Origin: Burkholderia savannae
GTDB lineage: Bacteria; Pseudomonadota; Gammaproteobacteria; Burkholderiales; Burkholderiaceae
Assembly: GCF_001524445.2 (NCBI RefSeq)
Contig: NZ_CP013417.1
Location: forward strand, 3,348,001 to 3,412,000
Reading direction: 5' to 3'
DNA: 64,000 bases
The translations under genes were made by a program, and so were the position numbers. Below are positions 1-64,000 of the stretch, piece after piece; position 1 is the first letter of the stretch, and each line of letters begins with the position of its first letter. The notes under the pieces were generated by a model. The model was not told where the DNA came from. It searched no databases and saw nothing but the letters and a program-made list of their open reading frames with translations.

Positions 1-756
1 CAGCTGCTCGAGCTTCTCGGTGTTGATCACGGCCGAGAACGGCGTGAGCGGCACCGCGCCGCCCGTGTAGCCCGTGCCGCCGCCGCGCGGGATCACGGTC
101 AGGCCGAGCTCGAAGCACGCCTTCACGAGGCTCGCGATTTCCGCTTCGGTATCGGGCGTCAGCACGACGAACGGATACTCGACGCGCCAATCGGTCGCGT
201 CCGTCACGTGCGACACGCGCGCGAGACCGTCGAAGCGGATGTTGTCCTTCTGCGTGCAGCGGCCGAGCACCTTCGTCGCGCGGCGGCGCAGCTCCGCCAT
301 CTTCTCGAACTCGTGCGCGAATTCGTCGACCGCGCGCTGCGCGGCCGCGGCGAGCATCTCGACGCGCGCGGCGCGCTCGCGGCCCGCCACGTCGCCGTGC
401 TCGGACAGATCCGCGCGGCGGCGCTTCTCGATCTCGGACAGGCGGTGGTTCAGCGCCTCGACGAGGAGCGCGCGGCGCTTCGGATTGTCGAGCAGATCGT
501 CCTGCAGATACGGATTGCGGCGCACCACCCAGATGTCGCCCAGCACTTCGTACAACATCCGCGCCGAGCGGCCCGTGCGGCGTTCGGCGCGCAGCTCGTC
601 GAGCGCGGCCCAGGCTTCGTCGCCGAGCAGGCGGATCACGATCTCGCGATCGGAGAACGACGTGTAGTTGTAGGGGATTTCGCGCAGGCGCGGAGCGGGG
701 TCGGCGGCGACGGCGGCTGCCGCGCCGTGCGGATCGAAAACTTGCGGTGCGTTCAT
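1..756 (-). CDS. FAD-linked oxidase with N-terminal DUF3683-type region (partial, N-terminal 252 residues)
   Basis: Only the first 252 codons are inside the window; the 3' end lies beyond base 1. The protein starts [12 protein letters not shown] roughly 180-residue Arg/Glu-rich helical region follows, of the type found at the front of very large betaproteobacterial FAD/FMN oxidoreductases (DUF3683). Then comes the start of a FAD_binding_4 (VAO/PCMH) fold, with the pyrophosphate-binding loop [15 protein letters not shown]. Full-length relatives are over 1,000 residues and add C-terminal 4Fe-4S and CCG domains related to lactate/glycolate oxidases; those parts cannot be seen here. The ATG at 754-756 is the first in frame. 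The gene is divergent from ilvA. The substrate is unknown. Confidence 0.85.
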
Positions 757-1360
757 GTTCGGACGATTCGGAGGCCGGCGCGCGACGAAGGAGCGCGAAT
801 CCGGCAAGCGCGTGGTGCGCGATTTTGGGGAAATCTTCTGTTACCCGGCGCGTGACTGCTTTGCGTGGGCCCGGAGCGCGCGTTCGAGCGCGATTCCGGA
901 ACGACCGCTTCGCAAGGAGCCGGAGCAGGCGCTCATGCGCGACTCCGGTCGACACGGCCCGGCGGCGCTCGGTACCGTCAACACGATCGCGCGCGGCGCG
1001 CGTGCCGTTGCGCCGCAGGACCCGCGGCGCGCGGCGACGGCTTCAACAGGACGATCCGAGACTGCCTTTGCATCTTCCGATCCTTGATTCAAAACGAAAT
1101 TCTAACCCAGGTTGGACGAACGCGTTAATCGTCGGCGCGGCGGCCGAATGACCCGTCGAATCCGCCGCGCCGCCCGGGCGACGAGGGTTTGCGGCCGGCG
1201 GCGCGGCGCGGCGCGCGCCCCTTTCAGTCGCCCGACGGCGCCCGGCAAGCGCCCGATTCGCCGTCCGGACGGTCGGTAACCATTCAGTTAAGGCCGAAAC
1301 GGCGAGGGTTGGCGCTATCATTGCCTTTTTCCGCCGCATCCACGCTTTTCACGCCCTCTC
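757..1360. other. Divergent intergenic region between FAD oxidase and ilvA
   Basis: About 600 bases with no convincing gene. Reading frames here translate to Arg/Ala-rich shadow peptides. The only AT-rich patch is about 1081-1110, and a second mildly AT-rich stretch (1310-1335) precedes ilvA. Promoters for both neighbours must lie here, but I cannot assign clear -35/-10 boxes. Confidence 0.5.
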
Positions 1361-2884
1361 ATGGCCTCCCACGATTATCTGAAGAAAATCCTGACCGCCC
1401 GGGTGTACGACGTCGCGCTCGAAACCGAGCTCGAACGCGCGCGCAATCTGTCCGCGCGACTGAACAACCCCGTCTATCTGAAGCGCGAGGACAACCAGCC
1501 GGTGTTCTCGTTCAAGCTGCGCGGCGCGTACAACAAGATGGCGCACATTCCAGCCGACGCGCTCGCGCGCGGCGTGATCACCGCGTCGGCGGGCAATCAT
1601 GCGCAGGGCGTCGCGTTCTCGGCCGCGCGGATGAACGTGAAGGCCGTGATCGTCGTGCCGGTGACGACGCCGCAGGTGAAGGTCGACGCGGTGCGCGCGC
1701 ACGGCGGCCCGACCGTCGAGGTGATCCAGGCGGGCGAATCGTACAGCGACGCCTACGCGCACGCGGTGAAGGTGCAGGCCGAGCGCGGCCTCACGTTCGT
1801 CCATCCGTTCGACGATCCTTACGTGATCGCGGGCCAGGGCACGGTCGCGATGGAAATCCTGCGCCAGCATCAGGGGCCAATCCACGCGATCTTCGTGCCG
1901 ATCGGCGGCGGCGGGCTCGCGGCGGGCGTGGCCGCGTACGTGAAGGCGGTGCGGCCCGAGGTCAAGGTGATCGGCGTGCAGACCGACGATTCGTGCGCGA
2001 TGAAGCGCTCGCTCGACGCGGGCGAGCGCGTCGAGCTCGCCGAGGTCGGCCTCTTCTCCGACGGCACCGCGGTGAAGCTCGTCGGCGAGGAGACGTTCCG
2101 GCTCTGCACCGCGTATCTCGACGACGTCTTGACCGTCGACACCGACGCGCTCTGCGCGGCGATCAAGGACGTGTTCCAGGACACGCGCAGCGTGCTCGAG
2201 CCCGCCGGCTCGCTCGCGGTCGCGGGTGCGAAGCGGTATGCGGAGCGCGAAGGCATCGAAGGCGAGACGCTCGTCGCGATCACGTCCGGCGCGAACATGA
2301 ATTTCGACCGGATGCGCTTCGTCGCCGAGCGCGCCGAAGTGGGCGAGGCGCGCGAAGCGGTGTTCGCGGTGACGCTCCCCGAGGAGCGCGGCAGCTTCAA
2401 GCGCTTCTGCTCGCTCGTCGGCGAGCGCAACGTGACCGAGTTCAACTACCGGATCGCCGACGCGCAATCGGCGCACATCTTCGTCGGCGTGCAGATCAAG
2501 CGGCGCGACGAATCGGATGAGATCGCGCGCAACTTCGCCGTGCACGGCTTCGACACTGTCGATCTGTCGGGCGACGAGCTGTCGAAGCAGCACGTCCGCT
2601 ACATGGTCGGCGGCCGCTCGCCGCTCGCGCACGACGAGCGGCTGTTCCGCTTCGAATTCCCCGAGCGGCCGGGCGCGCTGATGAAGTTCCTGTCGTCGAT
2701 GGCGCCCGACTGGAACATCAGCCTGTTCCACTACCGGAACCAGGGCGCCGACTACAGCTCGATCCTCGTCGGCCTGCAAGTGCCGCAGGCCGACCACGCG
2801 GAGTTCGAGCGCTTCCTCGCGGCGCTCGGCTATCCGTTCTGGGAAGAGAGCGGCAATCCCGCGTATCGCCTCTTCCTGTCCTGA
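1361..2884 (+). CDS. ilvA: Threonine deaminase, biosynthetic (threonine ammonia-lyase)
   Basis: A PLP enzyme that converts L-threonine to 2-oxobutanoate and ammonia, the committed step of isoleucine synthesis; cytosolic. The 507-residue length matches the long biosynthetic form. The N-terminal catalytic half carries the PLP lysine K52 ([12 protein letters not shown]), SAGNHAQG near residue 76 and a GGGGLAAG phosphate-binding loop near residue 180. The C-terminal third has two ACT-like regulatory domains (starting about residues 335 and 430), as expected for isoleucine feedback inhibition and valine activation. The ATG at 1361 opens [11 protein letters not shown]. queF follows 19 bases after the stop and may be co-transcribed. 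Confidence 0.95.
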
Positions 2885-2903
2885 TCCGCAATCCCCATAC
2901 GAT

Positions 2904-3728
2904 ATGAACCCCGAACACTCCCCGCTCGGCAAGACGACCGTCTACTCGGGCGCCTACGATGCGTCGCTGCTGTTTCCGATCCCGCGCGCGGGCGCGCGCG
3001 AGCAGATCGGCATCGGCGCGCAGCTGCCGTTCTTCGGCACCGACATCTGGAACGCGTACGAGCTGTCGTGGCTCAACGCGCGCGGCAAGCCGCAAGTCGC
3101 GATCGCGACGTTCTACGTGCCGGCCGAATCGCCGAACATCGTCGAATCGAAGTCGTTCAAGCTGTATCTCGGCTCGTTCGCGCAGACCGCGTTCGAATCG
3201 ATCGACGCGGTGCGCGACACGCTCAAGCGCGACGTGTCGGCCGCATGCGGCGCGAACGTGACGGTGCGCCTTGCGCCGCCCGCCGAATTCCGCAAGCTGC
3301 AGATGGACGAGCTCGACGGGCTGTCGCTCGACCGCCTCGATCTCGAAGCCGACGTCTACGAGCCCGATCCGTCGTTCCTCACCGCGTCGCACGACGAGGC
3401 GCCCGTCGAGGAGACGCTCGTCACCGATCTGCTGAAATCGAACTGCCCGGTGACGGGCCAGCCAGACTGGGGCAGCGTGCAGATCCACTACATCGGCGCG
3501 CCGATCGATCATGCCGGCCTGCTGCGCTACATCATTTCGTTTCGCAATCACACGGGCTTTCACGAGCAGTGCGTCGAGCGGATCTTCGTCGACATCCTGC
3601 GCGCGTGCAAGCCGGTGAAGCTCGCCGTCTACGCGCGTTACACGCGCCGCGGCGGGCTCGACATCAATCCGTTCCGCACCAATTACAACCAGCCGATGCC
3701 GGACAACGCGCGCACCGCGCGGCAGTGA
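2904..3728 (+). CDS. queF: NADPH-dependent 7-cyano-7-deazaguanine reductase
   Basis: Reduces preQ0 to preQ1 in the queuosine tRNA-modification pathway, using two NADPH. At 274 residues it is the long, two-domain type of E. coli rather than the short Bacillus type. The family motif ESKSFKLYL is at about residues 81-89. The catalytic cysteine (forming the thioimide with preQ0) is C181 in [12 protein letters not shown], with the proton-donor Asp at 188. It lies directly after ilvA on the same strand. A strong hairpin terminator lies about 190 bases downstream at 3915-3945. Confidence 0.95.
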
Positions 3729-3914
3729 CGCGCGGGCGGTGACGCTCGCGGCGCGAGCGTCGCGCGCCGCCATCGGCCGTCACCGAGCGCCGCCTGCGTG
3801 CGAATGCTCGGCTTGCCGCGAGATGGCGAGAGATGGCGCGGGATGGCGCGGGATGGTGCGAGGCGATCGGTCAGCCGCGCCCCGCCCGCGAGCGCCGATC
3901 CGGTTCGCCCATGA

Positions 3915-3945
3915 AAAAACGGGGCCCGCTCGGGGCCCCGTTTTT
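3915..3945. terminator. Bidirectional rho-independent terminator
   Basis: A perfect 13-bp inverted repeat (AAAAACGGGGCCC / GGGCCCCGTTTTT) around a 5-base loop. It has a T run on the plus strand and, as A run, on the minus strand. It lies between convergent queF (+) and the RidA-type gene (-) and should stop transcription from both sides. Confidence 0.9.
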
Positions 3946-3983
3946 CGTTTACCGCCGACGTGCCGCGCGCGGCGCGCGCCGCG

Positions 3984-4370
3984 TCACTTCGCCGGCGCCT
4001 TGTACGCGATACAGTCGACTTCGACCTTGCAGTCGATCACCATGCTCGACTGCACGCACGCGCGCGCGGGCGGATGCTCGCCGAAATACGAGATGAAGAC
4101 CTTGTTGAACGACGCGAAATCGCGCGCGTCGTCGAGCCACACGCCGCAGCGCACGACGTGCTCGAGGCCGTAGCCCGCTTCCTTCAGGATCGCGATCACG
4201 TTCTCGATCGCCTGCTTCGACTGCGTGACGATCCCGCCCTCGACGACCTCGCCGTTCACCATCGGCGTCTGGCCGGACACGTAGAGCCACCCGTCCGCCT
4301 CGACCGCACGCGCGAACGGCATCACCTGACCGCCCGTGCCCTTCGCTTCGCCCACGCCATATCGCTTCAT
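3984..4370 (-). CDS. RidA/YjgF/Rid-family enamine/imine deaminase
   Basis: A 128-residue protein of the Rid family, whose members hydrolyse reactive enamines/imines released by PLP dehydratases. The substrate-binding arginine is present (R103, in PPARACVQ), as is the YVSGQTP strand typical of the fold. The start is the ATG at 4368-4370 (MKRYGVGEAK), preceded by AAGGAG on the minus strand; a longer frame upstream is Arg-rich and rejected. It follows the D-aminoacylase gene on the same strand, about 155 bases downstream. With the divergent deaminase this suggests that it clears the enamine product of D-amino-acid deamination (inference from context). Confidence 0.9.
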   Translation of the reverse strand: MKRYGVGEAKGTGGQVMPFARAVEADGWLYVSGQTPMVNGEVVEGGIVTQSKQAIENVIAILKEAGYGLEHVVRCGVWLDDARDFASFNKVFISYFGEHPPARACVQSSMVIDCKVEVDCIAYKAPAK

Positions 4371-4429
4371 CGTTTCACTCCTTCGTTTCGTTTGCCAACG
4401 CGCGCCGCCCGCGCAAGGCGCGCGGCGCG

Positions 4430-4471
4430 CGACGTTCCATTGCCGACGTTCCATTGCCGACGTTCGATTAC
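4430..4471 (+). repeat. 14-bp tandem repeat, three copies
   Basis: CGACGTTCCATTGC occurs twice perfectly (4430-4443, 4444-4457) and a third time with two mismatches (4458-4471). It sits in the gap between the RidA-type gene and the deacylase. It may be a short variable repeat. Confidence 0.8.
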
Positions 4472-4526
4472 CGCCACGCGCCTCGACCGGATCGGGAGCC
4501 GCTTCCATCACGGCAATCAGGCACGT

Positions 4527-6008
4527 TCAGAACGCGTCGTCCGCCGTCGCCGCGGCGCGCGCGCCGCGCGCGACGAAGCGGCCGGCGCGCTCGCCCGTCG
4601 GCGCGCCGCCGCAATACGACAGCACGCCGTTCACCCACACCGCCTCGATCCCGTGCGCCGGCTGCTGCGGCTGCTCGAACGTCGCCGCGTCGCGCACGCG
4701 ATCCGCGTCGAACAGCACGAGGTCCGCGTGATGGCCGCCCCGCACTTCGCCGCGCTGCGCGAGCCCGAAGCGCCGCGCCGACAGCGACGTCATCTTGCGC
4801 ACCGCCTCCTCGAGCGGGATCAGCCGTTCGTCGCGCGCGTAGTGGCCGAGCACGCGCGGAAACGCGCCCCAGAGGCGCGGATGCGGCAGCGGATCGTTCG
4901 GCAGGCCGTCGGAGCCGACCATCGTCGCCGGATGCGACAGAATCCGGCGCACGTCGTCCTCCGACATGTTGTGATACACGGCGCCCGCGGGCTGCAATCG
5001 GCGCGCCGCGTCCTGCTCGGGCACGCCCCATTCGCGTGCGATCGCCTTCAGCAGCTTGCCCGCCATCTCCGGATGCGGCCGCGACCACGTGATCGTGATG
5101 TCGATGTCGCCCGTCGCCTGCTTGATGTCGAGCGTCGACGAGCTGCGGCTGTACGGATAGCAGTCGCAGCCGACGGGCTGGATGCGCCGCGCGCCCTCGA
5201 GCGACGCGAGCACTTCGCCGCTGCGCCCCCAGTTCGACGGCCCCGCGCACTTCAGATGCGAGATCACGACGGGCACGCGCGCATGCCGGCCGACGCGGTA
5301 CGCCTCGTCCATCGCGTCGAGGATCGCGTCGAATTCGGTGCGCATGTGCGTCGTGTAGACGGCGCCCGCGTTCGCGAGCGGCTCGGCGAGCGCCATCACC
5401 TCTTCGGTCGGCGCGGCGAACGCGGAGCCGTACGCGAGCCCCGAGCTCAGGCCGAGCGCGCCGTGCGCGAGCGCCTCCTCGAGCTGCACGCGCATCGCGG
5501 CGATTTCGGATTCGGTTGCCGCGCGGTCGAGCCGGTCCATCTGGTTGTTGCGCAGCGCGGTATGACCGACGAGCGCCGCGACGTTCACGGCCGGCCGCGC
5601 CGCGCCCACCGCGTCGACGTACGCGGCGAAGGTCGGATAGCGAAACGCCTCGCGCGCGCCGAGCAGGTTCATCGGATCGGGCGGATCGCCGCTCAGCGCG
5701 ACGGGCGACGCGCTGATCCCGCAATTGCCGACGATCACCGTCGTCACGCCCTGCGAAATCTTCGGCAGCATCTGCGGCGCGTCAATCACGTGCGTATCGT
5801 CGTGCGTGTGCACGTCGACGAAGCCGGGCGCGAGCGCGCGGCCGTTCGCCTCGACCACCTGCTCGGCGAGCCAGTTCGACAGGTTGCCGATCGCGGCGAT
5901 CCGGTCGCCGCGAATCGCGACGTCGCGCTCGACGGGAGGCGCGCCCGTGCCGTCGTACAACTGCGCGCCGACGATCAGCGTATCGGCCGCTTCGGGATGC
6001 GAGTGCAT
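4527..6008 (-). CDS. N-acyl-D-amino-acid deacylase (D-aminoacylase)
   Basis: A 493-residue amidohydrolase-superfamily enzyme that removes the acyl group from N-acyl-D-amino acids to give free D-amino acids. It has the metal motif VDVHTHDD (H67, H69) and C96 in VGNCGISASP, which corresponds to the zinc-ligand cysteine of characterised D-aminoacylases. DGTGAPP near residue 20 and APGFVDVHTHDD are family signatures. The ATG at 6006-6008 has AGGAG upstream, inside the end of the RpiR gene; the two genes are separated by a single base, so they are co-transcribed and probably translationally coupled. Product specificity (D-Glu, D-Asp or general) cannot be read from sequence. Confidence 0.9.
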   Translation of the reverse strand: MHSHPEAADTLIVGAQLYDGTGAPPVERDVAIRGDRIAAIGNLSNWLAEQVVEANGRALAPGFVDVHTHDDTHVIDAPQMLPKISQGVTTVIVGNCGISASPVALSGDPPDPMNLLGAREAFRYPTFAAYVDAVGAARPAVNVAALVGHTALRNNQMDRLDRAATESEIAAMRVQLEEALAHGALGLSSGLAYGSAFAAPTEEVMALAEPLANAGAVYTTHMRTEFDAILDAMDEAYRVGRHARVPVVISHLKCAGPSNWGRSGEVLASLEGARRIQPVGCDCYPYSRSSSTLDIKQATGDIDITITWSRPHPEMAGKLLKAIAREWGVPEQDAARRLQPAGAVYHNMSEDDVRRILSHPATMVGSDGLPNDPLPHPRLWGAFPRVLGHYARDERLIPLEEAVRKMTSLSARRFGLAQRGEVRGGHHADLVLFDADRVRDAATFEQPQQPAHGIEAVWVNGVLSYCGGAPTGERAGRFVARGARAAATADDAF

Positions 6009-6009
6009 G

Positions 6010-6903
6010 TCAGTCTCCTAACGGTTGGCGGTCGCCGCCGCCGCGGTGCAGGTCGAGCGCGTGCTTCATCCGGCGCAACAGCTCGCGGCAGTCGTCGCCG
6101 AGCCGCAGCGCGACTTCGGTGACGAGCACGTCGAGCGCCATCAGCATCGCATAGCGCGATGTCGACGGCTTGAAGATGAAATCGGTTTCGAACGCGACGA
6201 CGGGAATCAGGTGATCGGCGAGCTGCGCGAGCGGCGACGCGGGCGCGGTGATCGCGACGAGCGTCGCGCCGTAGCGCTTCGCGAGCGCGCAGCTCTCGAT
6301 CTGCTCGGGAACGCGCCCCGACACCGACAACGCGACGACGACGCAGCCGGGCGCCGCCGTGCTCGCGACCATCCGCTGCAACAGCGCGTCCTGGTAGCTC
6401 GCGACCGGCCGGCCGAAGCGCACGAGGCGAAAGCGCAGCTCGTCGGCGAGCGCGGTCGAGCCGCCGCCCTGGCCGTACACGTAGATCATGTTCGCGGCGG
6501 CGAGGGCCGTGGCCGGCCCGTCGAACGGCGTCTGGCGCAGCAGCCGGTGGTTGTGCTCGAGCGCGATCTGCACGTCCTCGTACACGCGCGCGACGGGCGT
6601 TGCGTCGCGCTCCGAGTCGGCCTCGGCCGGGGTCAGAAAGCGCTGGCCGACCGCCGCCGCCTGCGCGAGCCGCAGCTTCAGCTCGCGCACGTCGCGGCAG
6701 CCGACCGCCTTCGCGAAACGCGTGACGGTCGCGACACTCACGTCCGCCTGCGCGGCGAGCGCGCCGATGCTCGCGTGCGCGGCCTGGGCCAAATCGCCGA
6801 GGATCAGCGCCGCGACCTTGCGCTCGGCGTCGCGCAGCTCGGGCGCGCACTCGGTGATCCGGGCGACGATGTCGAAGGCGGGCTGCTCGATGGACGAGAT
6901 CAT
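6010..6903 (-). CDS. MurR/RpiR-family transcriptional regulator
   Basis: A 297-residue regulator. The N-terminal HTH_6 domain (about residues 1-85) has the helix-turn-helix region ASIGALAAQADVSVATVTRF. A SIS (sugar isomerase) ligand domain (about 125-270) includes VYGQGGGSTALADEL and VVALSVSGRVPEQIE. It is the first gene of the minus-strand unit leading into the D-aminoacylase. It is divergent from the D-amino-acid deaminase and probably controls both promoters through the intergenic palindrome at 6993-7008. The ligand is inferred to be an amino-acid or acyl-amino-acid metabolite rather than a sugar phosphate, from context only. Confidence 0.9.
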   Translation of the reverse strand: MISSIEQPAFDIVARITECAPELRDAERKVAALILGDLAQAAHASIGALAAQADVSVATVTRFAKAVGCRDVRELKLRLAQAAAVGQRFLTPAEADSERDATPVARVYEDVQIALEHNHRLLRQTPFDGPATALAAANMIYVYGQGGGSTALADELRFRLVRFGRPVASYQDALLQRMVASTAAPGCVVVALSVSGRVPEQIESCALAKRYGATLVAITAPASPLAQLADHLIPVVAFETDFIFKPSTSRYAMLMALDVLVTEVALRLGDDCRELLRRMKHALDLHRGGGDRQPLGD

Positions 6904-6992
6904 GGGGACGCGGCGTGCTTGCAGGGGCAGCCGGTGCGAACCGGCTTGTTAATAAATAACATCACCGCAGCGATGCTACTTTCTGTACTATC

Positions 6993-7008
6993 GCGAAGTC
7001 AACTTCGC
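6993..7008. promoter_or_regulatory. Palindromic candidate operator for the RpiR-type regulator
   Basis: GCGAAGT-CA-ACTTCGC, a perfect 7-bp inverted repeat with a 2-base centre, lies in the divergent intergenic region 33 bases before the deaminase start. The surrounding DNA is AT-rich (TTGTTAATAAATAACA at about 6947-6962, CGATATATAT at 7011-7020), as expected for overlapping promoters. Confidence 0.5.
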
Positions 7009-7040
7009 ATCGATATATATGGACGATGGAGCGAGATGAG

Positions 7041-8321
7041 ATGAAAGTTACAAACTATCAGGAAGCGACGATCGATCCGTTCGGCAAGGGCCTCGGCAAC
7101 GTGCCGAGCGCGAGCGTGCCGCTCGCCGACGCGGGCCGCCTCGAATGGAATCTGCTCGCCGAGGACGTGAGCCTGCCCGCCGCCGTGCTGTATGCGCAGC
7201 GGATCGAGCACAACCTGAAGTGGATGCAGGCGTTCGTCGCCGAATACGGCGTGAAGCTCGCGCCGCACGGCAAGACGACGATGGCGCCGCAGTTGTTCCG
7301 CCGCCAGCTCGAAACGGGCGCATGGGGCATCACGCTCGCGACCGCGCATCAGGTGCGCGCCACGTACCACGGCGGCGTGCGGCGCGTGCTGCTCGCGAAC
7401 CAGCTCGTCGGCAAGCACAACATGGCGATGATCGCCGAGCTGCTGACCGACCCCGATTTCGAATTCTTCTGCCTCGTCGACTCGGTCGACGGCGTCGAGC
7501 AACTCGGCCGCTTCTTCGGCGCGGCGGGCAAGCCGCTCAACGTGCTGCTCGAGCTCGGCGTGCCGGGCGGGCGCACCGGCGTGCGCGACGACGCGCAACG
7601 CGACGCGGTGCTCGCCGCGATCGCGCGCCACGCGGGCGTGCTGAAGCTCGCGGGCATCGAGCTGTACGAAGGCGTGTTGAAGGAGGAAGGCGAGATCCGC
7701 GCGTTCCTCAGGCGCGCGGTCGGGCTCGTGCACGAGCTCGCGTCGGCGGGCCGCTTCGCGCGCGCGCCGGCGCTGCTGTCGGGCGCGGGCTCCGCATGGT
7801 ACGACGTGGTCGCCGAGGAGTTCGCGCAGGCGTCCGACGCCGGCGTGATCGACGTCGTGCTGCGCCCCGGCTGCTATCTGACGCACGACGTCGGCATCTA
7901 CAAGAAGGCGCAGACCGACATCTTCGCGCGCAACCCGATCGCGCGGAAGATGGGCGAAGGCCTGCTGCCGGCGCTGCAACTGTGGGCTTACGTGCAATCG
8001 ATTCCGGAGCCGGAGCGCGCGATCGTCGCGCTCGGCAAGCGCGACTCGGCGTTCGACGCGGGCCTGCCGGAGCCGGCGCGCCACTTCCGCCCGAGCGCGG
8101 GCGGGCTGCCGCGCGAGATCGCGCCGGGCGAAGGCTGGGAAGTGACCGGGCTGATGGATCAGCACGCGTACTTGAAGATTCCGGCGGGCGCGGACCTGAA
8201 GGTCGGCGACATGGTGGCGTTCGACATCTCGCACCCGTGCCTCACGTTCGACAAATGGCGGCAGTTGCTCGTCGTCGATCCGCAGTACCGCGTGACCGAA
8301 GTGATCGAGACGTACTTCTGA
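7041..8321 (+). CDS. D-serine/D-threonine deaminase-like PLP protein (DSD1 / alanine-racemase N-fold family)
   Basis: A 426-residue fold-type III PLP enzyme. It has the PLP lysine K78 in APHGKTTMAP, and the C-terminal D-serine-dehydratase-like domain ends in DISHPCLTFDKW, where the His and Cys are the zinc ligands of DSD1-type enzymes. The family dehydrates or cleaves D-Thr/D-Ser-type substrates to a keto acid and ammonia. The start chosen is the ATG at 7041, with GGAG nine bases upstream; an ATG at 7026 would add five residues. Divergent from the RpiR regulator and D-aminoacylase, it is the logical next step after D-amino acids are released. Exact substrate unproven. Confidence 0.88.
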   Translation: MKVTNYQEATIDPFGKGLGNVPSASVPLADAGRLEWNLLAEDVSLPAAVLYAQRIEHNLKWMQAFVAEYGVKLAPHGKTTMAPQLFRRQLETGAWGITLATAHQVRATYHGGVRRVLLANQLVGKHNMAMIAELLTDPDFEFFCLVDSVDGVEQLGRFFGAAGKPLNVLLELGVPGGRTGVRDDAQRDAVLAAIARHAGVLKLAGIELYEGVLKEEGEIRAFLRRAVGLVHELASAGRFARAPALLSGAGSAWYDVVAEEFAQASDAGVIDVVLRPGCYLTHDVGIYKKAQTDIFARNPIARKMGEGLLPALQLWAYVQSIPEPERAIVALGKRDSAFDAGLPEPARHFRPSAGGLPREIAPGEGWEVTGLMDQHAYLKIPAGADLKVGDMVAFDISHPCLTFDKWRQLLVVDPQYRVTEVIETYF

Positions 8322-9018
8322 CGTCGACTCGCGTTTCACGCAAGCGGCCGGCGGCGCGAGCGGCGGCCGCTCGCGAGGGGCGACCGAGTGCGGCAACGCA
8401 CGGCGCGGCATGACGACGCGCGACGCCGCGTGTGCCGCGTCGCACCCGAGCGGCGGCCGCCGCTCTTCGTCGCTTCGTCGCTACTTCGTCATCGATTCGC
8501 GCCGTCACGTGACCGAGGCGATCCACGCGCACTTGCGGCGTCGACGCACGTTTGGCGGGCCGCGGTAGCGATCTGGCGCACGGGCAGCCGGCGTTCGCGC
8601 GAAGCAGTCGCGCACGAGCGCGCGCTAGCGCCACGCGCGTCGTGCATGCCGCGCGTGCCGTGCATGCCGAGTCGCCGCTCGATTCGCCGTTCCCGCGCCC
8701 GTTCGTTTCGCGATCGGCGGCGCACGCTCGCGCAACGCCCGCACGCCGCACGCTTCGCCCATCCGCGCCGCGCTCCGCGCATCATTTCATTCCGTCCGGC
8801 GCCACATTCTCCGCGCCGCCGAGAGGGCAGCCGCCTCGCCAAGCATCCTGACGCCGACGGCCCCATCATCCGTGCGCGCCGCGCCGGTGCGGCGGCCGCG
8901 CACCCGATCGCCCCTTGCGTCACGCGCGCTTCACGCGCGCGTCATCTGCATCGCGGCGGGCCGGAGTACACTGCCCGTTCGTCCTGGATCATCCGACGTC
9001 GTTCAACAGGAGAAGGCC
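8322..9018. other. Intergenic region, no gene seen
   Basis: About 700 bases of very GC-rich sequence. All reading frames on both strands give Arg/Ala-rich shadow peptides without domains. Near the right end a TACACT box (about 8967-8972) could be the -10 of the DJ-1/PfpI gene promoter, but I see no good -35. Confidence 0.4.
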
Positions 9019-9600
9019 ATGGCAGCAAAGAAGATTCTGTTTCTGACGGGCGATTTCGCCGAAGACTACGAGACGATGGTGCCGTTCCAGGCGCTGCTCG
9101 CGATCGGCCATCACGTCGACGCCGTCTGTCCCGGCAAGCGCGCGGGCGACAAGGTGAAGACGGCGATTCACGATTTCGAAGGCGATCAGACGTACACGGA
9201 AAAGCCCGGCCACCAGTTCACGCTCAACGCGACGTTCGACGACGTCGACGCGACGGGCTACGACGCGCTCGCGATCGCCGGCGGCCGCGCGCCGGAGTAT
9301 CTGCGTCTCGACCCGAAAGTGATCGCGCTCGTGCGCGCGTTCGCCGAAGCGAAGAAGCCGATTGCGGCGATTTGTCACGCGGCGCAATTGCTCGCGGCGG
9401 CCGACGTGATCCGCGGCAAGCGGATTTCGGCCTACCCGGCGTGCGCGCCGGAAGTGCGGCTCGCGGGCGGCGAATATGCGGATATCCCGGTCGACGCCGC
9501 CGTCACCGACGCGCCGTTCGTCACCGCGCCCGCGTGGCCCGCGCATCCCGCGTGGCTGTCGCAATTCCTCGCGCTGCTCGGCACGCGCATCGAACTCTGA
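9019..9600 (+). CDS. DJ-1/PfpI family protein
   Basis: A 193-residue member of the class I glutamine amidotransferase-like DJ-1/PfpI family. The nucleophile elbow is AAICHAAQ, with C119 and H120. The conserved acid is E15 in FAEDYE, and [12 protein letters not shown] is the usual loop. Members include glyoxalase III, protein deglycases, chaperones and proteases; sequence alone does not choose among them. The start is the ATG at 9019 with AGGAGA upstream; an upstream in-frame start would add an Arg-rich stretch lacking homology to the fold. It is convergent with the MarR gene, 42 bases away. Confidence 0.88.
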
Positions 9601-9642
9601 GCCGGCGCGCGCGGCGGCGCGCACCGCATGCACGCCGCGCGC

Positions 9643-10101
9643 TCAGCGCGTCGCGGCCTTCGCCTGCGGCGCGCCGCCCACTTCGGCGACGCGCGCCTCC
9701 AGCATCGCCAATGCGCCGGACAGCGCACTGAGCGCATCGTCCGGCAGCGACGCCATCGTGTCGTGCAGGAACGCATTGCGGCGCGGCAGGCACGCCTCGA
9801 ACGCCGCGCGCCCGGCGCTCGTCAGCTTCACGTTCGTCACGCGGTTGTCGCGCGGATCGGCTTCGCGGTCGATCCAGCCGAGCGTCTCGAGCGTCTTCAA
9901 CTGGCGCGTGAGCGCGCCCGGATCGACGCGCAACAGCTCGACGAGCCGCTTCTGCGACGACGCCCCGCCTTGCTGCTCGAGCGCGACCATGATGCGCCAG
10001 CGCGGCAGCGGCTGCCCGACGTGCGTCTCGAACGCGGCCATGAACGCGCGGTACGTGCGTCCGAACTGCTGCAAGATCGCGATGCGGTCCTGTTCTTCCA
10101 T
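9643..10101 (-). CDS. MarR-family transcriptional regulator
   Basis: A 152-residue winged-helix regulator. The recognition region is SSQKRLVELLRVDPGALTRQLKTLE, and the wing is WIDREADPRDNRVTNVKLT, where the DxRDxR pattern is the MarR signature. It is transcribed behind the DHA2-type exporter (57-base gap). This is the common arrangement in which the repressor responds to a toxic compound and controls the efflux gene. The likely operator lies upstream of the exporter (11773-11784). Confidence 0.9.
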   Translation of the reverse strand: MEEQDRIAILQQFGRTYRAFMAAFETHVGQPLPRWRIMVALEQQGGASSQKRLVELLRVDPGALTRQLKTLETLGWIDREADPRDNRVTNVKLTSAGRAAFEACLPRRNAFLHDTMASLPDDALSALSGALAMLEARVAEVGGAPQAKAATR

Positions 10102-10158
10102 GCGCTGACTTCGGCTCCGATAAGCAAACTGATAGGGATGGCGCGAGCAAGCGCCCGC

Positions 10159-11754
10159 TCACTCGGCGACGACGGTCGGCTCGAGCTTGCGGCGCAGCTC
10201 GACGGGCGGCACGCGGCGGCTTTGCCACACCGCGACGAGCGCGACGAGCGCGCCGAGCGCGATGCCGATATGAATCGCGCCGACGAGCGACTCGCGCGCC
10301 GCTTCGAGCAAACGCGCGCCATGATGCCCGGCGCGCGCGAGTTCGTCCACCAGGCGCGCCTGCGCGGCGCGGTCGATCAGCACCTGCGGATCGGCGAGGC
10401 TCGCCTGCCACCGCAGCGCGCCGTCGGCGGCGAGCGCGTCGCGCACGCCGCTCGCGTAGAGCTGGTTGACGAGCGTGCCCGTGAGCGCCGTGCCGACCAT
10501 CCCGCCCACCATCCGCAGCGATTGCAGCAGCGCGGTCGCGATCCCGAGATGCTCGCGGCCCGCCGTCTGCTGCGCGAACACGGTCAGGTTCGGCAGCACG
10601 AAGCCGAGGCCCACGCCGCCCGCGACCATCAGCGCCATCAGCGCCCAGCCGGGCGTCGCGTGCGTCGACGCGACGACGCCCCCGCACGCGATCGCGAACA
10701 GCAGGAAACCGACGTACAGCATCGCATTCGGGTGGCGGATGCGCGTGATCACGCGGCCGTTCATGATGCTGCCGATCGTGATGAACACGACGAGCGGCGT
10801 GATGACGACGCCCGCCTGCTGCGGCGACATCCCGAAACCGCCCTGGAACAGCAGCGGCGCGTAGAAAAGGAGCGAGAACATCGCGAAGCCAGCGAGGATC
10901 GCGAGAATGAAGAGCGCCGACAGCGCACGGTTCGAGAACATGTCGAACGGCAGAATCGGCTGCGCGCAGCGCTTCTCCCAGCGCCACAGCGCGACGCCGC
11001 CCGCAAGCGCGGCGACGAGCAGCAGCGTCGGCCAGCCGCCGATCCCGTACTTCGGCAGCCATTCGACGAAAAGCTGCATCGCGCCGAGCGTCGCCGCGAT
11101 GAGGAGCGCGCCCGGCCAGTCGAGCCGCATCTTGGCGCTGTGCTCGACGTGCCGCATGTGCGGCAGATAGCGCCACACGAAGAAGAGCGACAGCAGGCCC
11201 ACCGGCAGATTCACGTAGAACACCGAGCGCCAGCCGTAGTTCTGCGTGAGCACGCCGCCGAGCGACGGCCCGATCGCGTTCGCGATGCCGAACGCCGAGC
11301 TCATCAGCACCTGCCAGCGCAGCCGCACGACCGAATCGGGAAAGAGGTCCGGAATACACGCGAACGCGGTGCCGACGAGCATCCCGCCGCCGATTCCCTG
11401 CAACCCGCGCGCGAGCACGAGCGACAGCATGTCCTGCGCCATCCCGCACAGCACCGACGCCCCCGTGAACACGACGAGCGACGCGATCACGAACGGCTTG
11501 CGCCCGTAATAGTCGCCGAGCCGCCCGAAGATCGGCACCGTGATCACCGACGCGAGCAGGTACGACGTCGCGACCCACGCGTACAGGTCGAAGCCGCGCA
11601 GCTCGGCGACGATCGTCGGCAGCGCGGTGCCGACCACCGTCTGGTCGAGCGCGACGAGCATCGTCACGAAGGAAATGCCGAGCATCGCGAGCAGCGATTC
11701 TCGAAACGGAAGGACTTGCCCGCTCGAATGGTGGGCGGCGGTATGGACAGCCAT
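10159..11754 (-). CDS. MFS transporter, DHA2 (14-TM) drug exporter family
   Basis: A 531-residue inner-membrane proton antiporter. It begins with a short cytoplasmic arm, then TM1 with LDQTVVGTALPTI (the DHA2 family motif around a membrane Asp), motif A GRLGDYYGRKP, and a long run of hydrophobic segments consistent with 14 helices. The C-terminus ends in a charged tail (ELRRKLEPTVVAE). The start chosen is the ATG at 11752-11754 (MAVHTAAHHSSG); a longer form from 11803 or beyond would overlap the AT-rich promoter. Neither start has a good ribosome site. It probably exports a toxic organic compound under control of the MarR protein encoded behind it. Confidence 0.88.
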   Translation of the reverse strand: MAVHTAAHHSSGQVLPFRESLLAMLGISFVTMLVALDQTVVGTALPTIVAELRGFDLYAWVATSYLLASVITVPIFGRLGDYYGRKPFVIASLVVFTGASVLCGMAQDMLSLVLARGLQGIGGGMLVGTAFACIPDLFPDSVVRLRWQVLMSSAFGIANAIGPSLGGVLTQNYGWRSVFYVNLPVGLLSLFFVWRYLPHMRHVEHSAKMRLDWPGALLIAATLGAMQLFVEWLPKYGIGGWPTLLLVAALAGGVALWRWEKRCAQPILPFDMFSNRALSALFILAILAGFAMFSLLFYAPLLFQGGFGMSPQQAGVVITPLVVFITIGSIMNGRVITRIRHPNAMLYVGFLLFAIACGGVVASTHATPGWALMALMVAGGVGLGFVLPNLTVFAQQTAGREHLGIATALLQSLRMVGGMVGTALTGTLVNQLYASGVRDALAADGALRWQASLADPQVLIDRAAQARLVDELARAGHHGARLLEAARESLVGAIHIGIALGALVALVAVWQSRRVPPVELRRKLEPTVVAE

Positions 11755-11772
11755 TTTTTGTTCGCGCAACTT

Positions 11773-11784
11773 TTGATGCGTCAA
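11773..11784. promoter_or_regulatory. Candidate MarR operator/promoter region of the exporter
   Basis: TTGATGCGTCAA, a near-perfect 12-bp palindrome, lies 18 bases before the exporter start. Just upstream on the minus strand is an AT-rich GATAAAAT box (complement of about 11796-11803) that could be the -10. This placement fits repression by the linked MarR protein. No binding consensus for it is known. Confidence 0.35.
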
Positions 11785-11859
11785 CGAATTAAAAATTTTA
11801 TCATGCATCGGGTAACCTAGCCGGCGCCCCCCATGCGATGCGCGCCGCGAAGGAGTCAG

Positions 11860-12765
11860 ATGGAACCGCTCACAATCGTTACCGGGCCGACGCTGTCGGC
11901 CGAGGATCTCGACACGCTGCGCCGGGCGAAGCAGGCGCTCGAAAGCCCGTCGCTGACGATCAAGCTGACGAGCGTCGTCGGCGCGCCCGTCGAGAAGATG
12001 ATCGGCAAGCTGCCCGGCTTCGCGACCGACAAGATCAACGACGCGACGCAGCTCGCGCTGCGCAAGTGCCTGCACATCGCGCTGCGCACGCTCGGCAAGT
12101 CGGGCGGCGTCGCGAGCGAGGGCGAGACGCCGAGCAAGCCGAGCAACCTGCTGCACAAGCTCGCCGTCGCGACGACGGGCGCGGCGGGCGGCGCGTTCGG
12201 CCTGTTCGCGCTGCCTGTCGAGCTGCCCGTCACGACGACGCTGATGTTCCGCTCGATCTGCGACATCGCGCGCAGCGAGGGCGAGGATCTGTCGGCCGCC
12301 GAGGCGCAGCTGCAATGCCTCGCGGTGCTCGGGATGGGCGGCGGCTTCGGCCCGCTGCCGGGCGCGGACAAAACCGGCGGCAATGCGCGGCGGGACAGGC
12401 GCGAGAAGGAAGAGGAGGACGCCGACATCGGCTATTTCGTGCTGCGCGGCGCACTCGCGCAGGCGGTGTCGAAAGCCTCGTCGGAGATGGCGTCGAAGGG
12501 TTTCGCGACGCACGGCTCGACCGCCCTGCTGCGCCTCGTGCAGTCGATCGCGTCGCGCTTTTCGGTGCAGGTGACCGAGCAGATCGCCGCGAAGTCGATT
12601 CCGGCGATCGGCGCCGTGCTCGGCGCAACCGTCAATACGCTCTTCATCGACCACTTCCAGCAGGCCGCGCACGGCCACTTCGCGGTGCGCCGGCTCGAGC
12701 GCAAGTACGGGCAGGCGGCCGTGAAGGCCGCGTATCAGGCGATCGACGCGTCGGCCGTGCGCTGA
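11860..12765 (+). CDS. EcsC family protein
   Basis: A 301-residue protein of the EcsC family, named after the third gene of the Bacillus ecs ABC-transporter locus; molecular function unknown. The central part has the family's alpha-helical and glycine-rich pattern (GAAGGAFGLFALPVELPVTTT; later IPAIGAVLGATVNTLFIDHFQ, with two short hydrophobic stretches), so a membrane-associated protein is likely. The start is the ATG at 11860, with AAGGAG eight bases upstream. No ABC transporter genes are adjacent. The 3' end overlaps the convergent esterase gene by 31 bases. Confidence 0.85.
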   Translation: MEPLTIVTGPTLSAEDLDTLRRAKQALESPSLTIKLTSVVGAPVEKMIGKLPGFATDKINDATQLALRKCLHIALRTLGKSGGVASEGETPSKPSNLLHKLAVATTGAAGGAFGLFALPVELPVTTTLMFRSICDIARSEGEDLSAAEAQLQCLAVLGMGGGFGPLPGADKTGGNARRDRREKEEEDADIGYFVLRGALAQAVSKASSEMASKGFATHGSTALLRLVQSIASRFSVQVTEQIAAKSIPAIGAVLGATVNTLFIDHFQQAAHGHFAVRRLERKYGQAAVKAAYQAIDASAVR

Positions 12766-13700
12766 GTCGCGCGCTCGACGGCGACGCGCCGCACGAACGC
12801 GGCCGCGCGCTCGAGCGCCCGCGACGATTCGGGCACGAACGGCACGTAGATCTGCCACACGTGCGGCATCTCCGGCCACACCTCGAGCTCGACGTGCACG
12901 CCCGCCGCGCGCGCCTTGTGCGCGACGCGCCGCGAATCGTCGAGCAGCACCTCGGTGCTGCCCGCCTGGATGAAGAGCGGCGGCAATCCCGTGTAATCCG
13001 CGTATAGCGGCGATGCGTACGGATGCGTGCCCGGCGTGTCGCCGAGATAGAGGCGCGCCGCGCGGCCGAGCGCCGCGCCCGCGAACATCGGATCGAGGCC
13101 GTCGTGCGAGCGCAGCGTGTCGCCCGTCGCGGCGAGATCGGTCCACGGCGAGAACAGCACGGCGCCCGCGGGCAGCGGATCGCCCGCGTCGCGCAGCGCG
13201 ACGAGCGTCGCGAGCGCAAGGCCGCCGCCCGCCGAATCGCCGCCGAACACGATCGATTCGGGCGGCGTGCCCGCCGCGACGAGATGCCGGTACGCCGCGA
13301 GCGCGTCGTCGAGCGCGGCCGGAAACGGATGCTCGGGCGCGAGCCGGTAGTCGAGCGAGAACGAGCGCACGCCCGCGTGCTTCGTCAGCGCGAACACGAG
13401 CGGCCGATGCGTCTGCGGGCAGCAGAAGTAATAGCCGCCGCCGTGGAAATACAGCAGCATCCGGCTGTGCCGCGCGTGGCCGCGCAGCGCGTCCGCGCGC
13501 TCGAGCCATTCTCCGCGCAGCGGCGCGTCGCCGTCGGCGTAGCGCTCGCGCAGCCGCCAGCCCGCGGGCGGGCGGCGCGGCACGCGCATGCGCAGCTTCG
13601 TCAGACGCCGCGCGCGCGCCGGCTCGATCACGGGCCGCAGCGTCTCGGGCCGAAATTGCCGGCGCAGCAGCCAGCACGCGACTTTGCTCTGCCAACTCAT
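12735..13700 (-). CDS. Alpha/beta hydrolase, hormone-sensitive-lipase (acetyl esterase) family
   Basis: A 321-residue esterase. It has the oxyanion motif FHGGGYYF (residues 85-92), the HSL signature DYRLAPEHPFPA (about 117-128), the nucleophile S156 in GGDSAGGG, and a likely catalytic His in EMPHVWQ near the C-terminus. The family hydrolyses short acyl esters, and a physiological substrate cannot be named. The start is the ATG at 13698-13700, with GGAG eight bases upstream; a GTG three codons earlier abuts the GGAG and is less likely. The stop overlaps the end of the convergent EcsC gene. Confidence 0.88.
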   Translation of the reverse strand: MSWQSKVACWLLRRQFRPETLRPVIEPARARRLTKLRMRVPRRPPAGWRLRERYADGDAPLRGEWLERADALRGHARHSRMLLYFHGGGYYFCCPQTHRPLVFALTKHAGVRSFSLDYRLAPEHPFPAALDDALAAYRHLVAAGTPPESIVFGGDSAGGGLALATLVALRDAGDPLPAGAVLFSPWTDLAATGDTLRSHDGLDPMFAGAALGRAARLYLGDTPGTHPYASPLYADYTGLPPLFIQAGSTEVLLDDSRRVAHKARAAGVHVELEVWPEMPHVWQIYVPFVPESSRALERAAAFVRRVAVERATQRTADASIA

Positions 13701-13791
13701 CGAACGCACTCCGAACCAGAAGAACGTGACGATACTACGTGCGATTCGGCGCGCGTCCGTCGATTGGCCCCTCTAAATCCGCCTGCGCGGC

Positions 13792-14226
13792 TCAGTTCGC
13801 CGGCCGGATCTGGCCGCGAATCTCGCCGCCCGGATGGGCTTTCGTATGCACGTTGAAATACCACTTGCCCGCCATCAGGTCGCCGACCTGCTCGTCGGTC
13901 AGCGCCTTCTCGCCCGCGATCGGGCTCGCGAGCGCGTCCTTCGGGATCGGCACCTGAACGCCCGCGTTCTGGCCGACGGGCGCGGGGCCGTGAAAATGCG
14001 CGGCCGTAGCCGGGCCCGTCAGGTCGCGGTACGCGACGTTCCAGCGCAGCGTGTGGGTGGCCGTGTCGTAGGTCGCGTCGAGCGCGCCCGAGCCCTTGCT
14101 CGTCGTCGGCGGCACCTCGCTCGACGGCTGCAGGTTCGCGGCAAGCTTCACCGTCTCCGCACGCGCGAGGCCCGCCGCGAACGCGCACGCGAGCACGCCG
14201 ATTCCAATCTTGCGCAATGTCAACAT
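13792..14226 (-). CDS. Secreted CHRD-domain protein
   Basis: A 144-residue protein with a cleavable signal peptide (MLTLRKIGIGVLACAFAAG, cut after ...LARA) followed by one CHRD (chordin-like) domain. Signatures are VPPTTSKGSGALDATYD, AAHFHGPAPVGQNA and the closing WYFNVHTKAHPGGEIRGQI. Bacterial single-CHRD proteins are periplasmic or extracellular; their role is unknown. The start is the ATG at 14224-14226, with GGAGG upstream. It is a single-gene unit. Confidence 0.88.
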   Translation of the reverse strand: MLTLRKIGIGVLACAFAAGLARAETVKLAANLQPSSEVPPTTSKGSGALDATYDTATHTLRWNVAYRDLTGPATAAHFHGPAPVGQNAGVQVPIPKDALASPIAGEKALTDEQVGDLMAGKWYFNVHTKAHPGGEIRGQIRPAN

Positions 14227-14471
14227 GGCTCCTCCTTGCGATCGTCGAGCACATTGCGCGGGCGCGCACGCCGCCCGCTTGAATTCCGATGGTAGACGAT
14301 CTTGCACGCGCGGCGCTCGGCGCGATGCGATCGCCCCGCCGCGTCCGCCCGCGCGCGACATCGCGTCCGGCGGCCGATGCACGGATGCCGGCAGGCGGAA
14401 AGCTGCCGCCGAGAACACAGATTTGCACGAAACGGGCTGAATCCGCACGCGAGGTTTCGCTACACTCGTTG

Positions 14472-14545
14472 CACACAGTTGCTTGTTTCCTTCCGTCCGA
14501 AGGAAAATCTGCGAGTTTGGACGCGGCCTTCGGGCCGCTTTTTTT
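14472..14545 (+). ncRNA. Candidate small RNA with two hairpins and an intrinsic terminator
   Basis: A gene-free interval contains two stem-loops in series. The first is an 8-bp perfect hairpin TTTCCTTC-CGTCC-GAAGGAAA (14486-14506). The second is GCGGCC-TTCG-GGCCGC followed by seven T (14523-14545), a textbook rho-independent terminator with a UUCG tetraloop. No open reading frame ends just before it. A TACACT box at 14461-14466 could be the -10, putting the start near 14472. The likely product is about 75 nt. The 5' end and the sRNA status are inferred. Confidence 0.5.
14523..14545 (+). terminator. Rho-independent terminator (UUCG loop)
   Basis: A 6-bp GC stem, TTCG loop and seven T. It terminates the candidate small RNA and is not placed behind any protein gene on this strand. 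Confidence 0.85.
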
Positions 14546-14783
14546 CGCCCGGCTCGTCCGCCCGCGCACGATTGCGCGGCGACGTCGCTCGCACGGCGAT
14601 GCGAGCTCGTACGAAGCGCCGCCGCCGGACTTTCACCGCACGCGCAATACGCCGCATCGTCGCATCGCGCGCGAACGGCTCCCGCTCGTCTCTTCCGCCA
14701 TTTGCGAAATCAGCGTCGCGCGCCGGCGCGTCACGTCACGTTCCTGCCATTTACGCGACAATCGGTTCGACCCGAATCAAACC

Positions 14784-15503
14784 ATGTGAAAGGTTGCGCC
14801 AGTTCTCCGCCTGTCGTCGTCGCCTCTTCGCACCGCCCTGTCCCGCCGGTTTCCGCTGCGAAGCGCAGTCCGCGCATCCGCGCTCGCCGCGACATCCGCG
14901 CACGCGCAGGAATTCGCGCTGTTCGGCGGTCTGCTCTCGGGCAGAGGCGCTCACAGCTACACGCGGGCGTTCGATTATCAGGAAGGGCTCGGCCGTTATG
15001 CGGCCGCCGGGGCTTCGCCTAGTACAACGAGGGACACATTACGAATCACCACCGCGACGGCCAGGCGGTCCGGCTCTGGAGCCGGCCGCCGCTGCGCGAC
15101 AACCGCTTCGTGATCTCGGCGGGCGCGGGCCCGTACCGGTATCTCGACACGACCGCCGCGTCCGAAGGGCGCGGCTGTTCGAACTCGCACGGCTGGGGCA
15201 TGTTGATGGGCGTGCGCGCCGCGTACTACATGTCGCATCGGTGGCTCGCGCACGCGCTCCTCGATGACAAGGTCAGGCTTTCCGCCGGCGCGGGCGCGTA
15301 CCTCACGCTCAACGCGCGCAGCCTCCACGACCGCACCGGCGAAGGCGACAGCGACGGCCGCGTGTCCGGCATCGCGTCGATGCCTGCGAGCTACCGGTTC
15401 GACGATCGCTCGCGCGCGTCACGTGGAATCGCGTCGTCACGCGTTACGATCGCCAAACAACCGCAATACGGACGCGATTCAGGCCGGGCTCGGCCACCGC
15501 TTC
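14784..15503 (+). pseudogene. Decayed outer-membrane beta-barrel protein gene
   Basis: Pieces of one secreted protein can be read only by switching frame. From an ATG at 14784, followed at once by TGA, one frame gives a signal-peptide-like segment ending SAHAQEFALFGGLLSGR. A second frame has an in-frame TAG (GFA-stop-YNEGHITNHHRDG) and continues through VISAGAGPYRY and HGWGMLMGVRAAYYMSHR. Further on, RVTWNRVVTRYDR and then, in another frame, AIQAGLGHRF look like the alternating pattern and C-terminal aromatic of an outer-membrane barrel. At least two stops and two frame changes are needed. The family is uncertain (possibly a PagL-like or other small barrel). Confidence 0.6.
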
Positions 15504-15533
15504 CGACGCCCTCTCGACTTCTTTTGGCTTGCG

Positions 15534-16778
15534 TCAATCGAGCGCGCGCAGCACGCCGATCAGTTGCTTCGCGGCGACGTCCCATTGATACCGCGACGCG
15601 TGCCTGCGCCCTTTCTCGCGCATCTCGCGGCGCAGCTCGGCATTACCCATCAGCTGCGCGATCGTCGCCGCGATGTCGATCGCGTCGTGCGCGTCGCAAT
15701 ACAGCGCGGCGTCGCCGCACGCCTCGGGCAGCGACGCCGCCCGCGACACGATCACGGGACACCCGCAATACATCGCCTCGAGCGGCGGTAGGCCGAATCC
15801 TTCGTATAACGAAGGAAACACGAAGCAACCGGCATGCTCGTAAAGCGCCTTCAGCTCGCCGTCGCTCACGTAGCCCGCCCACGTGACGTTCCGGGCGCTC
15901 GCGTTCTCGCCGAGCTGCGACGCGCCGAAAATCTTGACGTTGCTGCCGCCCGCGATCACGAACTTGAGCGCGGGGTGCGTGCGCTCGAGCCGCGCGATCG
16001 CGTCGAGCGTGCGCGCGAGATTCTTGCCGGGCGCGATCGAGCCGACGATCAGCACGTAGCCGTCGTAGGCGAGGCCGAGCCGCTCTAGCACCGACGGATC
16101 GCTTTTGACGCGTCCGAAGTGGTCGACGCCCGACACGATCGTCGACACGTCCGTCGGCGCGACGCCGAGACGCGCGACGATCCGCTCCTTCGAGAAACGC
16201 GACACCGTCAGGATGTGCCGCGCGCGGCGCTTGAGCATCCAGAACGCGAAGCGATACCAAAGGCGGAACGTGAGCGAATAGCCCTGCGGAAAGTCGAACA
16301 CGGCGACGTCGTGAATCATCACCACCTGGTTGCGCTTGAAGAGCGGCCCGACGTTGCAGAGGCTGACGAGCGTCTGCCCGCGCGTCGCGAACGGCAGCGC
16401 CAGTTGCTCCCACAGCGCGCCGCGCAGCCGCGGCACGACGCGACGCGCGACCGCGGGCGGCAGCGCATCGCTCGCGTGATCGCGCGGCACGACGAGCGTC
16501 GGATTACGCTCGCCCGGCAACAGACGCGCAAGCGCCGACGTGAACTCGTGCGCGACGCGCTGCACGCCCGTGAGGCGCTGCGACGTGAACTTGCCGTTGA
16601 TCGCGACGGGCGCCGGCAACGCCGCGACGCCCGAACGCTCGGCGGCGAGCGCGGCGCGAGGCGGCGCGTCGTGCACGGCGCTCGCCGCCTGCGACACGCT
16701 CGCCGTCATTACATCGAAGTCCTGACGATCTCGCAGCACATGCGGCGACGGTTTGGATAAGGGGGAAGACAGATTCAT
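15534..16778 (-). CDS. Glycosyltransferase, GT4 family (exopolysaccharide)
   Basis: A 414-residue GT-B glycosyltransferase, likely adding a nucleotide-sugar-derived residue to the lipid-linked repeat unit on the cytoplasmic face. The N-terminal domain contains [20 protein letters not shown], typical of the WcaI/mannosyltransferase-like branch. The C-terminal GT4 signature is [25 protein letters not shown], with the EGFGLPPLE nucleotide-binding acid pair. The start chosen is the ATG at 16776-16778 ([10 protein letters not shown]); an internal ATG at 16707-16709 is an alternative. It is the last gene of the minus-strand unit from the CRP/FNR regulator, separated from the export gene by 194 bases containing two inverted repeats. 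Confidence 0.85.
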
Positions 16779-16817
16779 GGCGGCAGCGGCGGCGTGACGA
16801 CACCTGGTTGACGGTCG

Positions 16818-16838
16818 CATCCGCGACAGTCGCGGATG
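16818..16838. promoter_or_regulatory. Perfect 10-bp inverted repeat upstream of the glycosyltransferase
   Basis: CATCCGCGAC-A-GTCGCGGATG, a nearly uninterrupted palindrome 40 bases before the glycosyltransferase start. On the minus strand a TATAGC box lies just upstream, so the palindrome could overlap a transcription start as an operator. Alternatively it may be a leader hairpin. Confidence 0.45.
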
Positions 16839-16926
16839 TACGCTATACACGTTCAAGTGTCGTCGTTCCGTGGCGCGCGGTCTGTGCGTTCCGTCGCACA
16901 ACGCGGCGCACAACGCAGCGCACAAG

Positions 16927-16961
16927 GCGGCGCACGGCGCGCGAACGTCGCCGTGCGCCGC
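16927..16961 (-). terminator. Strong GC hairpin after the export gene (no T run)
   Basis: GCGGCGCACGGCG / CGCCGTGCGCCGC, a 13-bp perfect stem with a 9-base loop, begins 12 bases after the stop of the Wza-like gene. There is no U tract on either side. It may attenuate, stabilise the 3' end, or act with Rho rather than as a full intrinsic terminator. Confidence 0.5.
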
Positions 16962-16972
16962 ATCCGCATGCG

Positions 16973-18262
16973 TCAGCGGCCGTGGCTCACCGACCAGATC
17001 AGATAGAACGACTCGGCGGTCGGCAGGATCTGCGCGAGCATCCGGTTGAAGCGCGCGGCGGGCGCGGTGCCCACGTACACGACGTCGAGCGGCTTCATGT
17101 CGAACTCGGTCGCGAGCATCAGCGCGTCCACCTGCGTCATATCGAGGCGGAACACTTCGGGCTTGTTGTGCTCGGGCGCGTAGTTGACCTTCTTCAGGCC
17201 TTCCTGCAGTCCGCTTTGCACGCCGGGTGCCTGAGCAAGCGGCGGATTCGGATGGCGGACCACGATCACCTGGCGCGGATTCGCCCCCGTCGGATCGATG
17301 CTGCCCGCCGCGCTCAATGCATCCGCGAGCGACAACTGCCCCTGGTTCATGTAGACCGTCTGCGGCTTCGGCACCTCGCCCATCACGAACACGCGGTTCT
17401 GCGTGCGATCGGGCACGTGAACGATGTCGTTCGCCTGCAGCACGATGTTCTGGCGCAAGTCGCCGCGATTCAGGATGCGGTTCACGTCGATCGTCATCAC
17501 CTGGTCGCCGCGCGTGACGAGCACGCGTTGCAGATCGGCGTCGGGATTGCCGCCGCCCGCGCGGTTGAGCGCATCGACGACGCGCAGATGCGAACCCGTC
17601 AGCGACAGTTGGCCCGGGTTCTTCACGTCGCCCGTCACCTGCACGCGCTGACTGCGGTACTGCGTCACGCGCACGTCGATCTGAGGATTCCTGATCTGTT
17701 TATTGAGCCGATGCGACAGCAGCGCGGCGATCTGCACGGGGCTCATCCCTTCGACACGCACGCGCCCGATCGTCGGAAAGAAGATCGTGCCGTCGGCGGC
17801 GACGCGCTGGCCCGGCGAATCGACCTCGCCCTGCCCGTTCGTGCCGAACGCGCTGACCTGCTGCGGCAGCACGCCGCCCAGGCCGCCCGACGCCTGCAGC
17901 GTGCCGATGTCGGCGAGCGGCGACGTGTCGGTGCCCGTGCCGTTACTGCCGCCGCGCGTGAGTTCGGGGTGATCCCATACGACGATGCCGAGTACGTCGT
18001 CCGGGCCGACGCGATAGTCGGCGGGCGCGGCGGGCAGGCTCTGCGCGATCCCCGCTTCCTTCGCGCGCGTGTCGGCCTCGTCGGCCTGCTTGAGCGTGTA
18101 GACGAGCTGCGGCGTAATCAGCTTGACGTCGTACACCGCCGAATCCGTCGGTGCGCTCAGATTGTCGTTCATGCGGCTCGAATCGAGCGCCGGCCCGGGG
18201 GCCAGCGCACAGCCCGACAAGGCGGCCGCCGCGGCGGCCGCCCATGCTAGGGGCTTGAACAT
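16973..18262 (-). CDS. Outer-membrane polysaccharide export lipoprotein (Wza/OPX family)
   Basis: A 429-residue lipoprotein with signal peptide and lipobox LSGCA (lipidated Cys near residue 18). It has a poly_export domain starting at YRVGPDDVLGIVVWDHPEL (about residue 84), followed by SLBB repeats (PTIGRVRVEGMSP; VTGDVKNPGQLSLTG; FVMGEVPKPQTVYMNQG). The family forms the octameric outer-membrane channel for exported exopolysaccharide. AAGGAG lies upstream of the ATG at 18260-18262. It follows the initiating transferase by 79 bases. No Wzc tyrosine kinase or Wzy polymerase gene is visible in the window, so the secretion system is incomplete here or uses unrecognised partners. Confidence 0.92.
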   Translation of the reverse strand: MFKPLAWAAAAAAALSGCALAPGPALDSSRMNDNLSAPTDSAVYDVKLITPQLVYTLKQADEADTRAKEAGIAQSLPAAPADYRVGPDDVLGIVVWDHPELTRGGSNGTGTDTSPLADIGTLQASGGLGGVLPQQVSAFGTNGQGEVDSPGQRVAADGTIFFPTIGRVRVEGMSPVQIAALLSHRLNKQIRNPQIDVRVTQYRSQRVQVTGDVKNPGQLSLTGSHLRVVDALNRAGGGNPDADLQRVLVTRGDQVMTIDVNRILNRGDLRQNIVLQANDIVHVPDRTQNRVFVMGEVPKPQTVYMNQGQLSLADALSAAGSIDPTGANPRQVIVVRHPNPPLAQAPGVQSGLQEGLKKVNYAPEHNKPEVFRLDMTQVDALMLATEFDMKPLDVVYVGTAPAARFNRMLAQILPTAESFYLIWSVSHGR

Positions 18263-18341
18263 CTTGTGGTTTCTCCTTGGTAGCGTGGTCGTCGAAGCGG
18301 AGTTCTCCGCGGTCGCGTTCCGATGCGCGAGCGCTCGGCGT

Positions 18342-19724
18342 TCAGAACGCGTTGCGTCCGACGAATCCCTTGACGAGCGTGATCAGGATGATCTTGATGT
18401 CGAACCAGAAGGTCCAGTTCTGCATGTAGAAGAGGTCGAACTTCACGCGCGCGGCCATCTTCTCGACCTTGCGCGTCTCGCCTCGATAGCCGTTCACCTG
18501 CGCCCAGCCGGTGATGCCGGGGCGCACGCGATAACGGTACATGTAGCCGTCGACGAGCTCCTTGTAGATATCGTCGTGCTCGATCGCGTGCGGACGCGGA
18601 CCGACGACCGACATCTGGCCGAACAGCACGTTGAAGAACTGCGGCAGTTCGTCGAGCGACGTGCGGCGCAGGAACGCGCCGACTTTCGTGATCCGCGAAT
18701 CGTTGCGCGACGCCTGGCGCACGACGCCCGCCGCCTCGGCATGCACGCGCATCGTGCGGAACTTCAGGATCTCGAACTCTCGGCCGTCCACGCCCTTGCG
18801 CTTCTGCCGGAACAGCACGGGCCCCGGCGACGACAGCTTCACCGCGAGCGCAAGCGCGGCAAGAATCGGCGACAGCGGAATCAGCACCGCGAGCGCGAAC
18901 ATGCGATCGAAGATGAACTTCGGCCAGAGCTGCGGAATCGACAGCGGGCTCGTCGCGAGATTGATCGCCGGCATGCCGACCACCTGCGTGACCGAGCGGT
19001 TGAAGAACGTGATGCCGCGCACGTCGGGCAGGAAGCGCAGGTTCACGAAATCATGGCGAAACTCGCGCACGATCCGCTGGATCTGCCGCTCGTGCGACAG
19101 CGGCAGCGCGAGCCAGATCTCGTCGATCGCACCCGCGCGCACGTGGCGCTTCAGCTCGCGCAGATCGGAAACGACGGGCACGCCGCCGACCTGACGCTTC
19201 GCATCGACGGCTTGCACGCCTTCGTCGAACACGCACACGACCTCGTAGCCGTGCGACGACGCCGCGCGCAATTGCTCGAGCACCGCGCGCCCGTAGACCT
19301 CGGAACCCACGATCGCGACCGCGCGCGGCTTCGCGCCCGGCCTGCGCCAGCCCGTCAGCACGCCGTGAATCGACACCTTGCCGAGCAGCAGCACCGTGCC
19401 GGACATCAGCATCGTTCGGCCAAGCCACGCGAGCGACGCGTCGGCGTCGCCGTGCAGCAGCAACGTGAAGGTCGCGGCAACCGCCGCGACGCCGAGCCAG
19501 CCGAGCAGCACACGCGACAGCGTGCGATACGACATCTGTTCGCGCGCGCCGTCATAGACGCCGATCGCCGGAAACACGATCAGCGTCAGCGTGCACAGCA
19601 GCGCGATGGCCGTACGCTGCTCGTCGGACACGTCGAGCATGCCGCCGTCGTACAGCAATTGCGCGACCAGCGCCCCCGCCGCGACCAGCAACACATCGAG
19701 CAACTTGTTCAAGAGTCCCAACAT
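18342..19724 (-). CDS. Undecaprenyl-phosphate sugar-1-phosphate transferase (WcaJ/PssY type)
   Basis: A 460-residue polyisoprenyl-phosphate hexose-1-phosphate transferase that starts repeat-unit assembly. Four hydrophobic helices occupy the first about 115 residues. A Rossmann-like middle domain starts at PRAVAIVGSEVYGRAV. Another membrane-associated helix (FDRMFALAVLIPL) leads into the C-terminal catalytic domain, with KRKGVDGREFEILKFRTM and SLDELPQFFNVLFGQMSVVGPRPH (the essential D-E and PRP motif). The start is the ATG at 19722-19724, with GGAG upstream. The likely sugar is glucose or galactose. It is second in the minus-strand unit, 32 bases after the CRP/FNR gene. Confidence 0.93.
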   Translation of the reverse strand: MLGLLNKLLDVLLVAAGALVAQLLYDGGMLDVSDEQRTAIALLCTLTLIVFPAIGVYDGAREQMSYRTLSRVLLGWLGVAAVAATFTLLLHGDADASLAWLGRTMLMSGTVLLLGKVSIHGVLTGWRRPGAKPRAVAIVGSEVYGRAVLEQLRAASSHGYEVVCVFDEGVQAVDAKRQVGGVPVVSDLRELKRHVRAGAIDEIWLALPLSHERQIQRIVREFRHDFVNLRFLPDVRGITFFNRSVTQVVGMPAINLATSPLSIPQLWPKFIFDRMFALAVLIPLSPILAALALAVKLSSPGPVLFRQKRKGVDGREFEILKFRTMRVHAEAAGVVRQASRNDSRITKVGAFLRRTSLDELPQFFNVLFGQMSVVGPRPHAIEHDDIYKELVDGYMYRYRVRPGITGWAQVNGYRGETRKVEKMAARVKFDLFYMQNWTFWFDIKIILITLVKGFVGRNAF

Positions 19725-19756
19725 CAGTGAATCTCCGCGTTTCTTGTTATTTCGTC

Positions 19757-20566
19757 TCAAGCAGCCGAACGCACTGCACCGTGATACGCGGCGACGCGCA
19801 GCGGCCGCCCTTCCGCCGGAACCGGCTGCGGCGCATGCGCTTCGCGCCTCGCCTCGAGAATGAGGCGGTTGAATTCGCCGCGGATCACGCCGTAGCACTC
19901 GCACGCGTGCGCCTCGAGACCCTGCCGGTCGAGCACCGTGATGTGGCCGCGGCGCTGGCGAATGAGTCCCGCCTCCTGCAGCTTGCCCGCCGCTTCCGTG
20001 ATGCCTTCGCGCCGCACGCCCAGCATGTTCGCGATCGTCTGCTGCGTGACGGCGAGCTCGTCGCCTTCGACGCGATCGTGCGCGAGCAGCAGCCAGCGGC
20101 TCAGTTGCTCGCTCACGGAGTGATGCCGGTTGCAGAGCGCGCCGCGCGCGATCTGCGTCATCGCGGCCTGCCAGTAGCGCAGCATCAGCTGGAAGGTGTC
20201 GAGCGAGCGATCGAATTCGCGCCGGAATACCTGAGTCGGCACGCGATACGCGTAGCCGCCGCTGCGCACCTCGATGCGGCCCGATGCGCCGCCGCTGCCG
20301 TAGTCGGCGAGCGTCGACACGCCGACCACGCCTTCGCTGCCGACCGCGGCGACTTCGACCATCGCGCCGTCTTCCATCAGATACAGCACGGACATCATCG
20401 CGGTGGTCGGGAAATACAGGTGGCGCATCGGCTCGTCGGTTTCGCAGAGCAGCTGGGCGCTCTTGATCTTCACGAGCTCGAGGTGCGGCGCGAGCGCGCG
20501 AAGGCTGTCGTCGTCGAGCGAGCCCAGCAGGGCGTTGGCATGAAACCCATTGTTCTGATGAAGCAT
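19757..20566 (-). CDS. CRP/FNR-family transcriptional regulator (copy 1)
   Basis: A 269-residue regulator. An N-terminal cyclic-nucleotide-binding-like beta-barrel (about 15-130; includes HLYFPTTAMMSVLYLMEDG and EVAAVGSEGVVGV) is followed by a long helix. The C-terminal HTH_Crp domain contains LAVTQQTIANMLGVRREGITEAAGKLQEAGLI. The PxTAMMS barrel is of the YeiL/c-di-GMP-effector-like branch rather than true cAMP-binding Crp. The start is the ATG at 20564-20566. It heads the unit that contains the sugar transferase, export gene and glycosyltransferase, behind a sigma-54-type promoter. It is paralogous to the regulator at 21491. A role resembling the B. cenocepacia biofilm regulator BerA is an inference. 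Confidence 0.9.
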   Translation of the reverse strand: MLHQNNGFHANALLGSLDDDSLRALAPHLELVKIKSAQLLCETDEPMRHLYFPTTAMMSVLYLMEDGAMVEVAAVGSEGVVGVSTLADYGSGGASGRIEVRSGGYAYRVPTQVFRREFDRSLDTFQLMLRYWQAAMTQIARGALCNRHHSVSEQLSRWLLLAHDRVEGDELAVTQQTIANMLGVRREGITEAAGKLQEAGLIRQRRGHITVLDRQGLEAHACECYGVIRGEFNRLILEARREAHAPQPVPAEGRPLRVAAYHGAVRSAA

Positions 20567-20732
20567 GTTCGTGTCCCGGTTTGTCGGCGCCGCTCGTTTG
20601 CGGCGCAGGATTCCGTTTCGCAAGACACGGTCACAGCAAGAATCGTATGTTCCTCGGAATCGTGTCGGCGGCCCTTCTGGTCGTCCTCTTACACACTGAC
20701 GCACCACCCTCTTCGCGGGGGTGAAAACCCTT

Positions 20733-20750
20733 AAGCGATTAACGTGCCAA
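20733..20750 (-). promoter_or_regulatory. Sigma-54 (RpoN) -24/-12 promoter
   Basis: On the minus strand the sequence reads TTGGCACG-TTAA-TCGCTT. The -24 element TGGCACG is perfect. The invariant GG and GC dinucleotides are separated by the required 10 bases, and only the first part of the -12 element (TCGC for TTGC) deviates. It would start a leader of about 155 nt ahead of the CRP/FNR regulator and the unit behind it. A sigma-54 activator is encoded in the same locus (30564-31952). Confidence 0.7.
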
Positions 20751-21038
20751 TTGGTGCAATTCCTTAATATATAAAGGCATTGGCCGGAGAATTCCTATCT
20801 GAATATTTAGCCGCCAACCGAAAGCGTCTCATCCGTGGACACTTTGATACAGTTCGAGCGACAGCAGGTGTCTCATCTAACAATTTCGTAATCTTTACAA
20901 CGCCCCCGGCGCTTAGCGCTTAACCCTTCCCGCACAACGGCCGGCGCACTTTTACAGGCGCCAATGGAATGATATGACCATTTCATCTCAATAAAACGGA
21001 AGTTCGCAGCGGTTCTTTGAAAACTGTCGCAAAGGTGA

Positions 21039-21055
21039 GTCAACGAACAGTTGAC
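21039..21055. promoter_or_regulatory. Inverted repeat overlapping a TTGACA box
   Basis: GTCAAC-GAACA-GTTGAC, perfect 6-bp arms. Its right arm overlaps a TTGACA hexamer (21051-21056) that could be a plus-strand -35, with a weak CACAAT at 21076-21081. Candidate operator in the divergent control region. Confidence 0.4.
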
Positions 21056-21084
21056 ACACTCTGTCATCCAGCCCACACAATGCC

Positions 21085-21102
21085 TGTAATTCATTGATTA
21101 CA
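21085..21102. promoter_or_regulatory. TGTAAT-N6-ATTACA palindrome, CRP/FNR-like geometry
   Basis: Perfect 6-bp arms separated by six bases, similar in layout to CRP/FNR-family sites. It lies between two divergent genes that each encode such a regulator. Binding is inferred, not shown. Confidence 0.4.
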
Positions 21103-21277
21103 AACGATTTAACAAAAACACAAAAAGCTCACCGACCACCTCTCTCGGGAAATGGTAAAAATTGCCAAACGAATTTCTTGAATCGGAAATAGATACCGAA
21201 ATGTCGGCGTGCAATGCATTAAAAATGGTAAAACCGATTATTCCTTACGAAGCAATTAAGTACTTTCTCAAAAAATC

Positions 21278-21291
21278 TAGGAATATTCCTA
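21278..21291. promoter_or_regulatory. 14-bp perfect palindrome TAGGAATATTCCTA
   Basis: An uninterrupted palindrome 200 bases upstream of the right-hand regulator, in AT-rich DNA. Candidate binding site for a dimeric regulator, or for an upstream-acting activator. Confidence 0.4.
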
Positions 21292-21430
21292 AATGTTAAA
21301 ATTTGTGAAATGCGCATCGCACGCAAACCTCAAAAAATCCGCCGTGATAATCTGAAATTGGATTTTCAACGTCAAGTCGAATTAACAAATAAAAACCACA
21401 CCTGTCTAGCCAGGCAGGTTTGATCGTGCG

Positions 21431-21456
21431 CGGCGCCTTCAGGGGGCCCTGCGCCG
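21431..21456 (+). promoter_or_regulatory. Leader stem-loop before the second CRP/FNR gene
   Basis: CGGCG (21431-21435) pairs with CGCCG (21452-21456), enclosing a second stem around CAGGG/CCCTG. It is in the 5' leader, 35 bases before the GTG start. A second weaker hairpin precedes it at about 21403-21422. No known riboswitch is recognised. Confidence 0.35.
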
Positions 21457-21490
21457 TTGCTCCGGATCTCCGATCCGGGAAGGACAAGCC

Positions 21491-22285
21491 GTGACCTACC
21501 GCGAATACAAAGAGCCGTCGACGAGGACAGGCGGCATCATCGAGCTGCCGCACCGCACCGACGCCAACCGTTTTCTCGCATCGCTCGGCGTCGCCGAGCG
21601 CGCGACGCTCGCAAGCCATCTGCAGCTCGTGCACGTGAAGTCGGGGCAGGTGCTGTGCGAGCCAGGCACGCCGCTCGAGCACGTCTACCTGCCGGTCACG
21701 ACCGTCATCTCGATTCAGTACGCGTCGTCGGACGGCATGACGCTCGAGATCGCGGAGATCGGCAACGAAGGGATCGTGAGCCCGCAGCTCGTCGGCAGCG
21801 ACGGTGCGACGCCGTGCCGCGTGATAACTTGCCGCGACGGCTTTTCGTATCGGCTCAGCGCGCGCGTGCTGTCGAACCTGCTCGAGGAATCGGCGCAGAT
21901 CCGCCAGGCGATCTTTCGCTGCACGCATCTGCTGATGGCGCAGGCAAAGCAGATCTCGTTCTGCAGCCGGCATCACGTATTGAAGAACCAGCTTTGCCGG
22001 TGGTTCCTGCTCGCGTACGACCGCTCGCGCAGCGTAGAAATCCAGGTCACGCACAGCATGCTCGCGCAAATGCTCGGCGTGCGTCGCGAAACCGTCACCG
22101 ACGCGGCGGGCGACATCCAGAAGATGGGGCTGATCCGCCAGTACCGCAGCTCGATCATCCTCGTCGACCTGCCCGGGCTCGATGCACAGTCGTGCGGATG
22201 CCACACGATCATCCGCGACGAGATGAAGAAGATCCTGTCCGCGCCGACGAGCGCGTCCGGCGCGCTCACCGAATTGCGCAGCTGA
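21491..22285 (+). CDS. CRP/FNR-family transcriptional regulator (copy 2)
   Basis: A 264-residue paralogue of the regulator at 19757. It shares the barrel segment (HVYLPVTTVISIQYASSDG, EIAEIGNEGIV) and the winged helix (VTHSMLAQMLGVRRETVTDAAGDIQKMGLIRQY). It starts at GTG 21491, with AAGGA upstream. It is divergent from copy 1 across the AT-rich control region and is the first gene upstream of the carrier-protein operon (236 bases before it). The two copies probably regulate the locus together or antagonistically. The effector could be c-di-GMP, as for some Burkholderia members, but no binding residues can be confirmed here. Confidence 0.9.
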   Translation: MTYREYKEPSTRTGGIIELPHRTDANRFLASLGVAERATLASHLQLVHVKSGQVLCEPGTPLEHVYLPVTTVISIQYASSDGMTLEIAEIGNEGIVSPQLVGSDGATPCRVITCRDGFSYRLSARVLSNLLEESAQIRQAIFRCTHLLMAQAKQISFCSRHHVLKNQLCRWFLLAYDRSRSVEIQVTHSMLAQMLGVRRETVTDAAGDIQKMGLIRQYRSSIILVDLPGLDAQSCGCHTIIRDEMKKILSAPTSASGALTELRS

Positions 22286-22521
22286 CCCCGCTTCGCGCCG
22301 CACGCTCGCGGCGGCGCGCGCTTCATGCGACATCTTCGTACGGCACCGTCAACGCACGCGCGGCGCACGGTGCACGCCCTCCGCGCGGTGCGCGACTACG
22401 TCGGTTAGGTGCCGAACAGAACCACCGCATGCCCGATGGTCTACTAGCCACGATACGCCACGCGGGCGTCATGAGTCTTGCCCGCAGGTACGGGGAACCT
22501 CATTCAAGCCGGAGCCGCCAG

Positions 22522-22773
22522 ATGAAAAACGAATTGAGAACAATCATCAAGGACGTCGCGCATCTCGAAGCGTCGATCGACCACATCGCGGACAGCGACG
22601 ATCTGTACGAGGCAGGTCTGTCTTCGCTGAACACGATTCAACTGATGCTTGCCATCGAGAAGCACTTCAACATCGAGATTCCGGACGAAATGCTGAATCG
22701 CCAGCTGTTCCAAAGCATCGATTCGCTCGCCGGGGCCGTCACGCAACTGCAGCGCGCCGAGCAATCCGCATGA
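22522..22773 (+). CDS. Acyl carrier protein (aminoacyl carrier protein candidate)
   Basis: An 83-residue free-standing carrier protein. The phosphopantetheine attachment serine is S35 in AGLSSLNTIQLM, preceded by the acidic DSDDLYE loop. The C-terminal helix IEIPDEMLNRQLFQSI fits the four-helix ACP fold. GGAG lies nine bases upstream of the ATG at 22522. Its stop overlaps the next start (ATGA). Because a synthetase-like amino acid:carrier-protein ligase is encoded two genes later, the likely cargo is an aminoacyl rather than a fatty-acyl group. The 236-base upstream gap shows no recognisable promoter. Confidence 0.92.
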   Translation: MKNELRTIIKDVAHLEASIDHIADSDDLYEAGLSSLNTIQLMLAIEKHFNIEIPDEMLNRQLFQSIDSLAGAVTQLQRAEQSA

Positions 22774-23993
22774 AGCGCTTCGACGCCGAAACCGGCAGCG
22801 CACGCGTCGCTGCCGTCGAATCCCCGCTTGCGGAAGATCATACGTTGAACGAAGCAGCGCGCCGAGTCGCGCAAGTCGCCGCGCGCTTCGCCGATGCCGT
22901 CGATCGCGACGCGCGCTTTCCGACCGAAGCGATCGACGCGATGCGCGAAGAACGTCTGCTCGGCGCGCTCGTGCCGACCGAGCTGGGCGGCCGGGGCGCG
23001 TCGCTCACGGCCGTTTCCGCCGCGTGCGGGATCATCGGCCAGGCGTGCTCGTCGGCCGCGATGATCTACGCGATGCATCAGACGCAGGTCGCCAGCATCG
23101 TCGATCATGCGTTGTCGAGCGACTGGCATCGCCGCTTCATCGAGCAGCTCGCCGAGCGCGAATGGCTGCTCGCCTCGGCGACGTCCGAAGAGGAAGTCGG
23201 CGGCAATCTGCGCAACAGCCGCTGCGCGATCGAAGCGGACGGCGACATGTTCACGCTCGCGAAACTCGCGCCGACCATCTCGTACGGCGCGCAGGCCGAC
23301 GCGATCCTCGTCACCGCGCGGCGCGATCGCGACGCGCCCGCCGCCGAGCAGGTGCTCGTCACGCTGCTGAAGGAAAACGCAACCCTCACGCGCCGCAGCG
23401 GCTGGGATACGTTCGGCATGCGCGGCACCTGCAGCGAAGGCTTCGCGCTCGACGCGCGCGGCTATTGCGAGCAGATCTTCCCGGTGCCGTTCGCGCAGAT
23501 CGCCGAGCGGACCATGGTGCCAACGTCGCACATCCTGTGGGCGGCCGTGTGGACCGGCATCGCGAACGACGCGTTCCTGCGCGCGCATCAGTTCTTCCGC
23601 GCGCAGATGCAAAAGCAAGGCGGCACGCTGCCGCCGTCCGGCCGCCGGATCGCCGACGCGCTCGCGCTGCTGCAGGCGATGCAGGCGCGCATCGACGGCG
23701 CGCTGCGCCTGCACGAGCAGAGCGCCGCGCGCTCGTGGTCCGCGTCGATGGCGCAGGCGGCCGAGATCAACACGCTGAAGACTTACGTGTCGACGACCGC
23801 GCTCGACGTGGTCAAGCACGCGACGATGATCTGCGGGATGGCGTCGTACAAGAACGGCACGCCATACACGCTCGGCCGCCACATCCGCGACCTGCATTCG
23901 GCGCCGCTCATGATCAGCAACGATCGCATCGAAGCCAACACGGCGAACCTGCTGCTCGCGTTGCGTCCCGCAACGCTGGAGAGAGAGATTTGA
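22770..23993 (+). CDS. Acyl-CoA dehydrogenase-like flavoprotein
   Basis: A 407-residue protein of the acyl-CoA dehydrogenase fold: an N-terminal helical domain (about 25-135; LLGALVPTELGGRGASLTAVSAACGIIGQACSSAAM), a middle beta domain (about 140-240; LLASATSEEEVGGN), and a C-terminal helical bundle (about 250-390; MICGMASYKNGTPYTLGRHIRDLHSAPLMISND). It overlaps the carrier-protein gene by four bases (ATGA) and runs five bases short of the ligase start. In such a setting the enzyme more likely acts on a carrier-protein thioester than on CoA. Whether it oxidises the aminoacyl group, or serves another redox step, is inference. The catalytic base was not assigned. Confidence 0.88.
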   Translation: MKRFDAETGSARVAAVESPLAEDHTLNEAARRVAQVAARFADAVDRDARFPTEAIDAMREERLLGALVPTELGGRGASLTAVSAACGIIGQACSSAAMIYAMHQTQVASIVDHALSSDWHRRFIEQLAEREWLLASATSEEEVGGNLRNSRCAIEADGDMFTLAKLAPTISYGAQADAILVTARRDRDAPAAEQVLVTLLKENATLTRRSGWDTFGMRGTCSEGFALDARGYCEQIFPVPFAQIAERTMVPTSHILWAAVWTGIANDAFLRAHQFFRAQMQKQGGTLPPSGRRIADALALLQAMQARIDGALRLHEQSAARSWSASMAQAAEINTLKTYVSTTALDVVKHATMICGMASYKNGTPYTLGRHIRDLHSAPLMISNDRIEANTANLLLALRPATLEREI

Positions 23994-23998
23994 ACGAC

Positions 23999-24964
23999 AT
24001 GACCAACCCTTCCGCGCGCGCGGCCGAAGCGGCTCGGGCGCCCATCGATCGCGGCGGCGTGAACCCGTTGCGCGACGAACTCGTCGAAGCGGGGCTGCTG
24101 ATCTCGACGGGCATTCAGGGCCTGTTCGGCCGCAGCGAGAAGTTCGAACGCGTCGTCGACGCGCTCGACGGCTACATCACGCGCCTTGGCGCCGACCAGC
24201 ACGCGGAAGTGCTGCGCTTCCCGCCCGCGATGAGCCGCCCCGAGTTCGAGCGCAGCGAATATCTGAAGAGCTTCCCGCAACTCGCGGGCACCGTGCACAG
24301 TTTTTGCGGCAACGAGCACGATCACCAGCGCGTGCTGCAATGCCTCGATCGCGGCGACGACTGGACCGAGAATCAGAAGCCGACCTATGTCGTGATGACG
24401 CCCGCCGCATGCTACCCGGTCTATCCGGTCGTCGCGCAGCGCGGCGCGCTGCCCGCCGACGGCCGGATCGTCGATGCGTTCTCGTACTGCTTCCGCCACG
24501 AGCCGTCGCTCGATCCGACGCGCATGCAATTGTTCCGGATGCGCGAATACATCCGGATCGGCACACCCGAGCAGATCCTCGCGTTCCGCCAGGACTGGAT
24601 CGAGCGCGGCACGCGAATGATTGACGCGCTGCAGTTGCCGAACAGCATCGATCTCGCGAACGATCCGTTTTTCGGCCGCGGCGGCAAGATCGTCGCGAGC
24701 AGCCAGCGCGATCAGAACCTGAAGTTCGAACTCCTGATTCCGATCGAATACGACGGCCGCCTGACCGCGTGCCTGAGCTTCAACTACCACATGGACCACT
24801 TCGGCCTGCTGTGGGGCATCAAGACGGCCGAGGCCGCGGTCGCGCACACGGGCTGCGTGGGCTTCGGCCTCGAGCGCCTGACGCTCGGCCTCTTCAGGCA
24901 TCACGGCTTCGATCCGGACGCATGGCCGCAAGCGGTACGCGACGTACTGTGGGGACATCGATGA
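23999..24964 (+). CDS. Amino acid:[carrier protein] ligase (atypical seryl-tRNA-synthetase-like)
   Basis: A 321-residue class II synthetase core without the tRNA-binding coiled coil of SerRS. Members activate a small amino acid (glycine or alanine in studied cases) with ATP and load it onto the phosphopantetheine of a carrier protein. Motif 2 is FRMREYIRIG and motif 3 is GFGLERLTLGLF. C138, E183 and C286 match in kind and spacing the Cys-Glu-Cys zinc site of characterised ligases. The start is the ATG at 23999, five bases after the dehydrogenase stop. The end overlaps the DUF1839 gene (ATGA). The partner is almost certainly the carrier protein at 22522. Confidence 0.92.
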   Translation: MTNPSARAAEAARAPIDRGGVNPLRDELVEAGLLISTGIQGLFGRSEKFERVVDALDGYITRLGADQHAEVLRFPPAMSRPEFERSEYLKSFPQLAGTVHSFCGNEHDHQRVLQCLDRGDDWTENQKPTYVVMTPAACYPVYPVVAQRGALPADGRIVDAFSYCFRHEPSLDPTRMQLFRMREYIRIGTPEQILAFRQDWIERGTRMIDALQLPNSIDLANDPFFGRGGKIVASSQRDQNLKFELLIPIEYDGRLTACLSFNYHMDHFGLLWGIKTAEAAVAHTGCVGFGLERLTLGLFRHHGFDPDAWPQAVRDVLWGHR

Positions 24965-26049
24965 GCAGCATCCTGCTCGACGCGCCGGCGAACGGCGCGT
25001 CGCTCGAAGAAATCTTCACCGACATCCGGCATCGCGTGCGGCACTACCGCCCGCACGCGCTGCACGGGCCGCAGATGGTCTGGAAGCAAACCAACTGCTA
25101 CGTCGATCTGTGGATCGAGGTGCTCGGCTGGTGGGGGCTCAATCCGTACGCGGCGCTGCCGTTTACGATCACGCTCGACTTCGAGGGCGACCAGTTCTCG
25201 TTCTTCAAGTTTCCGTTCGAGGATCTCGAGACGCTGTACGGAATCGTCGTGCAGGAGCACGCGATCTTCGAACCCGTCGACGCGCACGTCGAGAACCAGG
25301 TCGCGCGCGGCAACCTGATGCTCGTCGAAGTCGACGCATGGTATCTGCCCGACACGCGCGGCAACAGCTATCAGACCGAGCACACGAAAACGACGATCGG
25401 CATCGACGCGATCGATCGCGAACGCCGCCGCGTCGGCTACTTCCACAACAGCGGCTATTACCTCGCGGAAGGCATCGATTACGACGGCCTGTTCGGCAAG
25501 CACGGGCCGACGCAGCTCGTGCCGTACGTCGAATGCGCGAAGCGGCGATTCAAGCCGCTCGAGGAACGCGAGCTGTGCGCAGCGTCGCTCGGCCTCCTCG
25601 CGCGCCACCTGAAGCGCCGGCCCGCATCGAACCCGATCGCCGCGTTCCGCGAGCAGCTCGCGCGCGACGCGAAGACGATCGCGTCGCGGCCGATCTCGTA
25701 CTTCCACGTGTATTCGTTCAATACGCTGCGCCAGCTCGGCGCGAACTTCGAGCTGTTCGGCCGCTATCTGCGCTGGCTCGAGGCGAGCGGCTGCAACGGC
25801 GCGTTCGACACGCTCGTCGCCGCGTGCGACACGATCGCGTCCGAATCGATGGTGCTCGAATTCCGCCTCGCGCGTGCGAGCGCACGCGGCAAGGAGGAAC
25901 GCGGCGAGAGCAGTCTCGACATTCTCGAGCGCGCGTACGCCTCGCTCGTCGACGGCGTCGCGCGAATCGCGCCGCCCGGCAAGGCCGAGCCGAATCCGCC
26001 GTTCGGCACGCTGTACGTGCCGCCGAGGCCCGTCTCCACGGTCAGATGA
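24961..26049 (+). CDS. DUF1839 family protein
   Basis: A 362-residue soluble protein of a family of unknown function that is repeatedly found beside synthetase-like carrier-protein ligases. Visible features are HGPQMVWKQTNCYVDLWIEVLGWWG near the N-terminus and conserved aromatics and acids (FEGDQFSFFKFPFEDLETLYG, VEVDAWYLPDTRGNSYQTEHTKT). The C-terminal half is helical. It starts at ATG 24961, overlapping the ligase stop, and ends overlapping the GH2 start (ATGA). A role as the aminoacyl transferase that moves the amino acid from the carrier protein to its acceptor is a reasonable guess from position only. Confidence 0.85.
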   Translation: MSSILLDAPANGASLEEIFTDIRHRVRHYRPHALHGPQMVWKQTNCYVDLWIEVLGWWGLNPYAALPFTITLDFEGDQFSFFKFPFEDLETLYGIVVQEHAIFEPVDAHVENQVARGNLMLVEVDAWYLPDTRGNSYQTEHTKTTIGIDAIDRERRRVGYFHNSGYYLAEGIDYDGLFGKHGPTQLVPYVECAKRRFKPLEERELCAASLGLLARHLKRRPASNPIAAFREQLARDAKTIASRPISYFHVYSFNTLRQLGANFELFGRYLRWLEASGCNGAFDTLVAACDTIASESMVLEFRLARASARGKEERGESSLDILERAYASLVDGVARIAPPGKAEPNPPFGTLYVPPRPVSTVR

Positions 26050-28565
26050 AATCCGCGCCGGATCGCGTGGCGCGCAGCGCCGCTCAATGGACGTTGATCG
26101 CGACGCCCGCCGGCGCGATCGCGCGGCCGAGCGAGCTCTCCGAAGCCGGCTGGTGCGCCGCGCCCGTGCCCGGCACGGTCGCGCAGGCGCTTGCCGGCGC
26201 GCGGCGCTTCGATCCGGCGCATCCGTATCCGCTCGGCGATAGCGACTACTGGTATCGAACGACGCTGCACGGCGCGGGGCCGCGCATCGTCCGGCTGAAC
26301 GGGCTCGCGACGATCGCCGAGGTCTGGCTCGACGACGCGCTGCTGCTCTGCTCGGACAACATGTACGTCGCGCACGACATCGCCGTGACGCTCGGCGGTG
26401 CGAATCGTCTTGCCCTCTGCTTCCGCTCGCTCGATCGCCACCTCGCCGCGCATGCGCCGCGGGGCCGCGCGCGCTGGCGCACGCGCCTCGTCGACACGCC
26501 CGCGCTGCGCGGCGTGCGCACGACGTTTCTCGGCCGGATGCCGGGCTGGTTCCCGGCGATCGAACCGATCGGGCCGTGGCGCTCGATCGAGATCGTGAAT
26601 CCGGCCGGCGCGCCGACGATCGTGCGCGACACGCTGCGCGCGACGCTAGACGGCCGCGACGGCGTGCTCGACGCCACGCTCGAATTCGCCGCGCCGCTCG
26701 CGCAAACGATGCGTGCGCGGCTCGTGTGCGGCGCGCACGCGGCGACGCTCGAGACAACCGGCCCGCGCACCGCGCGCGCAACGCTCAGGATTCCGAACGT
26801 CACGCCGTGGTGGCCGCACACGCATGGCGAACCGAAGTTGTACGACGTCGGCGTCGAAATCGGCGACGCGACGATTCCGCTCGCGCGAACCGGCTTTCGC
26901 ACGATCGCCGTCGAACGCGGCGGCGACGGCCGAGGCTTCGCGCTGTCGGTCAACGGCACGCCCGTCTTCGCGCGCGGCGCATGCTGGACGAGCGCCGACC
27001 CGCTCGGCCTGCAGGCCGATCCGGCCGCCTACCGCCGCGCGCTCACGCTCGCGCGCGACGCCGGCTGCAACATGATCCGCGTCGGCGGCACGATGACCTA
27101 CGAAGCCGACGCGTTCTACGCGCTGTGCGACGAGCTGGGGCTCCTCGTCTGGCAGGACTTCATGCTCGCGAACTTCGACTATCCGAGCGCCGATCCGCGT
27201 TTTGCCGAATCGCTGAAGCGTGAGGCCGAGCAGTTTCTCGGCCGGCATGCGGCGCGGCCGTCGATCGCGGTGCTGTGCGGCGGCAGTGAGATCGCGCAAC
27301 AGGCGGCGATGGTCGGACTTGCGCCCGACGAGCGCCGCGTGCCCGCGACCGAGCAACTGCTTGCCGAATTGTGCGCCACGCATCGGCCCGATGCGATCTA
27401 CGTCGCCGATTCGCCGCACGGCGGCGTGCTGCCGTTCGCGCCGCGCGAAGGCGTCGCGCACTACTACGGCGTCGGCGCGTACCTGCGGCCGCCTGAAGAC
27501 GCGCGCCGCGCCGGCGTGCGCTTCGCGAGCGAGTGCCTCGCGTTCGCGAACGTGCCGTGCGACGCAACCCTCGCGTCGATCGGCTCGCCCGCCGCGCACG
27601 AGCCCAGCTGGAAACGCGCAGTGCCGCGCGATCCGGGCGCGCCGTGGGATTTCGACGACGTGCGCGATCACTATCTGCGCACGCTGTACGGCGTCGAGCC
27701 CGCGCGTCTGCGCAGCTGCGACCCGGCGCGCTATCTCACGCTGTCGCGCGCGATCGTCGCCGACCTCATCGCGCAGACGCTGTCGGAGTGGCGGCGCGTC
27801 GGCTCGTCGTGCGCGGGCGCGCTCGTCTGGCAGTTCCAGGATGTGATGCCGGGCGCCGGCTGGGGCCTCGTCGACGCGCACGGACGGCCGAAATCCGCGT
27901 GGCATGCGCTGAAGCGCGTGTCGCAGCCGCGGCAGATCCTGCTCACCGACGAGGGACTCAACGGCCTCGACGTGCATGTGCTCAACGACGCGCCGACGCC
28001 GCTCGACGCGCGCATCGAGCTCGTCGCGCTGCGCGACGGGAAGACGCCGATCGCGCGCGCCGGCCGCACGTTGCGCATCGACGCGCACGCGGGCGAATGC
28101 GTGAACTCCGCCGACCTGCTGGGTCGTTTCTTCGACTTCACGTACGCATACCGTTTCGGCCCGCGCGAGCACGACGTCGTGATCGCATCGCTGCACGCGG
28201 CCGACGGCGCGCTGCTTTCGCAAGCGTTCCACTTCCCGGAACGCACCGCGCCGACCGTGTTCGAGCGCGCCGACATCGGCCTCGAGGCGAGCGCCGCCTA
28301 TCGCGACGGCCGCTGGTGCGTCGACGTGCAGACGCGTACGTTCGCGCGCTACGTGCACGTGTCCGCGCCCGGGCTGCTGCCCGACATCGACTGGTTTCAT
28401 CTCGCGCCGGGTGCCGCCGCGCGGATCGAGCTCGCCGCCGACCCTCACTCTCCCCATTCCCATGACAATCCGCCCGACGCGTCCGCCGCCCTCGCTGCGC
28501 CGCCCGCGATCGAGGTGCGAGCACTGAATTCCAACAAGACCATTCGCCCGAGGATAGAAAATTGA
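26046..28565 (+). CDS. Glycoside hydrolase family 2 protein (beta-mannosidase-like)
   Basis: An 839-residue GH2 protein of beta-mannosidase-like length: an N-terminal jelly-roll sugar-binding domain (WYRTTLHGAGPRIVRLNGLATIAEVWLDD), an Ig-like domain, and a TIM barrel (VNGTPVFARGACWTSADPL; MIRVGGTMTYEADAFYALCDELGLLVWQDFM). Candidate catalytic acids are E415 (LCGGSEIAQQ, where the usual Asn before the acid/base Glu is Ser) and E496 (RFASECLAF, nucleophile position). There is no signal peptide, so it would act in the cytosol. It overlaps both neighbours by four bases. It may trim or proof-read the mannose-containing repeat unit, or have been recruited for another reaction. Confidence 0.85.
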   Translation: MKSAPDRVARSAAQWTLIATPAGAIARPSELSEAGWCAAPVPGTVAQALAGARRFDPAHPYPLGDSDYWYRTTLHGAGPRIVRLNGLATIAEVWLDDALLLCSDNMYVAHDIAVTLGGANRLALCFRSLDRHLAAHAPRGRARWRTRLVDTPALRGVRTTFLGRMPGWFPAIEPIGPWRSIEIVNPAGAPTIVRDTLRATLDGRDGVLDATLEFAAPLAQTMRARLVCGAHAATLETTGPRTARATLRIPNVTPWWPHTHGEPKLYDVGVEIGDATIPLARTGFRTIAVERGGDGRGFALSVNGTPVFARGACWTSADPLGLQADPAAYRRALTLARDAGCNMIRVGGTMTYEADAFYALCDELGLLVWQDFMLANFDYPSADPRFAESLKREAEQFLGRHAARPSIAVLCGGSEIAQQAAMVGLAPDERRVPATEQLLAELCATHRPDAIYVADSPHGGVLPFAPREGVAHYYGVGAYLRPPEDARRAGVRFASECLAFANVPCDATLASIGSPAAHEPSWKRAVPRDPGAPWDFDDVRDHYLRTLYGVEPARLRSCDPARYLTLSRAIVADLIAQTLSEWRRVGSSCAGALVWQFQDVMPGAGWGLVDAHGRPKSAWHALKRVSQPRQILLTDEGLNGLDVHVLNDAPTPLDARIELVALRDGKTPIARAGRTLRIDAHAGECVNSADLLGRFFDFTYAYRFGPREHDVVIASLHAADGALLSQAFHFPERTAPTVFERADIGLEASAAYRDGRWCVDVQTRTFARYVHVSAPGLLPDIDWFHLAPGAAARIELAADPHSPHSHDNPPDASAALAAPPAIEVRALNSNKTIRPRIEN

Positions 28566-30514
28566 GACCAGTCAGATTCGACGATTGCTTAGGATGGCTG
28601 CATGAGGGACGCACGCGGCGCGGCGTCCTCATCTGCGAGGCGCTCGGGCACGAAGCGCTGTGGACGCACAAAGTGGTCCGCGCGCTCGCCGAGCGCCTCG
28701 CCGAAGACGGCATGTGGGTGTTGCGCTTTCATTACCCGTGCGCGGGCGATTCGGCGGGCGACGATCTCGCGCCGGGCCGGCTGCCCGCGAGCGTCGCGAG
28801 CGTGCGCCGCGCGCTCGCCGTGCTGCGCGATCAAGCGAGCGTCGATGGCGTCACGCTCGTCGGCCTGCGCGCGGGCGCCGCGTTCGCGATGCTCGCGCTC
28901 GCGGGCGACGACGCGCCCGCCGTCGATGCGTTCGTCGGGCTCGCGCCCGTGGTGCGCGGCCGCGCGTATCTGCGTGAGTTGTCGATCGTCCAAAAGCGCT
29001 GGCTGGATACAACGCCGCCCGCGATCCGCGAGCAGCATCACGTGGAACCGTGGCTCAACATTCTCGGCCATCGCTACCCGGCCGATTTCGTCGCCGATCT
29101 GAAGCAAGTCGATTTGAGCAACGCGGTCGCGACGACGATCGCGCTGCCGCGCGCCGCGTTGCTCGTCGACACCGACTATGGGGACAGTCCCGCGCTGCGC
29201 GCCGCGCTCGTCGCGCGCGGCGTGTCGACGCACATCGAATCGTTCCCGGGGTGGCCGAACGCGCTGCAGGAAGGCGCGCGCTCGCGCGTGCCGCACGCGG
29301 CGCTCGAATCCGTCGCGCGCTGGATCGGCCTCGGCGAACAGGCGGCGGCAGCGGAACCGATCGCGGCCGGCCACGCCGATCGCGCGGCCGCCGCGCATGC
29401 GCACGACGACGCGATCACCATTGCATCGCGCGCCGCGCGCAAGCCCGACATCGCGCACGCTCGCGACGCGCGTCATCATGCGCCCGCGCCGAATGCCGCG
29501 TCACCCATCACGTTCGCGTTCGACGGCATCGCCGAAACGCTCGTCCACATCGGACCGAAGCGGCTCGTCGGCACGCTGTGCGAGCCCGTCGCGCCCGCGC
29601 GCGCCGGCACGCCTTGCCTGCTGATCGCGAACACCGCGGCGAACCCGCGAAGCGCGGACGGCCGCATCGGCGTGCGTCTCGCGCGCACGCTTGCGCAGCG
29701 CGGCATCGCGTCGCTGCGGATCGACATCGAAGGCATCGGCGACAGCGGCGCGCACGCGCCGGACGATCAGGCCGAAGTGCTGTATTCCGATCCGGCCATC
29801 GCGGACGTCGCCACGGCCGTCGACTGGCTCGGCGCGCGCTGCCGGCGGCAGGTCGTCGCGTTCGGCGTGTGCTCGGGCGCGTTCGCCGCGCTGCATGCGG
29901 CCGCGCACGCGCGCGCGGCGGCCGGCGTGATCGCGGTCAATCTGCCGCGCTTCATCTGGCCGCGCGGGCTCACGATCGCCGAGGCGCGCAAACAGCAGAC
30001 GAATTCCGCGCGCGGCTATCTCGCATCGATGCGGGACTGGAGCAAATGGCGCCGTCTGCTGCGCGAGGGCCGCGATCTGCGCCCGGTGCTGAGCGCGCTG
30101 CGCCGCCACGTCACCGCGCGCCTGAGCGCGCCGGCGGGACGCCTCGCGGAGCGGCTCGGCCGCCGGCCGAAACCCGACACGCCGCGCGGCCTGATCAGGG
30201 CGCTCACCGACCGGAGCATCCACACGATGCTCGTCTACGGCGATTTCGATCCGGGCGTCGACGAGTTCACCCGCTACTTCGGCTCGCCGCGCCGCGCATT
30301 CAAGCGCTCGCCGCTCGTGAGCGTCGAGATGATCCGCTTGCTCGATCATTCGGTGTACGGCACGTCGGCCGCCGAGATGGTCATCGAGCTCTGCATCGAC
30401 ACGCTGACGGGCTGGGGAGACAGGACGCGCGGGCCGCAATTGCGACCCCGGCCGACGGGCGCACGGCACGGCGCGCCGCACGCGGCTTCCGCCGATGCCG
30501 CCGCGTCGCCCTGA
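28562..30514 (+). CDS. Tandem alpha/beta hydrolase (fusion of exosortase-A-type hydrolases 2 and 1)
   Basis: A 650-residue protein with two alpha/beta hydrolase domains. The first (about 1-260) has GLRAG at 101-105, with Arg where the nucleophile should be. The second (about 315-620) has GVCSG at 435-439, with Cys437 as nucleophile. A low-complexity Ala/His linker (about 258-312) joins them. The pair resembles the exosortase A system-associated hydrolases 2 and 1, usually separate genes in exopolysaccharide loci. It starts at TTG 28562, overlapping the GH2 stop (TTGA) with a GAGG upstream. The C-terminal about 30 residues are Arg/Pro/Ala-rich. It may remove a wrongly loaded acyl or aminoacyl group. 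Confidence 0.82.
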   Translation: MRPVRFDDCLGWLHEGRTRRGVLICEALGHEALWTHKVVRALAERLAEDGMWVLRFHYPCAGDSAGDDLAPGRLPASVASVRRALAVLRDQASVDGVTLVGLRAGAAFAMLALAGDDAPAVDAFVGLAPVVRGRAYLRELSIVQKRWLDTTPPAIREQHHVEPWLNILGHRYPADFVADLKQVDLSNAVATTIALPRAALLVDTDYGDSPALRAALVARGVSTHIESFPGWPNALQEGARSRVPHAALESVARWIGLGEQAAAAEPIAAGHADRAAAAHAHDDAITIASRAARKPDIAHARDARHHAPAPNAASPITFAFDGIAETLVHIGPKRLVGTLCEPVAPARAGTPCLLIANTAANPRSADGRIGVRLARTLAQRGIASLRIDIEGIGDSGAHAPDDQAEVLYSDPAIADVATAVDWLGARCRRQVVAFGVCSGAFAALHAAAHARAAAGVIAVNLPRFIWPRGLTIAEARKQQTNSARGYLASMRDWSKWRRLLREGRDLRPVLSALRRHVTARLSAPAGRLAERLGRRPKPDTPRGLIRALTDRSIHTMLVYGDFDPGVDEFTRYFGSPRRAFKRSPLVSVEMIRLLDHSVYGTSAAEMVIELCIDTLTGWGDRTRGPQLRPRPTGARHGAPHAASADAAASP

Positions 30515-30563
30515 CGACGACGCTCGCGCAAGCGCGCCGCATTCGCCTCGGCTCGCCGGCACG

Positions 30564-31952
<1,389 letters not shown>

Positions 31953-32699
31953 TGGTGCCTCCGATCATGAACTGACTGTGTGACTCGACGAATTCGTGTG
32001 TGGGCGAAAGCCGACAATCGTCCGCCTACCGGCAATACAGTGCGAGATGGGAGGGTGTCGCGCCCCGCCCGTACACGATGCCGGGACGCACCCGTTCGTA
32101 TCGTTCGGGAGCGCACGTCAGATGCCTCGTTGGTCTCTGATTGATGGTTAGATTTCGCAAAGAAAGCGGCGACGTATCGTTTCGGCCGCGTTTTCATTCA
32201 TGCGGCGCGCCGCGCAATCGGCAAGCGGCCCTGAACGAGCGACGCATGGCCGGCTCCGAAAGCCGAGGCACACGTCGAATCGCCCGTTGGCCGGGCTCGT
32301 TGAACTCGTCCGGTCGGATCGCGCGGCATGCCGCGTGATCTTTTTCACCTCGCTCTCAGGATGGCTTTACAGCGTCGTGCTCGTGAAGCCGACTGTCGAA
32401 GTTACTCTACCATTCGCGCTCTTTTGCGATCGATTTCCAACCGTGATTTGACCATCGTTGACCATTTATTGGGCAATTGACACGGCCCGAATAGGACACT
32501 TTCACCCCTGCCCGTTCATTGTCGCGCAGTCGCGCCGTAATGTTTGTGTATGAATGAAACAAATTCCTCCAGATCCGCCGTTTTGCGCCCGATATTATTG
32601 AGATAAGACATGTGTGCAATTCCGTTCGATCGTTTCATTGAAAGTCTCTTCGAGTTGTCCGTGTACCTCGTTTATGCCGCTTGAATGTGCCTCGCGCGT
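31953..32699. other. Gap between sigma-54 activator and PAP2 gene
   Basis: About 750 bases without a credible gene; the right half is AT-rich. It contains a short direct repeat TTGACCAT-CG-TTGACCAT (32448-32465). A TTGACA box at about 32477-32482 lacks a clear -10. The activator's own promoter (reading left) is expected near 31980-32160. Confidence 0.5.
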
Positions 32700-33389
32700 T
32701 CAGCGCGCATCGTCGTCGAGCCAGACGCGGCTCCATTCCGCGATTTTCGGCGCCGCGTGCGAGATCCACGCGCTCACGGGCGCGCTGCGCCCATAGCACG
32801 ACACCGCGATCGTGCAGGCAGCCGCGACGAACAGGATCGTCGATCGCGAAACGCTTGCCGGACGCCGTACCGCGATGGCGCCGGCGCGCACGCGCTCAAT
32901 GCGGCGTGCGCGTAGCGGTGCCGAACCCGCCGGATCGGCTTGTGCGGCGCTTGCGCGACGCAAACGGCTTGCCGTCAGCAGCGCGACGCCCGCGCCGACC
33001 AGCCAGCCCGATGCGATTTCGGACCACGAATGAAATCCGAGCAGCACGCGCGAAACGCCGATCGCGAGCGCGAATGCGAGGCCCGCCGCGATCGCGCGCC
33101 GCACGTGCGCGTCGCGCACGCAGATCGCCGCGACGAGCGGATACACCGCCGCGCCGAGCATCGTGTGACCGCTTACACCGGTGAAACGCCACGCGGCAAT
33201 GCCGATTCCCCAGCCCGCATAGACAAATTTCGTCAACGCGACGAGACCCGCCGCGCAAGCGAAGCCGAACGCCCAATAAAGCGCGGCGCGACGGCGCCCG
33301 GTCGCCGCGAGCCAGCTCAGCACCGCGACGGCGAGCGGCGCCGTGAGAAACGGATCGCCAAAATTGGTCAGCAGGAAAAGAAGTCGCAT
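32700..33389 (-). CDS. PAP2-family membrane phosphatase
   Basis: A 229-residue membrane protein with about six hydrophobic segments. The phosphatase motifs are SGHT (in FTGVSGHTMLGAA) and SRVLLGFHSWSE (the SRxxxxxHxxxD-like box, with Glu for the final Asp). The first lysine/arginine motif is weak. In a polysaccharide locus this fits an undecaprenyl-pyrophosphate phosphatase that recycles the lipid carrier in the periplasm. It follows the glycosyltransferase by 27 bases on the same strand. Confidence 0.83.
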   Translation of the reverse strand: MRLLFLLTNFGDPFLTAPLAVAVLSWLAATGRRRAALYWAFGFACAAGLVALTKFVYAGWGIGIAAWRFTGVSGHTMLGAAVYPLVAAICVRDAHVRRAIAAGLAFALAIGVSRVLLGFHSWSEIASGWLVGAGVALLTASRLRRASAAQADPAGSAPLRARRIERVRAGAIAVRRPASVSRSTILFVAAACTIAVSCYGRSAPVSAWISHAAPKIAEWSRVWLDDDAR

Positions 33390-33416
33390 TGCGTCGGATC
33401 GAGGAAACGCTCGCGC

Positions 33417-34706
33417 TCAGATGCGCGCGAGCGTGTCGCTTCGGGAAGCGTCGAGCGGCGAGGTCGGCGCGGCGCGCTCGACGGACGCGCCGTCGTCCGT
33501 CGCGACGCCCGATGCGAGCGGCTCGGCCTGCGCCGAGGCGACGATCGAGGCGTTGTGCGCCGGCGCGGCGCCGGAAGTCTCGCCCAATTCCGCTTGCAGC
33601 GCGGCGTAGCCTTCGAGCACGAAACGCGAGAATGCCGAGCGGAATCGCGCGGCGCTGAAACGCTGCGCGTTTGCGCGGCACGCGTGCGGATCGAACGTAC
33701 CCGCGGGCATTGCCTCGAACCGGTCGATTGCATCGATCAGCGCGTCGCACGTCTGCTTCGCATAGAAAAGCCCTGTCGGCACCGGGCCTGCCGCGCGCAC
33801 CGATTCGCACACGCCGCCCTTGCCGTACGCGATCACGGGCGTGCCGCATGCCTGCGCCTCGACGGGCGAAATGCCGAAATCCTCTTCCGCCGCGAACACG
33901 AACGCCTTCGCGCGCTGCAGATGATCGTGCAGCACGTCGAACGACTGATAGCCGAGCAGCGTGACGTTCGGCCCCGCGAGCGCGCGGATCTTCTCTGCCT
34001 CGGGGCCGTCGCCGATCACGACGAGCCGGCGCGACGGCATGTGCGAGAACGCCTCGACGATCAGGTCGATGCGCTTGTAGGGCACGAGGCGCGATGCGGT
34101 CAGATAGAAATCTTCCTTCGTGTCGCGCAGCGCGAGATGATCGACGTCGACGGGCGGATAGATGACCGTCGCGTCGCGGCGATACGTCTTACGAATGCGG
34201 CGCGCGACGAAGTGCGAGTTCGCCGCGAGCAGATCGACGCCGTTCGCGGAGCGCGCATCCCAATTGCGGATGTAATGCAGCAGCGTGCGCGCGAGCGCGG
34301 ATTTCACGCCGCGCGCGAGCCCCGCCTCGTTCAGATACTGATGCTGCAGATCCCACGCATAGCGAACGGGCGAATGCACGTAGCTCGCGTGCAGTTGGTC
34401 CGGGCCGTTCAGCACGCCCTTCGCGACCGCATACGAACTCGACAGGATCAGGTCGTAGCCGGACAGATCGAACTGCTCGATCGCGAGCGGAAAGAGCGGC
34501 AGGTAGCTGCGGTACTTGCTGCGCGCGAACGGCAATTTCTGGATGAACGAAGTGTGTACCGGCCGGCCACGCAGGCACGAGCGGTCGTCGAGAAAATCGA
34601 CGAGGCTGTAGATGTCGGCCTGCGGAAAACAGTCGATCATCTGCGCAAGCACGCGCTCCGCGCCGCCATACACCACCAGCCAGTCGTGAACGATTGCTAC
34701 CTTCAA
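33417..34706 (-). CDS. Glycosyltransferase, GT4 family
   Basis: A 429-residue GT-B enzyme. The N-terminal acceptor domain begins MKVAIVHDWLVVYGGAERV, with YVHSPVRYAWDLQHQY. The C-terminal donor domain has YLTASRLVPYKRIDLIVEAF and the signature EDFGISPVEAQACGTPVIAYGKGG. The last about 50 residues are an Ala/Ser-rich tail. It starts at the ATG at 34704-34706. The VHDWLVVYGGAE type resembles mannosyltransferases of biofilm polysaccharide loci. It is the first gene of a two-gene unit with the PAP2 phosphatase, divergent from the acetyltransferase gene. Confidence 0.88.
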   Translation of the reverse strand: MKVAIVHDWLVVYGGAERVLAQMIDCFPQADIYSLVDFLDDRSCLRGRPVHTSFIQKLPFARSKYRSYLPLFPLAIEQFDLSGYDLILSSSYAVAKGVLNGPDQLHASYVHSPVRYAWDLQHQYLNEAGLARGVKSALARTLLHYIRNWDARSANGVDLLAANSHFVARRIRKTYRRDATVIYPPVDVDHLALRDTKEDFYLTASRLVPYKRIDLIVEAFSHMPSRRLVVIGDGPEAEKIRALAGPNVTLLGYQSFDVLHDHLQRAKAFVFAAEEDFGISPVEAQACGTPVIAYGKGGVCESVRAAGPVPTGLFYAKQTCDALIDAIDRFEAMPAGTFDPHACRANAQRFSAARFRSAFSRFVLEGYAALQAELGETSGAAPAHNASIVASAQAEPLASGVATDDGASVERAAPTSPLDASRSDTLARI

Positions 34707-35081
34707 ACAGGAAGTCCTTTTGATGTGCGCAAAGGCGCGTCGAATCGAACGCAGGTCGCGTCGTCAGCGAGCGGCGCGGGTGGCACGGTGGCGCGTCGTC
34801 ATCGCATCGCGGCCATTATCCGAACAAGCTCGCACGCCCTATGTGCGGAAGCGCACAGTACGCAGGGATCGGCGCCGCGCCTCGTGTGCACCGCACACAT
34901 CGGCGGCGCGCCGCACACCGCGTCCCGCTCGCAACGCGCACGGTACGCTTTCGAACAGAACGGCCGGAGGTCCGCTCGTATCGTTGCGTCCATAGGCCGC
35001 ATCGGAAACTTCTCATGTCGCGGCGCACCAAACCCGCGCCGCACGACGCGGCACGCGGCCCTGAACCGAGGAATCTCCATC
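34707..35081. promoter_or_regulatory. Divergent promoter region with paired TGTGCG-type palindromes
   Basis: About 375 bases between a glycosyltransferase (-) and the acetyltransferase/GDP-mannose unit (+). No gene. Two related inverted repeats stand 42 bases apart: TGTGCG-GAAG-CGCACA (34842-34857) and GTGTGC-ACC-GCACAC (34884-34898), a likely pair of sites for one regulator. A perfect TGGCACG (34782-34788) lacks a proper -12 element. Confidence 0.45.
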
Positions 35082-35708
35082 ATGGACTGGACATGCTGCG
35101 AATTCAGGTATCTGAATTCGAACGAGCTTTACATGATCCTTCGCGCACGCAATGCAGTCCTCGTCGTCGAGGATGCGCACACGTATCTCGACATCGACGG
35201 CAAGGACGAATTCGCTATCCACGTGTTCGCAACGGACAAGCGCGGCGAACGGCCGTCGATCGCCGCCTACGCGCGTCTCTTGCCGGGTGACGACATCGAT
35301 CCCGAAACGACGATCGACAAGATCCTGACGAGCGCCGCGCATCGTGACGACCGCACGATCGACGCGTTGATCGAACACGTGCTGGCCGCCGCGCACGCGC
35401 GCTGGCCCGATGCGCCGGTGCGCGTGCAGGTGAGCGCGCACCGCGAAGACTTTTACAGCCGCTTCGGCTTCCGCAAGGTCGACGGGCCGTATCTCGAGCA
35501 CGGCGCGCCGTACATCGGCATGCTGCGCCCGGCGAGCAGCCCGTCGAAGGCCGTGCGCGATCTGCTCGATCGCGTCGGCACCGCGACGAGCGCGGGCGCC
35601 GTTGCAACGGCTGCACCGCGCACGACGCGCCAAGCCGACGCCGACTCCACCAACGAGCGCTACGCGCTCGCCGGCCGCCTTCCGGCCGATTCCGGAATGA
35701 ACCGATGA
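35082..35708 (+). CDS. GNAT acetyltransferase, ElaA-like
   Basis: A 208-residue GNAT protein whose order of motifs matches ElaA: MDWTCCEFRYLNSNELYMILRARNAVLVVEDAHTYLDIDGKD, YARLLPGDD, and the closing EDFYSRFGFRKVDGPYLEHGAPYIGM. The C-terminal about 45 residues are a Thr/Ala-rich extension. The ATG at 35082 has GAGGA upstream. Its stop overlaps the start of the next gene (ATGA), tying it to GDP-mannose synthesis. It could acetylate the sugar or polymer, but the ElaA family has no firmly known substrate. Confidence 0.85.
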   Translation: MDWTCCEFRYLNSNELYMILRARNAVLVVEDAHTYLDIDGKDEFAIHVFATDKRGERPSIAAYARLLPGDDIDPETTIDKILTSAAHRDDRTIDALIEHVLAAAHARWPDAPVRVQVSAHREDFYSRFGFRKVDGPYLEHGAPYIGMLRPASSPSKAVRDLLDRVGTATSAGAVATAAPRTTRQADADSTNERYALAGRLPADSGMNR

Positions 35709-37297
35709 CCGATCTCGCTACGAACCCGACTTCCGCCGCGCCGCAACCGGCGCCGCCGCGCATCCTGCCCGTGATTCTCGCGGGCGGCTCCGGCACGCGC
35801 CTCTGGCCGCTGTCGCGCGAACACCATCCGAAACAGCTGATCGACCTGATCGCCGACGAATCGCCGCTGTCCTCGACCGCGCGCCGCCTGACGGGCATTG
35901 CAAATGCCGAGCTCGCCGACACGCTGCTGCTCGTCTGCGGCGAACAGCATCGCTTCACAAGCGCCGCGCAAGTGAGCGCCCGCGGGCTGCGCGCGCGCAT
36001 CCTGCTCGAGCCGGCCGCGCGCAACACGGCGCCCGCGCTCACGCTCGCCGCGCTCGAAGCGCTCGCGCATCACGGCGATCCGGTGCTCGCGGCGATGCCC
36101 GCCGATCATGCGGTGTCCGACACGCGCGCGTTCCAAGATGCGGTCGCGCAAGCGGCGCGCTACGCGCAAGACGGCGCGATCGTCACGCTCGGCGTGCTGC
36201 CGCGCCGCGCCGAGACGGGCTACGGCTACATCAAGGTGGGCGCGCCGCTCGCGGATTCGCACGGTGCCTCAAGCGGCCACGCGATCGACAGCTTCGTCGA
36301 AAAGCCGCATCAGGAGCTCGCGCAGCAATACCTGCAATCCGGCGATTATTGGTGGAACAGCGGCATCTTCGTCGTGCGCGCGTCGACATGGCTCGCCGCG
36401 ATCCGCGCGCTGCAGCCGGACATGCATGCGGCTTGCGAAGCCGCGTGGCGCAACGGCACGAACGACGGCCAGTTCTTCAAGGCGGACGCGGCCGAATTCG
36501 CCGCATGCCCGTCCGACTCGATCGATTACGCGGTGATGGAGCGCCTGACGGGCGCGCGCGCGCTCGGCATCCCGGGCGTGATCGTGCCGCTCGCGGCGGG
36601 CTGGTCGGACGTCGGCTCGTGGGACGCGATCTGGGAACTGCTGCCGAAGGACGAAGCAGGCAACGTCGCGCGCGGCGAGGTGCTGTTCGAAGGCACCGAA
36701 GACAGCTTCGCGCGCTCCGAAGGCCGGCTCATCGCGTGCGTCGGGCTGAAGGACGTGGTCGTCGTCGAAACGCCGGATGCGGTGCTCGTCGCGAACAAGC
36801 ATCGCGTGCAGGACGTGAAGACCGTCGTCGCGCGCCTGAAGTCCGGCCAGCACGAGCAGGTGCGGGACCACCGCAAGGTGCAGCGCCCGTGGGGCTACTA
36901 CGATTCGATCGATCGCGGCGAGCGCTTCCAGGTGAAGCGCATCGTCGTCGATCCGGGCAAGCAGCTGTCGCTGCAGATGCACTATCATCGCGCCGAGCAC
37001 TGGATCGTCGTGCGCGGCACCGCGAAGGTCACGCGCGGCGACGAGACGTTCCTCCTGAGCGAGAACGAATCGACGTACATCGAGGTCGGCGCGGTTCACC
37101 GCTTGGAGAATCCGGGCAAGATCGCGCTCGAGATCATCGAAGTCCAATCGGGCGACTATCTCGGCGAAGACGACATCGTTCGCTTCGACGACCGTTACGG
37201 CCGCGCGAGCGCGCAACCCGCGCCCGAAGCGGCGAAGCCGGCCGCAGCCGAGCTCGCGCCCACCGCCGAGCCCGTCCGCGCGCTCGGCGAGCACTGA
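35705..37297 (+). CDS. manC: Mannose-1-phosphate guanylyltransferase / mannose-6-phosphate isomerase
   Basis: A 530-residue bifunctional enzyme that makes GDP-mannose. The N-terminal nucleotidyltransferase has ILAGGSGTRLWPLSREHHPKQ and the FVEKP motif (SFVEKPHQE). The C-terminal cupin isomerase domain has QRPWGYYDSIDRGERFQVKRI, LQMHYHRAEHWIVVRGTAKVT and the NESTYIEVGAVHRLENPG segment with metal-binding residues. The ATG at 35705 overlaps the acetyltransferase stop. It implies that the exported polymer contains mannose or a sugar derived from GDP-mannose. Other names in use are cpsB/xanB/algA-type. Confidence 0.94.
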   Translation: MTDLATNPTSAAPQPAPPRILPVILAGGSGTRLWPLSREHHPKQLIDLIADESPLSSTARRLTGIANAELADTLLLVCGEQHRFTSAAQVSARGLRARILLEPAARNTAPALTLAALEALAHHGDPVLAAMPADHAVSDTRAFQDAVAQAARYAQDGAIVTLGVLPRRAETGYGYIKVGAPLADSHGASSGHAIDSFVEKPHQELAQQYLQSGDYWWNSGIFVVRASTWLAAIRALQPDMHAACEAAWRNGTNDGQFFKADAAEFAACPSDSIDYAVMERLTGARALGIPGVIVPLAAGWSDVGSWDAIWELLPKDEAGNVARGEVLFEGTEDSFARSEGRLIACVGLKDVVVVETPDAVLVANKHRVQDVKTVVARLKSGQHEQVRDHRKVQRPWGYYDSIDRGERFQVKRIVVDPGKQLSLQMHYHRAEHWIVVRGTAKVTRGDETFLLSENESTYIEVGAVHRLENPGKIALEIIEVQSGDYLGEDDIVRFDDRYGRASAQPAPEAAKPAAAELAPTAEPVRALGEH

Positions 37298-37329
37298 CAA
37301 ACGCGGGCGAACCGCCCGCGTCGTTTCGC

Positions 37330-38526
37330 ATGAAAGTACTGGTCATCAACGATTTCGCCCGCAAGGGCGGCGCCGAAGAGGTCTACCGGACATCGGTCGA
37401 CGTCTTGCGCGCGCAGCCGGGCGTCGAAGTCGCGACGTTCGACGAGAGCGCATTCGAAGGCGCGTCGAACGGCGCGGCGCGCGCATGGAACGCGCCCGCC
37501 GCGCGCGCGCTCGCGGCCGCCCTCGAACGAGAAGCGCCGCAGCGCGTGCTCGTGCACAACTACCACAACCTGCTGTCGCCTTCCGTCGTGCCGGTGATCG
37601 CACGCTACAAGCGGCGCGCCGGCTGTCGCGTGTACCTCACGTGCCACGACTACCATCTCGTCTTCTACAACCCGAACCTGCTCACGTATCCGGGCGGCCG
37701 CGCGACGCCGCTGCCGCTCGACGCGCTCACGCGCCGCACGCGGCTCTTCGAGCGCTCGAGCCCGCGCGGCGCGCTGCACGACGCGATCAAGAAGCTGCAT
37801 TGGCACGCGATCGACGCGCTCGTGCAGCCGGCCGACGTGTTCGATCTGCTGCTCTGCCCGAGTCCGTACATGCGCGACGCGCTCGCGCAGCGCGGCATCA
37901 CGCGCACCGCGCTGCTGCACAATCCGGTCAGCACCGCGCTCACGGCGCGCGAGCCGAAATGCGCGGATCGCGAGCGGCTCGATCTCGCGTTCGTCGGCCG
38001 CATCGATCCCGAAAAGGGGCTCGACGAATTCCTCGAGCTCGCGCGCGCATCGCGCTTCGAACGCATCGCGAGCGTGACCGTCTACGGCGACGGCGGCCAG
38101 CGCGCGGCGCTCGAAAGCAAGTACGCCGAGCTGCTCGCGTCGGGCCAGCTGCGTTTCGCCGGCCGCCTCGATCACGCGCAGCTCTTCGTCGCGCTGCGCG
38201 AGCACGATGCGCTCGTGCTGCCGTCGGTGTGGGCGGAGAATGCGCCGCTCGTGATCGTCGAGGCGGCGATGATCGGGCTGCCCGTGCTCGTCCACGACGT
38301 CGGCAGCCTGTCGAGCTTCGGCGACGAGATCGGCAACAAGATCCGCTACGCGCGCAACGACGCGAGCCTCGCGCAAGCGCTCGACGCGCTGCGCGCGCAC
38401 CTGCGCGACCCGCAGCGCCGCTACGACTGGTCGCTCTACACGCGACAGCATTACGCCGAACGCCTGAGCGCGCTGCTGCAGCTGAGCGCCGACGAAGCCC
38501 GGGAACTCGCGCCGCAATGCGATTGA
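37330..38526 (+). CDS. Glycosyltransferase, GT4 family
   Basis: A 398-residue GT-B glycosyltransferase. The N-terminal domain opens MKVLVINDFARKGGAEEVYR, with VHNYHNLLSPSVVPV and LTCHDYHLVFYNPNLLTYPGG. The C-terminal domain has LAFVGRIDPEKGLDEFLELA and VLPSVWAENAPLVIVEAAMIGLPVLV, the donor-binding E-N-x-P-x-V-I-V-E signature. It starts at ATG 37330, 32 bases after the GDP-mannose gene, so a mannosyltransferase role is plausible. It is followed after 76 bases by the flippase gene. Confidence 0.9.
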   Translation: MKVLVINDFARKGGAEEVYRTSVDVLRAQPGVEVATFDESAFEGASNGAARAWNAPAARALAAALEREAPQRVLVHNYHNLLSPSVVPVIARYKRRAGCRVYLTCHDYHLVFYNPNLLTYPGGRATPLPLDALTRRTRLFERSSPRGALHDAIKKLHWHAIDALVQPADVFDLLLCPSPYMRDALAQRGITRTALLHNPVSTALTAREPKCADRERLDLAFVGRIDPEKGLDEFLELARASRFERIASVTVYGDGGQRAALESKYAELLASGQLRFAGRLDHAQLFVALREHDALVLPSVWAENAPLVIVEAAMIGLPVLVHDVGSLSSFGDEIGNKIRYARNDASLAQALDALRAHLRDPQRRYDWSLYTRQHYAERLSALLQLSADEARELAPQCD

Positions 38527-38602
38527 TCGACCCGATTTACCCCATCGCGCGCGCCACGAGCGCGCGCGACACGATGTCGCCCGTGCGACGCGAAGGCCAC
38601 GC

Positions 38603-39871
38603 ATGACGACCGTCCGCAAGAACTTTCTGCTGCTGATGACGCTGCAGATCTCGACCTACGTCGTGCCGCTCGTCACATTGCCGCTCCTCACGCGCGTACT
38701 CGGGCCGGAAGCCTACGGACAGCTGTCGCTCGTGCTCGCCGTCATCACGTACTTCATCAACTTCACGAACTACAGCTTCGATCTGACCGCGACGCCGCGC
38801 GTCGCGCTCGCGCACGACGATCTCGCGGCGCGCTCGAAGATCTTCTGGGCGACGTTCGCGGCGCAGGCCGCGATCACGGCGGCGGGCTTCGCGATCCTGC
38901 TCGCGCTCACGTTCGTGATCGACCGCTTCGCGATCGATCGCACACTGCTCGTGATCGGCTTCGGGATGACGGTAGGCGCGGCGCTCACGCCCGGCTGGTA
39001 TTTCCAGGGCATCCAGAAGCTGCGCATCTACAGCATGACGCTGTTCGCGTGCCGCGCGCTCAGCGTGCCGGCGATGTATCTGCTCGTGCGCTCGCCCGCC
39101 GACCTGATCGACGCCGTCGCGATCAACGCGGCGGTGCCGCTCGTCTGCGGCGTGCTCGTGTTCGGCTATCTGATCGTGCAACGCGAAGTCGAGTTCGTGC
39201 GCATCGGCGCAGCCGACGTCGCAGCGGCGCTCAAGGGCGGCTGGCAGGTGTTTCTCGCGTCGACGTCGGTGGCGTTCTACGCATCGACGAACACGGTGCT
39301 GCTCGGCTTCGTGTCGGGCAACGTCGCGGCGGGCTACTTCGCCGCCGGCGACAAGCTGATCCGCTCGGCGATCAGCCTGCTGCAGCCGCTGAAGGCGGCT
39401 GCATATCCGCACGTCAGCTATCTGATGCACCATGCGCGCGAGGACGCGATGTCGTTTCTGCGCAAGCTGCTCGTCGTGCAGAGCGCGATGGTGCTCACGA
39501 TCTCGCTCGCGATCTTCGCGCTCGCGCCGCTCGCCGTGCACATCCTGTACGGCTCGACCTACGAGCCCACCGTCGGCGTGCTGCGCTGCATGGCGTTCAT
39601 TCCGTTCATGGCCGGCATGACCGATCTGTTCGGCGTGCAGACGATGCTTCCGCTCGGCATGAAGACCGCGTTCAGCCGCGTGCTGATTTCGTCCGGCGTG
39701 CTGAACGTCGCGCTGCTGCCGCTGCTCGCGAAGTTCTTCGCCGAGCAGGGAGCGGCCGCCGCGGTGCTGATCGCCGAGACGGCGGTCGCCGCGACGCTCG
39801 CGTACGTGCTGTACCGGCGCCGCGTGTCGATCTTCGCGCGGCCTGCGCCGCGGCCTGCGGCGGATGCATGA
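38603..39871 (+). CDS. Oligosaccharide flippase (Wzx/RfbX family)
   Basis: A 422-residue membrane protein of the MOP/polysaccharide-transport superfamily with about twelve hydrophobic helices. The opening LLMTLQISTYVVPLVTLPLLTRVLGPEAYGQLS is the Wzx signature, and GWYFQGIQ and LYGSTYEPTVGVLR are further conserved spots. It moves lipid-linked repeat units across the inner membrane. It is the last gene of the plus-strand unit starting at the acetyltransferase. Directly after its stop lies a heptamer repeat array. Confidence 0.92.
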   Translation: MTTVRKNFLLLMTLQISTYVVPLVTLPLLTRVLGPEAYGQLSLVLAVITYFINFTNYSFDLTATPRVALAHDDLAARSKIFWATFAAQAAITAAGFAILLALTFVIDRFAIDRTLLVIGFGMTVGAALTPGWYFQGIQKLRIYSMTLFACRALSVPAMYLLVRSPADLIDAVAINAAVPLVCGVLVFGYLIVQREVEFVRIGAADVAAALKGGWQVFLASTSVAFYASTNTVLLGFVSGNVAAGYFAAGDKLIRSAISLLQPLKAAAYPHVSYLMHHAREDAMSFLRKLLVVQSAMVLTISLAIFALAPLAVHILYGSTYEPTVGVLRCMAFIPFMAGMTDLFGVQTMLPLGMKTAFSRVLISSGVLNVALLPLLAKFFAEQGAAAAVLIAETAVAATLAYVLYRRRVSIFARPAPRPAADA

Positions 39872-39964
39872 GCCTGAGCCTGAGCCTGATGGCTGATGGC
39901 TGATGGCTGATGGCTGATGGCTGGTGGCTGGTGGCTGGTGGCTGGTGGCTGACGGCCGATGTCT
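39870..39964 (+). repeat. Heptamer tandem repeat (VNTR)
   Basis: Begins at the flippase stop with three GAGCCT hexamers (39870-39887). Then come five GATGGCT and four GGTGGCT heptamers (39888-39950) and two degenerate units. It is non-coding, between convergent genes. Such short arrays usually vary in copy number between isolates. Confidence 0.92.
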
Positions 39965-39978
39965 GACGTCGGGCAACA

Positions 39979-40006
39979 GGCGACTGGCGACCGGCGACTG
40001 GCGAGC
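39979..40006 (+). repeat. Second heptamer array, four copies
   Basis: GGCGACT-GGCGACC-GGCGACT-GGCGAGC, 14 bases after the first array and also with a 7-base period. Confidence 0.8.
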
Positions 40007-40071
40007 GAAGCACGACGAACGGTACGCGGCGCACGGCTGACGATCGCCGCCCGTGATCGCCGCCTGCGCCG

Positions 40072-42504
40072 CTACGAATACGCCGCCTCGCACCACGGCA
40101 CGGGCCGCCCGATGTAATACCCTTGCGCATAGTCGACGCCGAGCGCGGTGAGCTTCTGCAGCGTCGCCGCGCTGTCGACGTATTCGGCAACCGTCTTGCA
40201 GTTCATCGCATGCCCGATGTCGTTGATCGAAGCAACGATGTCGAGGCTCGCCGCATCGTTCGCGATGTCCGTCACGAAGCTGCCGTCGATCTTCAGATAC
40301 TCGACCGGCAGTTGCTTCAGATAGCTGAGCGACGCCATCCCCGCGCCGAAATCGTCGAGCGCGAACCGGCAGCCGAGCGCCTTCAGCTCGTGCATGAAGC
40401 GCAGCGCGCCGGTGAGGTTCGCGATCGCGGCCGTCTCGGTGATCTCGAAGCAGATCAGCGCCGGCGCGACGCCCGTGCGCGCGAACTGCTCGAGCACGTA
40501 GCCGAGGAAGCGTTCGTCGCCGATCGATATCCCGGACAGATTGATCGCATATTCGGTAAAGCGCCGGTAACGCGTGCGCGCGAGCGCGTCGAGCACCGTG
40601 CGCACGACCCAGCGGTCGATGTCGGTCACGAGCCCGTAGCGCTCGGCCGCGCGTATGAAAAGACCGGGCGGCGCGACGCTGTCGCGCTCGCCGAGCGCGC
40701 CCATCCGCAGCAGCAGCTCGCCTCGGCTCGCACGCGGCGGCAAGCCCGTCTCGCCGTGCGTCGCGGTATCGACGATCGGCTGCACGTACAGGCAGAAATC
40801 GTCGAATTCGAGCGCCTGCCTCACGCGCGCGCACCACGAGACATCGCTGATGTGATGCGCGAGCTCGCGATCGTGCGGATCGGCGAGCTGCACGCGATTG
40901 CGCCCGCGCGCCTTTGCGACGTCGCACGCGATGCCCGCGAGGCGCACCGCATCCTCGACGCGCCGCGTGCGTTCCGGCGCGCCGAGCAGCGCGACGCCGA
41001 CGCTCGCCGTCACCGAGAACGGCTGGCTGTCCCACGCAAACACGAAGCCGTCGACGCTCGCGCGCAAGCGCTCGGCCGCGCATACGGCCCCCGCTTCGTC
41101 GTGCGCGTCGAGCAGCACGCAGAATTCGTCGCCGCCGAGCCGCGCGACGATGCCGGCCGACGCCGCGCACGCGACGAGGCGCGCGGCGAGCGCGGCGAGC
41201 ATCGCGTCGCCTGCCGCGTAGCCGCACGTGTCGTTGACGATCCGAAAGCGATCGAGATCGACGAACAGCAGCGCGACCGGGCCGCACGCATCGGCCGCGA
41301 GCGCGAAGTGAACGTGACGTTCGAACTCCGCGCGGTTCGGCAGGCCGGTGAGCGGATCGTGCGTCGTCTGCCATGCAAGGCGGCGCACGAGGTCGTGCTC
41401 CGTCGCGAGACTCTTCAGCACGAGCACGCGGCCGCTGCCGGATGCGCGCGGCACGTGCCCGGACGGCGGCGCGATCGACGACGCCGTCGCGCGCACGGCG
41501 ATCGCGCCGCCGTCGGTGCGATGCAGCATCACATCGCGGCTGCCTCCCTCCTCGAGATCGCCGAGCGATGCGTCGGGCGAGACGGGCGAGCCCGACGAAT
41601 CGGCCGCTTCGCCGTCCGCGCGCGACAAGCGCAGCGCCGAGACGAGCGGGCGGCCCCGGCAATCGTCGGCAAGCATGCCGATCAATCGCTCGGCCGCGGG
41701 ATTCAGGCATTCGACGCGCCCGGCCCGGCCGGTGAAGATCACGCCGTCGCCGACGGCGACGAGCGCCGCGCGGGCGCGCGCCTCGCTCATGGCGAGTGCC
41801 CCTTCCGCTTCGCCGAGGCGAAGCGCGAGCCGTCTGATCCGGAACACGGGCAGCAGTGCGAGCGCGATCATGCCGAGTACGCCGAGGGCAAGCATGATGG
41901 CGAGCGGTTCGCGAAACGTCGAGTGAATCATGTTCGAGTGCGAGCGAAATTGTGGGACTGCCGCGGCGCCCGCCTGGGACCGTAGCGGCATCGTGTTCGA
42001 AGCGGTGCGCGGCACGGCGTCGGCGCTGCGGTCGGGCGCATCGCCCCACGCCGACTGCGCGAGCGTGCATGCGCGCGCGGGCCCGAGCCGCCACCCGAGC
42101 AATTCGTCCGAGGCCATCGCGTTCGCCGCATCCGCCGTGCACGTCGTGCCGCTTGAGCGCCGCTCGTGCACGCCGATGCGGCCGAGCACGCGCTCGATCG
42201 CGTCGAGATCCGGCGCCGCATCGTCACGCGGCGCGTGGACGAACGCCGCCGCGCCGCTCTGCGCCGCGTGCCATGACGGCGCCGCGACGATGCCGCCCGC
42301 GCCGAACGCGCGACGGGAAAGGTGCGCGCAAATGTTCGCCGGCATCGCGAAATACGCGCGGCCGCGCGCAATTTCGCGAAGCTCGGCCGACAGCAGCGCC
42401 GTGCCGAGCAAGGCCGCCGTCAGCGCGATCGCGATGGCCGCGCGCGAGCGCCGAACGCGCCGTGCGATCGGATCGCAAAACAATCGACTGGGGACGGAAG
42501 CCAT
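40072..42504 (-). CDS. Membrane GGDEF/EAL protein (c-di-GMP turnover)
   Basis: An 810-residue inner-membrane protein. TM1 is at about 22-42, followed by a periplasmic sensor region of about 150 residues with several Cys (CAHLSRR, TTCTADAAN, ACTLAQ). TM2 is near 200-220, then a PAS-like domain (about 240-300). The diguanylate cyclase domain has an intact GGDEF (LGGDEFCVLL, about 457-461). The phosphodiesterase domain has the EAL triad as ELL (GELLLRMG), with ITETAA, DDFGAGMASLSYL, KIDGSFV and GYYIGRP conserved. It may make or degrade c-di-GMP and so link to the regulators of the neighbouring polysaccharide locus. Start at the ATG at 42502-42504. Confidence 0.9.
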   Translation of the reverse strand: MASVPSRLFCDPIARRVRRSRAAIAIALTAALLGTALLSAELREIARGRAYFAMPANICAHLSRRAFGAGGIVAAPSWHAAQSGAAAFVHAPRDDAAPDLDAIERVLGRIGVHERRSSGTTCTADAANAMASDELLGWRLGPARACTLAQSAWGDAPDRSADAVPRTASNTMPLRSQAGAAAVPQFRSHSNMIHSTFREPLAIMLALGVLGMIALALLPVFRIRRLALRLGEAEGALAMSEARARAALVAVGDGVIFTGRAGRVECLNPAAERLIGMLADDCRGRPLVSALRLSRADGEAADSSGSPVSPDASLGDLEEGGSRDVMLHRTDGGAIAVRATASSIAPPSGHVPRASGSGRVLVLKSLATEHDLVRRLAWQTTHDPLTGLPNRAEFERHVHFALAADACGPVALLFVDLDRFRIVNDTCGYAAGDAMLAALAARLVACAASAGIVARLGGDEFCVLLDAHDEAGAVCAAERLRASVDGFVFAWDSQPFSVTASVGVALLGAPERTRRVEDAVRLAGIACDVAKARGRNRVQLADPHDRELAHHISDVSWCARVRQALEFDDFCLYVQPIVDTATHGETGLPPRASRGELLLRMGALGERDSVAPPGLFIRAAERYGLVTDIDRWVVRTVLDALARTRYRRFTEYAINLSGISIGDERFLGYVLEQFARTGVAPALICFEITETAAIANLTGALRFMHELKALGCRFALDDFGAGMASLSYLKQLPVEYLKIDGSFVTDIANDAASLDIVASINDIGHAMNCKTVAEYVDSAATLQKLTALGVDYAQGYYIGRPVPWCEAAYS

Positions 42505-42930
42505 CGATGCATCACCGGAAGCGGCAGGCCGCGATCATTTCGAGGACGCATTCCATTAATCGATCCGAAATTCGGATACCAAATCGATTTTGATTTGCGC
42601 CCATTCGACTTGATGCGATCATCCACGACATCGTGACGCGAGTGTGTGGGCTGGGTGACGCAATTCATTTCAAATTAAGGCTCTCCGTACGCGACATCCG
42701 CTTTTCCTGCTTTGGCTCTTCTGGCATGCCGTTCGGCCAAACATCGGACGAAAATACATTCGTATGCATGCCGCATCGACAGCATGCGAAAATAATCTAT
42801 TGAAATCTAAATTCAAACAATAAACCATCAAATTTTGCTTCCGAATGACGACGTTCCGGATCAATTGATTCTTAATATTTGAAGTCGATCCGGTGAACGA
42901 TTTCGAGCGCAATCATCGCGCCCCGCGCAT
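42505..42930. other. AT-rich gap between GGDEF/EAL gene and TOMM operon
   Basis: About 425 bases, markedly AT-rich from about 42660 to 42890. No gene is seen. It carries the promoter of the GGDEF/EAL gene and the 3' end of the TOMM operon. No clear terminator hairpin was found. Confidence 0.6.
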
Positions 42931-43704
42931 TCAGCTCCGATAGCTCGGATCGAGCCGATCGACGATTCGCTGCAGTGCATCGAACGCATCCTGCCCCGCG
43001 CCGTAGCGCGGATCGAGATTCAGCGAATCGCGCGCGCACGCGTCGAGAATCGGCGCGTCGATCTCGAGCGGCATGCCCACCGCCTGCGTCGCGACCTGCA
43101 CTTCGCATGCGCGATTGAGCAGCCACATCAGCGAGAACGCATGCGCAAGCGTGCGGCCGATCGTGACCGGCCCATGATTGCGCAACAGCAGCACCGGGCG
43201 CCCCGCCGCGCTGTCGACGATCCGCTGGCCTTCGTCGGGCCGCACCGTGATGCCTTCGAAATCGTGATAGGCGACGCGGCCGTGCAGTTGCGCCGCATAG
43301 AAATTGGAGAACGACAGCCCGCGCCGAGATGCGCATATGGCCATCGTCGGCGTGGTGTGCACGTGCATCACGCAGTGCGCATCCGGCAGCGCCGCGTGAA
43401 TCGCCGCATGAAACGTCACGCCGGCGGGGTTGACCGGCCAGTCCGCATGGCCGGCCGGATGGCCGTCGACGTCGACCTTCACCAGATTCGACGCGCGGAC
43501 CTCGCGGTAATGCAGCCCGAACGGATTGATGAGGAAATGGGTGGCCTCGCCGGGCACGCGCAGCGAGATGTGGTTGTAGATCAGCTCGCTCCAGCCGAGA
43601 TGGTCGAAGATCCGATAGGCGGCCGCCAGTTGAACGCGCGCTTGCCACTCCGCTTCGGCAATGCGCGACGGGCGGGCGAACGGCTGATTCTGTGCTTGAG
43701 TCAT
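42931..43704 (-). CDS. Class II aldolase/adducin family protein
   Basis: A 257-residue zinc-dependent aldolase-fold protein. The N-terminal part has RIFDHLGWSELIYNHISLRVPG and FLINPFGLHYREVRASNLVKVD. Metal-ligand candidates are the two His of CVMHVHTTP and the His of LLRNHGPVTIG. Relatives include fuculose-phosphate aldolase-like and adducin-like proteins with varied reactions. It starts at the ATG at 43702-43704 and lies 101 bases after the cyclodehydratase gene on the same strand. It may be an accessory enzyme of the peptide system or simply downstream. No substrate is suggested. Confidence 0.85.
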   Translation of the reverse strand: MTQAQNQPFARPSRIAEAEWQARVQLAAAYRIFDHLGWSELIYNHISLRVPGEATHFLINPFGLHYREVRASNLVKVDVDGHPAGHADWPVNPAGVTFHAAIHAALPDAHCVMHVHTTPTMAICASRRGLSFSNFYAAQLHGRVAYHDFEGITVRPDEGQRIVDSAAGRPVLLLRNHGPVTIGRTLAHAFSLMWLLNRACEVQVATQAVGMPLEIDAPILDACARDSLNLDPRYGAGQDAFDALQRIVDRLDPSYRS

Positions 43705-43805
43705 GACGTGCGTTCCTCGTCGAATGGCATCGATGCGAACGCGCCGCGCGCGCGCAACGGGCGCGGCGCCCGAAAGCCCGGCGGCCGCGGCCGCCGGCCA
43801 CGCCG

Positions 43806-46118
43806 CTACAGAAACAGCAGCGCGCGATTGAGCGCGTCTTCGTCGCGCGGCCGCTCGCGCCAACGTTCGAGAACGGGCACCGAATACAGCCGCTGCGCGC
43901 CGAAGCGCGGCCAGAAGTGGCACAGGCCGGGCGCGATCACCTGCACGACCGGCAGCCCGATGTCGGGCCGCGTCTTGTCGACGACGAGCGTATCGATGCC
44001 CGCGGCCGACAGCCGCGCGACGCAGCGTTCGACGTCGCTCTTCAGATCGGCGGCCGTCCCCGTCGCACGCAACGGCGCGCGCATCGGCGGCAGCGCGGAA
44101 TCGGGATGCAGGAAGGCCTCGCCGGACAGTTTGTCGGCGTCCCACGGCGGCGGCGCCGACGCGCCGACGTCGAGCAACTGGTTCACCTCGGTGAGCGCGC
44201 GCTGCAGCGCGATCCGGCTGTCGAGATGACAGCCGAAACCGATCGAGAAGCGTCCCGTCGCCGTTTCGCGCGCGAGCGCGACGAACACCGGAATGCGCAG
44301 GTCGTGCGTGATGTCGAGCGCCCACAAGCGCCAGCCGAGCGACGCGTATTCGGCGACGAGCGCGTCGAAATACGGATCGCCGAAGCTCGCGATGTCGATG
44401 CCCGGCCGGCAAAGTTCGTTGTACCACCAGATCGCCACCGCATCGCGCTCGACGAGCTCGAGCAGGCCCTGCAGGATCGCTTCCTCGATGCACGCGCCCG
44501 CCGCGCAGCCGTTCGGGTTGTGCACGCAATACGCGGTGCCGCTCGACGCGGGCGCTTCCGCGTAGCAATAGGCAAGCGGCACGAGCCGCCGCGCGCCCGT
44601 CGCGATCGACCACGCGGGCGTCCAGTCGATCACGCTTTGCGGCGTGAAGCGCTGCGGCACCTGCTTGCGCGGATCGTCGGTGGTCGCGTTGTGGCGCTCG
44701 CGCCGCTCGAACTGGCGATCGCTGTATTGCTGCAGCGCGTTGACGTCGATCGGCGCGCCATGCGGCGGCGCGTGCGCGGACAGCTCCGCGAGGCTGCCGC
44801 GCAACGCCGCTTCGTCTCCCTGATAAACGCCGCTGAAGCGTTCGAGCGCTTCGGCGAGCGCGCTCGCGCGCGCCTGCGCATCGCTTGCGCCTTTGCCCGA
44901 GCACAGCTTGTCGAAGCGGTTCTCGCGCGGCGCGCGCTGCGGACACACCAGATAGCCCGCGACGTACACGTGCCGCATGCCGGCGTTGCGCCCCGGCATC
45001 GGATGCAGATAGGCGATCGGGCCGCTCACCGGAGAAATCAGATGTCCGTAGCGTTTGAAGAGATCGCCGGCGGCGAGCGTCCGATGGCCGCCTTCGCGGT
45101 GCGCCCCGGCTTGCGCCGACGCGAGCGTCACCGGACGCTCCGCCTGCTCGCGCATCCACGCCGCATTGCCGCAGCGCGGACACTGCGCGCGCCTGACCAC
45201 GCGGTGCGCGGCGGTCGCGAGCGTATCGATGCGAAGCGACACGATGTGCGAGCCCGCATGACGGCGGCGTTGCGCGTTCACCGCGATCTGCTCGACGAAC
45301 GACGCGACGACGGCCGCGACGGCCGCGGCGCTCGCGCGGCTGTGCACGCTCGGCAGGCGCGCCGCGCCGCTGCCGTGCATGCGCGCAAGCAGTGTCTCGA
45401 CCGGATGGTTCAGCGCCGTCCAGTAGCGCACGCATTCGATGCACGGCGGCGCGTCGGTCTCGCCGGACGCCGCCGACGATGCCGCTGCTGCCGCAGGCTG
45501 GCCGATCGACGCGCCGAACAGCGGCCCGAACAGCGGCCCGATCAGCGGCCCAAGCAGCGGCCCGATCAGCGGCTCCACACGATCGGGCGCGACGACGAGC
45601 AGCGCGCCGCCGCGCGCCGTCACGCGTTCGGCGGCATCGGTCAGCTCGGCGCGATCGTAGCCGTCGGTCAACGCGACCGTCAGCGCCGCATCCGGCGCCA
45701 CGCCGATGCCGCACGCGGCGAACGCGTCGAGCTGCGCGCGCGGATCGACGCCGAACGCCTCGACGGCGACCGCGAGCCGCGATGCGATGCAGGCCGCCGC
45801 ATCCCCGTCCACACCCGTTCGTTCGAAGAAGCCGATCGCGGCGTCGCGCTCGCCCGGCGCGTCCGCGCGCACGTAGCCGCGCCGCGCCAGATGATCGAGC
45901 GCGCCGAGCAACTCCCATTGCGAAAAGCGCGCGGCGAGCGCCGCGAAGGTCTGCGCGATCGTCAGGCCATCGCGCATGCACGCGGCCAGCGCGGGAAACA
46001 CGTCGCCCGGCAGCACCGAGCGTCTGAATTCGTCCACCACATACAACGCGCCGGGACCGGCGTCACGCACCAGCAGATGCGGCTTGAAACGCAGCACGCG
46101 CGAGAAGTCGTCGAGCAT
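43806..46118 (-). CDS. TOMM cyclodehydratase, fused E1-like and YcaO domains
   Basis: A 770-residue fusion that turns Ser/Thr/Cys of the precursor peptide into azolines with ATP. The N-terminal half is the ThiF/E1-like partner, with two CxxC pairs (CIEC and CPRCG) for structural zinc. The C-terminal half is YcaO, with ATP/Mg residues in SGKGASDAQARASALAEALERFSG and IEEAILQGLLELVERDAVAIWW. The C-terminus ends NRALLFL and lacks the PxPxP tail of many azoline-forming YcaO proteins. The ATG at 46116-46118 has a G-rich ribosome site; a GTG seven codons earlier has none. A tandem GPLIGP/GPLFGP-type stretch lies near residue 185. No dehydrogenase gene is adjacent. Confidence 0.9.
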   Translation of the reverse strand: MLDDFSRVLRFKPHLLVRDAGPGALYVVDEFRRSVLPGDVFPALAACMRDGLTIAQTFAALAARFSQWELLGALDHLARRGYVRADAPGERDAAIGFFERTGVDGDAAACIASRLAVAVEAFGVDPRAQLDAFAACGIGVAPDAALTVALTDGYDRAELTDAAERVTARGGALLVVAPDRVEPLIGPLLGPLIGPLFGPLFGASIGQPAAAAASSAASGETDAPPCIECVRYWTALNHPVETLLARMHGSGAARLPSVHSRASAAAVAAVVASFVEQIAVNAQRRRHAGSHIVSLRIDTLATAAHRVVRRAQCPRCGNAAWMREQAERPVTLASAQAGAHREGGHRTLAAGDLFKRYGHLISPVSGPIAYLHPMPGRNAGMRHVYVAGYLVCPQRAPRENRFDKLCSGKGASDAQARASALAEALERFSGVYQGDEAALRGSLAELSAHAPPHGAPIDVNALQQYSDRQFERRERHNATTDDPRKQVPQRFTPQSVIDWTPAWSIATGARRLVPLAYCYAEAPASSGTAYCVHNPNGCAAGACIEEAILQGLLELVERDAVAIWWYNELCRPGIDIASFGDPYFDALVAEYASLGWRLWALDITHDLRIPVFVALARETATGRFSIGFGCHLDSRIALQRALTEVNQLLDVGASAPPPWDADKLSGEAFLHPDSALPPMRAPLRATGTAADLKSDVERCVARLSAAGIDTLVVDKTRPDIGLPVVQVIAPGLCHFWPRFGAQRLYSVPVLERWRERPRDEDALNRALLFL

Positions 46119-46212
46119 CGTCCCCCCGGTATCGGACACCGCGATCGAAGTGGGCGGCGCGGCCCGCGAACCAAGCGCCTCGGGCCGCGCCGCGCGTCGC
46201 CGTGTGGACGGC

Positions 46213-46572
46213 TCAGCAGCAGGTGAACAGATACGCCGGCCCGGCGTCGTTGTATTCGGCGAGCGCGATGCCTTCCTCGGCGATGTTGGCGGGCCGCGTC
46301 GGAATGCCGACGCTCATCGTGTTGACAGGCAGATGCCAGCGCTGCGTTTCGCGATGCCAGCCGTACCCGTCCTTCGCGGCGACTTCGACGATCTTGAGAT
46401 CCAGAATCCACGGGCAGCGATAGTCGAGATAGCGTTCGAGCGCATCGTACGGATTGGCGAGCAGCATCTGCCTGAACGCTTCGTTCTCCCAAGAGAGCGC
46501 GATTGCGCGCAGATAGACTTCCTGAAACTCGAGCAGTGATTCCTGAGTGGGGACTGCGTTGTTGTCGGCCAT
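46213..46572 (-). CDS. TOMM precursor peptide 2 (BMA_0021/BMA_0022 family)
   Basis: A 119-residue precursor with a long leader related to the nitrile-hydratase-like (NHLP) type: LLEFQEVYLRAIALSWENEAFRQMLLANPYDALERYLDY. Then come EVAAKDGYGWHRETQRWHLP, MSVGIPTRPANIAEEGIALAEYNDAGP and a C-terminus AYLFTCC with two terminal cysteines. Those Cys and nearby Thr are the best candidates for heterocycle formation. It lies one base after precursor 1, with its AAGGAG inside the end of that gene. It is similar along its length to precursor 1. The modified residues and the biological activity are unknown. Confidence 0.9.
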   Translation of the reverse strand: MADNNAVPTQESLLEFQEVYLRAIALSWENEAFRQMLLANPYDALERYLDYRCPWILDLKIVEVAAKDGYGWHRETQRWHLPVNTMSVGIPTRPANIAEEGIALAEYNDAGPAYLFTCC

Positions 46573-46573
46573 G

Positions 46574-46936
46574 TCAGATCTCCTTGCGGTCCGGTCCGAA
46601 CAGACTAATGTGCTTCGCGTTGTACGCGGCGAGCGCGGCCGCGCGCTGCTCCGGCGGCGGCGCCGGCGGCAGCATGAGCGCGAGCCGGTTGACCTCGTTC
46701 GTCGTCCAGCCGCCGTTCGTGAGCGGCGTCCACGCCGAGCTGTTCTCGTGCACCTCCAAATGCATCTTCATCGGAAACCGATAGTCGAAGTACTCATGCA
46801 ACGTTCCGACCGGATCGGCGACCAGCCGCTCGCGAAACTTCGAGTCATGCCACGCCACGGCGATCGCCTGCACGATCACGGCGCGGTATTCGAGAAACTG
46901 GTCGTACGACGGCATACTGGGGCTTCGGTCCATCAT
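46574..46936 (-). CDS. TOMM precursor peptide 1 (BMA_0021/BMA_0022 family)
   Basis: A 120-residue paralogue of precursor 2: YDQFLEYRAVIVQAIAVAWHDSKFRERLVADPVGTLHEYFDYRFPMKMHLEV, then WTPLTNGGWTTNEVNRLALMLPP and the C-terminus YNAKHISLFGPDRKEI. Unlike precursor 2 it has no cysteine, so if modified it would have to use Ser/Thr. The start is the ATG at 46934-46936, overlapping the kinase stop in ATGATG with GGGAG upstream. The pairing of a Cys-free and a Cys-ended precursor is notable. It may be a substrate, or a helper that binds the modifying enzyme. Confidence 0.9.
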   Translation of the reverse strand: MMDRSPSMPSYDQFLEYRAVIVQAIAVAWHDSKFRERLVADPVGTLHEYFDYRFPMKMHLEVHENSSAWTPLTNGGWTTNEVNRLALMLPPAPPPEQRAAALAAYNAKHISLFGPDRKEI

Positions 46937-49900
46937 CGCTTTTCTCCCGTGGTTGAACGGAGTTCTCGTTGCAACTCGCGCAGCTCCGTCTGCGCTTTCT
47001 TCTCGATTCGCGCCATGCCGCTCTGCCGCGCGACGGCGGCCGCCTGCGCGCATAGCGCGACGGCCGCTTCGGCCAATTCGGCCGCGCCGGCCGCTTCGCT
47101 CACGTCGGCCGCGCTTCGACCTTGCGCGTCACACAAGCAGCGCGCCTTCTTGAGCAGCAGTTCCGCAACGTAATAGCGCTCGTCCGTCGATTCGGCGAGC
47201 GCGAGACATTCGTCGAGCGTCGCGATCGCGGCGCGTGCGTCGCCGCGCGCCGCGTCGATGTCGGCGACGACCGACGCGTAATACGTGAGTCCGAGCATGC
47301 AGCCCGATTGGCGCAACGCGTCGACGTTCGCGCGCGCCGCGTCACGATCGCCGTCGCACCACGCGCGCACGACGGCCGCGTAGCGCTCGACCGCGTTGAG
47401 CCCGTAGCAGCGCGACAGCCGCAGCACCGCGTCCGACGTCGCGCGCGCGCCGTCGCGATCGCCCGCGCATTGCTGCATCCGCGCGAGGTACATCATCGTC
47501 ACGCCGATCGTCGGAAGATGATCGCTGCAGGTCGCGACATGAACCGCGTCGTGCGCGAGCGCGAGCGTGCGCGCAACGTCGTCGTCGATGCCCCACAGCA
47601 CGCTCGCGCGCGCGGACAGCGCCCACGCGCGCGTGTCGAGGCCGAACGTGCGCCGATGATCGCCGTCGCGGCGCGGATCGTAGGCGGCGAGCGCCGCGTC
47701 GAACGCGCCGAGCGCGAGCGCGTAGTGGCCGTCGATCCAGCGGCTCATTCCGTGCAGCGTATCGGCGGCGACGCCGAGATCCGCACGCGCCGACGCGCGA
47801 GCGAGCTCGGACAGCTGCGCGCCGATGCGGCGCACCGCCGCGCGATCGCCGGCGACGTGGTGATACACGGCGATCGTCCACAGCGCGCTCGCCGCGGCCT
47901 TCGCGTCGCCCAGCGCACCGACGCGCGACAGCACGCGGTCGGTGTGCTCGCGCACGCGCGGATCGCCCCAGCCGTCACGCGCCATTTGCGCGTGCGCGAG
48001 CGTCAAATCGATCGCGACCGTGTCTTCGTCCCGCCCCGGATAGTCGCAATGCAGCAGCCAGCCGCGCACCGCGCCCGCATAGCGGATCGCGTCGTCGTGC
48101 AGCGCGCGCTCGAGCGCGCGGCGCGCCGCTTCGATGCCGTGCGGCGCCGCATCGGCGAACGCATGCGCACGCGCGAAATGATCGGCGATGCTCGCCGAGC
48201 GCGCCGCCGGATCACCGCCCGCGGGACGCGCGAGCAGCGCCTGCGCGACGCGCCGATGATTCTCGCGGCGCGTCGCGGCCGGCATCGATTCGTACGCGGC
48301 CTCGCGCAGCAGCGCGTGACGGAACACGTACGTCGCGCCGCCGATGCGGTGCTGCGCGTACAGCACGCGGCCTTCGAGCAAACGCCGCAGGCAGTCGTCG
48401 AGCTCCGCGCCCGCGCGCGGCGACGCGTCGGCAAGCAACCGCGCGTCGACTTCGAGGCCGATCGTCGCGGCGAGCTGGACGGTGTCGAGCGCGTCGTCCG
48501 CGCGTTCGAGCGCGAGCTCGAGCGTCTCGCGCAGGCTGCCCGGCAGCGGGCAGCGCCCCGCTTCCGCGAGATCCGGCAGGCGCGCGCCCGCAGTCGGCAC
48601 GATGCCGCCTTCGACGAGCGCGCGAATCGTTTCCTCGACGTACAGCGGCACGCCGCCCGTGCGCTTCACGAGGAAGTCGAGCGCCGCGCGGTCCGCGCCC
48701 GCGTCGGGCATCAGCGACACGATCAGGTTGCGCGTCGCGGCGGCCGACAGGCGGCGCAGCATCAGCCGCTCGGCGCCGCGCCGCCACCGCTCGAGCTGCT
48801 CCGGCCGCGACGTCAGCACGACGCACACCGCCGCGCATGCCGGGTGGCGCGCGAGCGCGTCGAGAAAATCGCCCGTCGCGCTGTCGACCCATTGCACGTC
48901 GTCGACGATCAGCAGCACCGGGCCGCCGCCGCCGAGCGAGCCGAGCAGTTGGCACAGCACGTCGAAGAGCGCCTGCTGCTGCCGCGCGCCCGACCAGCGC
49001 AGCTTGTCCGCGCCGCCCGGCAGGCCGAGCCATGCGGCGAGCGTCGCGCGCGCGGACGCGCGATCGCCGTCGAACGCTTCGAGCATCCGGTCGAGCGCAT
49101 GCGGATCGCCCGCGTCGAGCTGCCAGTGCGCGCGCACGAAGCGCAGGATCGGAAAGAGCGCGTGGTTCGTCTGCTCGGGCAGGCACACGCATGCGGCGCA
49201 CGCGCCGTGCTGTGCGCGCACCGTCTCGCGCAGCGCGTGAACGAGCCGCGACTTGCCGATTCCAGGCTCGCCGACGACGAGCGTCGCGCGCCGCGCGGCC
49301 GCGCGCGGGCCGCCCGCCGCCGCGCGCACCGCATCGCGCCACGCGCGCGCGAGCGCCGCCTGCTCGCGATCGCGCCCGACGATCGGCGCCGCGTCGCCGA
49401 GCTCGAGCGATTCGAACGGCCCGCGCTCGTAGCGCTCGCCGAGCAGTTCGCGCACGGGCTGCGGCGCCGCGCCTGGCGCGGCGAATGCGAGCGACGTCGC
49501 CGCGGCGTCGACGTGGCGCTCGAGCGCGCGCGCCGCTTCGTCGCTCAACAGGATGCGCCCCGGCTGCGCGATGCGCTGCAGGCCGACGGCCGCGCTCGCG
49601 ATCGCGCCGCCCGACGCGCCGCGTGCGTTCGCAAGCGCGGTGCCGACGTGGATCGCGCCCGCGATCTCGATGCGCCATGCCGGCGCGCTCGCGCCGTCGG
49701 CGGACGGTTGCGGCGCGAGCGCCGTCTGCCCCGCGTGCCGCGTCATTTCGAGCGCCGCGCGGCACGCGCGCTGAGCGGGCCGATCGATGCCTTCCGGATA
49801 GCCGAAGTAGAACAGCAGCGTATCGCCGAGCGCGCCCGCGACGTGGCCGCCATAGCGCACCGCGATGTCCGAGCAGCGCGTGAGCCACTGCGCGTGGAAT

Positions 49901-51033
49901 ACGTCGAGCGCTTCCTCGGCCGCCGCGGCGTCGTCCGGCTGCGCGCCGTTCGCGGCGACCGCGACACGGCAGCACAGTGCGGTGATCTGCCGCCGCCCGA
50001 CGGGCGCGTCAACCGCGATCGTCCCGCCGGGGTCGCGATACGCGACGCCCGGCTCCGCCTGCGCGCGCCGTCCGTAGCGCAAGCCGCCGACGAGCGCCGG
50101 AAAATGAATCGCGCGAAACCGGTTCGCAAGCGTCTGCGCGGATTCCGCGCGCTGGCGCGGGTCCTTGCCGAGCGCATCGCGCAGCACGTCGCCGAGCGGA
50201 TGCGCGGCGATCGCGGGCGGCAGCGCGACGTCGACGGGGCTCAGGTGCTGATACAGCACGTCCGCGACGCTCGCGCCCTGCATCACCGGTTGCCCCGTCA
50301 GGCATTCGATCACCATCAGGCCCCACGCGTAGAAGTCGCTCTTCGCGGTCGGCGGTTCGCCGCGCAATTGCTCGGGCGCGCAATACTGCGGCGAGCCGAG
50401 CACCTCGGTCGTCGCGGTGAGCGTCAGCTCGTCGCCCGCATGCGCGTCCGGCAGCAGCGCGCCGATGCCGAAATCGAGAATCTTCGCGCACGGCTCGCCG
50501 TCGCGCGTCGTCACCATCACGTTCTGCGGCTTCAGGTCGCGATGCACGACGCCGTTCGCATGCGCGTGCGCGAGGCCGTCGAGCACCTGCGCCATCAGCG
50601 CGCCCGTCGCCTCGGCGGGCAGCGCGCCGTCGGCCGCGAGCAGCGCGCGCAGCGTGCGGCCCGCAACGTGCTCGAACACCGCGAACAGCACGCCGTCCGC
50701 CGTCTCGCCGCTGTCGAGCAGCGCGACGATGTTCGGATGCGACAGCCGCGCGCACAGCGCCATCTCGCGGCGAAAGCGCGCGCGCAGGCGGGTGCGCTCG
50801 CGCGCGCCGCGCGGCGCGTCCTCGCGCAGCAGCTTGACGGCGACGCGCTGCGACGTGTCGAGCCTCACCGCTTCGTGCACGCGGCCCGCGCCGCCTTCGC
50901 CGAGCACGGCGCCGAGCCGGTAACGGTGCTCGCCTTGTAGCTCGTCGCCGTCGCCGGGCAGCGGCGGCGCGATCGCGCGCAGCGCGCCGCGATCGCAGGC
51001 GCGCGCGCGATCGGCCCGTGCGGAAGCAGACAT
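46933..51033 (-). CDS. TOMM-system Ser/Thr kinase / cyclase-like / AAA ATPase / TPR fusion
   Basis: 1,366 residues. The kinase domain (about 38-300) has GEGGAGRV, VAVKLL, HRDLKPQN, DFGIG and APEQL, all consistent with activity. A class III nucleotidyl-cyclase-like domain (about 350-520) keeps GALGDTLLFYFGYPEGIDRPAQRA but has ITALCCRVAVAAN where the first metal Asp (usually FADIVGFT-like) is expected. The signalling ATPase has Walker A VVGEPGIGKSRLV and Walker B LLIVDDVQWVDS. A helical TPR-like C-terminus (about 1000-1360) follows. The layout is that of the TOMM kinase/cyclase fusion family. It starts at the ATG at 51031-51033, 10 bases after the FHA gene, and ends overlapping precursor 1. Confidence 0.92.
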   Translation of the reverse strand: MSASARADRARACDRGALRAIAPPLPGDGDELQGEHRYRLGAVLGEGGAGRVHEAVRLDTSQRVAVKLLREDAPRGARERTRLRARFRREMALCARLSHPNIVALLDSGETADGVLFAVFEHVAGRTLRALLAADGALPAEATGALMAQVLDGLAHAHANGVVHRDLKPQNVMVTTRDGEPCAKILDFGIGALLPDAHAGDELTLTATTEVLGSPQYCAPEQLRGEPPTAKSDFYAWGLMVIECLTGQPVMQGASVADVLYQHLSPVDVALPPAIAAHPLGDVLRDALGKDPRQRAESAQTLANRFRAIHFPALVGGLRYGRRAQAEPGVAYRDPGGTIAVDAPVGRRQITALCCRVAVAANGAQPDDAAAAEEALDVFHAQWLTRCSDIAVRYGGHVAGALGDTLLFYFGYPEGIDRPAQRACRAALEMTRHAGQTALAPQPSADGASAPAWRIEIAGAIHVGTALANARGASGGAIASAAVGLQRIAQPGRILLSDEAARALERHVDAAATSLAFAAPGAAPQPVRELLGERYERGPFESLELGDAAPIVGRDREQAALARAWRDAVRAAAGGPRAAARRATLVVGEPGIGKSRLVHALRETVRAQHGACAACVCLPEQTNHALFPILRFVRAHWQLDAGDPHALDRMLEAFDGDRASARATLAAWLGLPGGADKLRWSGARQQQALFDVLCQLLGSLGGGGPVLLIVDDVQWVDSATGDFLDALARHPACAAVCVVLTSRPEQLERWRRGAERLMLRRLSAAATRNLIVSLMPDAGADRAALDFLVKRTGGVPLYVEETIRALVEGGIVPTAGARLPDLAEAGRCPLPGSLRETLELALERADDALDTVQLAATIGLEVDARLLADASPRAGAELDDCLRRLLEGRVLYAQHRIGGATYVFRHALLREAAYESMPAATRRENHRRVAQALLARPAGGDPAARSASIADHFARAHAFADAAPHGIEAARRALERALHDDAIRYAGAVRGWLLHCDYPGRDEDTVAIDLTLAHAQMARDGWGDPRVREHTDRVLSRVGALGDAKAAASALWTIAVYHHVAGDRAAVRRIGAQLSELARASARADLGVAADTLHGMSRWIDGHYALALGAFDAALAAYDPRRDGDHRRTFGLDTRAWALSARASVLWGIDDDVARTLALAHDAVHVATCSDHLPTIGVTMMYLARMQQCAGDRDGARATSDAVLRLSRCYGLNAVERYAAVVRAWCDGDRDAARANVDALRQSGCMLGLTYYASVVADIDAARGDARAAIATLDECLALAESTDERYYVAELLLKKARCLCDAQGRSAADVSEAAGAAELAEAAVALCAQAAAVARQSGMARIEKKAQTELRELQRELRSTTGEKR

Positions 51034-51043
51034 GAAGCGCCGC

Positions 51044-52051
51044 TCAGCCCAGCGCGGCGGGCGAGACGAGCGTCGACGCGCCGCGCGCGACCGGATCGGG
51101 CGGTATCGTGAAAGCGTCGGACTCGGCCGACTGGCATTCGAGCCGGTCGCCGCGCACGACGCGGAAAGCGAGCGCGCCGAAGCGCACGCCGCCTCGGCGG
51201 CGCTCGACGAGCTCGGGAGAACCGGGGGACAGGAGCGGCAGGAACTGCGTGCGCGCGCGATGGATCTGCACGTTGACGTGCGATTCGTCGAGGCCGAGCA
51301 TGCGCGCGAGCACGTCGAGCTCGATCCAGCCCTGCGACGCGGCGTCGTAACCGGCCTGCGCATCGGCAAAGCGCGCGCGGGCGAGCGTCACGAGGCAGTA
51401 ATGATGGGCGCGCGCGCCAAGGTCGACGGCGCCGCCGCGCGTATGCAGCGTCGCCGTCACGTGCTCTTCGTCGCGGCTCACAGTGAAGTCGACGCGCTGC
51501 GGCAAGGTCGCGGCCTGCACGACGCGCGGCAGCGCGGCCGTGACGTTGCGATGCGCGAGCACGAGCTGCCACGCGAAATCGCCGCAGATCACCGCGTCGC
51601 CGTCGCGCAGCACGCGCGCGGGCGCCGTGTCGTTGCAAAGCCAGTCGCCCTGCGCCGAGCGGCTCACGGTGATCGCCGCGCCCGGCAGCGCCTGCGCGCG
51701 ATCGAGCGCGATCGGCTGCGCGGGCGCGCGCAGCGGCCACAGCATGTCGACGGGCTCGCTCAGTTGGCGCGCGCGCCAGCGCACCGAGCCGCTGCTGCCG
51801 AACTGGATCAGGTCGCCGTCGCGCAACGCCACGCACTCGCCTTCGCCGACGAACCTCCCGGATACGAACGTGCCGTTGCGACCGTGATCGTGCAGTTCCC
51901 ACTGCCCCGCCGCCCAGCAGATGCTGGCATGGATGCGCGACACGTAGGGATCGGCGATGACCGTGTCGCAACGCTGCGGATCGCGACCCAATACGTGGTG
52001 CGCGCGCAGCAGACTGGCTTCCCCGGAAAGACCGTTTTCCAATAACGCCAT
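51044..52051 (-). CDS. FHA-domain protein of the TOMM operon
   Basis: A 335-residue protein with an N-terminal forkhead-associated phosphothreonine-binding domain (about 15-95): HVLGRDPQRCD, DPYVSRIHASI, WELHDHGRNGTFVSGR (the G-R-D, S-R-x-H and N-G-T motifs are all present). The rest (about 180-300) is a helical, possibly winged-helix region (WIELDVLARMLGLDESHVNVQIHRARTQF) that may bind DNA or protein. As first gene of the operon, 10 bases before the kinase, it is a probable phospho-target or adaptor of that kinase. Start at the ATG at 52049-52051; the ribosome site is weak. Confidence 0.88.
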   Translation of the reverse strand: MALLENGLSGEASLLRAHHVLGRDPQRCDTVIADPYVSRIHASICWAAGQWELHDHGRNGTFVSGRFVGEGECVALRDGDLIQFGSSGSVRWRARQLSEPVDMLWPLRAPAQPIALDRAQALPGAAITVSRSAQGDWLCNDTAPARVLRDGDAVICGDFAWQLVLAHRNVTAALPRVVQAATLPQRVDFTVSRDEEHVTATLHTRGGAVDLGARAHHYCLVTLARARFADAQAGYDAASQGWIELDVLARMLGLDESHVNVQIHRARTQFLPLLSPGSPELVERRRGGVRFGALAFRVVRGDRLECQSAESDAFTIPPDPVARGASTLVSPAALG

Positions 52052-52195
52052 TTCGTCGACCTGCGGAAAAATGCGCGGCGTCCGGCGGCACCCGATTAGG
52101 ACGTCGTGCGCGTCTTATGTGAATGATTGACGGTCGAATATCAGATTCTGTTGAATCATAGGCAAGCGCCGCATCGCCGACAAGCCGTAATTGGG

Positions 52196-52242
52196 TGTAA
52201 TGGATTTCGCCGATCGCGTTGCCTATTTTTTGTTTCACCGGC
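52196..52242 (+). promoter_or_regulatory. Duplicated leader element, copy 1
   Basis: TGTAATGGATTTCGC (52196-52210) and GTTTCACCGGC (52232-52242), 36 bases apart start to start, about 70-115 bases before the small gene at 52311. Both blocks recur with identical spacing before the paralogous gene at 53464. An upstream CGTAAT is also shared. Likely a shared promoter/leader. Confidence 0.65.
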
Positions 52243-52310
52243 GCGGCCGTAAGCCGGTCACGATTCAATATTTCGAAAATGTTACGGATATCTAGCGTTT
52301 GGAGACCGCC

Positions 52311-52664
52311 ATGGGATTCTATGGACCCGAACCATTCGAAAAAGCGACCGCCACTTACGTGTGGCTCGGTCTGCGCGTGCCCGGCGCCCTCATCGTCGAG
52401 GTGGAAGGCAACGCGCCGCGCTTCACGACTGGCATTCAACTGGTACGCGATCCGCACTTCGTCGGCGGACTGAAGATCGACGTGATGGGCTGGACGGGAC
52501 CGCTCACGAACGGCACGCGGCCGTATCGCGTGCGACATACGTTCCAGGGCGTGTTCCACCCGACGATCGTCGTGCACGGCAGCAACAAGACCGAAGTCGT
52601 CGAGGTCAAGCAGATCCCGCACGAAGAAGCCGACGCATTCCTGCAGTCGCTCGACGCCGCGTGA
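52311..52664 (+). CDS. Small conserved-type protein, paralogue 1 (function unknown)
   Basis: A 117-residue soluble protein of no recognised family. It opens MGFYGPEPFEKATATYVWLG, with beta-rich VPGALIVEVEG, then LVRDPHFVGGLKIDVMGWTG, YRVRHTFQGVFHPTIVVHG and a helical tail HEEADAFLQSLDAA. The central LVxDPxFxGG block and the ending HExxxxxxxxLDA align with the protein at 53464, so the two are paralogues. The start is the ATG at 52311, with GGAG seven bases upstream. It has no signal peptide or membrane segment. It is divergent from the FHA gene and lies upstream of the Tc toxin genes; a role with either is unproven. Confidence 0.8.
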   Translation: MGFYGPEPFEKATATYVWLGLRVPGALIVEVEGNAPRFTTGIQLVRDPHFVGGLKIDVMGWTGPLTNGTRPYRVRHTFQGVFHPTIVVHGSNKTEVVEVKQIPHEEADAFLQSLDAA

Positions 52665-52672
52665 GCGCGGCG

Positions 52673-52699
52673 CGCCGGCCGGATCGAAACCGGCCGGCG
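52673..52699 (+). repeat. Perfect 10-bp hairpin after small gene 1
   Basis: CGCCGGCCGG-ATCGAAA-CCGGCCGGCG starts nine bases after the stop codon. There is no T run, so it is more likely an mRNA 3' stabiliser or a Rho-independent-like pause than a full terminator. Confidence 0.6.
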
Positions 52700-52729
52700 G
52701 CGAACCGCACCGCATTCCGAATCGTTTGC

Positions 52730-52840
52730 ATGACAACAGACGACGAATTCCGTCAAAGCCAGAAAATCGTCGAACAACAACAAGCGAACGAACGAGCCCG
52801 GCGTCCGGCGACGGATCGCCGGGCCTTTTTTATCGAATGA
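52730..52840 (+). CDS. Possible 36-residue small protein
   Basis: An ATG-initiated frame gives MTTDDEFRQSQKIVEQQQAN and ends RRAFFIE. It is hydrophilic, Gln/Arg-rich and helix-like. Its last third is the hairpin of the terminator at 52796-52831, which argues against translation of the full frame. No clear ribosome site is seen. Listed only as a possibility. Confidence 0.2.
   Translation: MTTDDEFRQSQKIVEQQQANERARRPATDRRAFFIE
52796..52831 (+). terminator. Rho-independent terminator after small gene 1
   Basis: GCCCGGCG / CGCCGGGC, an 8-bp stem with a 13-base loop (which can pair further internally), followed by C and six T. Confidence 0.8.
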
Positions 52841-53345
52841 CCGACGGCCGCTCGAAACGCGCGCGATGCGTCGCGATTATCGATATGCGGATGCGAAAAC
52901 GCGGCGCGTCGAATGCGCTTCATCGCGACGCCGCGCAATAGGCACGCGGCCGTCGAATCGAATGCATCGTCGACTGTTACAGTCGATATAAGCGCCGGTC
53001 GGAAACAGGATGTTTTCACGCGTGCATGCGCACACGCGCACGCCGGCCTGCATGGCAACGGGCGGCGGCGACGAAATCGATTGCGCGTCGAACCCCGGCG
53101 TCGGCGACGGCCGCGCGCATCGATGCAAGCCGCGCGCGCCGCGGATCGATCGCGCATGGCGCCGCGCCGTGACAGCGCCGAACGTCGTGACGTCGTGACG
53201 TCGCGCGTGCGTCGCCTGGCTCGAATGCAATCGAACGCAAAACGGAAACGCGGGCCGCCGCCTCGACGGCCCGTCATGTCGCCTGCGGCACGCGAGCGCA
53301 GGAAGGACGAACGATCCGTCGCATGACTCGCCGCGCGTAATCGCA

Positions 53346-53392
53346 TGTAATGGATTTCGCTCCGCCGCCGCCGTATCGTTCGTTTCACCGGC
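53346..53392 (+). promoter_or_regulatory. Duplicated leader element, copy 2
   Basis: TGTAATGGATTTCGC (53346-53360) and GTTTCACCGGC (53382-53392), with the same 36-base spacing as copy 1 at 52196. The distance to the start codon is also nearly equal (118 against 115 bases), and GGAGACC precedes both starts. Confidence 0.65.
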
Positions 53393-53463
53393 ACCGCCGC
53401 ATGCCGGCAACGATGCTTCTCTCGATACATGACGCTGCGGACAAGCAGCGCGCGGAGACCAAC

Positions 53464-53841
53464 ATGAGTTCGTCGGACATCATCGAGCCACGCCGGGTCC
53501 TCGTCTCGGTGACGAGCGCAACGGCCACGTTCACGGCCCTGAGCCCGCATACGCCGGGGTTCCTGCACATCGTCGCGGAAGGCGCGGCGCCGCTCAACGT
53601 CGGCAACATCCATCTCGTGCACGATCCCGGCTTCATCGGCGGGGTGCTGCTCGAGGTCGCGGGCATCGCGGGGCGCCCGTCGCCGACCGTCAAGAAGTAC
53701 CGCACGCCGACTTGCTCGTTCGAGAGCCAGTATCACAAGGAGATCTTCATTCGCGGTGCGAACGGGATCATCCCCGTGAGAGTCGGGCTGTTTCGTCACG
53801 AGGCCGTGTCGGCCGCCGCGGCGACGCTCGACGCCGAGTAA
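53464..53841 (+). CDS. Small protein, paralogue 2 (function unknown)
   Basis: A 125-residue protein related to the one at 52311. It shares LVHDPGFIGGVLLEVAGIAG, a YRTPTCSFESQYHKEIFIRGANG segment and the closing HEAVSAAAATLDAE. The N-terminal about 30 residues differ. It is beta-rich, with no signal peptide or membrane helix. The ATG at 53464 is preceded by GGAGACC, as in paralogue 1. The third small gene follows 58 bases later on the same strand, so they are probably co-transcribed. No family is recognised. Confidence 0.8.
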   Translation: MSSSDIIEPRRVLVSVTSATATFTALSPHTPGFLHIVAEGAAPLNVGNIHLVHDPGFIGGVLLEVAGIAGRPSPTVKKYRTPTCSFESQYHKEIFIRGANGIIPVRVGLFRHEAVSAAAATLDAE

Positions 53842-53899
53842 GCGGACGATCGCCGCTCGTCCGCTTCGATCTCCTGACGACAACAACAAGAGAACGGGC

Positions 53900-54241
53900 A
53901 TGAACCAGGACCTGCTCGCACACATTCGGGCCGACCAGCTCGACGAGAGTATCTTCAACGCGTCCGGCCATTCGGTGACGATCGGCCCGGTCACGCTGGA
54001 GTTTCGCGTCAGCGGGGAACCGGCTTCCGCGACGGCCGAGCTGTACATCGCCCGGCAGTGGATCGGCGGCTGCACGCTGAACCCCGCGCATCCGAGCGGC
54101 AGGTTCGGCGGCGCGGTCGACAAGCTGAAGTCCGAAGTCGATCTGACGCTCGACGTGCCCGGCAAGAAGCTGGATTACCGGCTGACCGTCTGCGCGCCGA
54201 TCATCGGAGGGACGAGCAAGAGCGGCACGCTCGGCCTGTGA
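53900..54241 (+). CDS. Small hypothetical protein 3
   Basis: A 113-residue protein, not obviously related to the two paralogues before it: MNQDLLAHIRADQLDESIFN, a beta-rich middle (VTIGPVTLEFRVSGEPASATAELYI) and a C-terminus VCAPIIGGTSKSGTLGL. It contains two cysteines and WIGGCTLNPAHPSGRFGG. It has no signal peptide. The ATG at 53900 has AGAGAA upstream. It is the last gene before a terminator at 54493-54527. Function unknown; lipid- or carbohydrate-binding beta proteins can look like this, but nothing specific is visible. Confidence 0.78.
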   Translation: MNQDLLAHIRADQLDESIFNASGHSVTIGPVTLEFRVSGEPASATAELYIARQWIGGCTLNPAHPSGRFGGAVDKLKSEVDLTLDVPGKKLDYRLTVCAPIIGGTSKSGTLGL

Positions 54242-54492
54242 CCGTCGAACGAGGGCCGGCTGACTGCGAACCGGCCGCCGCGGCGAACCGCGGCGGCGGC
54301 GAGCGGAGCACGCGCGACGGACATCGGCTGCGGCAAATCGTGCGTCGTCGATTCGAAACGGCGCCCGGCGGGCAACGCATCGCCCGTCCGGAATAAAAAC
54401 GCGTTCGGTGGCACCTTGGAGTCGTTGCGCGATAACACAAGCGTTCTCGCCCAAATTCGGCGGGATCGATAGAACAATCAACGCGCAAACGA

Positions 54493-54527
54493 AAAACCCG
54501 GCGGTCCGGTGGGGCCCGCCGGGTTTT
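54493..54527. terminator. Strong bidirectional terminator
   Basis: AAAACCCGGCGG / CCGCCGGGTTTT, a 12-bp perfect stem with an 11-base loop, followed by GTTTTTC. It ends the small-gene unit and isolates it from the toxin genes. Confidence 0.88.
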
Positions 54528-54952
54528 GTTTTTCGCGCGGCGGGCGAAGCGACACGACGCATGAGCATGAGCGACGCGGCGCGCCCGCTATGTCGTCGAC
54601 GATTCCGACATCGGATTGAAATTGTTCTGTCAGGATGCCGAATGACGCGCGGCGAATCGGCCGTCTCGTTTCCGTGCGCGCCGAAGGGTCGAGCGTGACC
54701 GAACGTGATCGGCCGCAGGCGGCGCACGTCGCATTCGAGGCGAGCGGCGGCCGCGCACCGGTCATGCACCGGCCGCAGGCGGCACAGGCGGCGCAAGCGC
54801 CGTGCGCCTTCGCATCGAACCGGCAGCGCCCGCTTGCTCGCCCTTTCATGCCGGCATGTAATTCTTAATTAATTGCCGACGCAATTGAATGGCCTTTTAA
54901 ATGAAATCGGCCAGCCGATCCAATGGCGAACGAATTGCTTCAAAGTTGCGAA

Positions 54953-54980
54953 TTGACTTAACCGAATATCCGCCTAAAGT
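54953..54980 (+). promoter_or_regulatory. Sigma-70-like promoter upstream of TcA-like gene
   Basis: TTGACT, 16-base spacer, TAAAGT, in an AT-rich stretch. This is the best match to a -35/-10 pair in the gap, but it lies about 430 bases before the gene. Confidence 0.4.
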
Positions 54981-55412
54981 AGAGCAAGCCACGTTCCGGC
55001 AAGCGCGCGAAGTCAGAAAGAAACCGCTTGCTCGCGGTGCGCGGCGCACGCCACGACGGGGTCCCCACGCATCCGCGCAAGAACAGGGCGCGTCTCGACC
55101 TGGCTGTCGGCGGTTTGTCTTTTCGGGCGAATTGGAAAAATTTCGACAGTCGAATTGATCTGACAATAACGATATTGAGACAAGGAATCATTTAAAGAGA
55201 CGACGCGCCCGCATGCACACGGGCATGCACTCCCATTGTCTCGACACGCCGGTTTTCGATTTCGCATTGCCTCGGCAAAAGCGGCGCGCACCGCTCGACG
55301 CCGTCATCGCTGTCCGCGCGAACGAAGTTGCAACAGTGAACCAGGTGCTCGGCCGGCCGACCGCCATCCGGCGATCGAACGCGGCCGCGCGCCATTGCCG
55401 GGGGGCGCCACG

Positions 55413-58400
55413 ATGCTTTCGCTCACACAGCGCGTTTTGACCTACAGCTTCATCGATCGTCCGCCCGTCAATCCGCGCGCGGTCGGCACGTCGAACACGG
55501 ACGCCGCGCTGCTCGCGCAGATCGATGCGCTGCTCGCGTCGGCCGCCGCGTCGTTCAAGGCCCGCGCGTACGACGACGCGCTCGACGATTACTTCGCCTG
55601 CGAATCGCTGATCTACTCGCAGCTCGATCCGCAATGGGACCCCGAGTTGGGCGGCAGGCTGCGCTCGCGGCTGCCGCGCGATCCCGCGCTCTTCGATTCG
55701 CTGCTGTCCGCGACGTCGCAATGGCTGAACGTGCTGTCCGTGCCGGCGCCCGCGAGCCCCGTGCGGCCCGCGACGCCGCCGCCCGCGCAGGCGCTCGCCG
55801 GCGCCGCCGCGCTGCACGGCGCGGGGCTCACGCCCGTCAGCGCGAATCCGGCCGCGACCGCGCAGGCGCTGTCGGACATGCAGCTCGCATCGGTCTACAC
55901 GGCGCAAGGCAACAGCGCCGCGAGCAACGTGGCCGTCGCGCGTGCGAAGGCGCTCGACGCGACCGTCGCCGGCGCGTTCTCGCCGCCGCAGATGCCTAAC
56001 CCGACCGTGCATCCGGCCGCGAATCCGAACGTCGCGCCGCCGGCCGCGCCGGGCGCGACGCCGGCCTTTCATCCGGCGGTGACAGGCGCGCTGCCGCAAC
56101 GCGGCATCGACCTCGCGCCCGCGGCGCTCACGCCGATCAAGATCCTGCCGATACCGAAATTGCCGATCACGCTGCTCGCGCAAAAGCAGGTCGGACTCCT
56201 GACGGGCAGCGGCGCGCAAACCGCGGTCAAGACGATCCAGTGGGCGGCGAGCGGCACGCCGGACATCGCGTCGATCAAGACGATCCTCTATGCGCCGCAT
56301 GCAGCCGCGACCGCGCTGCCCGACGCGCTGACGAACGCGAACAGCCTCTGGGAGCGCTCGGTGCTGCTCCCGCACGACTACTTCTATACGATCCCGCTCG
56401 CGATCGCGCAGTGCTACCAGGCGCTCGGCGACTACGCGAACGCCGAGACCTACTACCTGCAGGCGGCGGCCTACGCGTACATCAACACGACGACGGAAGG
56501 CCCGTACGTGTGGGTCGCGCTCGCGGGGCTCTACGGCGCCTGGGGTGACAGCCTCTACCAGCAGGGCGACCGCGCGGGTGCGACGGCGATCTACAGCAAG
56601 GTCGTCACGCCGGGCAGCCCGGCCGCGCCCGCGGCGTCGCTCTACCAGATCGCGGGGCTCGCGAGCGCCGCGAAGAGCGCGACCGCGCTGCTGCCGCAGC
56701 TCGCGACGCTCGCGCAAACGGGCACGAGCGGCGTGTCGGCCGACGACGTCGCGATCGCGGCCGTCCTTCTCAAGGTCTACGCGAAACTCGTGCAGATCGG
56801 CGCGGGGCTCGACTACTGGGGCACCTACGCGGCGGCCGTGCCGATCTGGTCGTTCAGCTATCTGCAGCAGGTCGCGATCAATTTCGCGCAGCTCGCGCAG
56901 CAGGCGGAAAACCAGGTCATCAACTTCTGGAACCAGGCGGACCAGGCGACATTGACGCGCACCGAGCTCGCGAACCAGGTGTCGCAGGCGAACGGCCAGG
57001 TCAACGCCGCGCAGCAGCAGCTCGCCGTCGCGCAAGCGCAGGCGCAGGCGTATCAGGCAGGCGTGACGGTCGCGCAGACGCGCGCGACGAACGCCGCGAA
57101 GAATGCGCAGGAGTACGGATCGCTCAACAGCCAGGTGATCATCATCCAGGCGACGGGCCAGCAGGTGTCGGGCGGCGACGACGGCGACTACAACGGCGTG
57201 AGCGCGATGGCAAACCAATATCTGTCGGGCCAGAGGATCTCCGGCGATTCGGCGACCGTCGCGGCCGCCACCAATCTCGCCGCGAACCGCCTGAGCCAGC
57301 AGTTCCAGATCGACAGCATGAACCGCACGACGAGCGAAATGCAGCAGGCGCTCGCGCAGGCCCAGGCGCAGGCCGCCGCGGCGAACGCGCAGGTGAGCGC
57401 GGCCGGCGCGAATCTCGCGGTCGCTCAGCTCAACGCGCAAGCGGCCGCGCAGACGCTCGGCGTGTTCGATGCGGACACGTTCACGCCGCAGGTCTGGCGA
57501 GCGATGGGCAACTTCGTCGATCAGATCTACGAACGCTACATGGACATGGCGCTGCGCGCGGCGAAGCTGATGCAGCAGGCGTACAACTTCGAGAACGACA
57601 CGAGCGTGTCGTTCATCAAGGCGTCGTATCAGGGCGTCGTCGACGGGCTGCTCGCCGCGGACGCGCTGATGGCCGACATCCAGTCGTTCACCGACGATCT
57701 CGTCAACGCGAAGCGCGGCAAGAAGCAGTACCTGAAGCAGTCGATCTCGCTCGCGAGCCGCTACGGCTACCTGTTCGAGACGCAGCTCCGCAAGACGGGC
57801 ACGATGACGTTCGAGACGACGCTCGACGATTTCGATTCCGCCTACCCCGGCACCTACCAGGGCCGCATCCGGCGCGTGCTCGTGTCGGTGCAGGGCATCG
57901 TGCCGCCCACGGGCGTGTCCGGCACGCTCGGCAACGACGGCATCTCGTTCTACCGGCTGCCCGCCGACGTCGCGACGCCCGCCGCGCCGAGCAAGGTGCG
58001 CGTGCAGAGCGCGGAGACGCAAATCATTTCGGACTACGATCCCGTGCAGGACGCGGTGCTCGCGCCGCCGCCCGACAACCAGACGGGCATCTTCGAAGGC
58101 GCGGGCGTCGCGAGCAGCTGGACACTGAGCCTGCCGCCCGCGCTCAACGACATCAACTACGGCACGCTGACCGACGTCGTGCTGACGTTCATCTACGAAG
58201 CGCGCTTCGATCCGCGCCTCGTGCAGCCCGTGCTCGCGCAGCTCGCGAGCCGGCCCGGCTTCTACAACCGCGAGCGTTCGATTCCGCTCGCATGGCTGTA
58301 TCCGGACCTGTTCTACGGCTTCGTGTCGACGGGCGCGCTGACGCTCAACCTGTCCGCCGCGGATTTCCCGATCGATCAGACCGCGCCGAGCGTCACTGCG

Positions 58401-58694
58401 GCGAGCCTGCTCGTCGCGATGAAGCCGGGCACGTCCGCGTCGAACGTCACGATCGCGCTGGCCGCGCCCGGCAAGAGCGCGCTGTCCGGCGTGACCGACG
58501 CGACGGGCGCGATCTCGTCGCAGGGCGCGGGCAGCGCGTGGGCGGGCGCCGTCGGCGGCTCCGCGCTCGGCGACTGGACGCTCACGCTCGGCGCCGCCGC
58601 GAATCCGTCGCTCGCGCCGGGCGGCAAGCTCGATCTGTCGTCGCTCATCAATCTCGTGCTCGTCATCGACTACGCGTTCAAGCCGCGCAGCTGA
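55413..58694 (+). CDS. Compact TcA-like (Tc toxin A subunit) protein
   Basis: 1,093 residues. An N-terminal region with a TPR-like pattern (YDDALDDYFACESLIYSQLDP; QCYQALGDYANAETYYLQAAAYAY) is followed by a Pro/Ala-rich linker and more helical repeats. A long Ala/Gln-rich coiled coil (about 510-690; ELANQVSQANGQVNAAQQQ) resembles the alpha-helical channel of TcA. A C-terminal part, FNRERSIPL-like (PGFYNRERSIPLAWLYPDLFYGF) with a beta domain, matches the TcA end that binds TcB. Classic TcA is about 2,500 residues, so receptor-binding parts are reduced or absent. The ATG at 55413 has a G-rich site. TcB/TcC follows after 21 bases. Confidence 0.8.
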   Translation: MLSLTQRVLTYSFIDRPPVNPRAVGTSNTDAALLAQIDALLASAAASFKARAYDDALDDYFACESLIYSQLDPQWDPELGGRLRSRLPRDPALFDSLLSATSQWLNVLSVPAPASPVRPATPPPAQALAGAAALHGAGLTPVSANPAATAQALSDMQLASVYTAQGNSAASNVAVARAKALDATVAGAFSPPQMPNPTVHPAANPNVAPPAAPGATPAFHPAVTGALPQRGIDLAPAALTPIKILPIPKLPITLLAQKQVGLLTGSGAQTAVKTIQWAASGTPDIASIKTILYAPHAAATALPDALTNANSLWERSVLLPHDYFYTIPLAIAQCYQALGDYANAETYYLQAAAYAYINTTTEGPYVWVALAGLYGAWGDSLYQQGDRAGATAIYSKVVTPGSPAAPAASLYQIAGLASAAKSATALLPQLATLAQTGTSGVSADDVAIAAVLLKVYAKLVQIGAGLDYWGTYAAAVPIWSFSYLQQVAINFAQLAQQAENQVINFWNQADQATLTRTELANQVSQANGQVNAAQQQLAVAQAQAQAYQAGVTVAQTRATNAAKNAQEYGSLNSQVIIIQATGQQVSGGDDGDYNGVSAMANQYLSGQRISGDSATVAAATNLAANRLSQQFQIDSMNRTTSEMQQALAQAQAQAAAANAQVSAAGANLAVAQLNAQAAAQTLGVFDADTFTPQVWRAMGNFVDQIYERYMDMALRAAKLMQQAYNFENDTSVSFIKASYQGVVDGLLAADALMADIQSFTDDLVNAKRGKKQYLKQSISLASRYGYLFETQLRKTGTMTFETTLDDFDSAYPGTYQGRIRRVLVSVQGIVPPTGVSGTLGNDGISFYRLPADVATPAAPSKVRVQSAETQIISDYDPVQDAVLAPPPDNQTGIFEGAGVASSWTLSLPPALNDINYGTLTDVVLTFIYEARFDPRLVQPVLAQLASRPGFYNRERSIPLAWLYPDLFYGFVSTGALTLNLSAADFPIDQTAPSVTAASLLVAMKPGTSASNVTIALAAPGKSALSGVTDATGAISSQGAGSAWAGAVGGSALGDWTLTLGAAANPSLAPGGKLDLSSLINLVLVIDYAFKPRS

Positions 58695-58715
58695 ATTCCG
58701 ATCGGGAGGCGAACC

Positions 58716-61700
58716 GTGGCCAAGACAAGCGGTACCGCTGACGAGATCCTGAACCTGCCTTCCGGCGGCGGATCGGTCAGCGGCGATGGGGGCGACTTCA
58801 GCGTCGATCTGAACACGGGCACCGCGACGCTGAAGTTCGATCTGACGGTGCCGGCCGGCCCGAACGGCATCACGCCGCCGCACACGCTGCAGTATTCGGC
58901 GGGCACGGGCGACGGGCCGTTCGGCCTCGGCTGGTCGCTCGGGCTGATGACGATCCGCCGCAGGATCACGCCGGCGACGGGCGCGGCCGAGCCCGCGCCG
59001 CCCGGCGCGTGCACGCTCGTCGGCGTCGGCGAGCTCGTCGACATGGGCGCGCGGCGCTTTCGGCCGATCGTCGATGCGACAGGACTGCTGATCGAATTCA
59101 CCGGCGCGTCGTGGACGGCCACCGACAAGACCGATACGCAGTACACGCTCGGCACGAGCGCGAACGCGCAGATCGGCGACGGCGGCGCGCTGCCCGCCGC
59201 GTGGCTCGTCGATCGCTGCACCGACAGCGCCGGCAACGCGATCGCGTACACGTGGCTCGCCGACGGCGGCAACCGCGTGCCGCAGACGATCGCGTGGGGC
59301 ACGTACCAGCTCGTGTTCGTCTACGAGAGCCGGCCGGACGTGCTCGTCGACGGCGGCTACGGCGCGCCCGTCACGCTCGACAAGCGCTGCAGCCGCATCG
59401 AGCTGCACGCGAGAACCGAAGCGCAGAGCCTCGTGCGCAGCTGGACGCTGCTGTACGACGACGACAACGGCCACGGCCGCTCGCTGCTCGCGACGATCCG
59501 CGAGCAAGGCCACGCGGCGGACGGCTCGATCCTCGCCGCGCCCGATCGCACGTTCGCGTACTCGAAGCCCGGCGCGCCCGCGCTCGTGCCGGTAACGGGC
59601 TGGACGACGCCGCTGTCCGATCCGAACACCGATCTCGTCGACCTGAACGGCGACGGGCTGCCGGACATCGTCCATCTCGGCGACGGCATGCCGACGATGC
59701 ATCCGAACCTCGGCGGCGGCCGGTTCGGCGCGCCGCGCCCGCTCGCGCGCACGGCCGCGCCGCTGCGCCTGTCGGCGCCGTCCGTCGCGTTCGCGGACAT
59801 GTCGGGCAACGGCAGCGTCGACGTGCTCGTGCTCGACGAGCCGTTCTCCGGCTACTACCCGCTATCCGCGCCGGGCGGCTCGGAGCCCGCGGGCTTCGGC
59901 CGGCCGATCGTGTTCGAGCGCGCGCCCGCCGTCTCGCCGAGCGACGTGCGGCTGCGCTTTCTCGATCTGAACGGCGACGGCATCACCGACATCCTGCTCG
60001 ACACCGGGCGCGGCTGGCTGATGTACCTGCGCGACGGCCCGACGACGTGGTCCGACGCGCCGCGCGTGCTGCCGCCCGCGCGCACGCCGCCCGTATCGCT
60101 CGCCGATCCGCACGTGCATCTCGCCGACATGACGGGCGACGGGCTGATGGACATCGTGCGCGTGACGGGCAGCGGGCTCACGTACTGGCCCGCGCGCGCG
60201 GACGGCGGCTGGGACGCGGCGATCGCGATGACGCCGTCGCCCGCGTTCGCGCGCGATTTCGATCCGCGCCGGCTCGCGCTGTATGACGTCGACGGCGACG
60301 GCTGCGCGGACCTCGTCTACGTCGGCCTGCAATCCGTCACGCTATGGCGCAACGTCGGCGCGACGCGGCTCGCCGCGCCCGTCGCGATTCCCGGCACGCC
60401 GGTCGCGGTTCCGGGCAGCTACCGGGTCGTCGACCTGCTCGGCTCGGGCACGGCGGGCGTGCATTTCCAGCTGCCGTCGATCGCGGGCGCGTCGCGCCAG
60501 GCCTATCTCGATCTCGGCGGCGGCGCGAAGCCGTATCTGCTGACCGATCTCACGCACGGCGCGGCGCAGAGCACGCACATCGGCTACCGGACGAGCACCG
60601 AATACGCGCGCGACGACGCCACCGCCGGCGCGCCGTGGCGAACCTATCATCCGTTTCCGATCCAGTGCGTTGCGCGCACCGACCAGACCGACCACGGCAC
60701 CGGCGCGACGACGTCGACCCGCTACGCCTATCACGACGCGCGCTACGATCCCGCGACGCGCACGTTCCTCGGCTTCGGCCGCGTCGACAGCGAACAGCTC
60801 GGCGACGCGTCGTGCCCGACGCTGCGCGTCGAGACGACGTTTCATCTCGGGCTCGATCCGGCCGATCCGAGCCGCCCGCTCACGAACGACGACGCGCTCA
60901 AGTTAGGCGCGCTGCGCCGCAAGCCGCTCGTCACCGCGACGTACGGGCTCGACGGCTCGCCGCTCGAGAGCCGGCCGTATTCGATCACGCGGCATGCGTA
61001 CGATGCGCTGCTCGTCGCGTCGACGGCGGGCAACGGCAAGCAAATCGCGGTGCCGTACTGCACGACGTCGACTGAAGAGCGCTGGGAGCGGCAAGGCGCG
61101 ATCGTGTCGACGCGCACCGTCGACTATCTCGCGATCACGAACGAAGGCGACGTCACGTCGCAACGCACGCGCGCGCAGCGCACGGGCGTCGCCGCGCCCG
61201 ACCAGGACGTGACGACGACGACCACGCTCGCGACGGGCGGCAAGAACCTGAGGCTGCCGGCACGCATCACGCAGACCGCGCCCGGCGGCGGCATCGTGTC
61301 CGCATCGATCTGCTTCTACGACGGCGACGCGTTCACCGGATTACCCGAAGGCCAGGCGACGCAAGGCCTCGTCACACGCATCGAAGACCGCGTGTTCGAC
61401 GACGCGTTCGCCGCGTCGGTCTGGGGCGACCATCCGCCCGATCTCACGCAGTACGGCTACCACCGGCTGAGCGGCGACGCGTCCGGCTGGTGGAAGACGC
61501 GGCGCGCGCACGCCCGCGGGTCGAACGCGACGGGGCCGACGCTCGCGACGAAAGGCCCGCTCGGCGCGCAGCAGACGCTGCAATACGACGCGAACGGGCA
61601 GCGCGTCGTCAAGGTGATCGACGCGCTCGGCAACGCGGTGTCGGCGACGACCGACGCGCGCGTGTTCCAGACCGCGTCGCTCACCGACGCGAACGGCCAC

Positions 61701-64000
61701 CTGACGACCGACGCATTCGACGCGCTCGGCCGCGTCGTCGCGACGATCGGCCCGCTCGACACGGCCGCGCTGCCGACGATCGCGTTCGCGTACGCGGCGG
61801 GCGCGATCTCGACGATCACGAGCGCCACGCGCAGCGCTCACGGCGGCAACGACACCGTGCCCGCCGTCACGTGGATCGACGGCGCGGGCAACGTGCTCGG
61901 CAAGGGCACGCCCGCCGCCGCGCCCGGCCAATGGACCGTCACGAACGCGGTGCGGCGCAACGCGCGCGGCCTCGTCGCCGCATCGTTCCTGCCGTACGCG
62001 GCGACGGGCGCGGGCTGGCAGCCGCCGCCCGACGGCACCGGCGCGACCACCTCGATCTACGACGCGCTCGGCCGCCTCGTGCAGCTCACGCGGCCCGACG
62101 GGCTCGTCGTGACGAGCCGCCGCGAAGGCGACACGGTGATCACGAGCGAGACATGGCCGGGCGCCGCGGCGGCCGACGTCGAGCGGCAGGTGTACGACGC
62201 GGCGGGCCAGCTCGTGTCGGTCGCGCGCAACGCGGGCGATCACTGGGTCGAGCAGCGCTACGGCTATGCGCCGTCGGGCAAGGTCAGCGACGTGACGCTG
62301 CCGGGCGGCGCGCACGTCGCGTTCACGCTCGACCTGCTCGGCCGCGTGTTCGCGCAGCAAAGCCCCGACACGGGCCGCACGGTGTTCTTCCTCGACGCAT
62401 CGGACAACCAGCGCGCGCGCACGAACGCGGCGGGCCAGATCGTGCGCACCGACGTCGACGCGATGAACCGCGTGACGAACGTGTATCACGACGCGGAGGC
62501 GACGCCGCGCGTGCGCTACGAATATGCCGACGCGAGCGGCGCGCCGCCCGCCGACGGCATTACCGCGAATCGCTTCACGCGCGTATGGCGCATCACCGAC
62601 GAGATCGGCGCGGTCGTCTTCGAATACGACGAAGCGGGACGCAAGACGACCACCGCGCGCACCGTCGCCGCCACCGGGCAAAGCTTCGTCACGCGGCGCG
62701 CGTACGACGCGCTCGGTCGCCTCGCGAATGCGACGCTGCCCGCGACCGCGCCGGGCGGCGCGGCCCGTACGATCGACTACGGCTATGCGGCCGACGGGCG
62801 GCTCGTGAGCGCATCGGGCGTCGTGAAGGACGCGGCCTACGATTTGTTCGGACGCCTGACGTCGATCGATTACGCGAACGGCGCGTCGACGCTGATCGAC
62901 TACGCGGCGAACGCGGGCGGCATCGCGCGCGTGCGCGTGCTCGACGCATCGCGCAACGTACTGCGCGACACGACGCTCACGCGCCGCGACGGCCTCGCCA
63001 CGACGCTCGCGAGCGCGAACGCCGCGGACGACAGCGTCGACTTCGGCTACGACGCGCTGCGCCGCCTGACGAGCGCGAACTACCGGCAAGGCGCGACGGC
63101 CGCGGACACGCACGGCTGGACCTTCGACGACGCGTTCAACGCGACGGCCGCCACGGACGCGGGCGCGCTGACGTACGAGCCGGGCACGCACCGGCTCGCG
63201 TCGATCGGCGGCGCGGCGATCGCGTTCGACGCCGCCGGCCGGATGACGACGGGCCGCTTCGGCGCGGCGGCGTTCGACGCGGCCGATCATCTGAGCGGCG
63301 TGACGCTGCCCGACGCGACGCAGATCGCGCACACCTACGACTACCAGGGCCGCCGCGCGCGCTCGACGAAGAACGGCGCGCAAACCTACTTCAGCCCGAC
63401 CGAGGACATCGAATTCCAGGGCGACGCGGCGATCGTATGGATCACGTTCGGCAGGCAGCGGATCGCGGCCGACATCGGCGGCGCGCTGACCTTCGTGCAT
63501 CCGAACGCGCTCGGCGTGATGGATCTCGTCACCGATTCGAACGGCGCGTACGGCACGCGCGTGCGGCAAACGCCGTTCGGTTACGCGCGCCCGGCCGACG
63601 GCGCGGCGCTTGCGGGCGGCGTCGCCGTGGTGGCGCTCGCGCTCGGCGCGACGGACGCGACGGGCCTCGTCTGCCACGGCCTGCGGTGGTACGACCCGCG
63701 CGCAGGCCAGTTCATCAGCCCCGACCCCGTCGTGACGAGCGTGTACACGGTCGGCTCGTGGAACCCGTACGCGTACTGCCTCGGCAATCCGATCCTGCTC
63801 GCGGACCCGAACGGCTGCAGCTTCCTGAGCGTGCTCGAGATCATCGGCGTCGCGATCCTCGCGGCGGCTTGCGTCGTCGGCGCGATTTTCACGGGCGGCG
63901 CGACGCTCGTCGCGCTCGGCGTGCTGTCCGCGAACATCGGCGGGTGGCTCCTCGCGGGCGTCGCGCTCGGCAGCCTGGGCGGCGCGATCGCGGGCGAGCT
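58716..64000 (+). CDS. TcB-TcC (SpvB/RHS) toxin component, partial
   Basis: Starts at GTG 58716 (MAKTSGTADE, GGGAGG upstream) and runs past the window end (over 1,760 residues visible). The N-terminal SpvB domain (LPSGGGSVSGDGGDFSVDLNTGTATL; GLGWSLGL) is followed by FG-GAP/VCBS repeats (DLNGDGLPDIV, DLNGDGITDIL, TGDGLMDIV, DVDGDGCADLV) of the TcB propeller, then many RHS/YD repeats. The RHS core closes with NPYAYCLGNPILLADPNG (63761-63815). After it the variable region begins with a hydrophobic stretch (about 63820-63990). TcB and TcC are thus one polypeptide: a shell that encloses a C-terminal toxin released at the core end. Confidence 0.9.
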   Translation, partial: MAKTSGTADEILNLPSGGGSVSGDGGDFSVDLNTGTATLKFDLTVPAGPNGITPPHTLQYSAGTGDGPFGLGWSLGLMTIRRRITPATGAAEPAPPGACTLVGVGELVDMGARRFRPIVDATGLLIEFTGASWTATDKTDTQYTLGTSANAQIGDGGALPAAWLVDRCTDSAGNAIAYTWLADGGNRVPQTIAWGTYQLVFVYESRPDVLVDGGYGAPVTLDKRCSRIELHARTEAQSLVRSWTLLYDDDNGHGRSLLATIREQGHAADGSILAAPDRTFAYSKPGAPALVPVTGWTTPLSDPNTDLVDLNGDGLPDIVHLGDGMPTMHPNLGGGRFGAPRPLARTAAPLRLSAPSVAFADMSGNGSVDVLVLDEPFSGYYPLSAPGGSEPAGFGRPIVFERAPAVSPSDVRLRFLDLNGDGITDILLDTGRGWLMYLRDGPTTWSDAPRVLPPARTPPVSLADPHVHLADMTGDGLMDIVRVTGSGLTYWPARADGGWDAAIAMTPSPAFARDFDPRRLALYDVDGDGCADLVYVGLQSVTLWRNVGATRLAAPVAIPGTPVAVPGSYRVVDLLGSGTAGVHFQLPSIAGASRQAYLDLGGGAKPYLLTDLTHGAAQSTHIGYRTSTEYARDDATAGAPWRTYHPFPIQCVARTDQTDHGTGATTSTRYAYHDARYDPATRTFLGFGRVDSEQLGDASCPTLRVETTFHLGLDPADPSRPLTNDDALKLGALRRKPLVTATYGLDGSPLESRPYSITRHAYDALLVASTAGNGKQIAVPYCTTSTEERWERQGAIVSTRTVDYLAITNEGDVTSQRTRAQRTGVAAPDQDVTTTTTLATGGKNLRLPARITQTAPGGGIVSASICFYDGDAFTGLPEGQATQGLVTRIEDRVFDDAFAASVWGDHPPDLTQYGYHRLSGDASGWWKTRRAHARGSNATGPTLATKGPLGAQQTLQYDANGQRVVKVIDALGNAVSATTDARVFQTASLTDANGHLTTDAFDALGRVVATIGPLDTAALPTIAFAYAAGAISTITSATRSAHGGNDTVPAVTWIDGAGNVLGKGTPAAAPGQWTVTNAVRRNARGLVAASFLPYAATGAGWQPPPDGTGATTSIYDALGRLVQLTRPDGLVVTSRREGDTVITSETWPGAAAADVERQVYDAAGQLVSVARNAGDHWVEQRYGYAPSGKVSDVTLPGGAHVAFTLDLLGRVFAQQSPDTGRTVFFLDASDNQRARTNAAGQIVRTDVDAMNRVTNVYHDAEATPRVRYEYADASGAPPADGITANRFTRVWRITDEIGAVVFEYDEAGRKTTTARTVAATGQSFVTRRAYDALGRLANATLPATAPGGAARTIDYGYAADGRLVSASGVVKDAAYDLFGRLTSIDYANGASTLIDYAANAGGIARVRVLDASRNVLRDTTLTRRDGLATTLASANAADDSVDFGYDALRRLTSANYRQGATAADTHGWTFDDAFNATAATDAGALTYEPGTHRLASIGGAAIAFDAAGRMTTGRFGAAAFDAADHLSGVTLPDATQIAHTYDYQGRRARSTKNGAQTYFSPTEDIEFQGDAAIVWITFGRQRIAADIGGALTFVHPNALGVMDLVTDSNGAYGTRVRQTPFGYARPADGAALAGGVAVVALALGATDATGLVCHGLRWYDPRAGQFISPDPVVTSVYTVGSWNPYAYCLGNPILLADPNGCSFLSVLEIIGVAILAAACVVGAIFTGGATLVALGVLSANIGGWLLAGVALGSLGGAIAGE

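What the first reader, a model, noticed from the sequence alone, without database searches (positions are those of the whole stretch)
22522..30514. Aminoacyl-carrier-protein module embedded in an exopolysaccharide operon
Six genes in strict overlap encode a carrier protein, an acyl-CoA dehydrogenase-like flavoprotein, a synthetase-like amino acid:carrier-protein ligase, DUF1839, a GH2 protein and a double hydrolase. They sit between polysaccharide initiation/export genes and glycosyltransferase/flippase genes. Established: such ligases load small amino acids onto carrier proteins. Inference: this locus makes an aminoacylated (perhaps oxidised) sugar unit or polymer, a pathway I do not know to be described.
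Basis: partly seen in the sequence, partly recalled or inferred. Interest (0 to 1): 0.82.

Follow-up and report, generated by a model that had tools for sequence, protein, structure and literature searches.

The report
Carrier-protein aminoacylation cassette in biofilm-polysaccharide cluster
Inside a known biofilm-sugar gene cluster of a Burkholderia lies a conserved set of genes that appears to load an amino acid onto a carrier protein, oxidise it and attach it to a sugar, a decoration that was predicted in print in 2010 and for which I found no later test.

The parts
22522..22773 (+). Carrier protein (becF by order): phosphopantetheine attachment site, Ser35 in DLYxxGLSS
   Evidence: PF00550 45.7 bits and NF005480 150.8 bits; Ser35 invariant in 11 aligned orthologues; motif in 77 of 77 carrier proteins of L047-L126
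22770..23993 (+). Acyl-CoA-dehydrogenase-fold flavoprotein (becG): probably oxidises the carrier-bound amino acid; Ile382 aligns with the glutamate of the YEGT motif of 8i4p
   Evidence: PF02771/PF08028/PF00441; alignments to PDB chains incl. DnmZ; family alignment of 12
23999..24964 (+). Amino acid:[carrier protein] ligase (becH by order), class II SerRS-like; Cys138, Glu183, Cys286 align with residues recalled as the zinc ligands of Bll0957
   Evidence: NF005479 553.1 bits; PDB 4h2w/3mey; residues invariant in 11 aligned
24961..26049 (+). DUF1839 (becI by order): predicted carrier-protein-dependent aminoacyl transferase, papain-like core plus helical C-terminal part; Cys46, His141, His162, Asn163
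26046..28565 (+). GH2-like glycosidase (becJ by order); Glu415 and Glu496 as likely catalytic pair
   Evidence: PF22666 42.0 bits; both Glu invariant in 11 aligned
28562..30514 (+). Double alpha/beta hydrolase (becK by order): N-terminal half has GLRAG where a Ser nucleophile would be expected, C-terminal half has Cys437 (GVCSG)
   Evidence: TIGR03100 97 bits and TIGR03101 78.2 bits, both below cut-off; Cys437 invariant in 7 aligned
21491..22285 (+). CRP/FNR-type regulator (becE by order), upstream of the cassette on the same strand
   Evidence: PF13545; conserved in 10 of 10 same-genus loci fetched
19757..20707 (-). CRP/FNR-type regulator, BerA/Bcam1349-like (becD by order)
   Evidence: PF13545; 10 of 10 same-genus loci fetched; 74.9% identity of becD to BCAM1349 stated in PMC5507470
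18342..19904 (-). Undecaprenyl-phosphate glucose phosphotransferase, WcaJ type
   Evidence: TIGR03023 514.6 bits, cut-off 410.75
16973..18262 (-). Wza-type polysaccharide export protein (becB by order)
   Evidence: NF011658 and TIGR03028, both below cut-off
15534..16925 (-). Glycosyltransferase becA; published forward primer site at 16755-16778 with 1 mismatch, reverse primer site at its end, exact
   Evidence: for the short reverse primer, chance matches with up to 2 mismatches were seen in 36 of 100 shuffles; primers in PMC5507470; glycosyltransferase families below cut-off
30564..31952 (-). Sigma-54-type regulator, BerB-like (becL by order)
   Evidence: reading frame; beside the cassette in 9 of 10 same-genus loci, the tenth cut by its contig end; assignment by reading and literature, no family search run on it
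33417..34706 (-). Glycosyltransferase-like protein of the same cluster
   Evidence: reading frame; strong homologues in 4 of 10 same-genus loci (L148-L151); assignment by reading, no family search run on it
35705..37297 (+). ManC-type mannose-1-phosphate guanylyltransferase (becP by order)
   Evidence: reading frame; in 7 of 10 same-genus loci; assignment by reading and literature, no family search run on it
38603..39871 (+). Flippase-like membrane protein
   Evidence: reading frame; assignment by reading, no family search run on it

Best explanation
The cassette makes and delivers a modified aminoacyl group to a sugar. Step 1 (family shown by sequence; activity known for relatives): the ligase activates a small amino acid with ATP and loads it on the phosphopantetheine of the carrier protein. 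Step 2 (inferred): the flavoprotein oxidises the aminoacyl thioester while it is on the carrier, more likely at nitrogen or the alpha carbon than by classical alpha,beta-desaturation. Step 3 (inferred from fold and conserved Cys/His): DUF1839 takes the group onto its cysteine and passes it by a ping-pong mechanism to an amine or hydroxyl of a sugar, as CcbD does with an amine. Step 4 (weakest): the GH2-like enzyme and the Cys-type hydrolase trim, edit or recycle the acylated glycan or its precursor. In Burkholderia the acceptor is most likely the lipid-linked repeat of the Bec/Bep biofilm polysaccharide, because the cassette sits between the regulators and EPS genes in every same-genus locus I fetched.
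Against: No substrate, product or linkage is shown. The CP gene becF was in the mutant library but was not a hit, and transposon insertions in an operon can be polar. DUF1839 has no BtrH_N Pfam hit and profile-profile comparison with BtrH_N relatives was not significant (probability 0.8%, E 0.07). The cassette lies without annotated EPS genes in Azospirillum, Mycetohabitans and Caballeronia records, and WcaJ or Wza homologues were in the flanks of only 10 of 80 loci. The reported Bep repeat has Gal, Glc and Man, no amino sugar and no acyl group, though it was isolated in alkali. The flavoprotein profile fits a dehydrogenase (87.4 bits) slightly better than DnmZ (77.7 bits), so the kind of oxidation is open.
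Confidence: 0.58

Rival explanations
1. The cassette makes a small diffusible aminoacyl-sugar or amino-acid-derived metabolite (lincosamide-like in logic), and its place beside the EPS genes in Burkholderia reflects shared regulation, not polymer decoration. The GH2 enzyme would release the product from a glycoside precursor.
For: Cassette without annotated EPS genes in three records (the plasmid gene tables are incomplete); in Agrobacterium sp. AGB01 an ABC-transporter-like gene lies downstream; closest folds are natural-product enzymes; the GH2 proteins show no strongly hydrophobic N-terminus (75 proteins, highest 12-residue mean hydropathy 1.7), though no signal-peptide predictor was run and the other parts were not tested.
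Against: Linkage to EPS regulators and initiation genes in 10 of 10 same-genus loci fetched; flippase-hydrolase single ORF in R. johnstonii; hydrolase-1-type genes over cut-off lie near exosortase-type ligases in 5 of 6 genomes.
Confidence: 0.22
2. A form of the best explanation: the acceptor is an OH group and the product is an aminoacyl ester on the polysaccharide, a Gram-negative counterpart of teichoic-acid D-alanylation, rather than an amide on an amino sugar.
For: The reported Bep repeat has no amino sugar and was extracted in 0.3 M NaOH and measured in NaOD, which would hydrolyse esters (general knowledge).
Against: The best structural match, CcbD, makes an amide; the 2010 prediction also names an amino group.
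Confidence: 0.3
3. The flavoprotein works on the sugar, not on the amino acid: like DnmZ it oxidises an amino sugar, and the amino acid is transferred unmodified.
For: DnmZ, an amino-sugar nitrososynthase (role recalled), is the second-best profile hit (77.7 bits).
Against: The flavoprotein is kept beside the ligase in 7 of 7 fetched loci without DUF1839 and GH2; a short-chain acyl-CoA dehydrogenase scores higher (87.4 bits).
Confidence: 0.15
4. DUF1839 is a hydrolase or peptidase of the papain superfamily that processes cell-wall glycans, not a transferase.
For: PMC10318531 places DUF1839 in the papain-like superfamily and suggests a role at the cell wall in processing glycans (passages).
Confidence: 0.08

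Closest known systems
becA-R biofilm exopolysaccharide cluster (B. pseudomallei group) and bep/BCAM1330-1350 (B. cenocepacia)
   Same: Same kinds of genes in the published order; becA primer sites present with 1 and 0 mismatches; synteny in 10 of 10 same-genus loci fetched.
   Different: Published work treats it as an EPS cluster; in the passages I read the CP, ligase and DUF1839 genes have no assigned function.
Amino acid:[carrier protein] ligases such as Bll0957 (Mocibob 2010, recalled; paper not held)
   Same: Same family and same Cys/Glu/Cys residues.
   Different: The 7 fetched ligase loci without DUF1839, one with a ligase close to Bll0957, also lack GH2; this one has the full cassette.
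CcbD/LmbD lincosamide condensing enzymes, CtaG, AziU3, BtrH family
   Different: 12-14% identity to CcbD and AziU3; no BtrH_N Pfam hit; profile comparison not significant; acceptor unknown; sits with EPS genes and a GH2.
Iyer and Aravind 2010 note in proof (Atu2574 as sugar-amide ligase)
   Same: Predicts this pathway from neighbourhoods: ACP, SerRS paralogue, redox enzyme, uncharacterised ORF, glycosidase, liposaccharide genes.
   Different: In the text I read: no structure, no cassette counts, no link to bec/Bep or to the alkaline-extraction point.
Dlt D-alanylation of teichoic acids (recalled)
   Same: Logic: ligase, carrier protein, amino acid onto an envelope polymer.
   Different: Uses an AMP-forming ligase of another fold, DltB and DltD (recalled); apart from weak below-cut-off DltC matches of the carrier protein, none of the six proteins was assigned to those families.
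Exosortase-A EPS clusters with TIGR03098/03100/03101
   Same: A hydrolase-1 gene over cut-off lies within 3 kb of a TIGR03098 ligase in 5 of 6 such genomes among 200.
   Different: Different ligase fold; the hydrolases here are below cut-off and fused.

Membership tests
Amino acid:[carrier protein] ligase (NF005479) | Score over curated equivalog cut-off | tested here: met
   553.1 bits, cut-off 357
Amino acid:[carrier protein] ligase (NF005479) | Zinc-binding Cys/Glu/Cys of Bll0957 (role recalled) | tested here: met
   Cys138, Glu183, Cys286 align with them and are invariant in 11
Amino acid:[carrier protein] ligase (NF005479) | Charges its carrier protein with a small amino acid | not testable with these tools
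   needs enzyme assay
Carrier protein (PP-binding, NF005480) | Phosphopantetheine Ser and family score | tested here: met
BtrH/CcbD-type carrier-protein acyltransferase | Two-part fold, papain-like core plus C-terminal helices | tested here: met
BtrH/CcbD-type carrier-protein acyltransferase | Conserved catalytic Cys and His | tested here: met
   Cys 241, His 243, second His 244 of 244; the one stretch aligned to BtrH_N proteins puts His141 on their invariant His. Geometry not checked
BtrH/CcbD-type carrier-protein acyltransferase | Hit to the BtrH_N Pfam model (PF14399) | tested here: not met
   no hit at E 0.01
BtrH/CcbD-type carrier-protein acyltransferase | Remote sequence homology to BtrH_N proteins | tested here: inconclusive
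   hhalign probability 0.8%, E 0.07, 7 BtrH_N proteins
BtrH/CcbD-type carrier-protein acyltransferase | Transfers an acyl group from CP to an acceptor | not testable with these tools
   needs assay
Acyl-CoA dehydrogenase | Pfam N- and C-terminal domains | tested here: met
   PF02771, PF08028, PF00441 over cut-off; PF02770 below
Acyl-CoA dehydrogenase | Catalytic Glu in the C-terminal YEGT motif (role recalled) | tested here: not met
   Ile382 aligns with the Glu of 8i4p; motif RDxxSAxLMI(S/N)NDRI. Some dehydrogenases keep the base elsewhere (recalled; 7p98 has YTGT), so activity is not excluded
Glycoside hydrolase family 2 | GH2 Pfam domain over cut-off | tested here: met
   PF22666 42.0 bits, cut-off 27; PF00703 below cut-off
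Glycoside hydrolase family 2 | Two catalytic Glu (positions by recalled motif) | tested here: met
   Glu415 and Glu496 invariant in 11; motif patterns in 75 and 71 of 75; Ser stands where Asn is usual before the acid/base (recalled)
Exosortase-associated hydrolases 1 and 2 (TIGR03100, TIGR03101) | Score over curated cut-off | tested here: not met
   97 against 168.45 and 78.2 against 202.75
becA-R cluster | Gene content and order of Bp1026b_I2907-2927 | tested here: met
   order of becE to becL and annotated becA, becD, becE, becG, becL, becP kinds agree; becA primer sites; other names given by order; becM, becN, becO, becQ, becR not checked

The most novel reading that the evidence does not exclude
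A c-di-GMP-controlled Gram-negative biofilm polysaccharide (Bec/Bep) carries a flavin-oxidised aminoacyl group, loaded by a tRNA-synthetase relative and attached by a CcbD-type transferase; it was missed because the polymer was isolated in alkali. The same five-gene cassette would be a portable glycan-aminoacylation device used on different acceptors across Proteobacteria.
Probability: 0.33. Interest if true: 0.82.

Novelty: new variant of a known kind. Interest (0 to 1): 0.62.

Why it matters
Carrier-protein ligases of this type have been known since 2010, and I found no paper that gives them a pathway. If DUF1839 is their transferase, the pathway gets its missing step, a biofilm matrix polymer of an important genus gains a charged or redox-modified substituent that its reported structure lacks, and a family of at least 2627 proteins (E at or below 1e-5) gets a testable function. 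The decisive experiments are simple: charge, oxidise, transfer, and re-extract the polymer without base.

Tried and rejected
PDB sequence search with DUF1839 alone found nothing up to E 10 and as a profile only two weak unrelated chains, best E 0.075. Profile comparison with BtrH_N proteins was not significant. Counting WcaJ-type genes in whole genomes (30 of the 80 loci, chosen by me for spread) could not be mapped to the loci except for two complete chromosomes, taking C1 as the chromosome: nearest about 190 kb from the R. johnstonii locus and about 72 kb from the Mesorhizobium CP034448 locus; I used flank homology instead. The idea that the cassette is generally embedded among EPS genes was rejected: 10 of 80 loci have WcaJ/Wza homologues in flanks of up to 10 kb, and it lies alone even in two other genera of Burkholderiaceae. 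The idea that the ligase implies DUF1839 was rejected: 12 of 28 ligase genomes lack it. DUF1839 is not always part of a cassette: L129 shows no ligase in the annotated stretch, L075 has only DUF1839 and GH2, and genomes G313 and G383 have a second copy, in G383 about 5 kb from the full cassette.

Counts to read with care. strict patterns, all loci then held, truncated ones included: flavoprotein 89 of 122, GH2 acid/base 116 and nucleophile 63 of 120, hydrolase 34 of 53, ligase 111 of 123, CP 68 of 77. One search repeated this on loci L047-L126 with looser patterns and length filters for flavoprotein, ligase and GH2: flavoprotein C-terminal motif 67 of 76 (I saw 6 of the 9 misses; they differ at one place and none has Glu at the position discussed) and W-x-x-GMR 76 of 76; GH2 75 and 71 of 75 (4 misses not inspected); ligase PAACYP 77, R.RE 71, H.CVGFG 71 of 79 (misses not inspected); CP 77 of 77; hydrolase G.C.(GAS) 53 of 53. 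The six exceptions to the five-gene order are L060, L061, L063 (no GH2 found), L075, and L105 and L116 (short loci lacking CP, or CP and flavoprotein, at the contig edge).

That I found no later test rests, searches of an open-access library; most subscription papers are not held. Mocibob 2010 is recalled and known here through that note.
Full report
WHERE IT IS. The window is G000:C1:3348001-3412000 of a 7.43 Mb, three-contig genome. The becA gene carries the two published becA primer sites, one with a single mismatch, the shorter one exact (primers from PMC5507470); with the gene order this places the genome in the Burkholderia pseudomallei group. No tool named the species. The finding is the becF-becK stretch of the becA-R biofilm exopolysaccharide cluster. 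The names becH to becK are given by order between becE and becL; PMC5507470 itself annotates becG as an acyl-CoA dehydrogenase and gives becF as I2915.

THE SIX GENES. Coordinates, overlaps and family scores are in the observation check. The carrier protein has the serine site. The ligase is over the cut-off of the amino acid--[acyl-carrier-protein] ligase family and its profile aligns over positions 22-310 with solved Bll0957 ligases, with the Cys/Glu/Cys set that I recall as zinc ligands. The flavoprotein has the acyl-CoA dehydrogenase fold but Ile382 where 8i4p has its YEGT glutamate, and a W-D-x-x-G-M-R motif that DnmZ shares; its profile scores 87.4 bits against a dehydrogenase and 77.7 against DnmZ, so sequence alone does not decide between dehydrogenase and monooxygenase. 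The GH2-like protein keeps two glutamates. The last gene has two alpha/beta hydrolase halves; in the window only the second shows a nucleophile at the expected place, a cysteine.

A FIXED CASSETTE. DUF1839 occurs in 34 of 37 same-genus genomes, in 0 of 24 from other families of the order and in 16 of 398 drawn across the phylum. Of 80 loci with named records, 74 have CP, flavoprotein, ligase, DUF1839 and GH2 in this order on one strand, and 53 have a double hydrolase in the flanks. All 16 DUF1839 genomes have the ligase over cut-off; 12 further genomes have the ligase without DUF1839, and 16 more have only a weak ligase-like match. I fetched 7 of the 12: all 7 have the flavoprotein next to the ligase, 6 have a carrier-protein match, divergently placed, and no match to DUF1839 or GH2 was found; one ligase is close to Bll0957 by eye. 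So the flavoprotein belongs with the aminoacyl-CP core, and DUF1839/GH2 form an added branch.

EPS LINK. In all 10 same-genus loci fetched (L148-L157, chosen by me from the 33 other positives), CP, flavoprotein, ligase and DUF1839 lie beside the two CRP-type regulators and WcaJ; GH2 and BerB follow in 9, the tenth ending at its contig edge; the double hydrolase is adjacent in 2. Two members of other genera of the family (L158, L159) have BerA with Wza or WcaJ nearby. In R. johnstonii two glycosyltransferases lie downstream of the cassette, and one ORF holds a flippase domain and two hydrolase domains. By contrast A. brasilense, Mycetohabitans and Caballeronia records show the cassette among genes without annotated EPS function (these gene tables are incomplete). 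Hydrolases of the TIGR03100 type over cut-off were found in 6 of 200 genomes, 5 of them within 3 kb of a TIGR03098 ligase; all 7 DUF1839 genomes in that sample have a weaker match (55-80 bits), 5 of 7 within 7 kb of DUF1839.

GENETICS AND CHEMISTRY IN PRINT. In the B. pseudomallei screen all bec genes but becF, becM and becO were hits; becF was in the library, the other two were not; the becG mutant had biofilm 0.84 against 1.25 and smooth colonies. Polarity is possible. The B. cenocepacia Bep repeat is a neutral Gal-Glc-Gal-Man tetrasaccharide, but it was extracted in 0.3 M NaOH and measured in 0.3 M NaOD, so an ester-linked amino acid would have been lost; the structure neither supports nor excludes one. 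It does speak against an amide on an amino sugar of this polymer.

WHAT WAS ALREADY SAID. In 2010 Iyer and Aravind, in a note in proof, read the neighbourhood of these ligases as a system that might ligate an amino acid to an amino group of a cell-surface sugar derivative, with the uncharacterised ORF Atu2574 as ligase and the redox enzyme as a probable monooxygenase. By gene order Atu2574 would be DUF1839; I did not fetch it. My work agrees with them, adds the structural evidence, the core/branch split and the alkali point, and leaves open whether the acceptor is the polymer or something else. I found no later test (searches named in Tried and rejected).

VERDICT. Observation confirmed; interpretation partly supported; a carrier-protein aminoacyl transfer to a sugar is the best reading, with probability about 0.58.

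Noticed in passing
window 46213-47053 (-): Two small neighbouring genes look like precursor peptides with a nitrile-hydratase-like leader (one ends ...YLFTCC); the second has a weak NHase_alpha match below cut-off, the first none. NHLP-type RiPP is a recalled comparison.
   Followed up: no
L102:14779-18087 (Rhizobium johnstonii 3841): One ORF holds a polysaccharide flippase domain followed by two alpha/beta hydrolase domains, which would tie the hydrolases to glycan export.
   Followed up: partly
L129:13938-14924; second copies in G313 and G383 (L031, L032, L159): A solo DUF1839 on a conjugative Rhizobium plasmid beside a ParB-domain gene, and second DUF1839 copies beside ManC homologues; the G383 copy is about 5 kb from the full cassette, the G313 copy is at a contig edge.
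   Followed up: no
L131-L137: A second type of locus: flavoprotein and ligase, usually with a divergent carrier protein, without DUF1839 or GH2; partners there are not identified.
   Followed up: partly
window about 34.9-35.7 kb (+): An acetyltransferase-like protein (becO by order) precedes ManC; it may decorate the same polymer. Assignment by reading and PMC3584217 (Bcam1341), no search run.
   Followed up: no
16 genomes, such as G137, G172, G090, G180: A distant ligase-like family at 101-175 bits, well below cut-off, recurs in 16 of 398 genomes; not examined.
   Followed up: no
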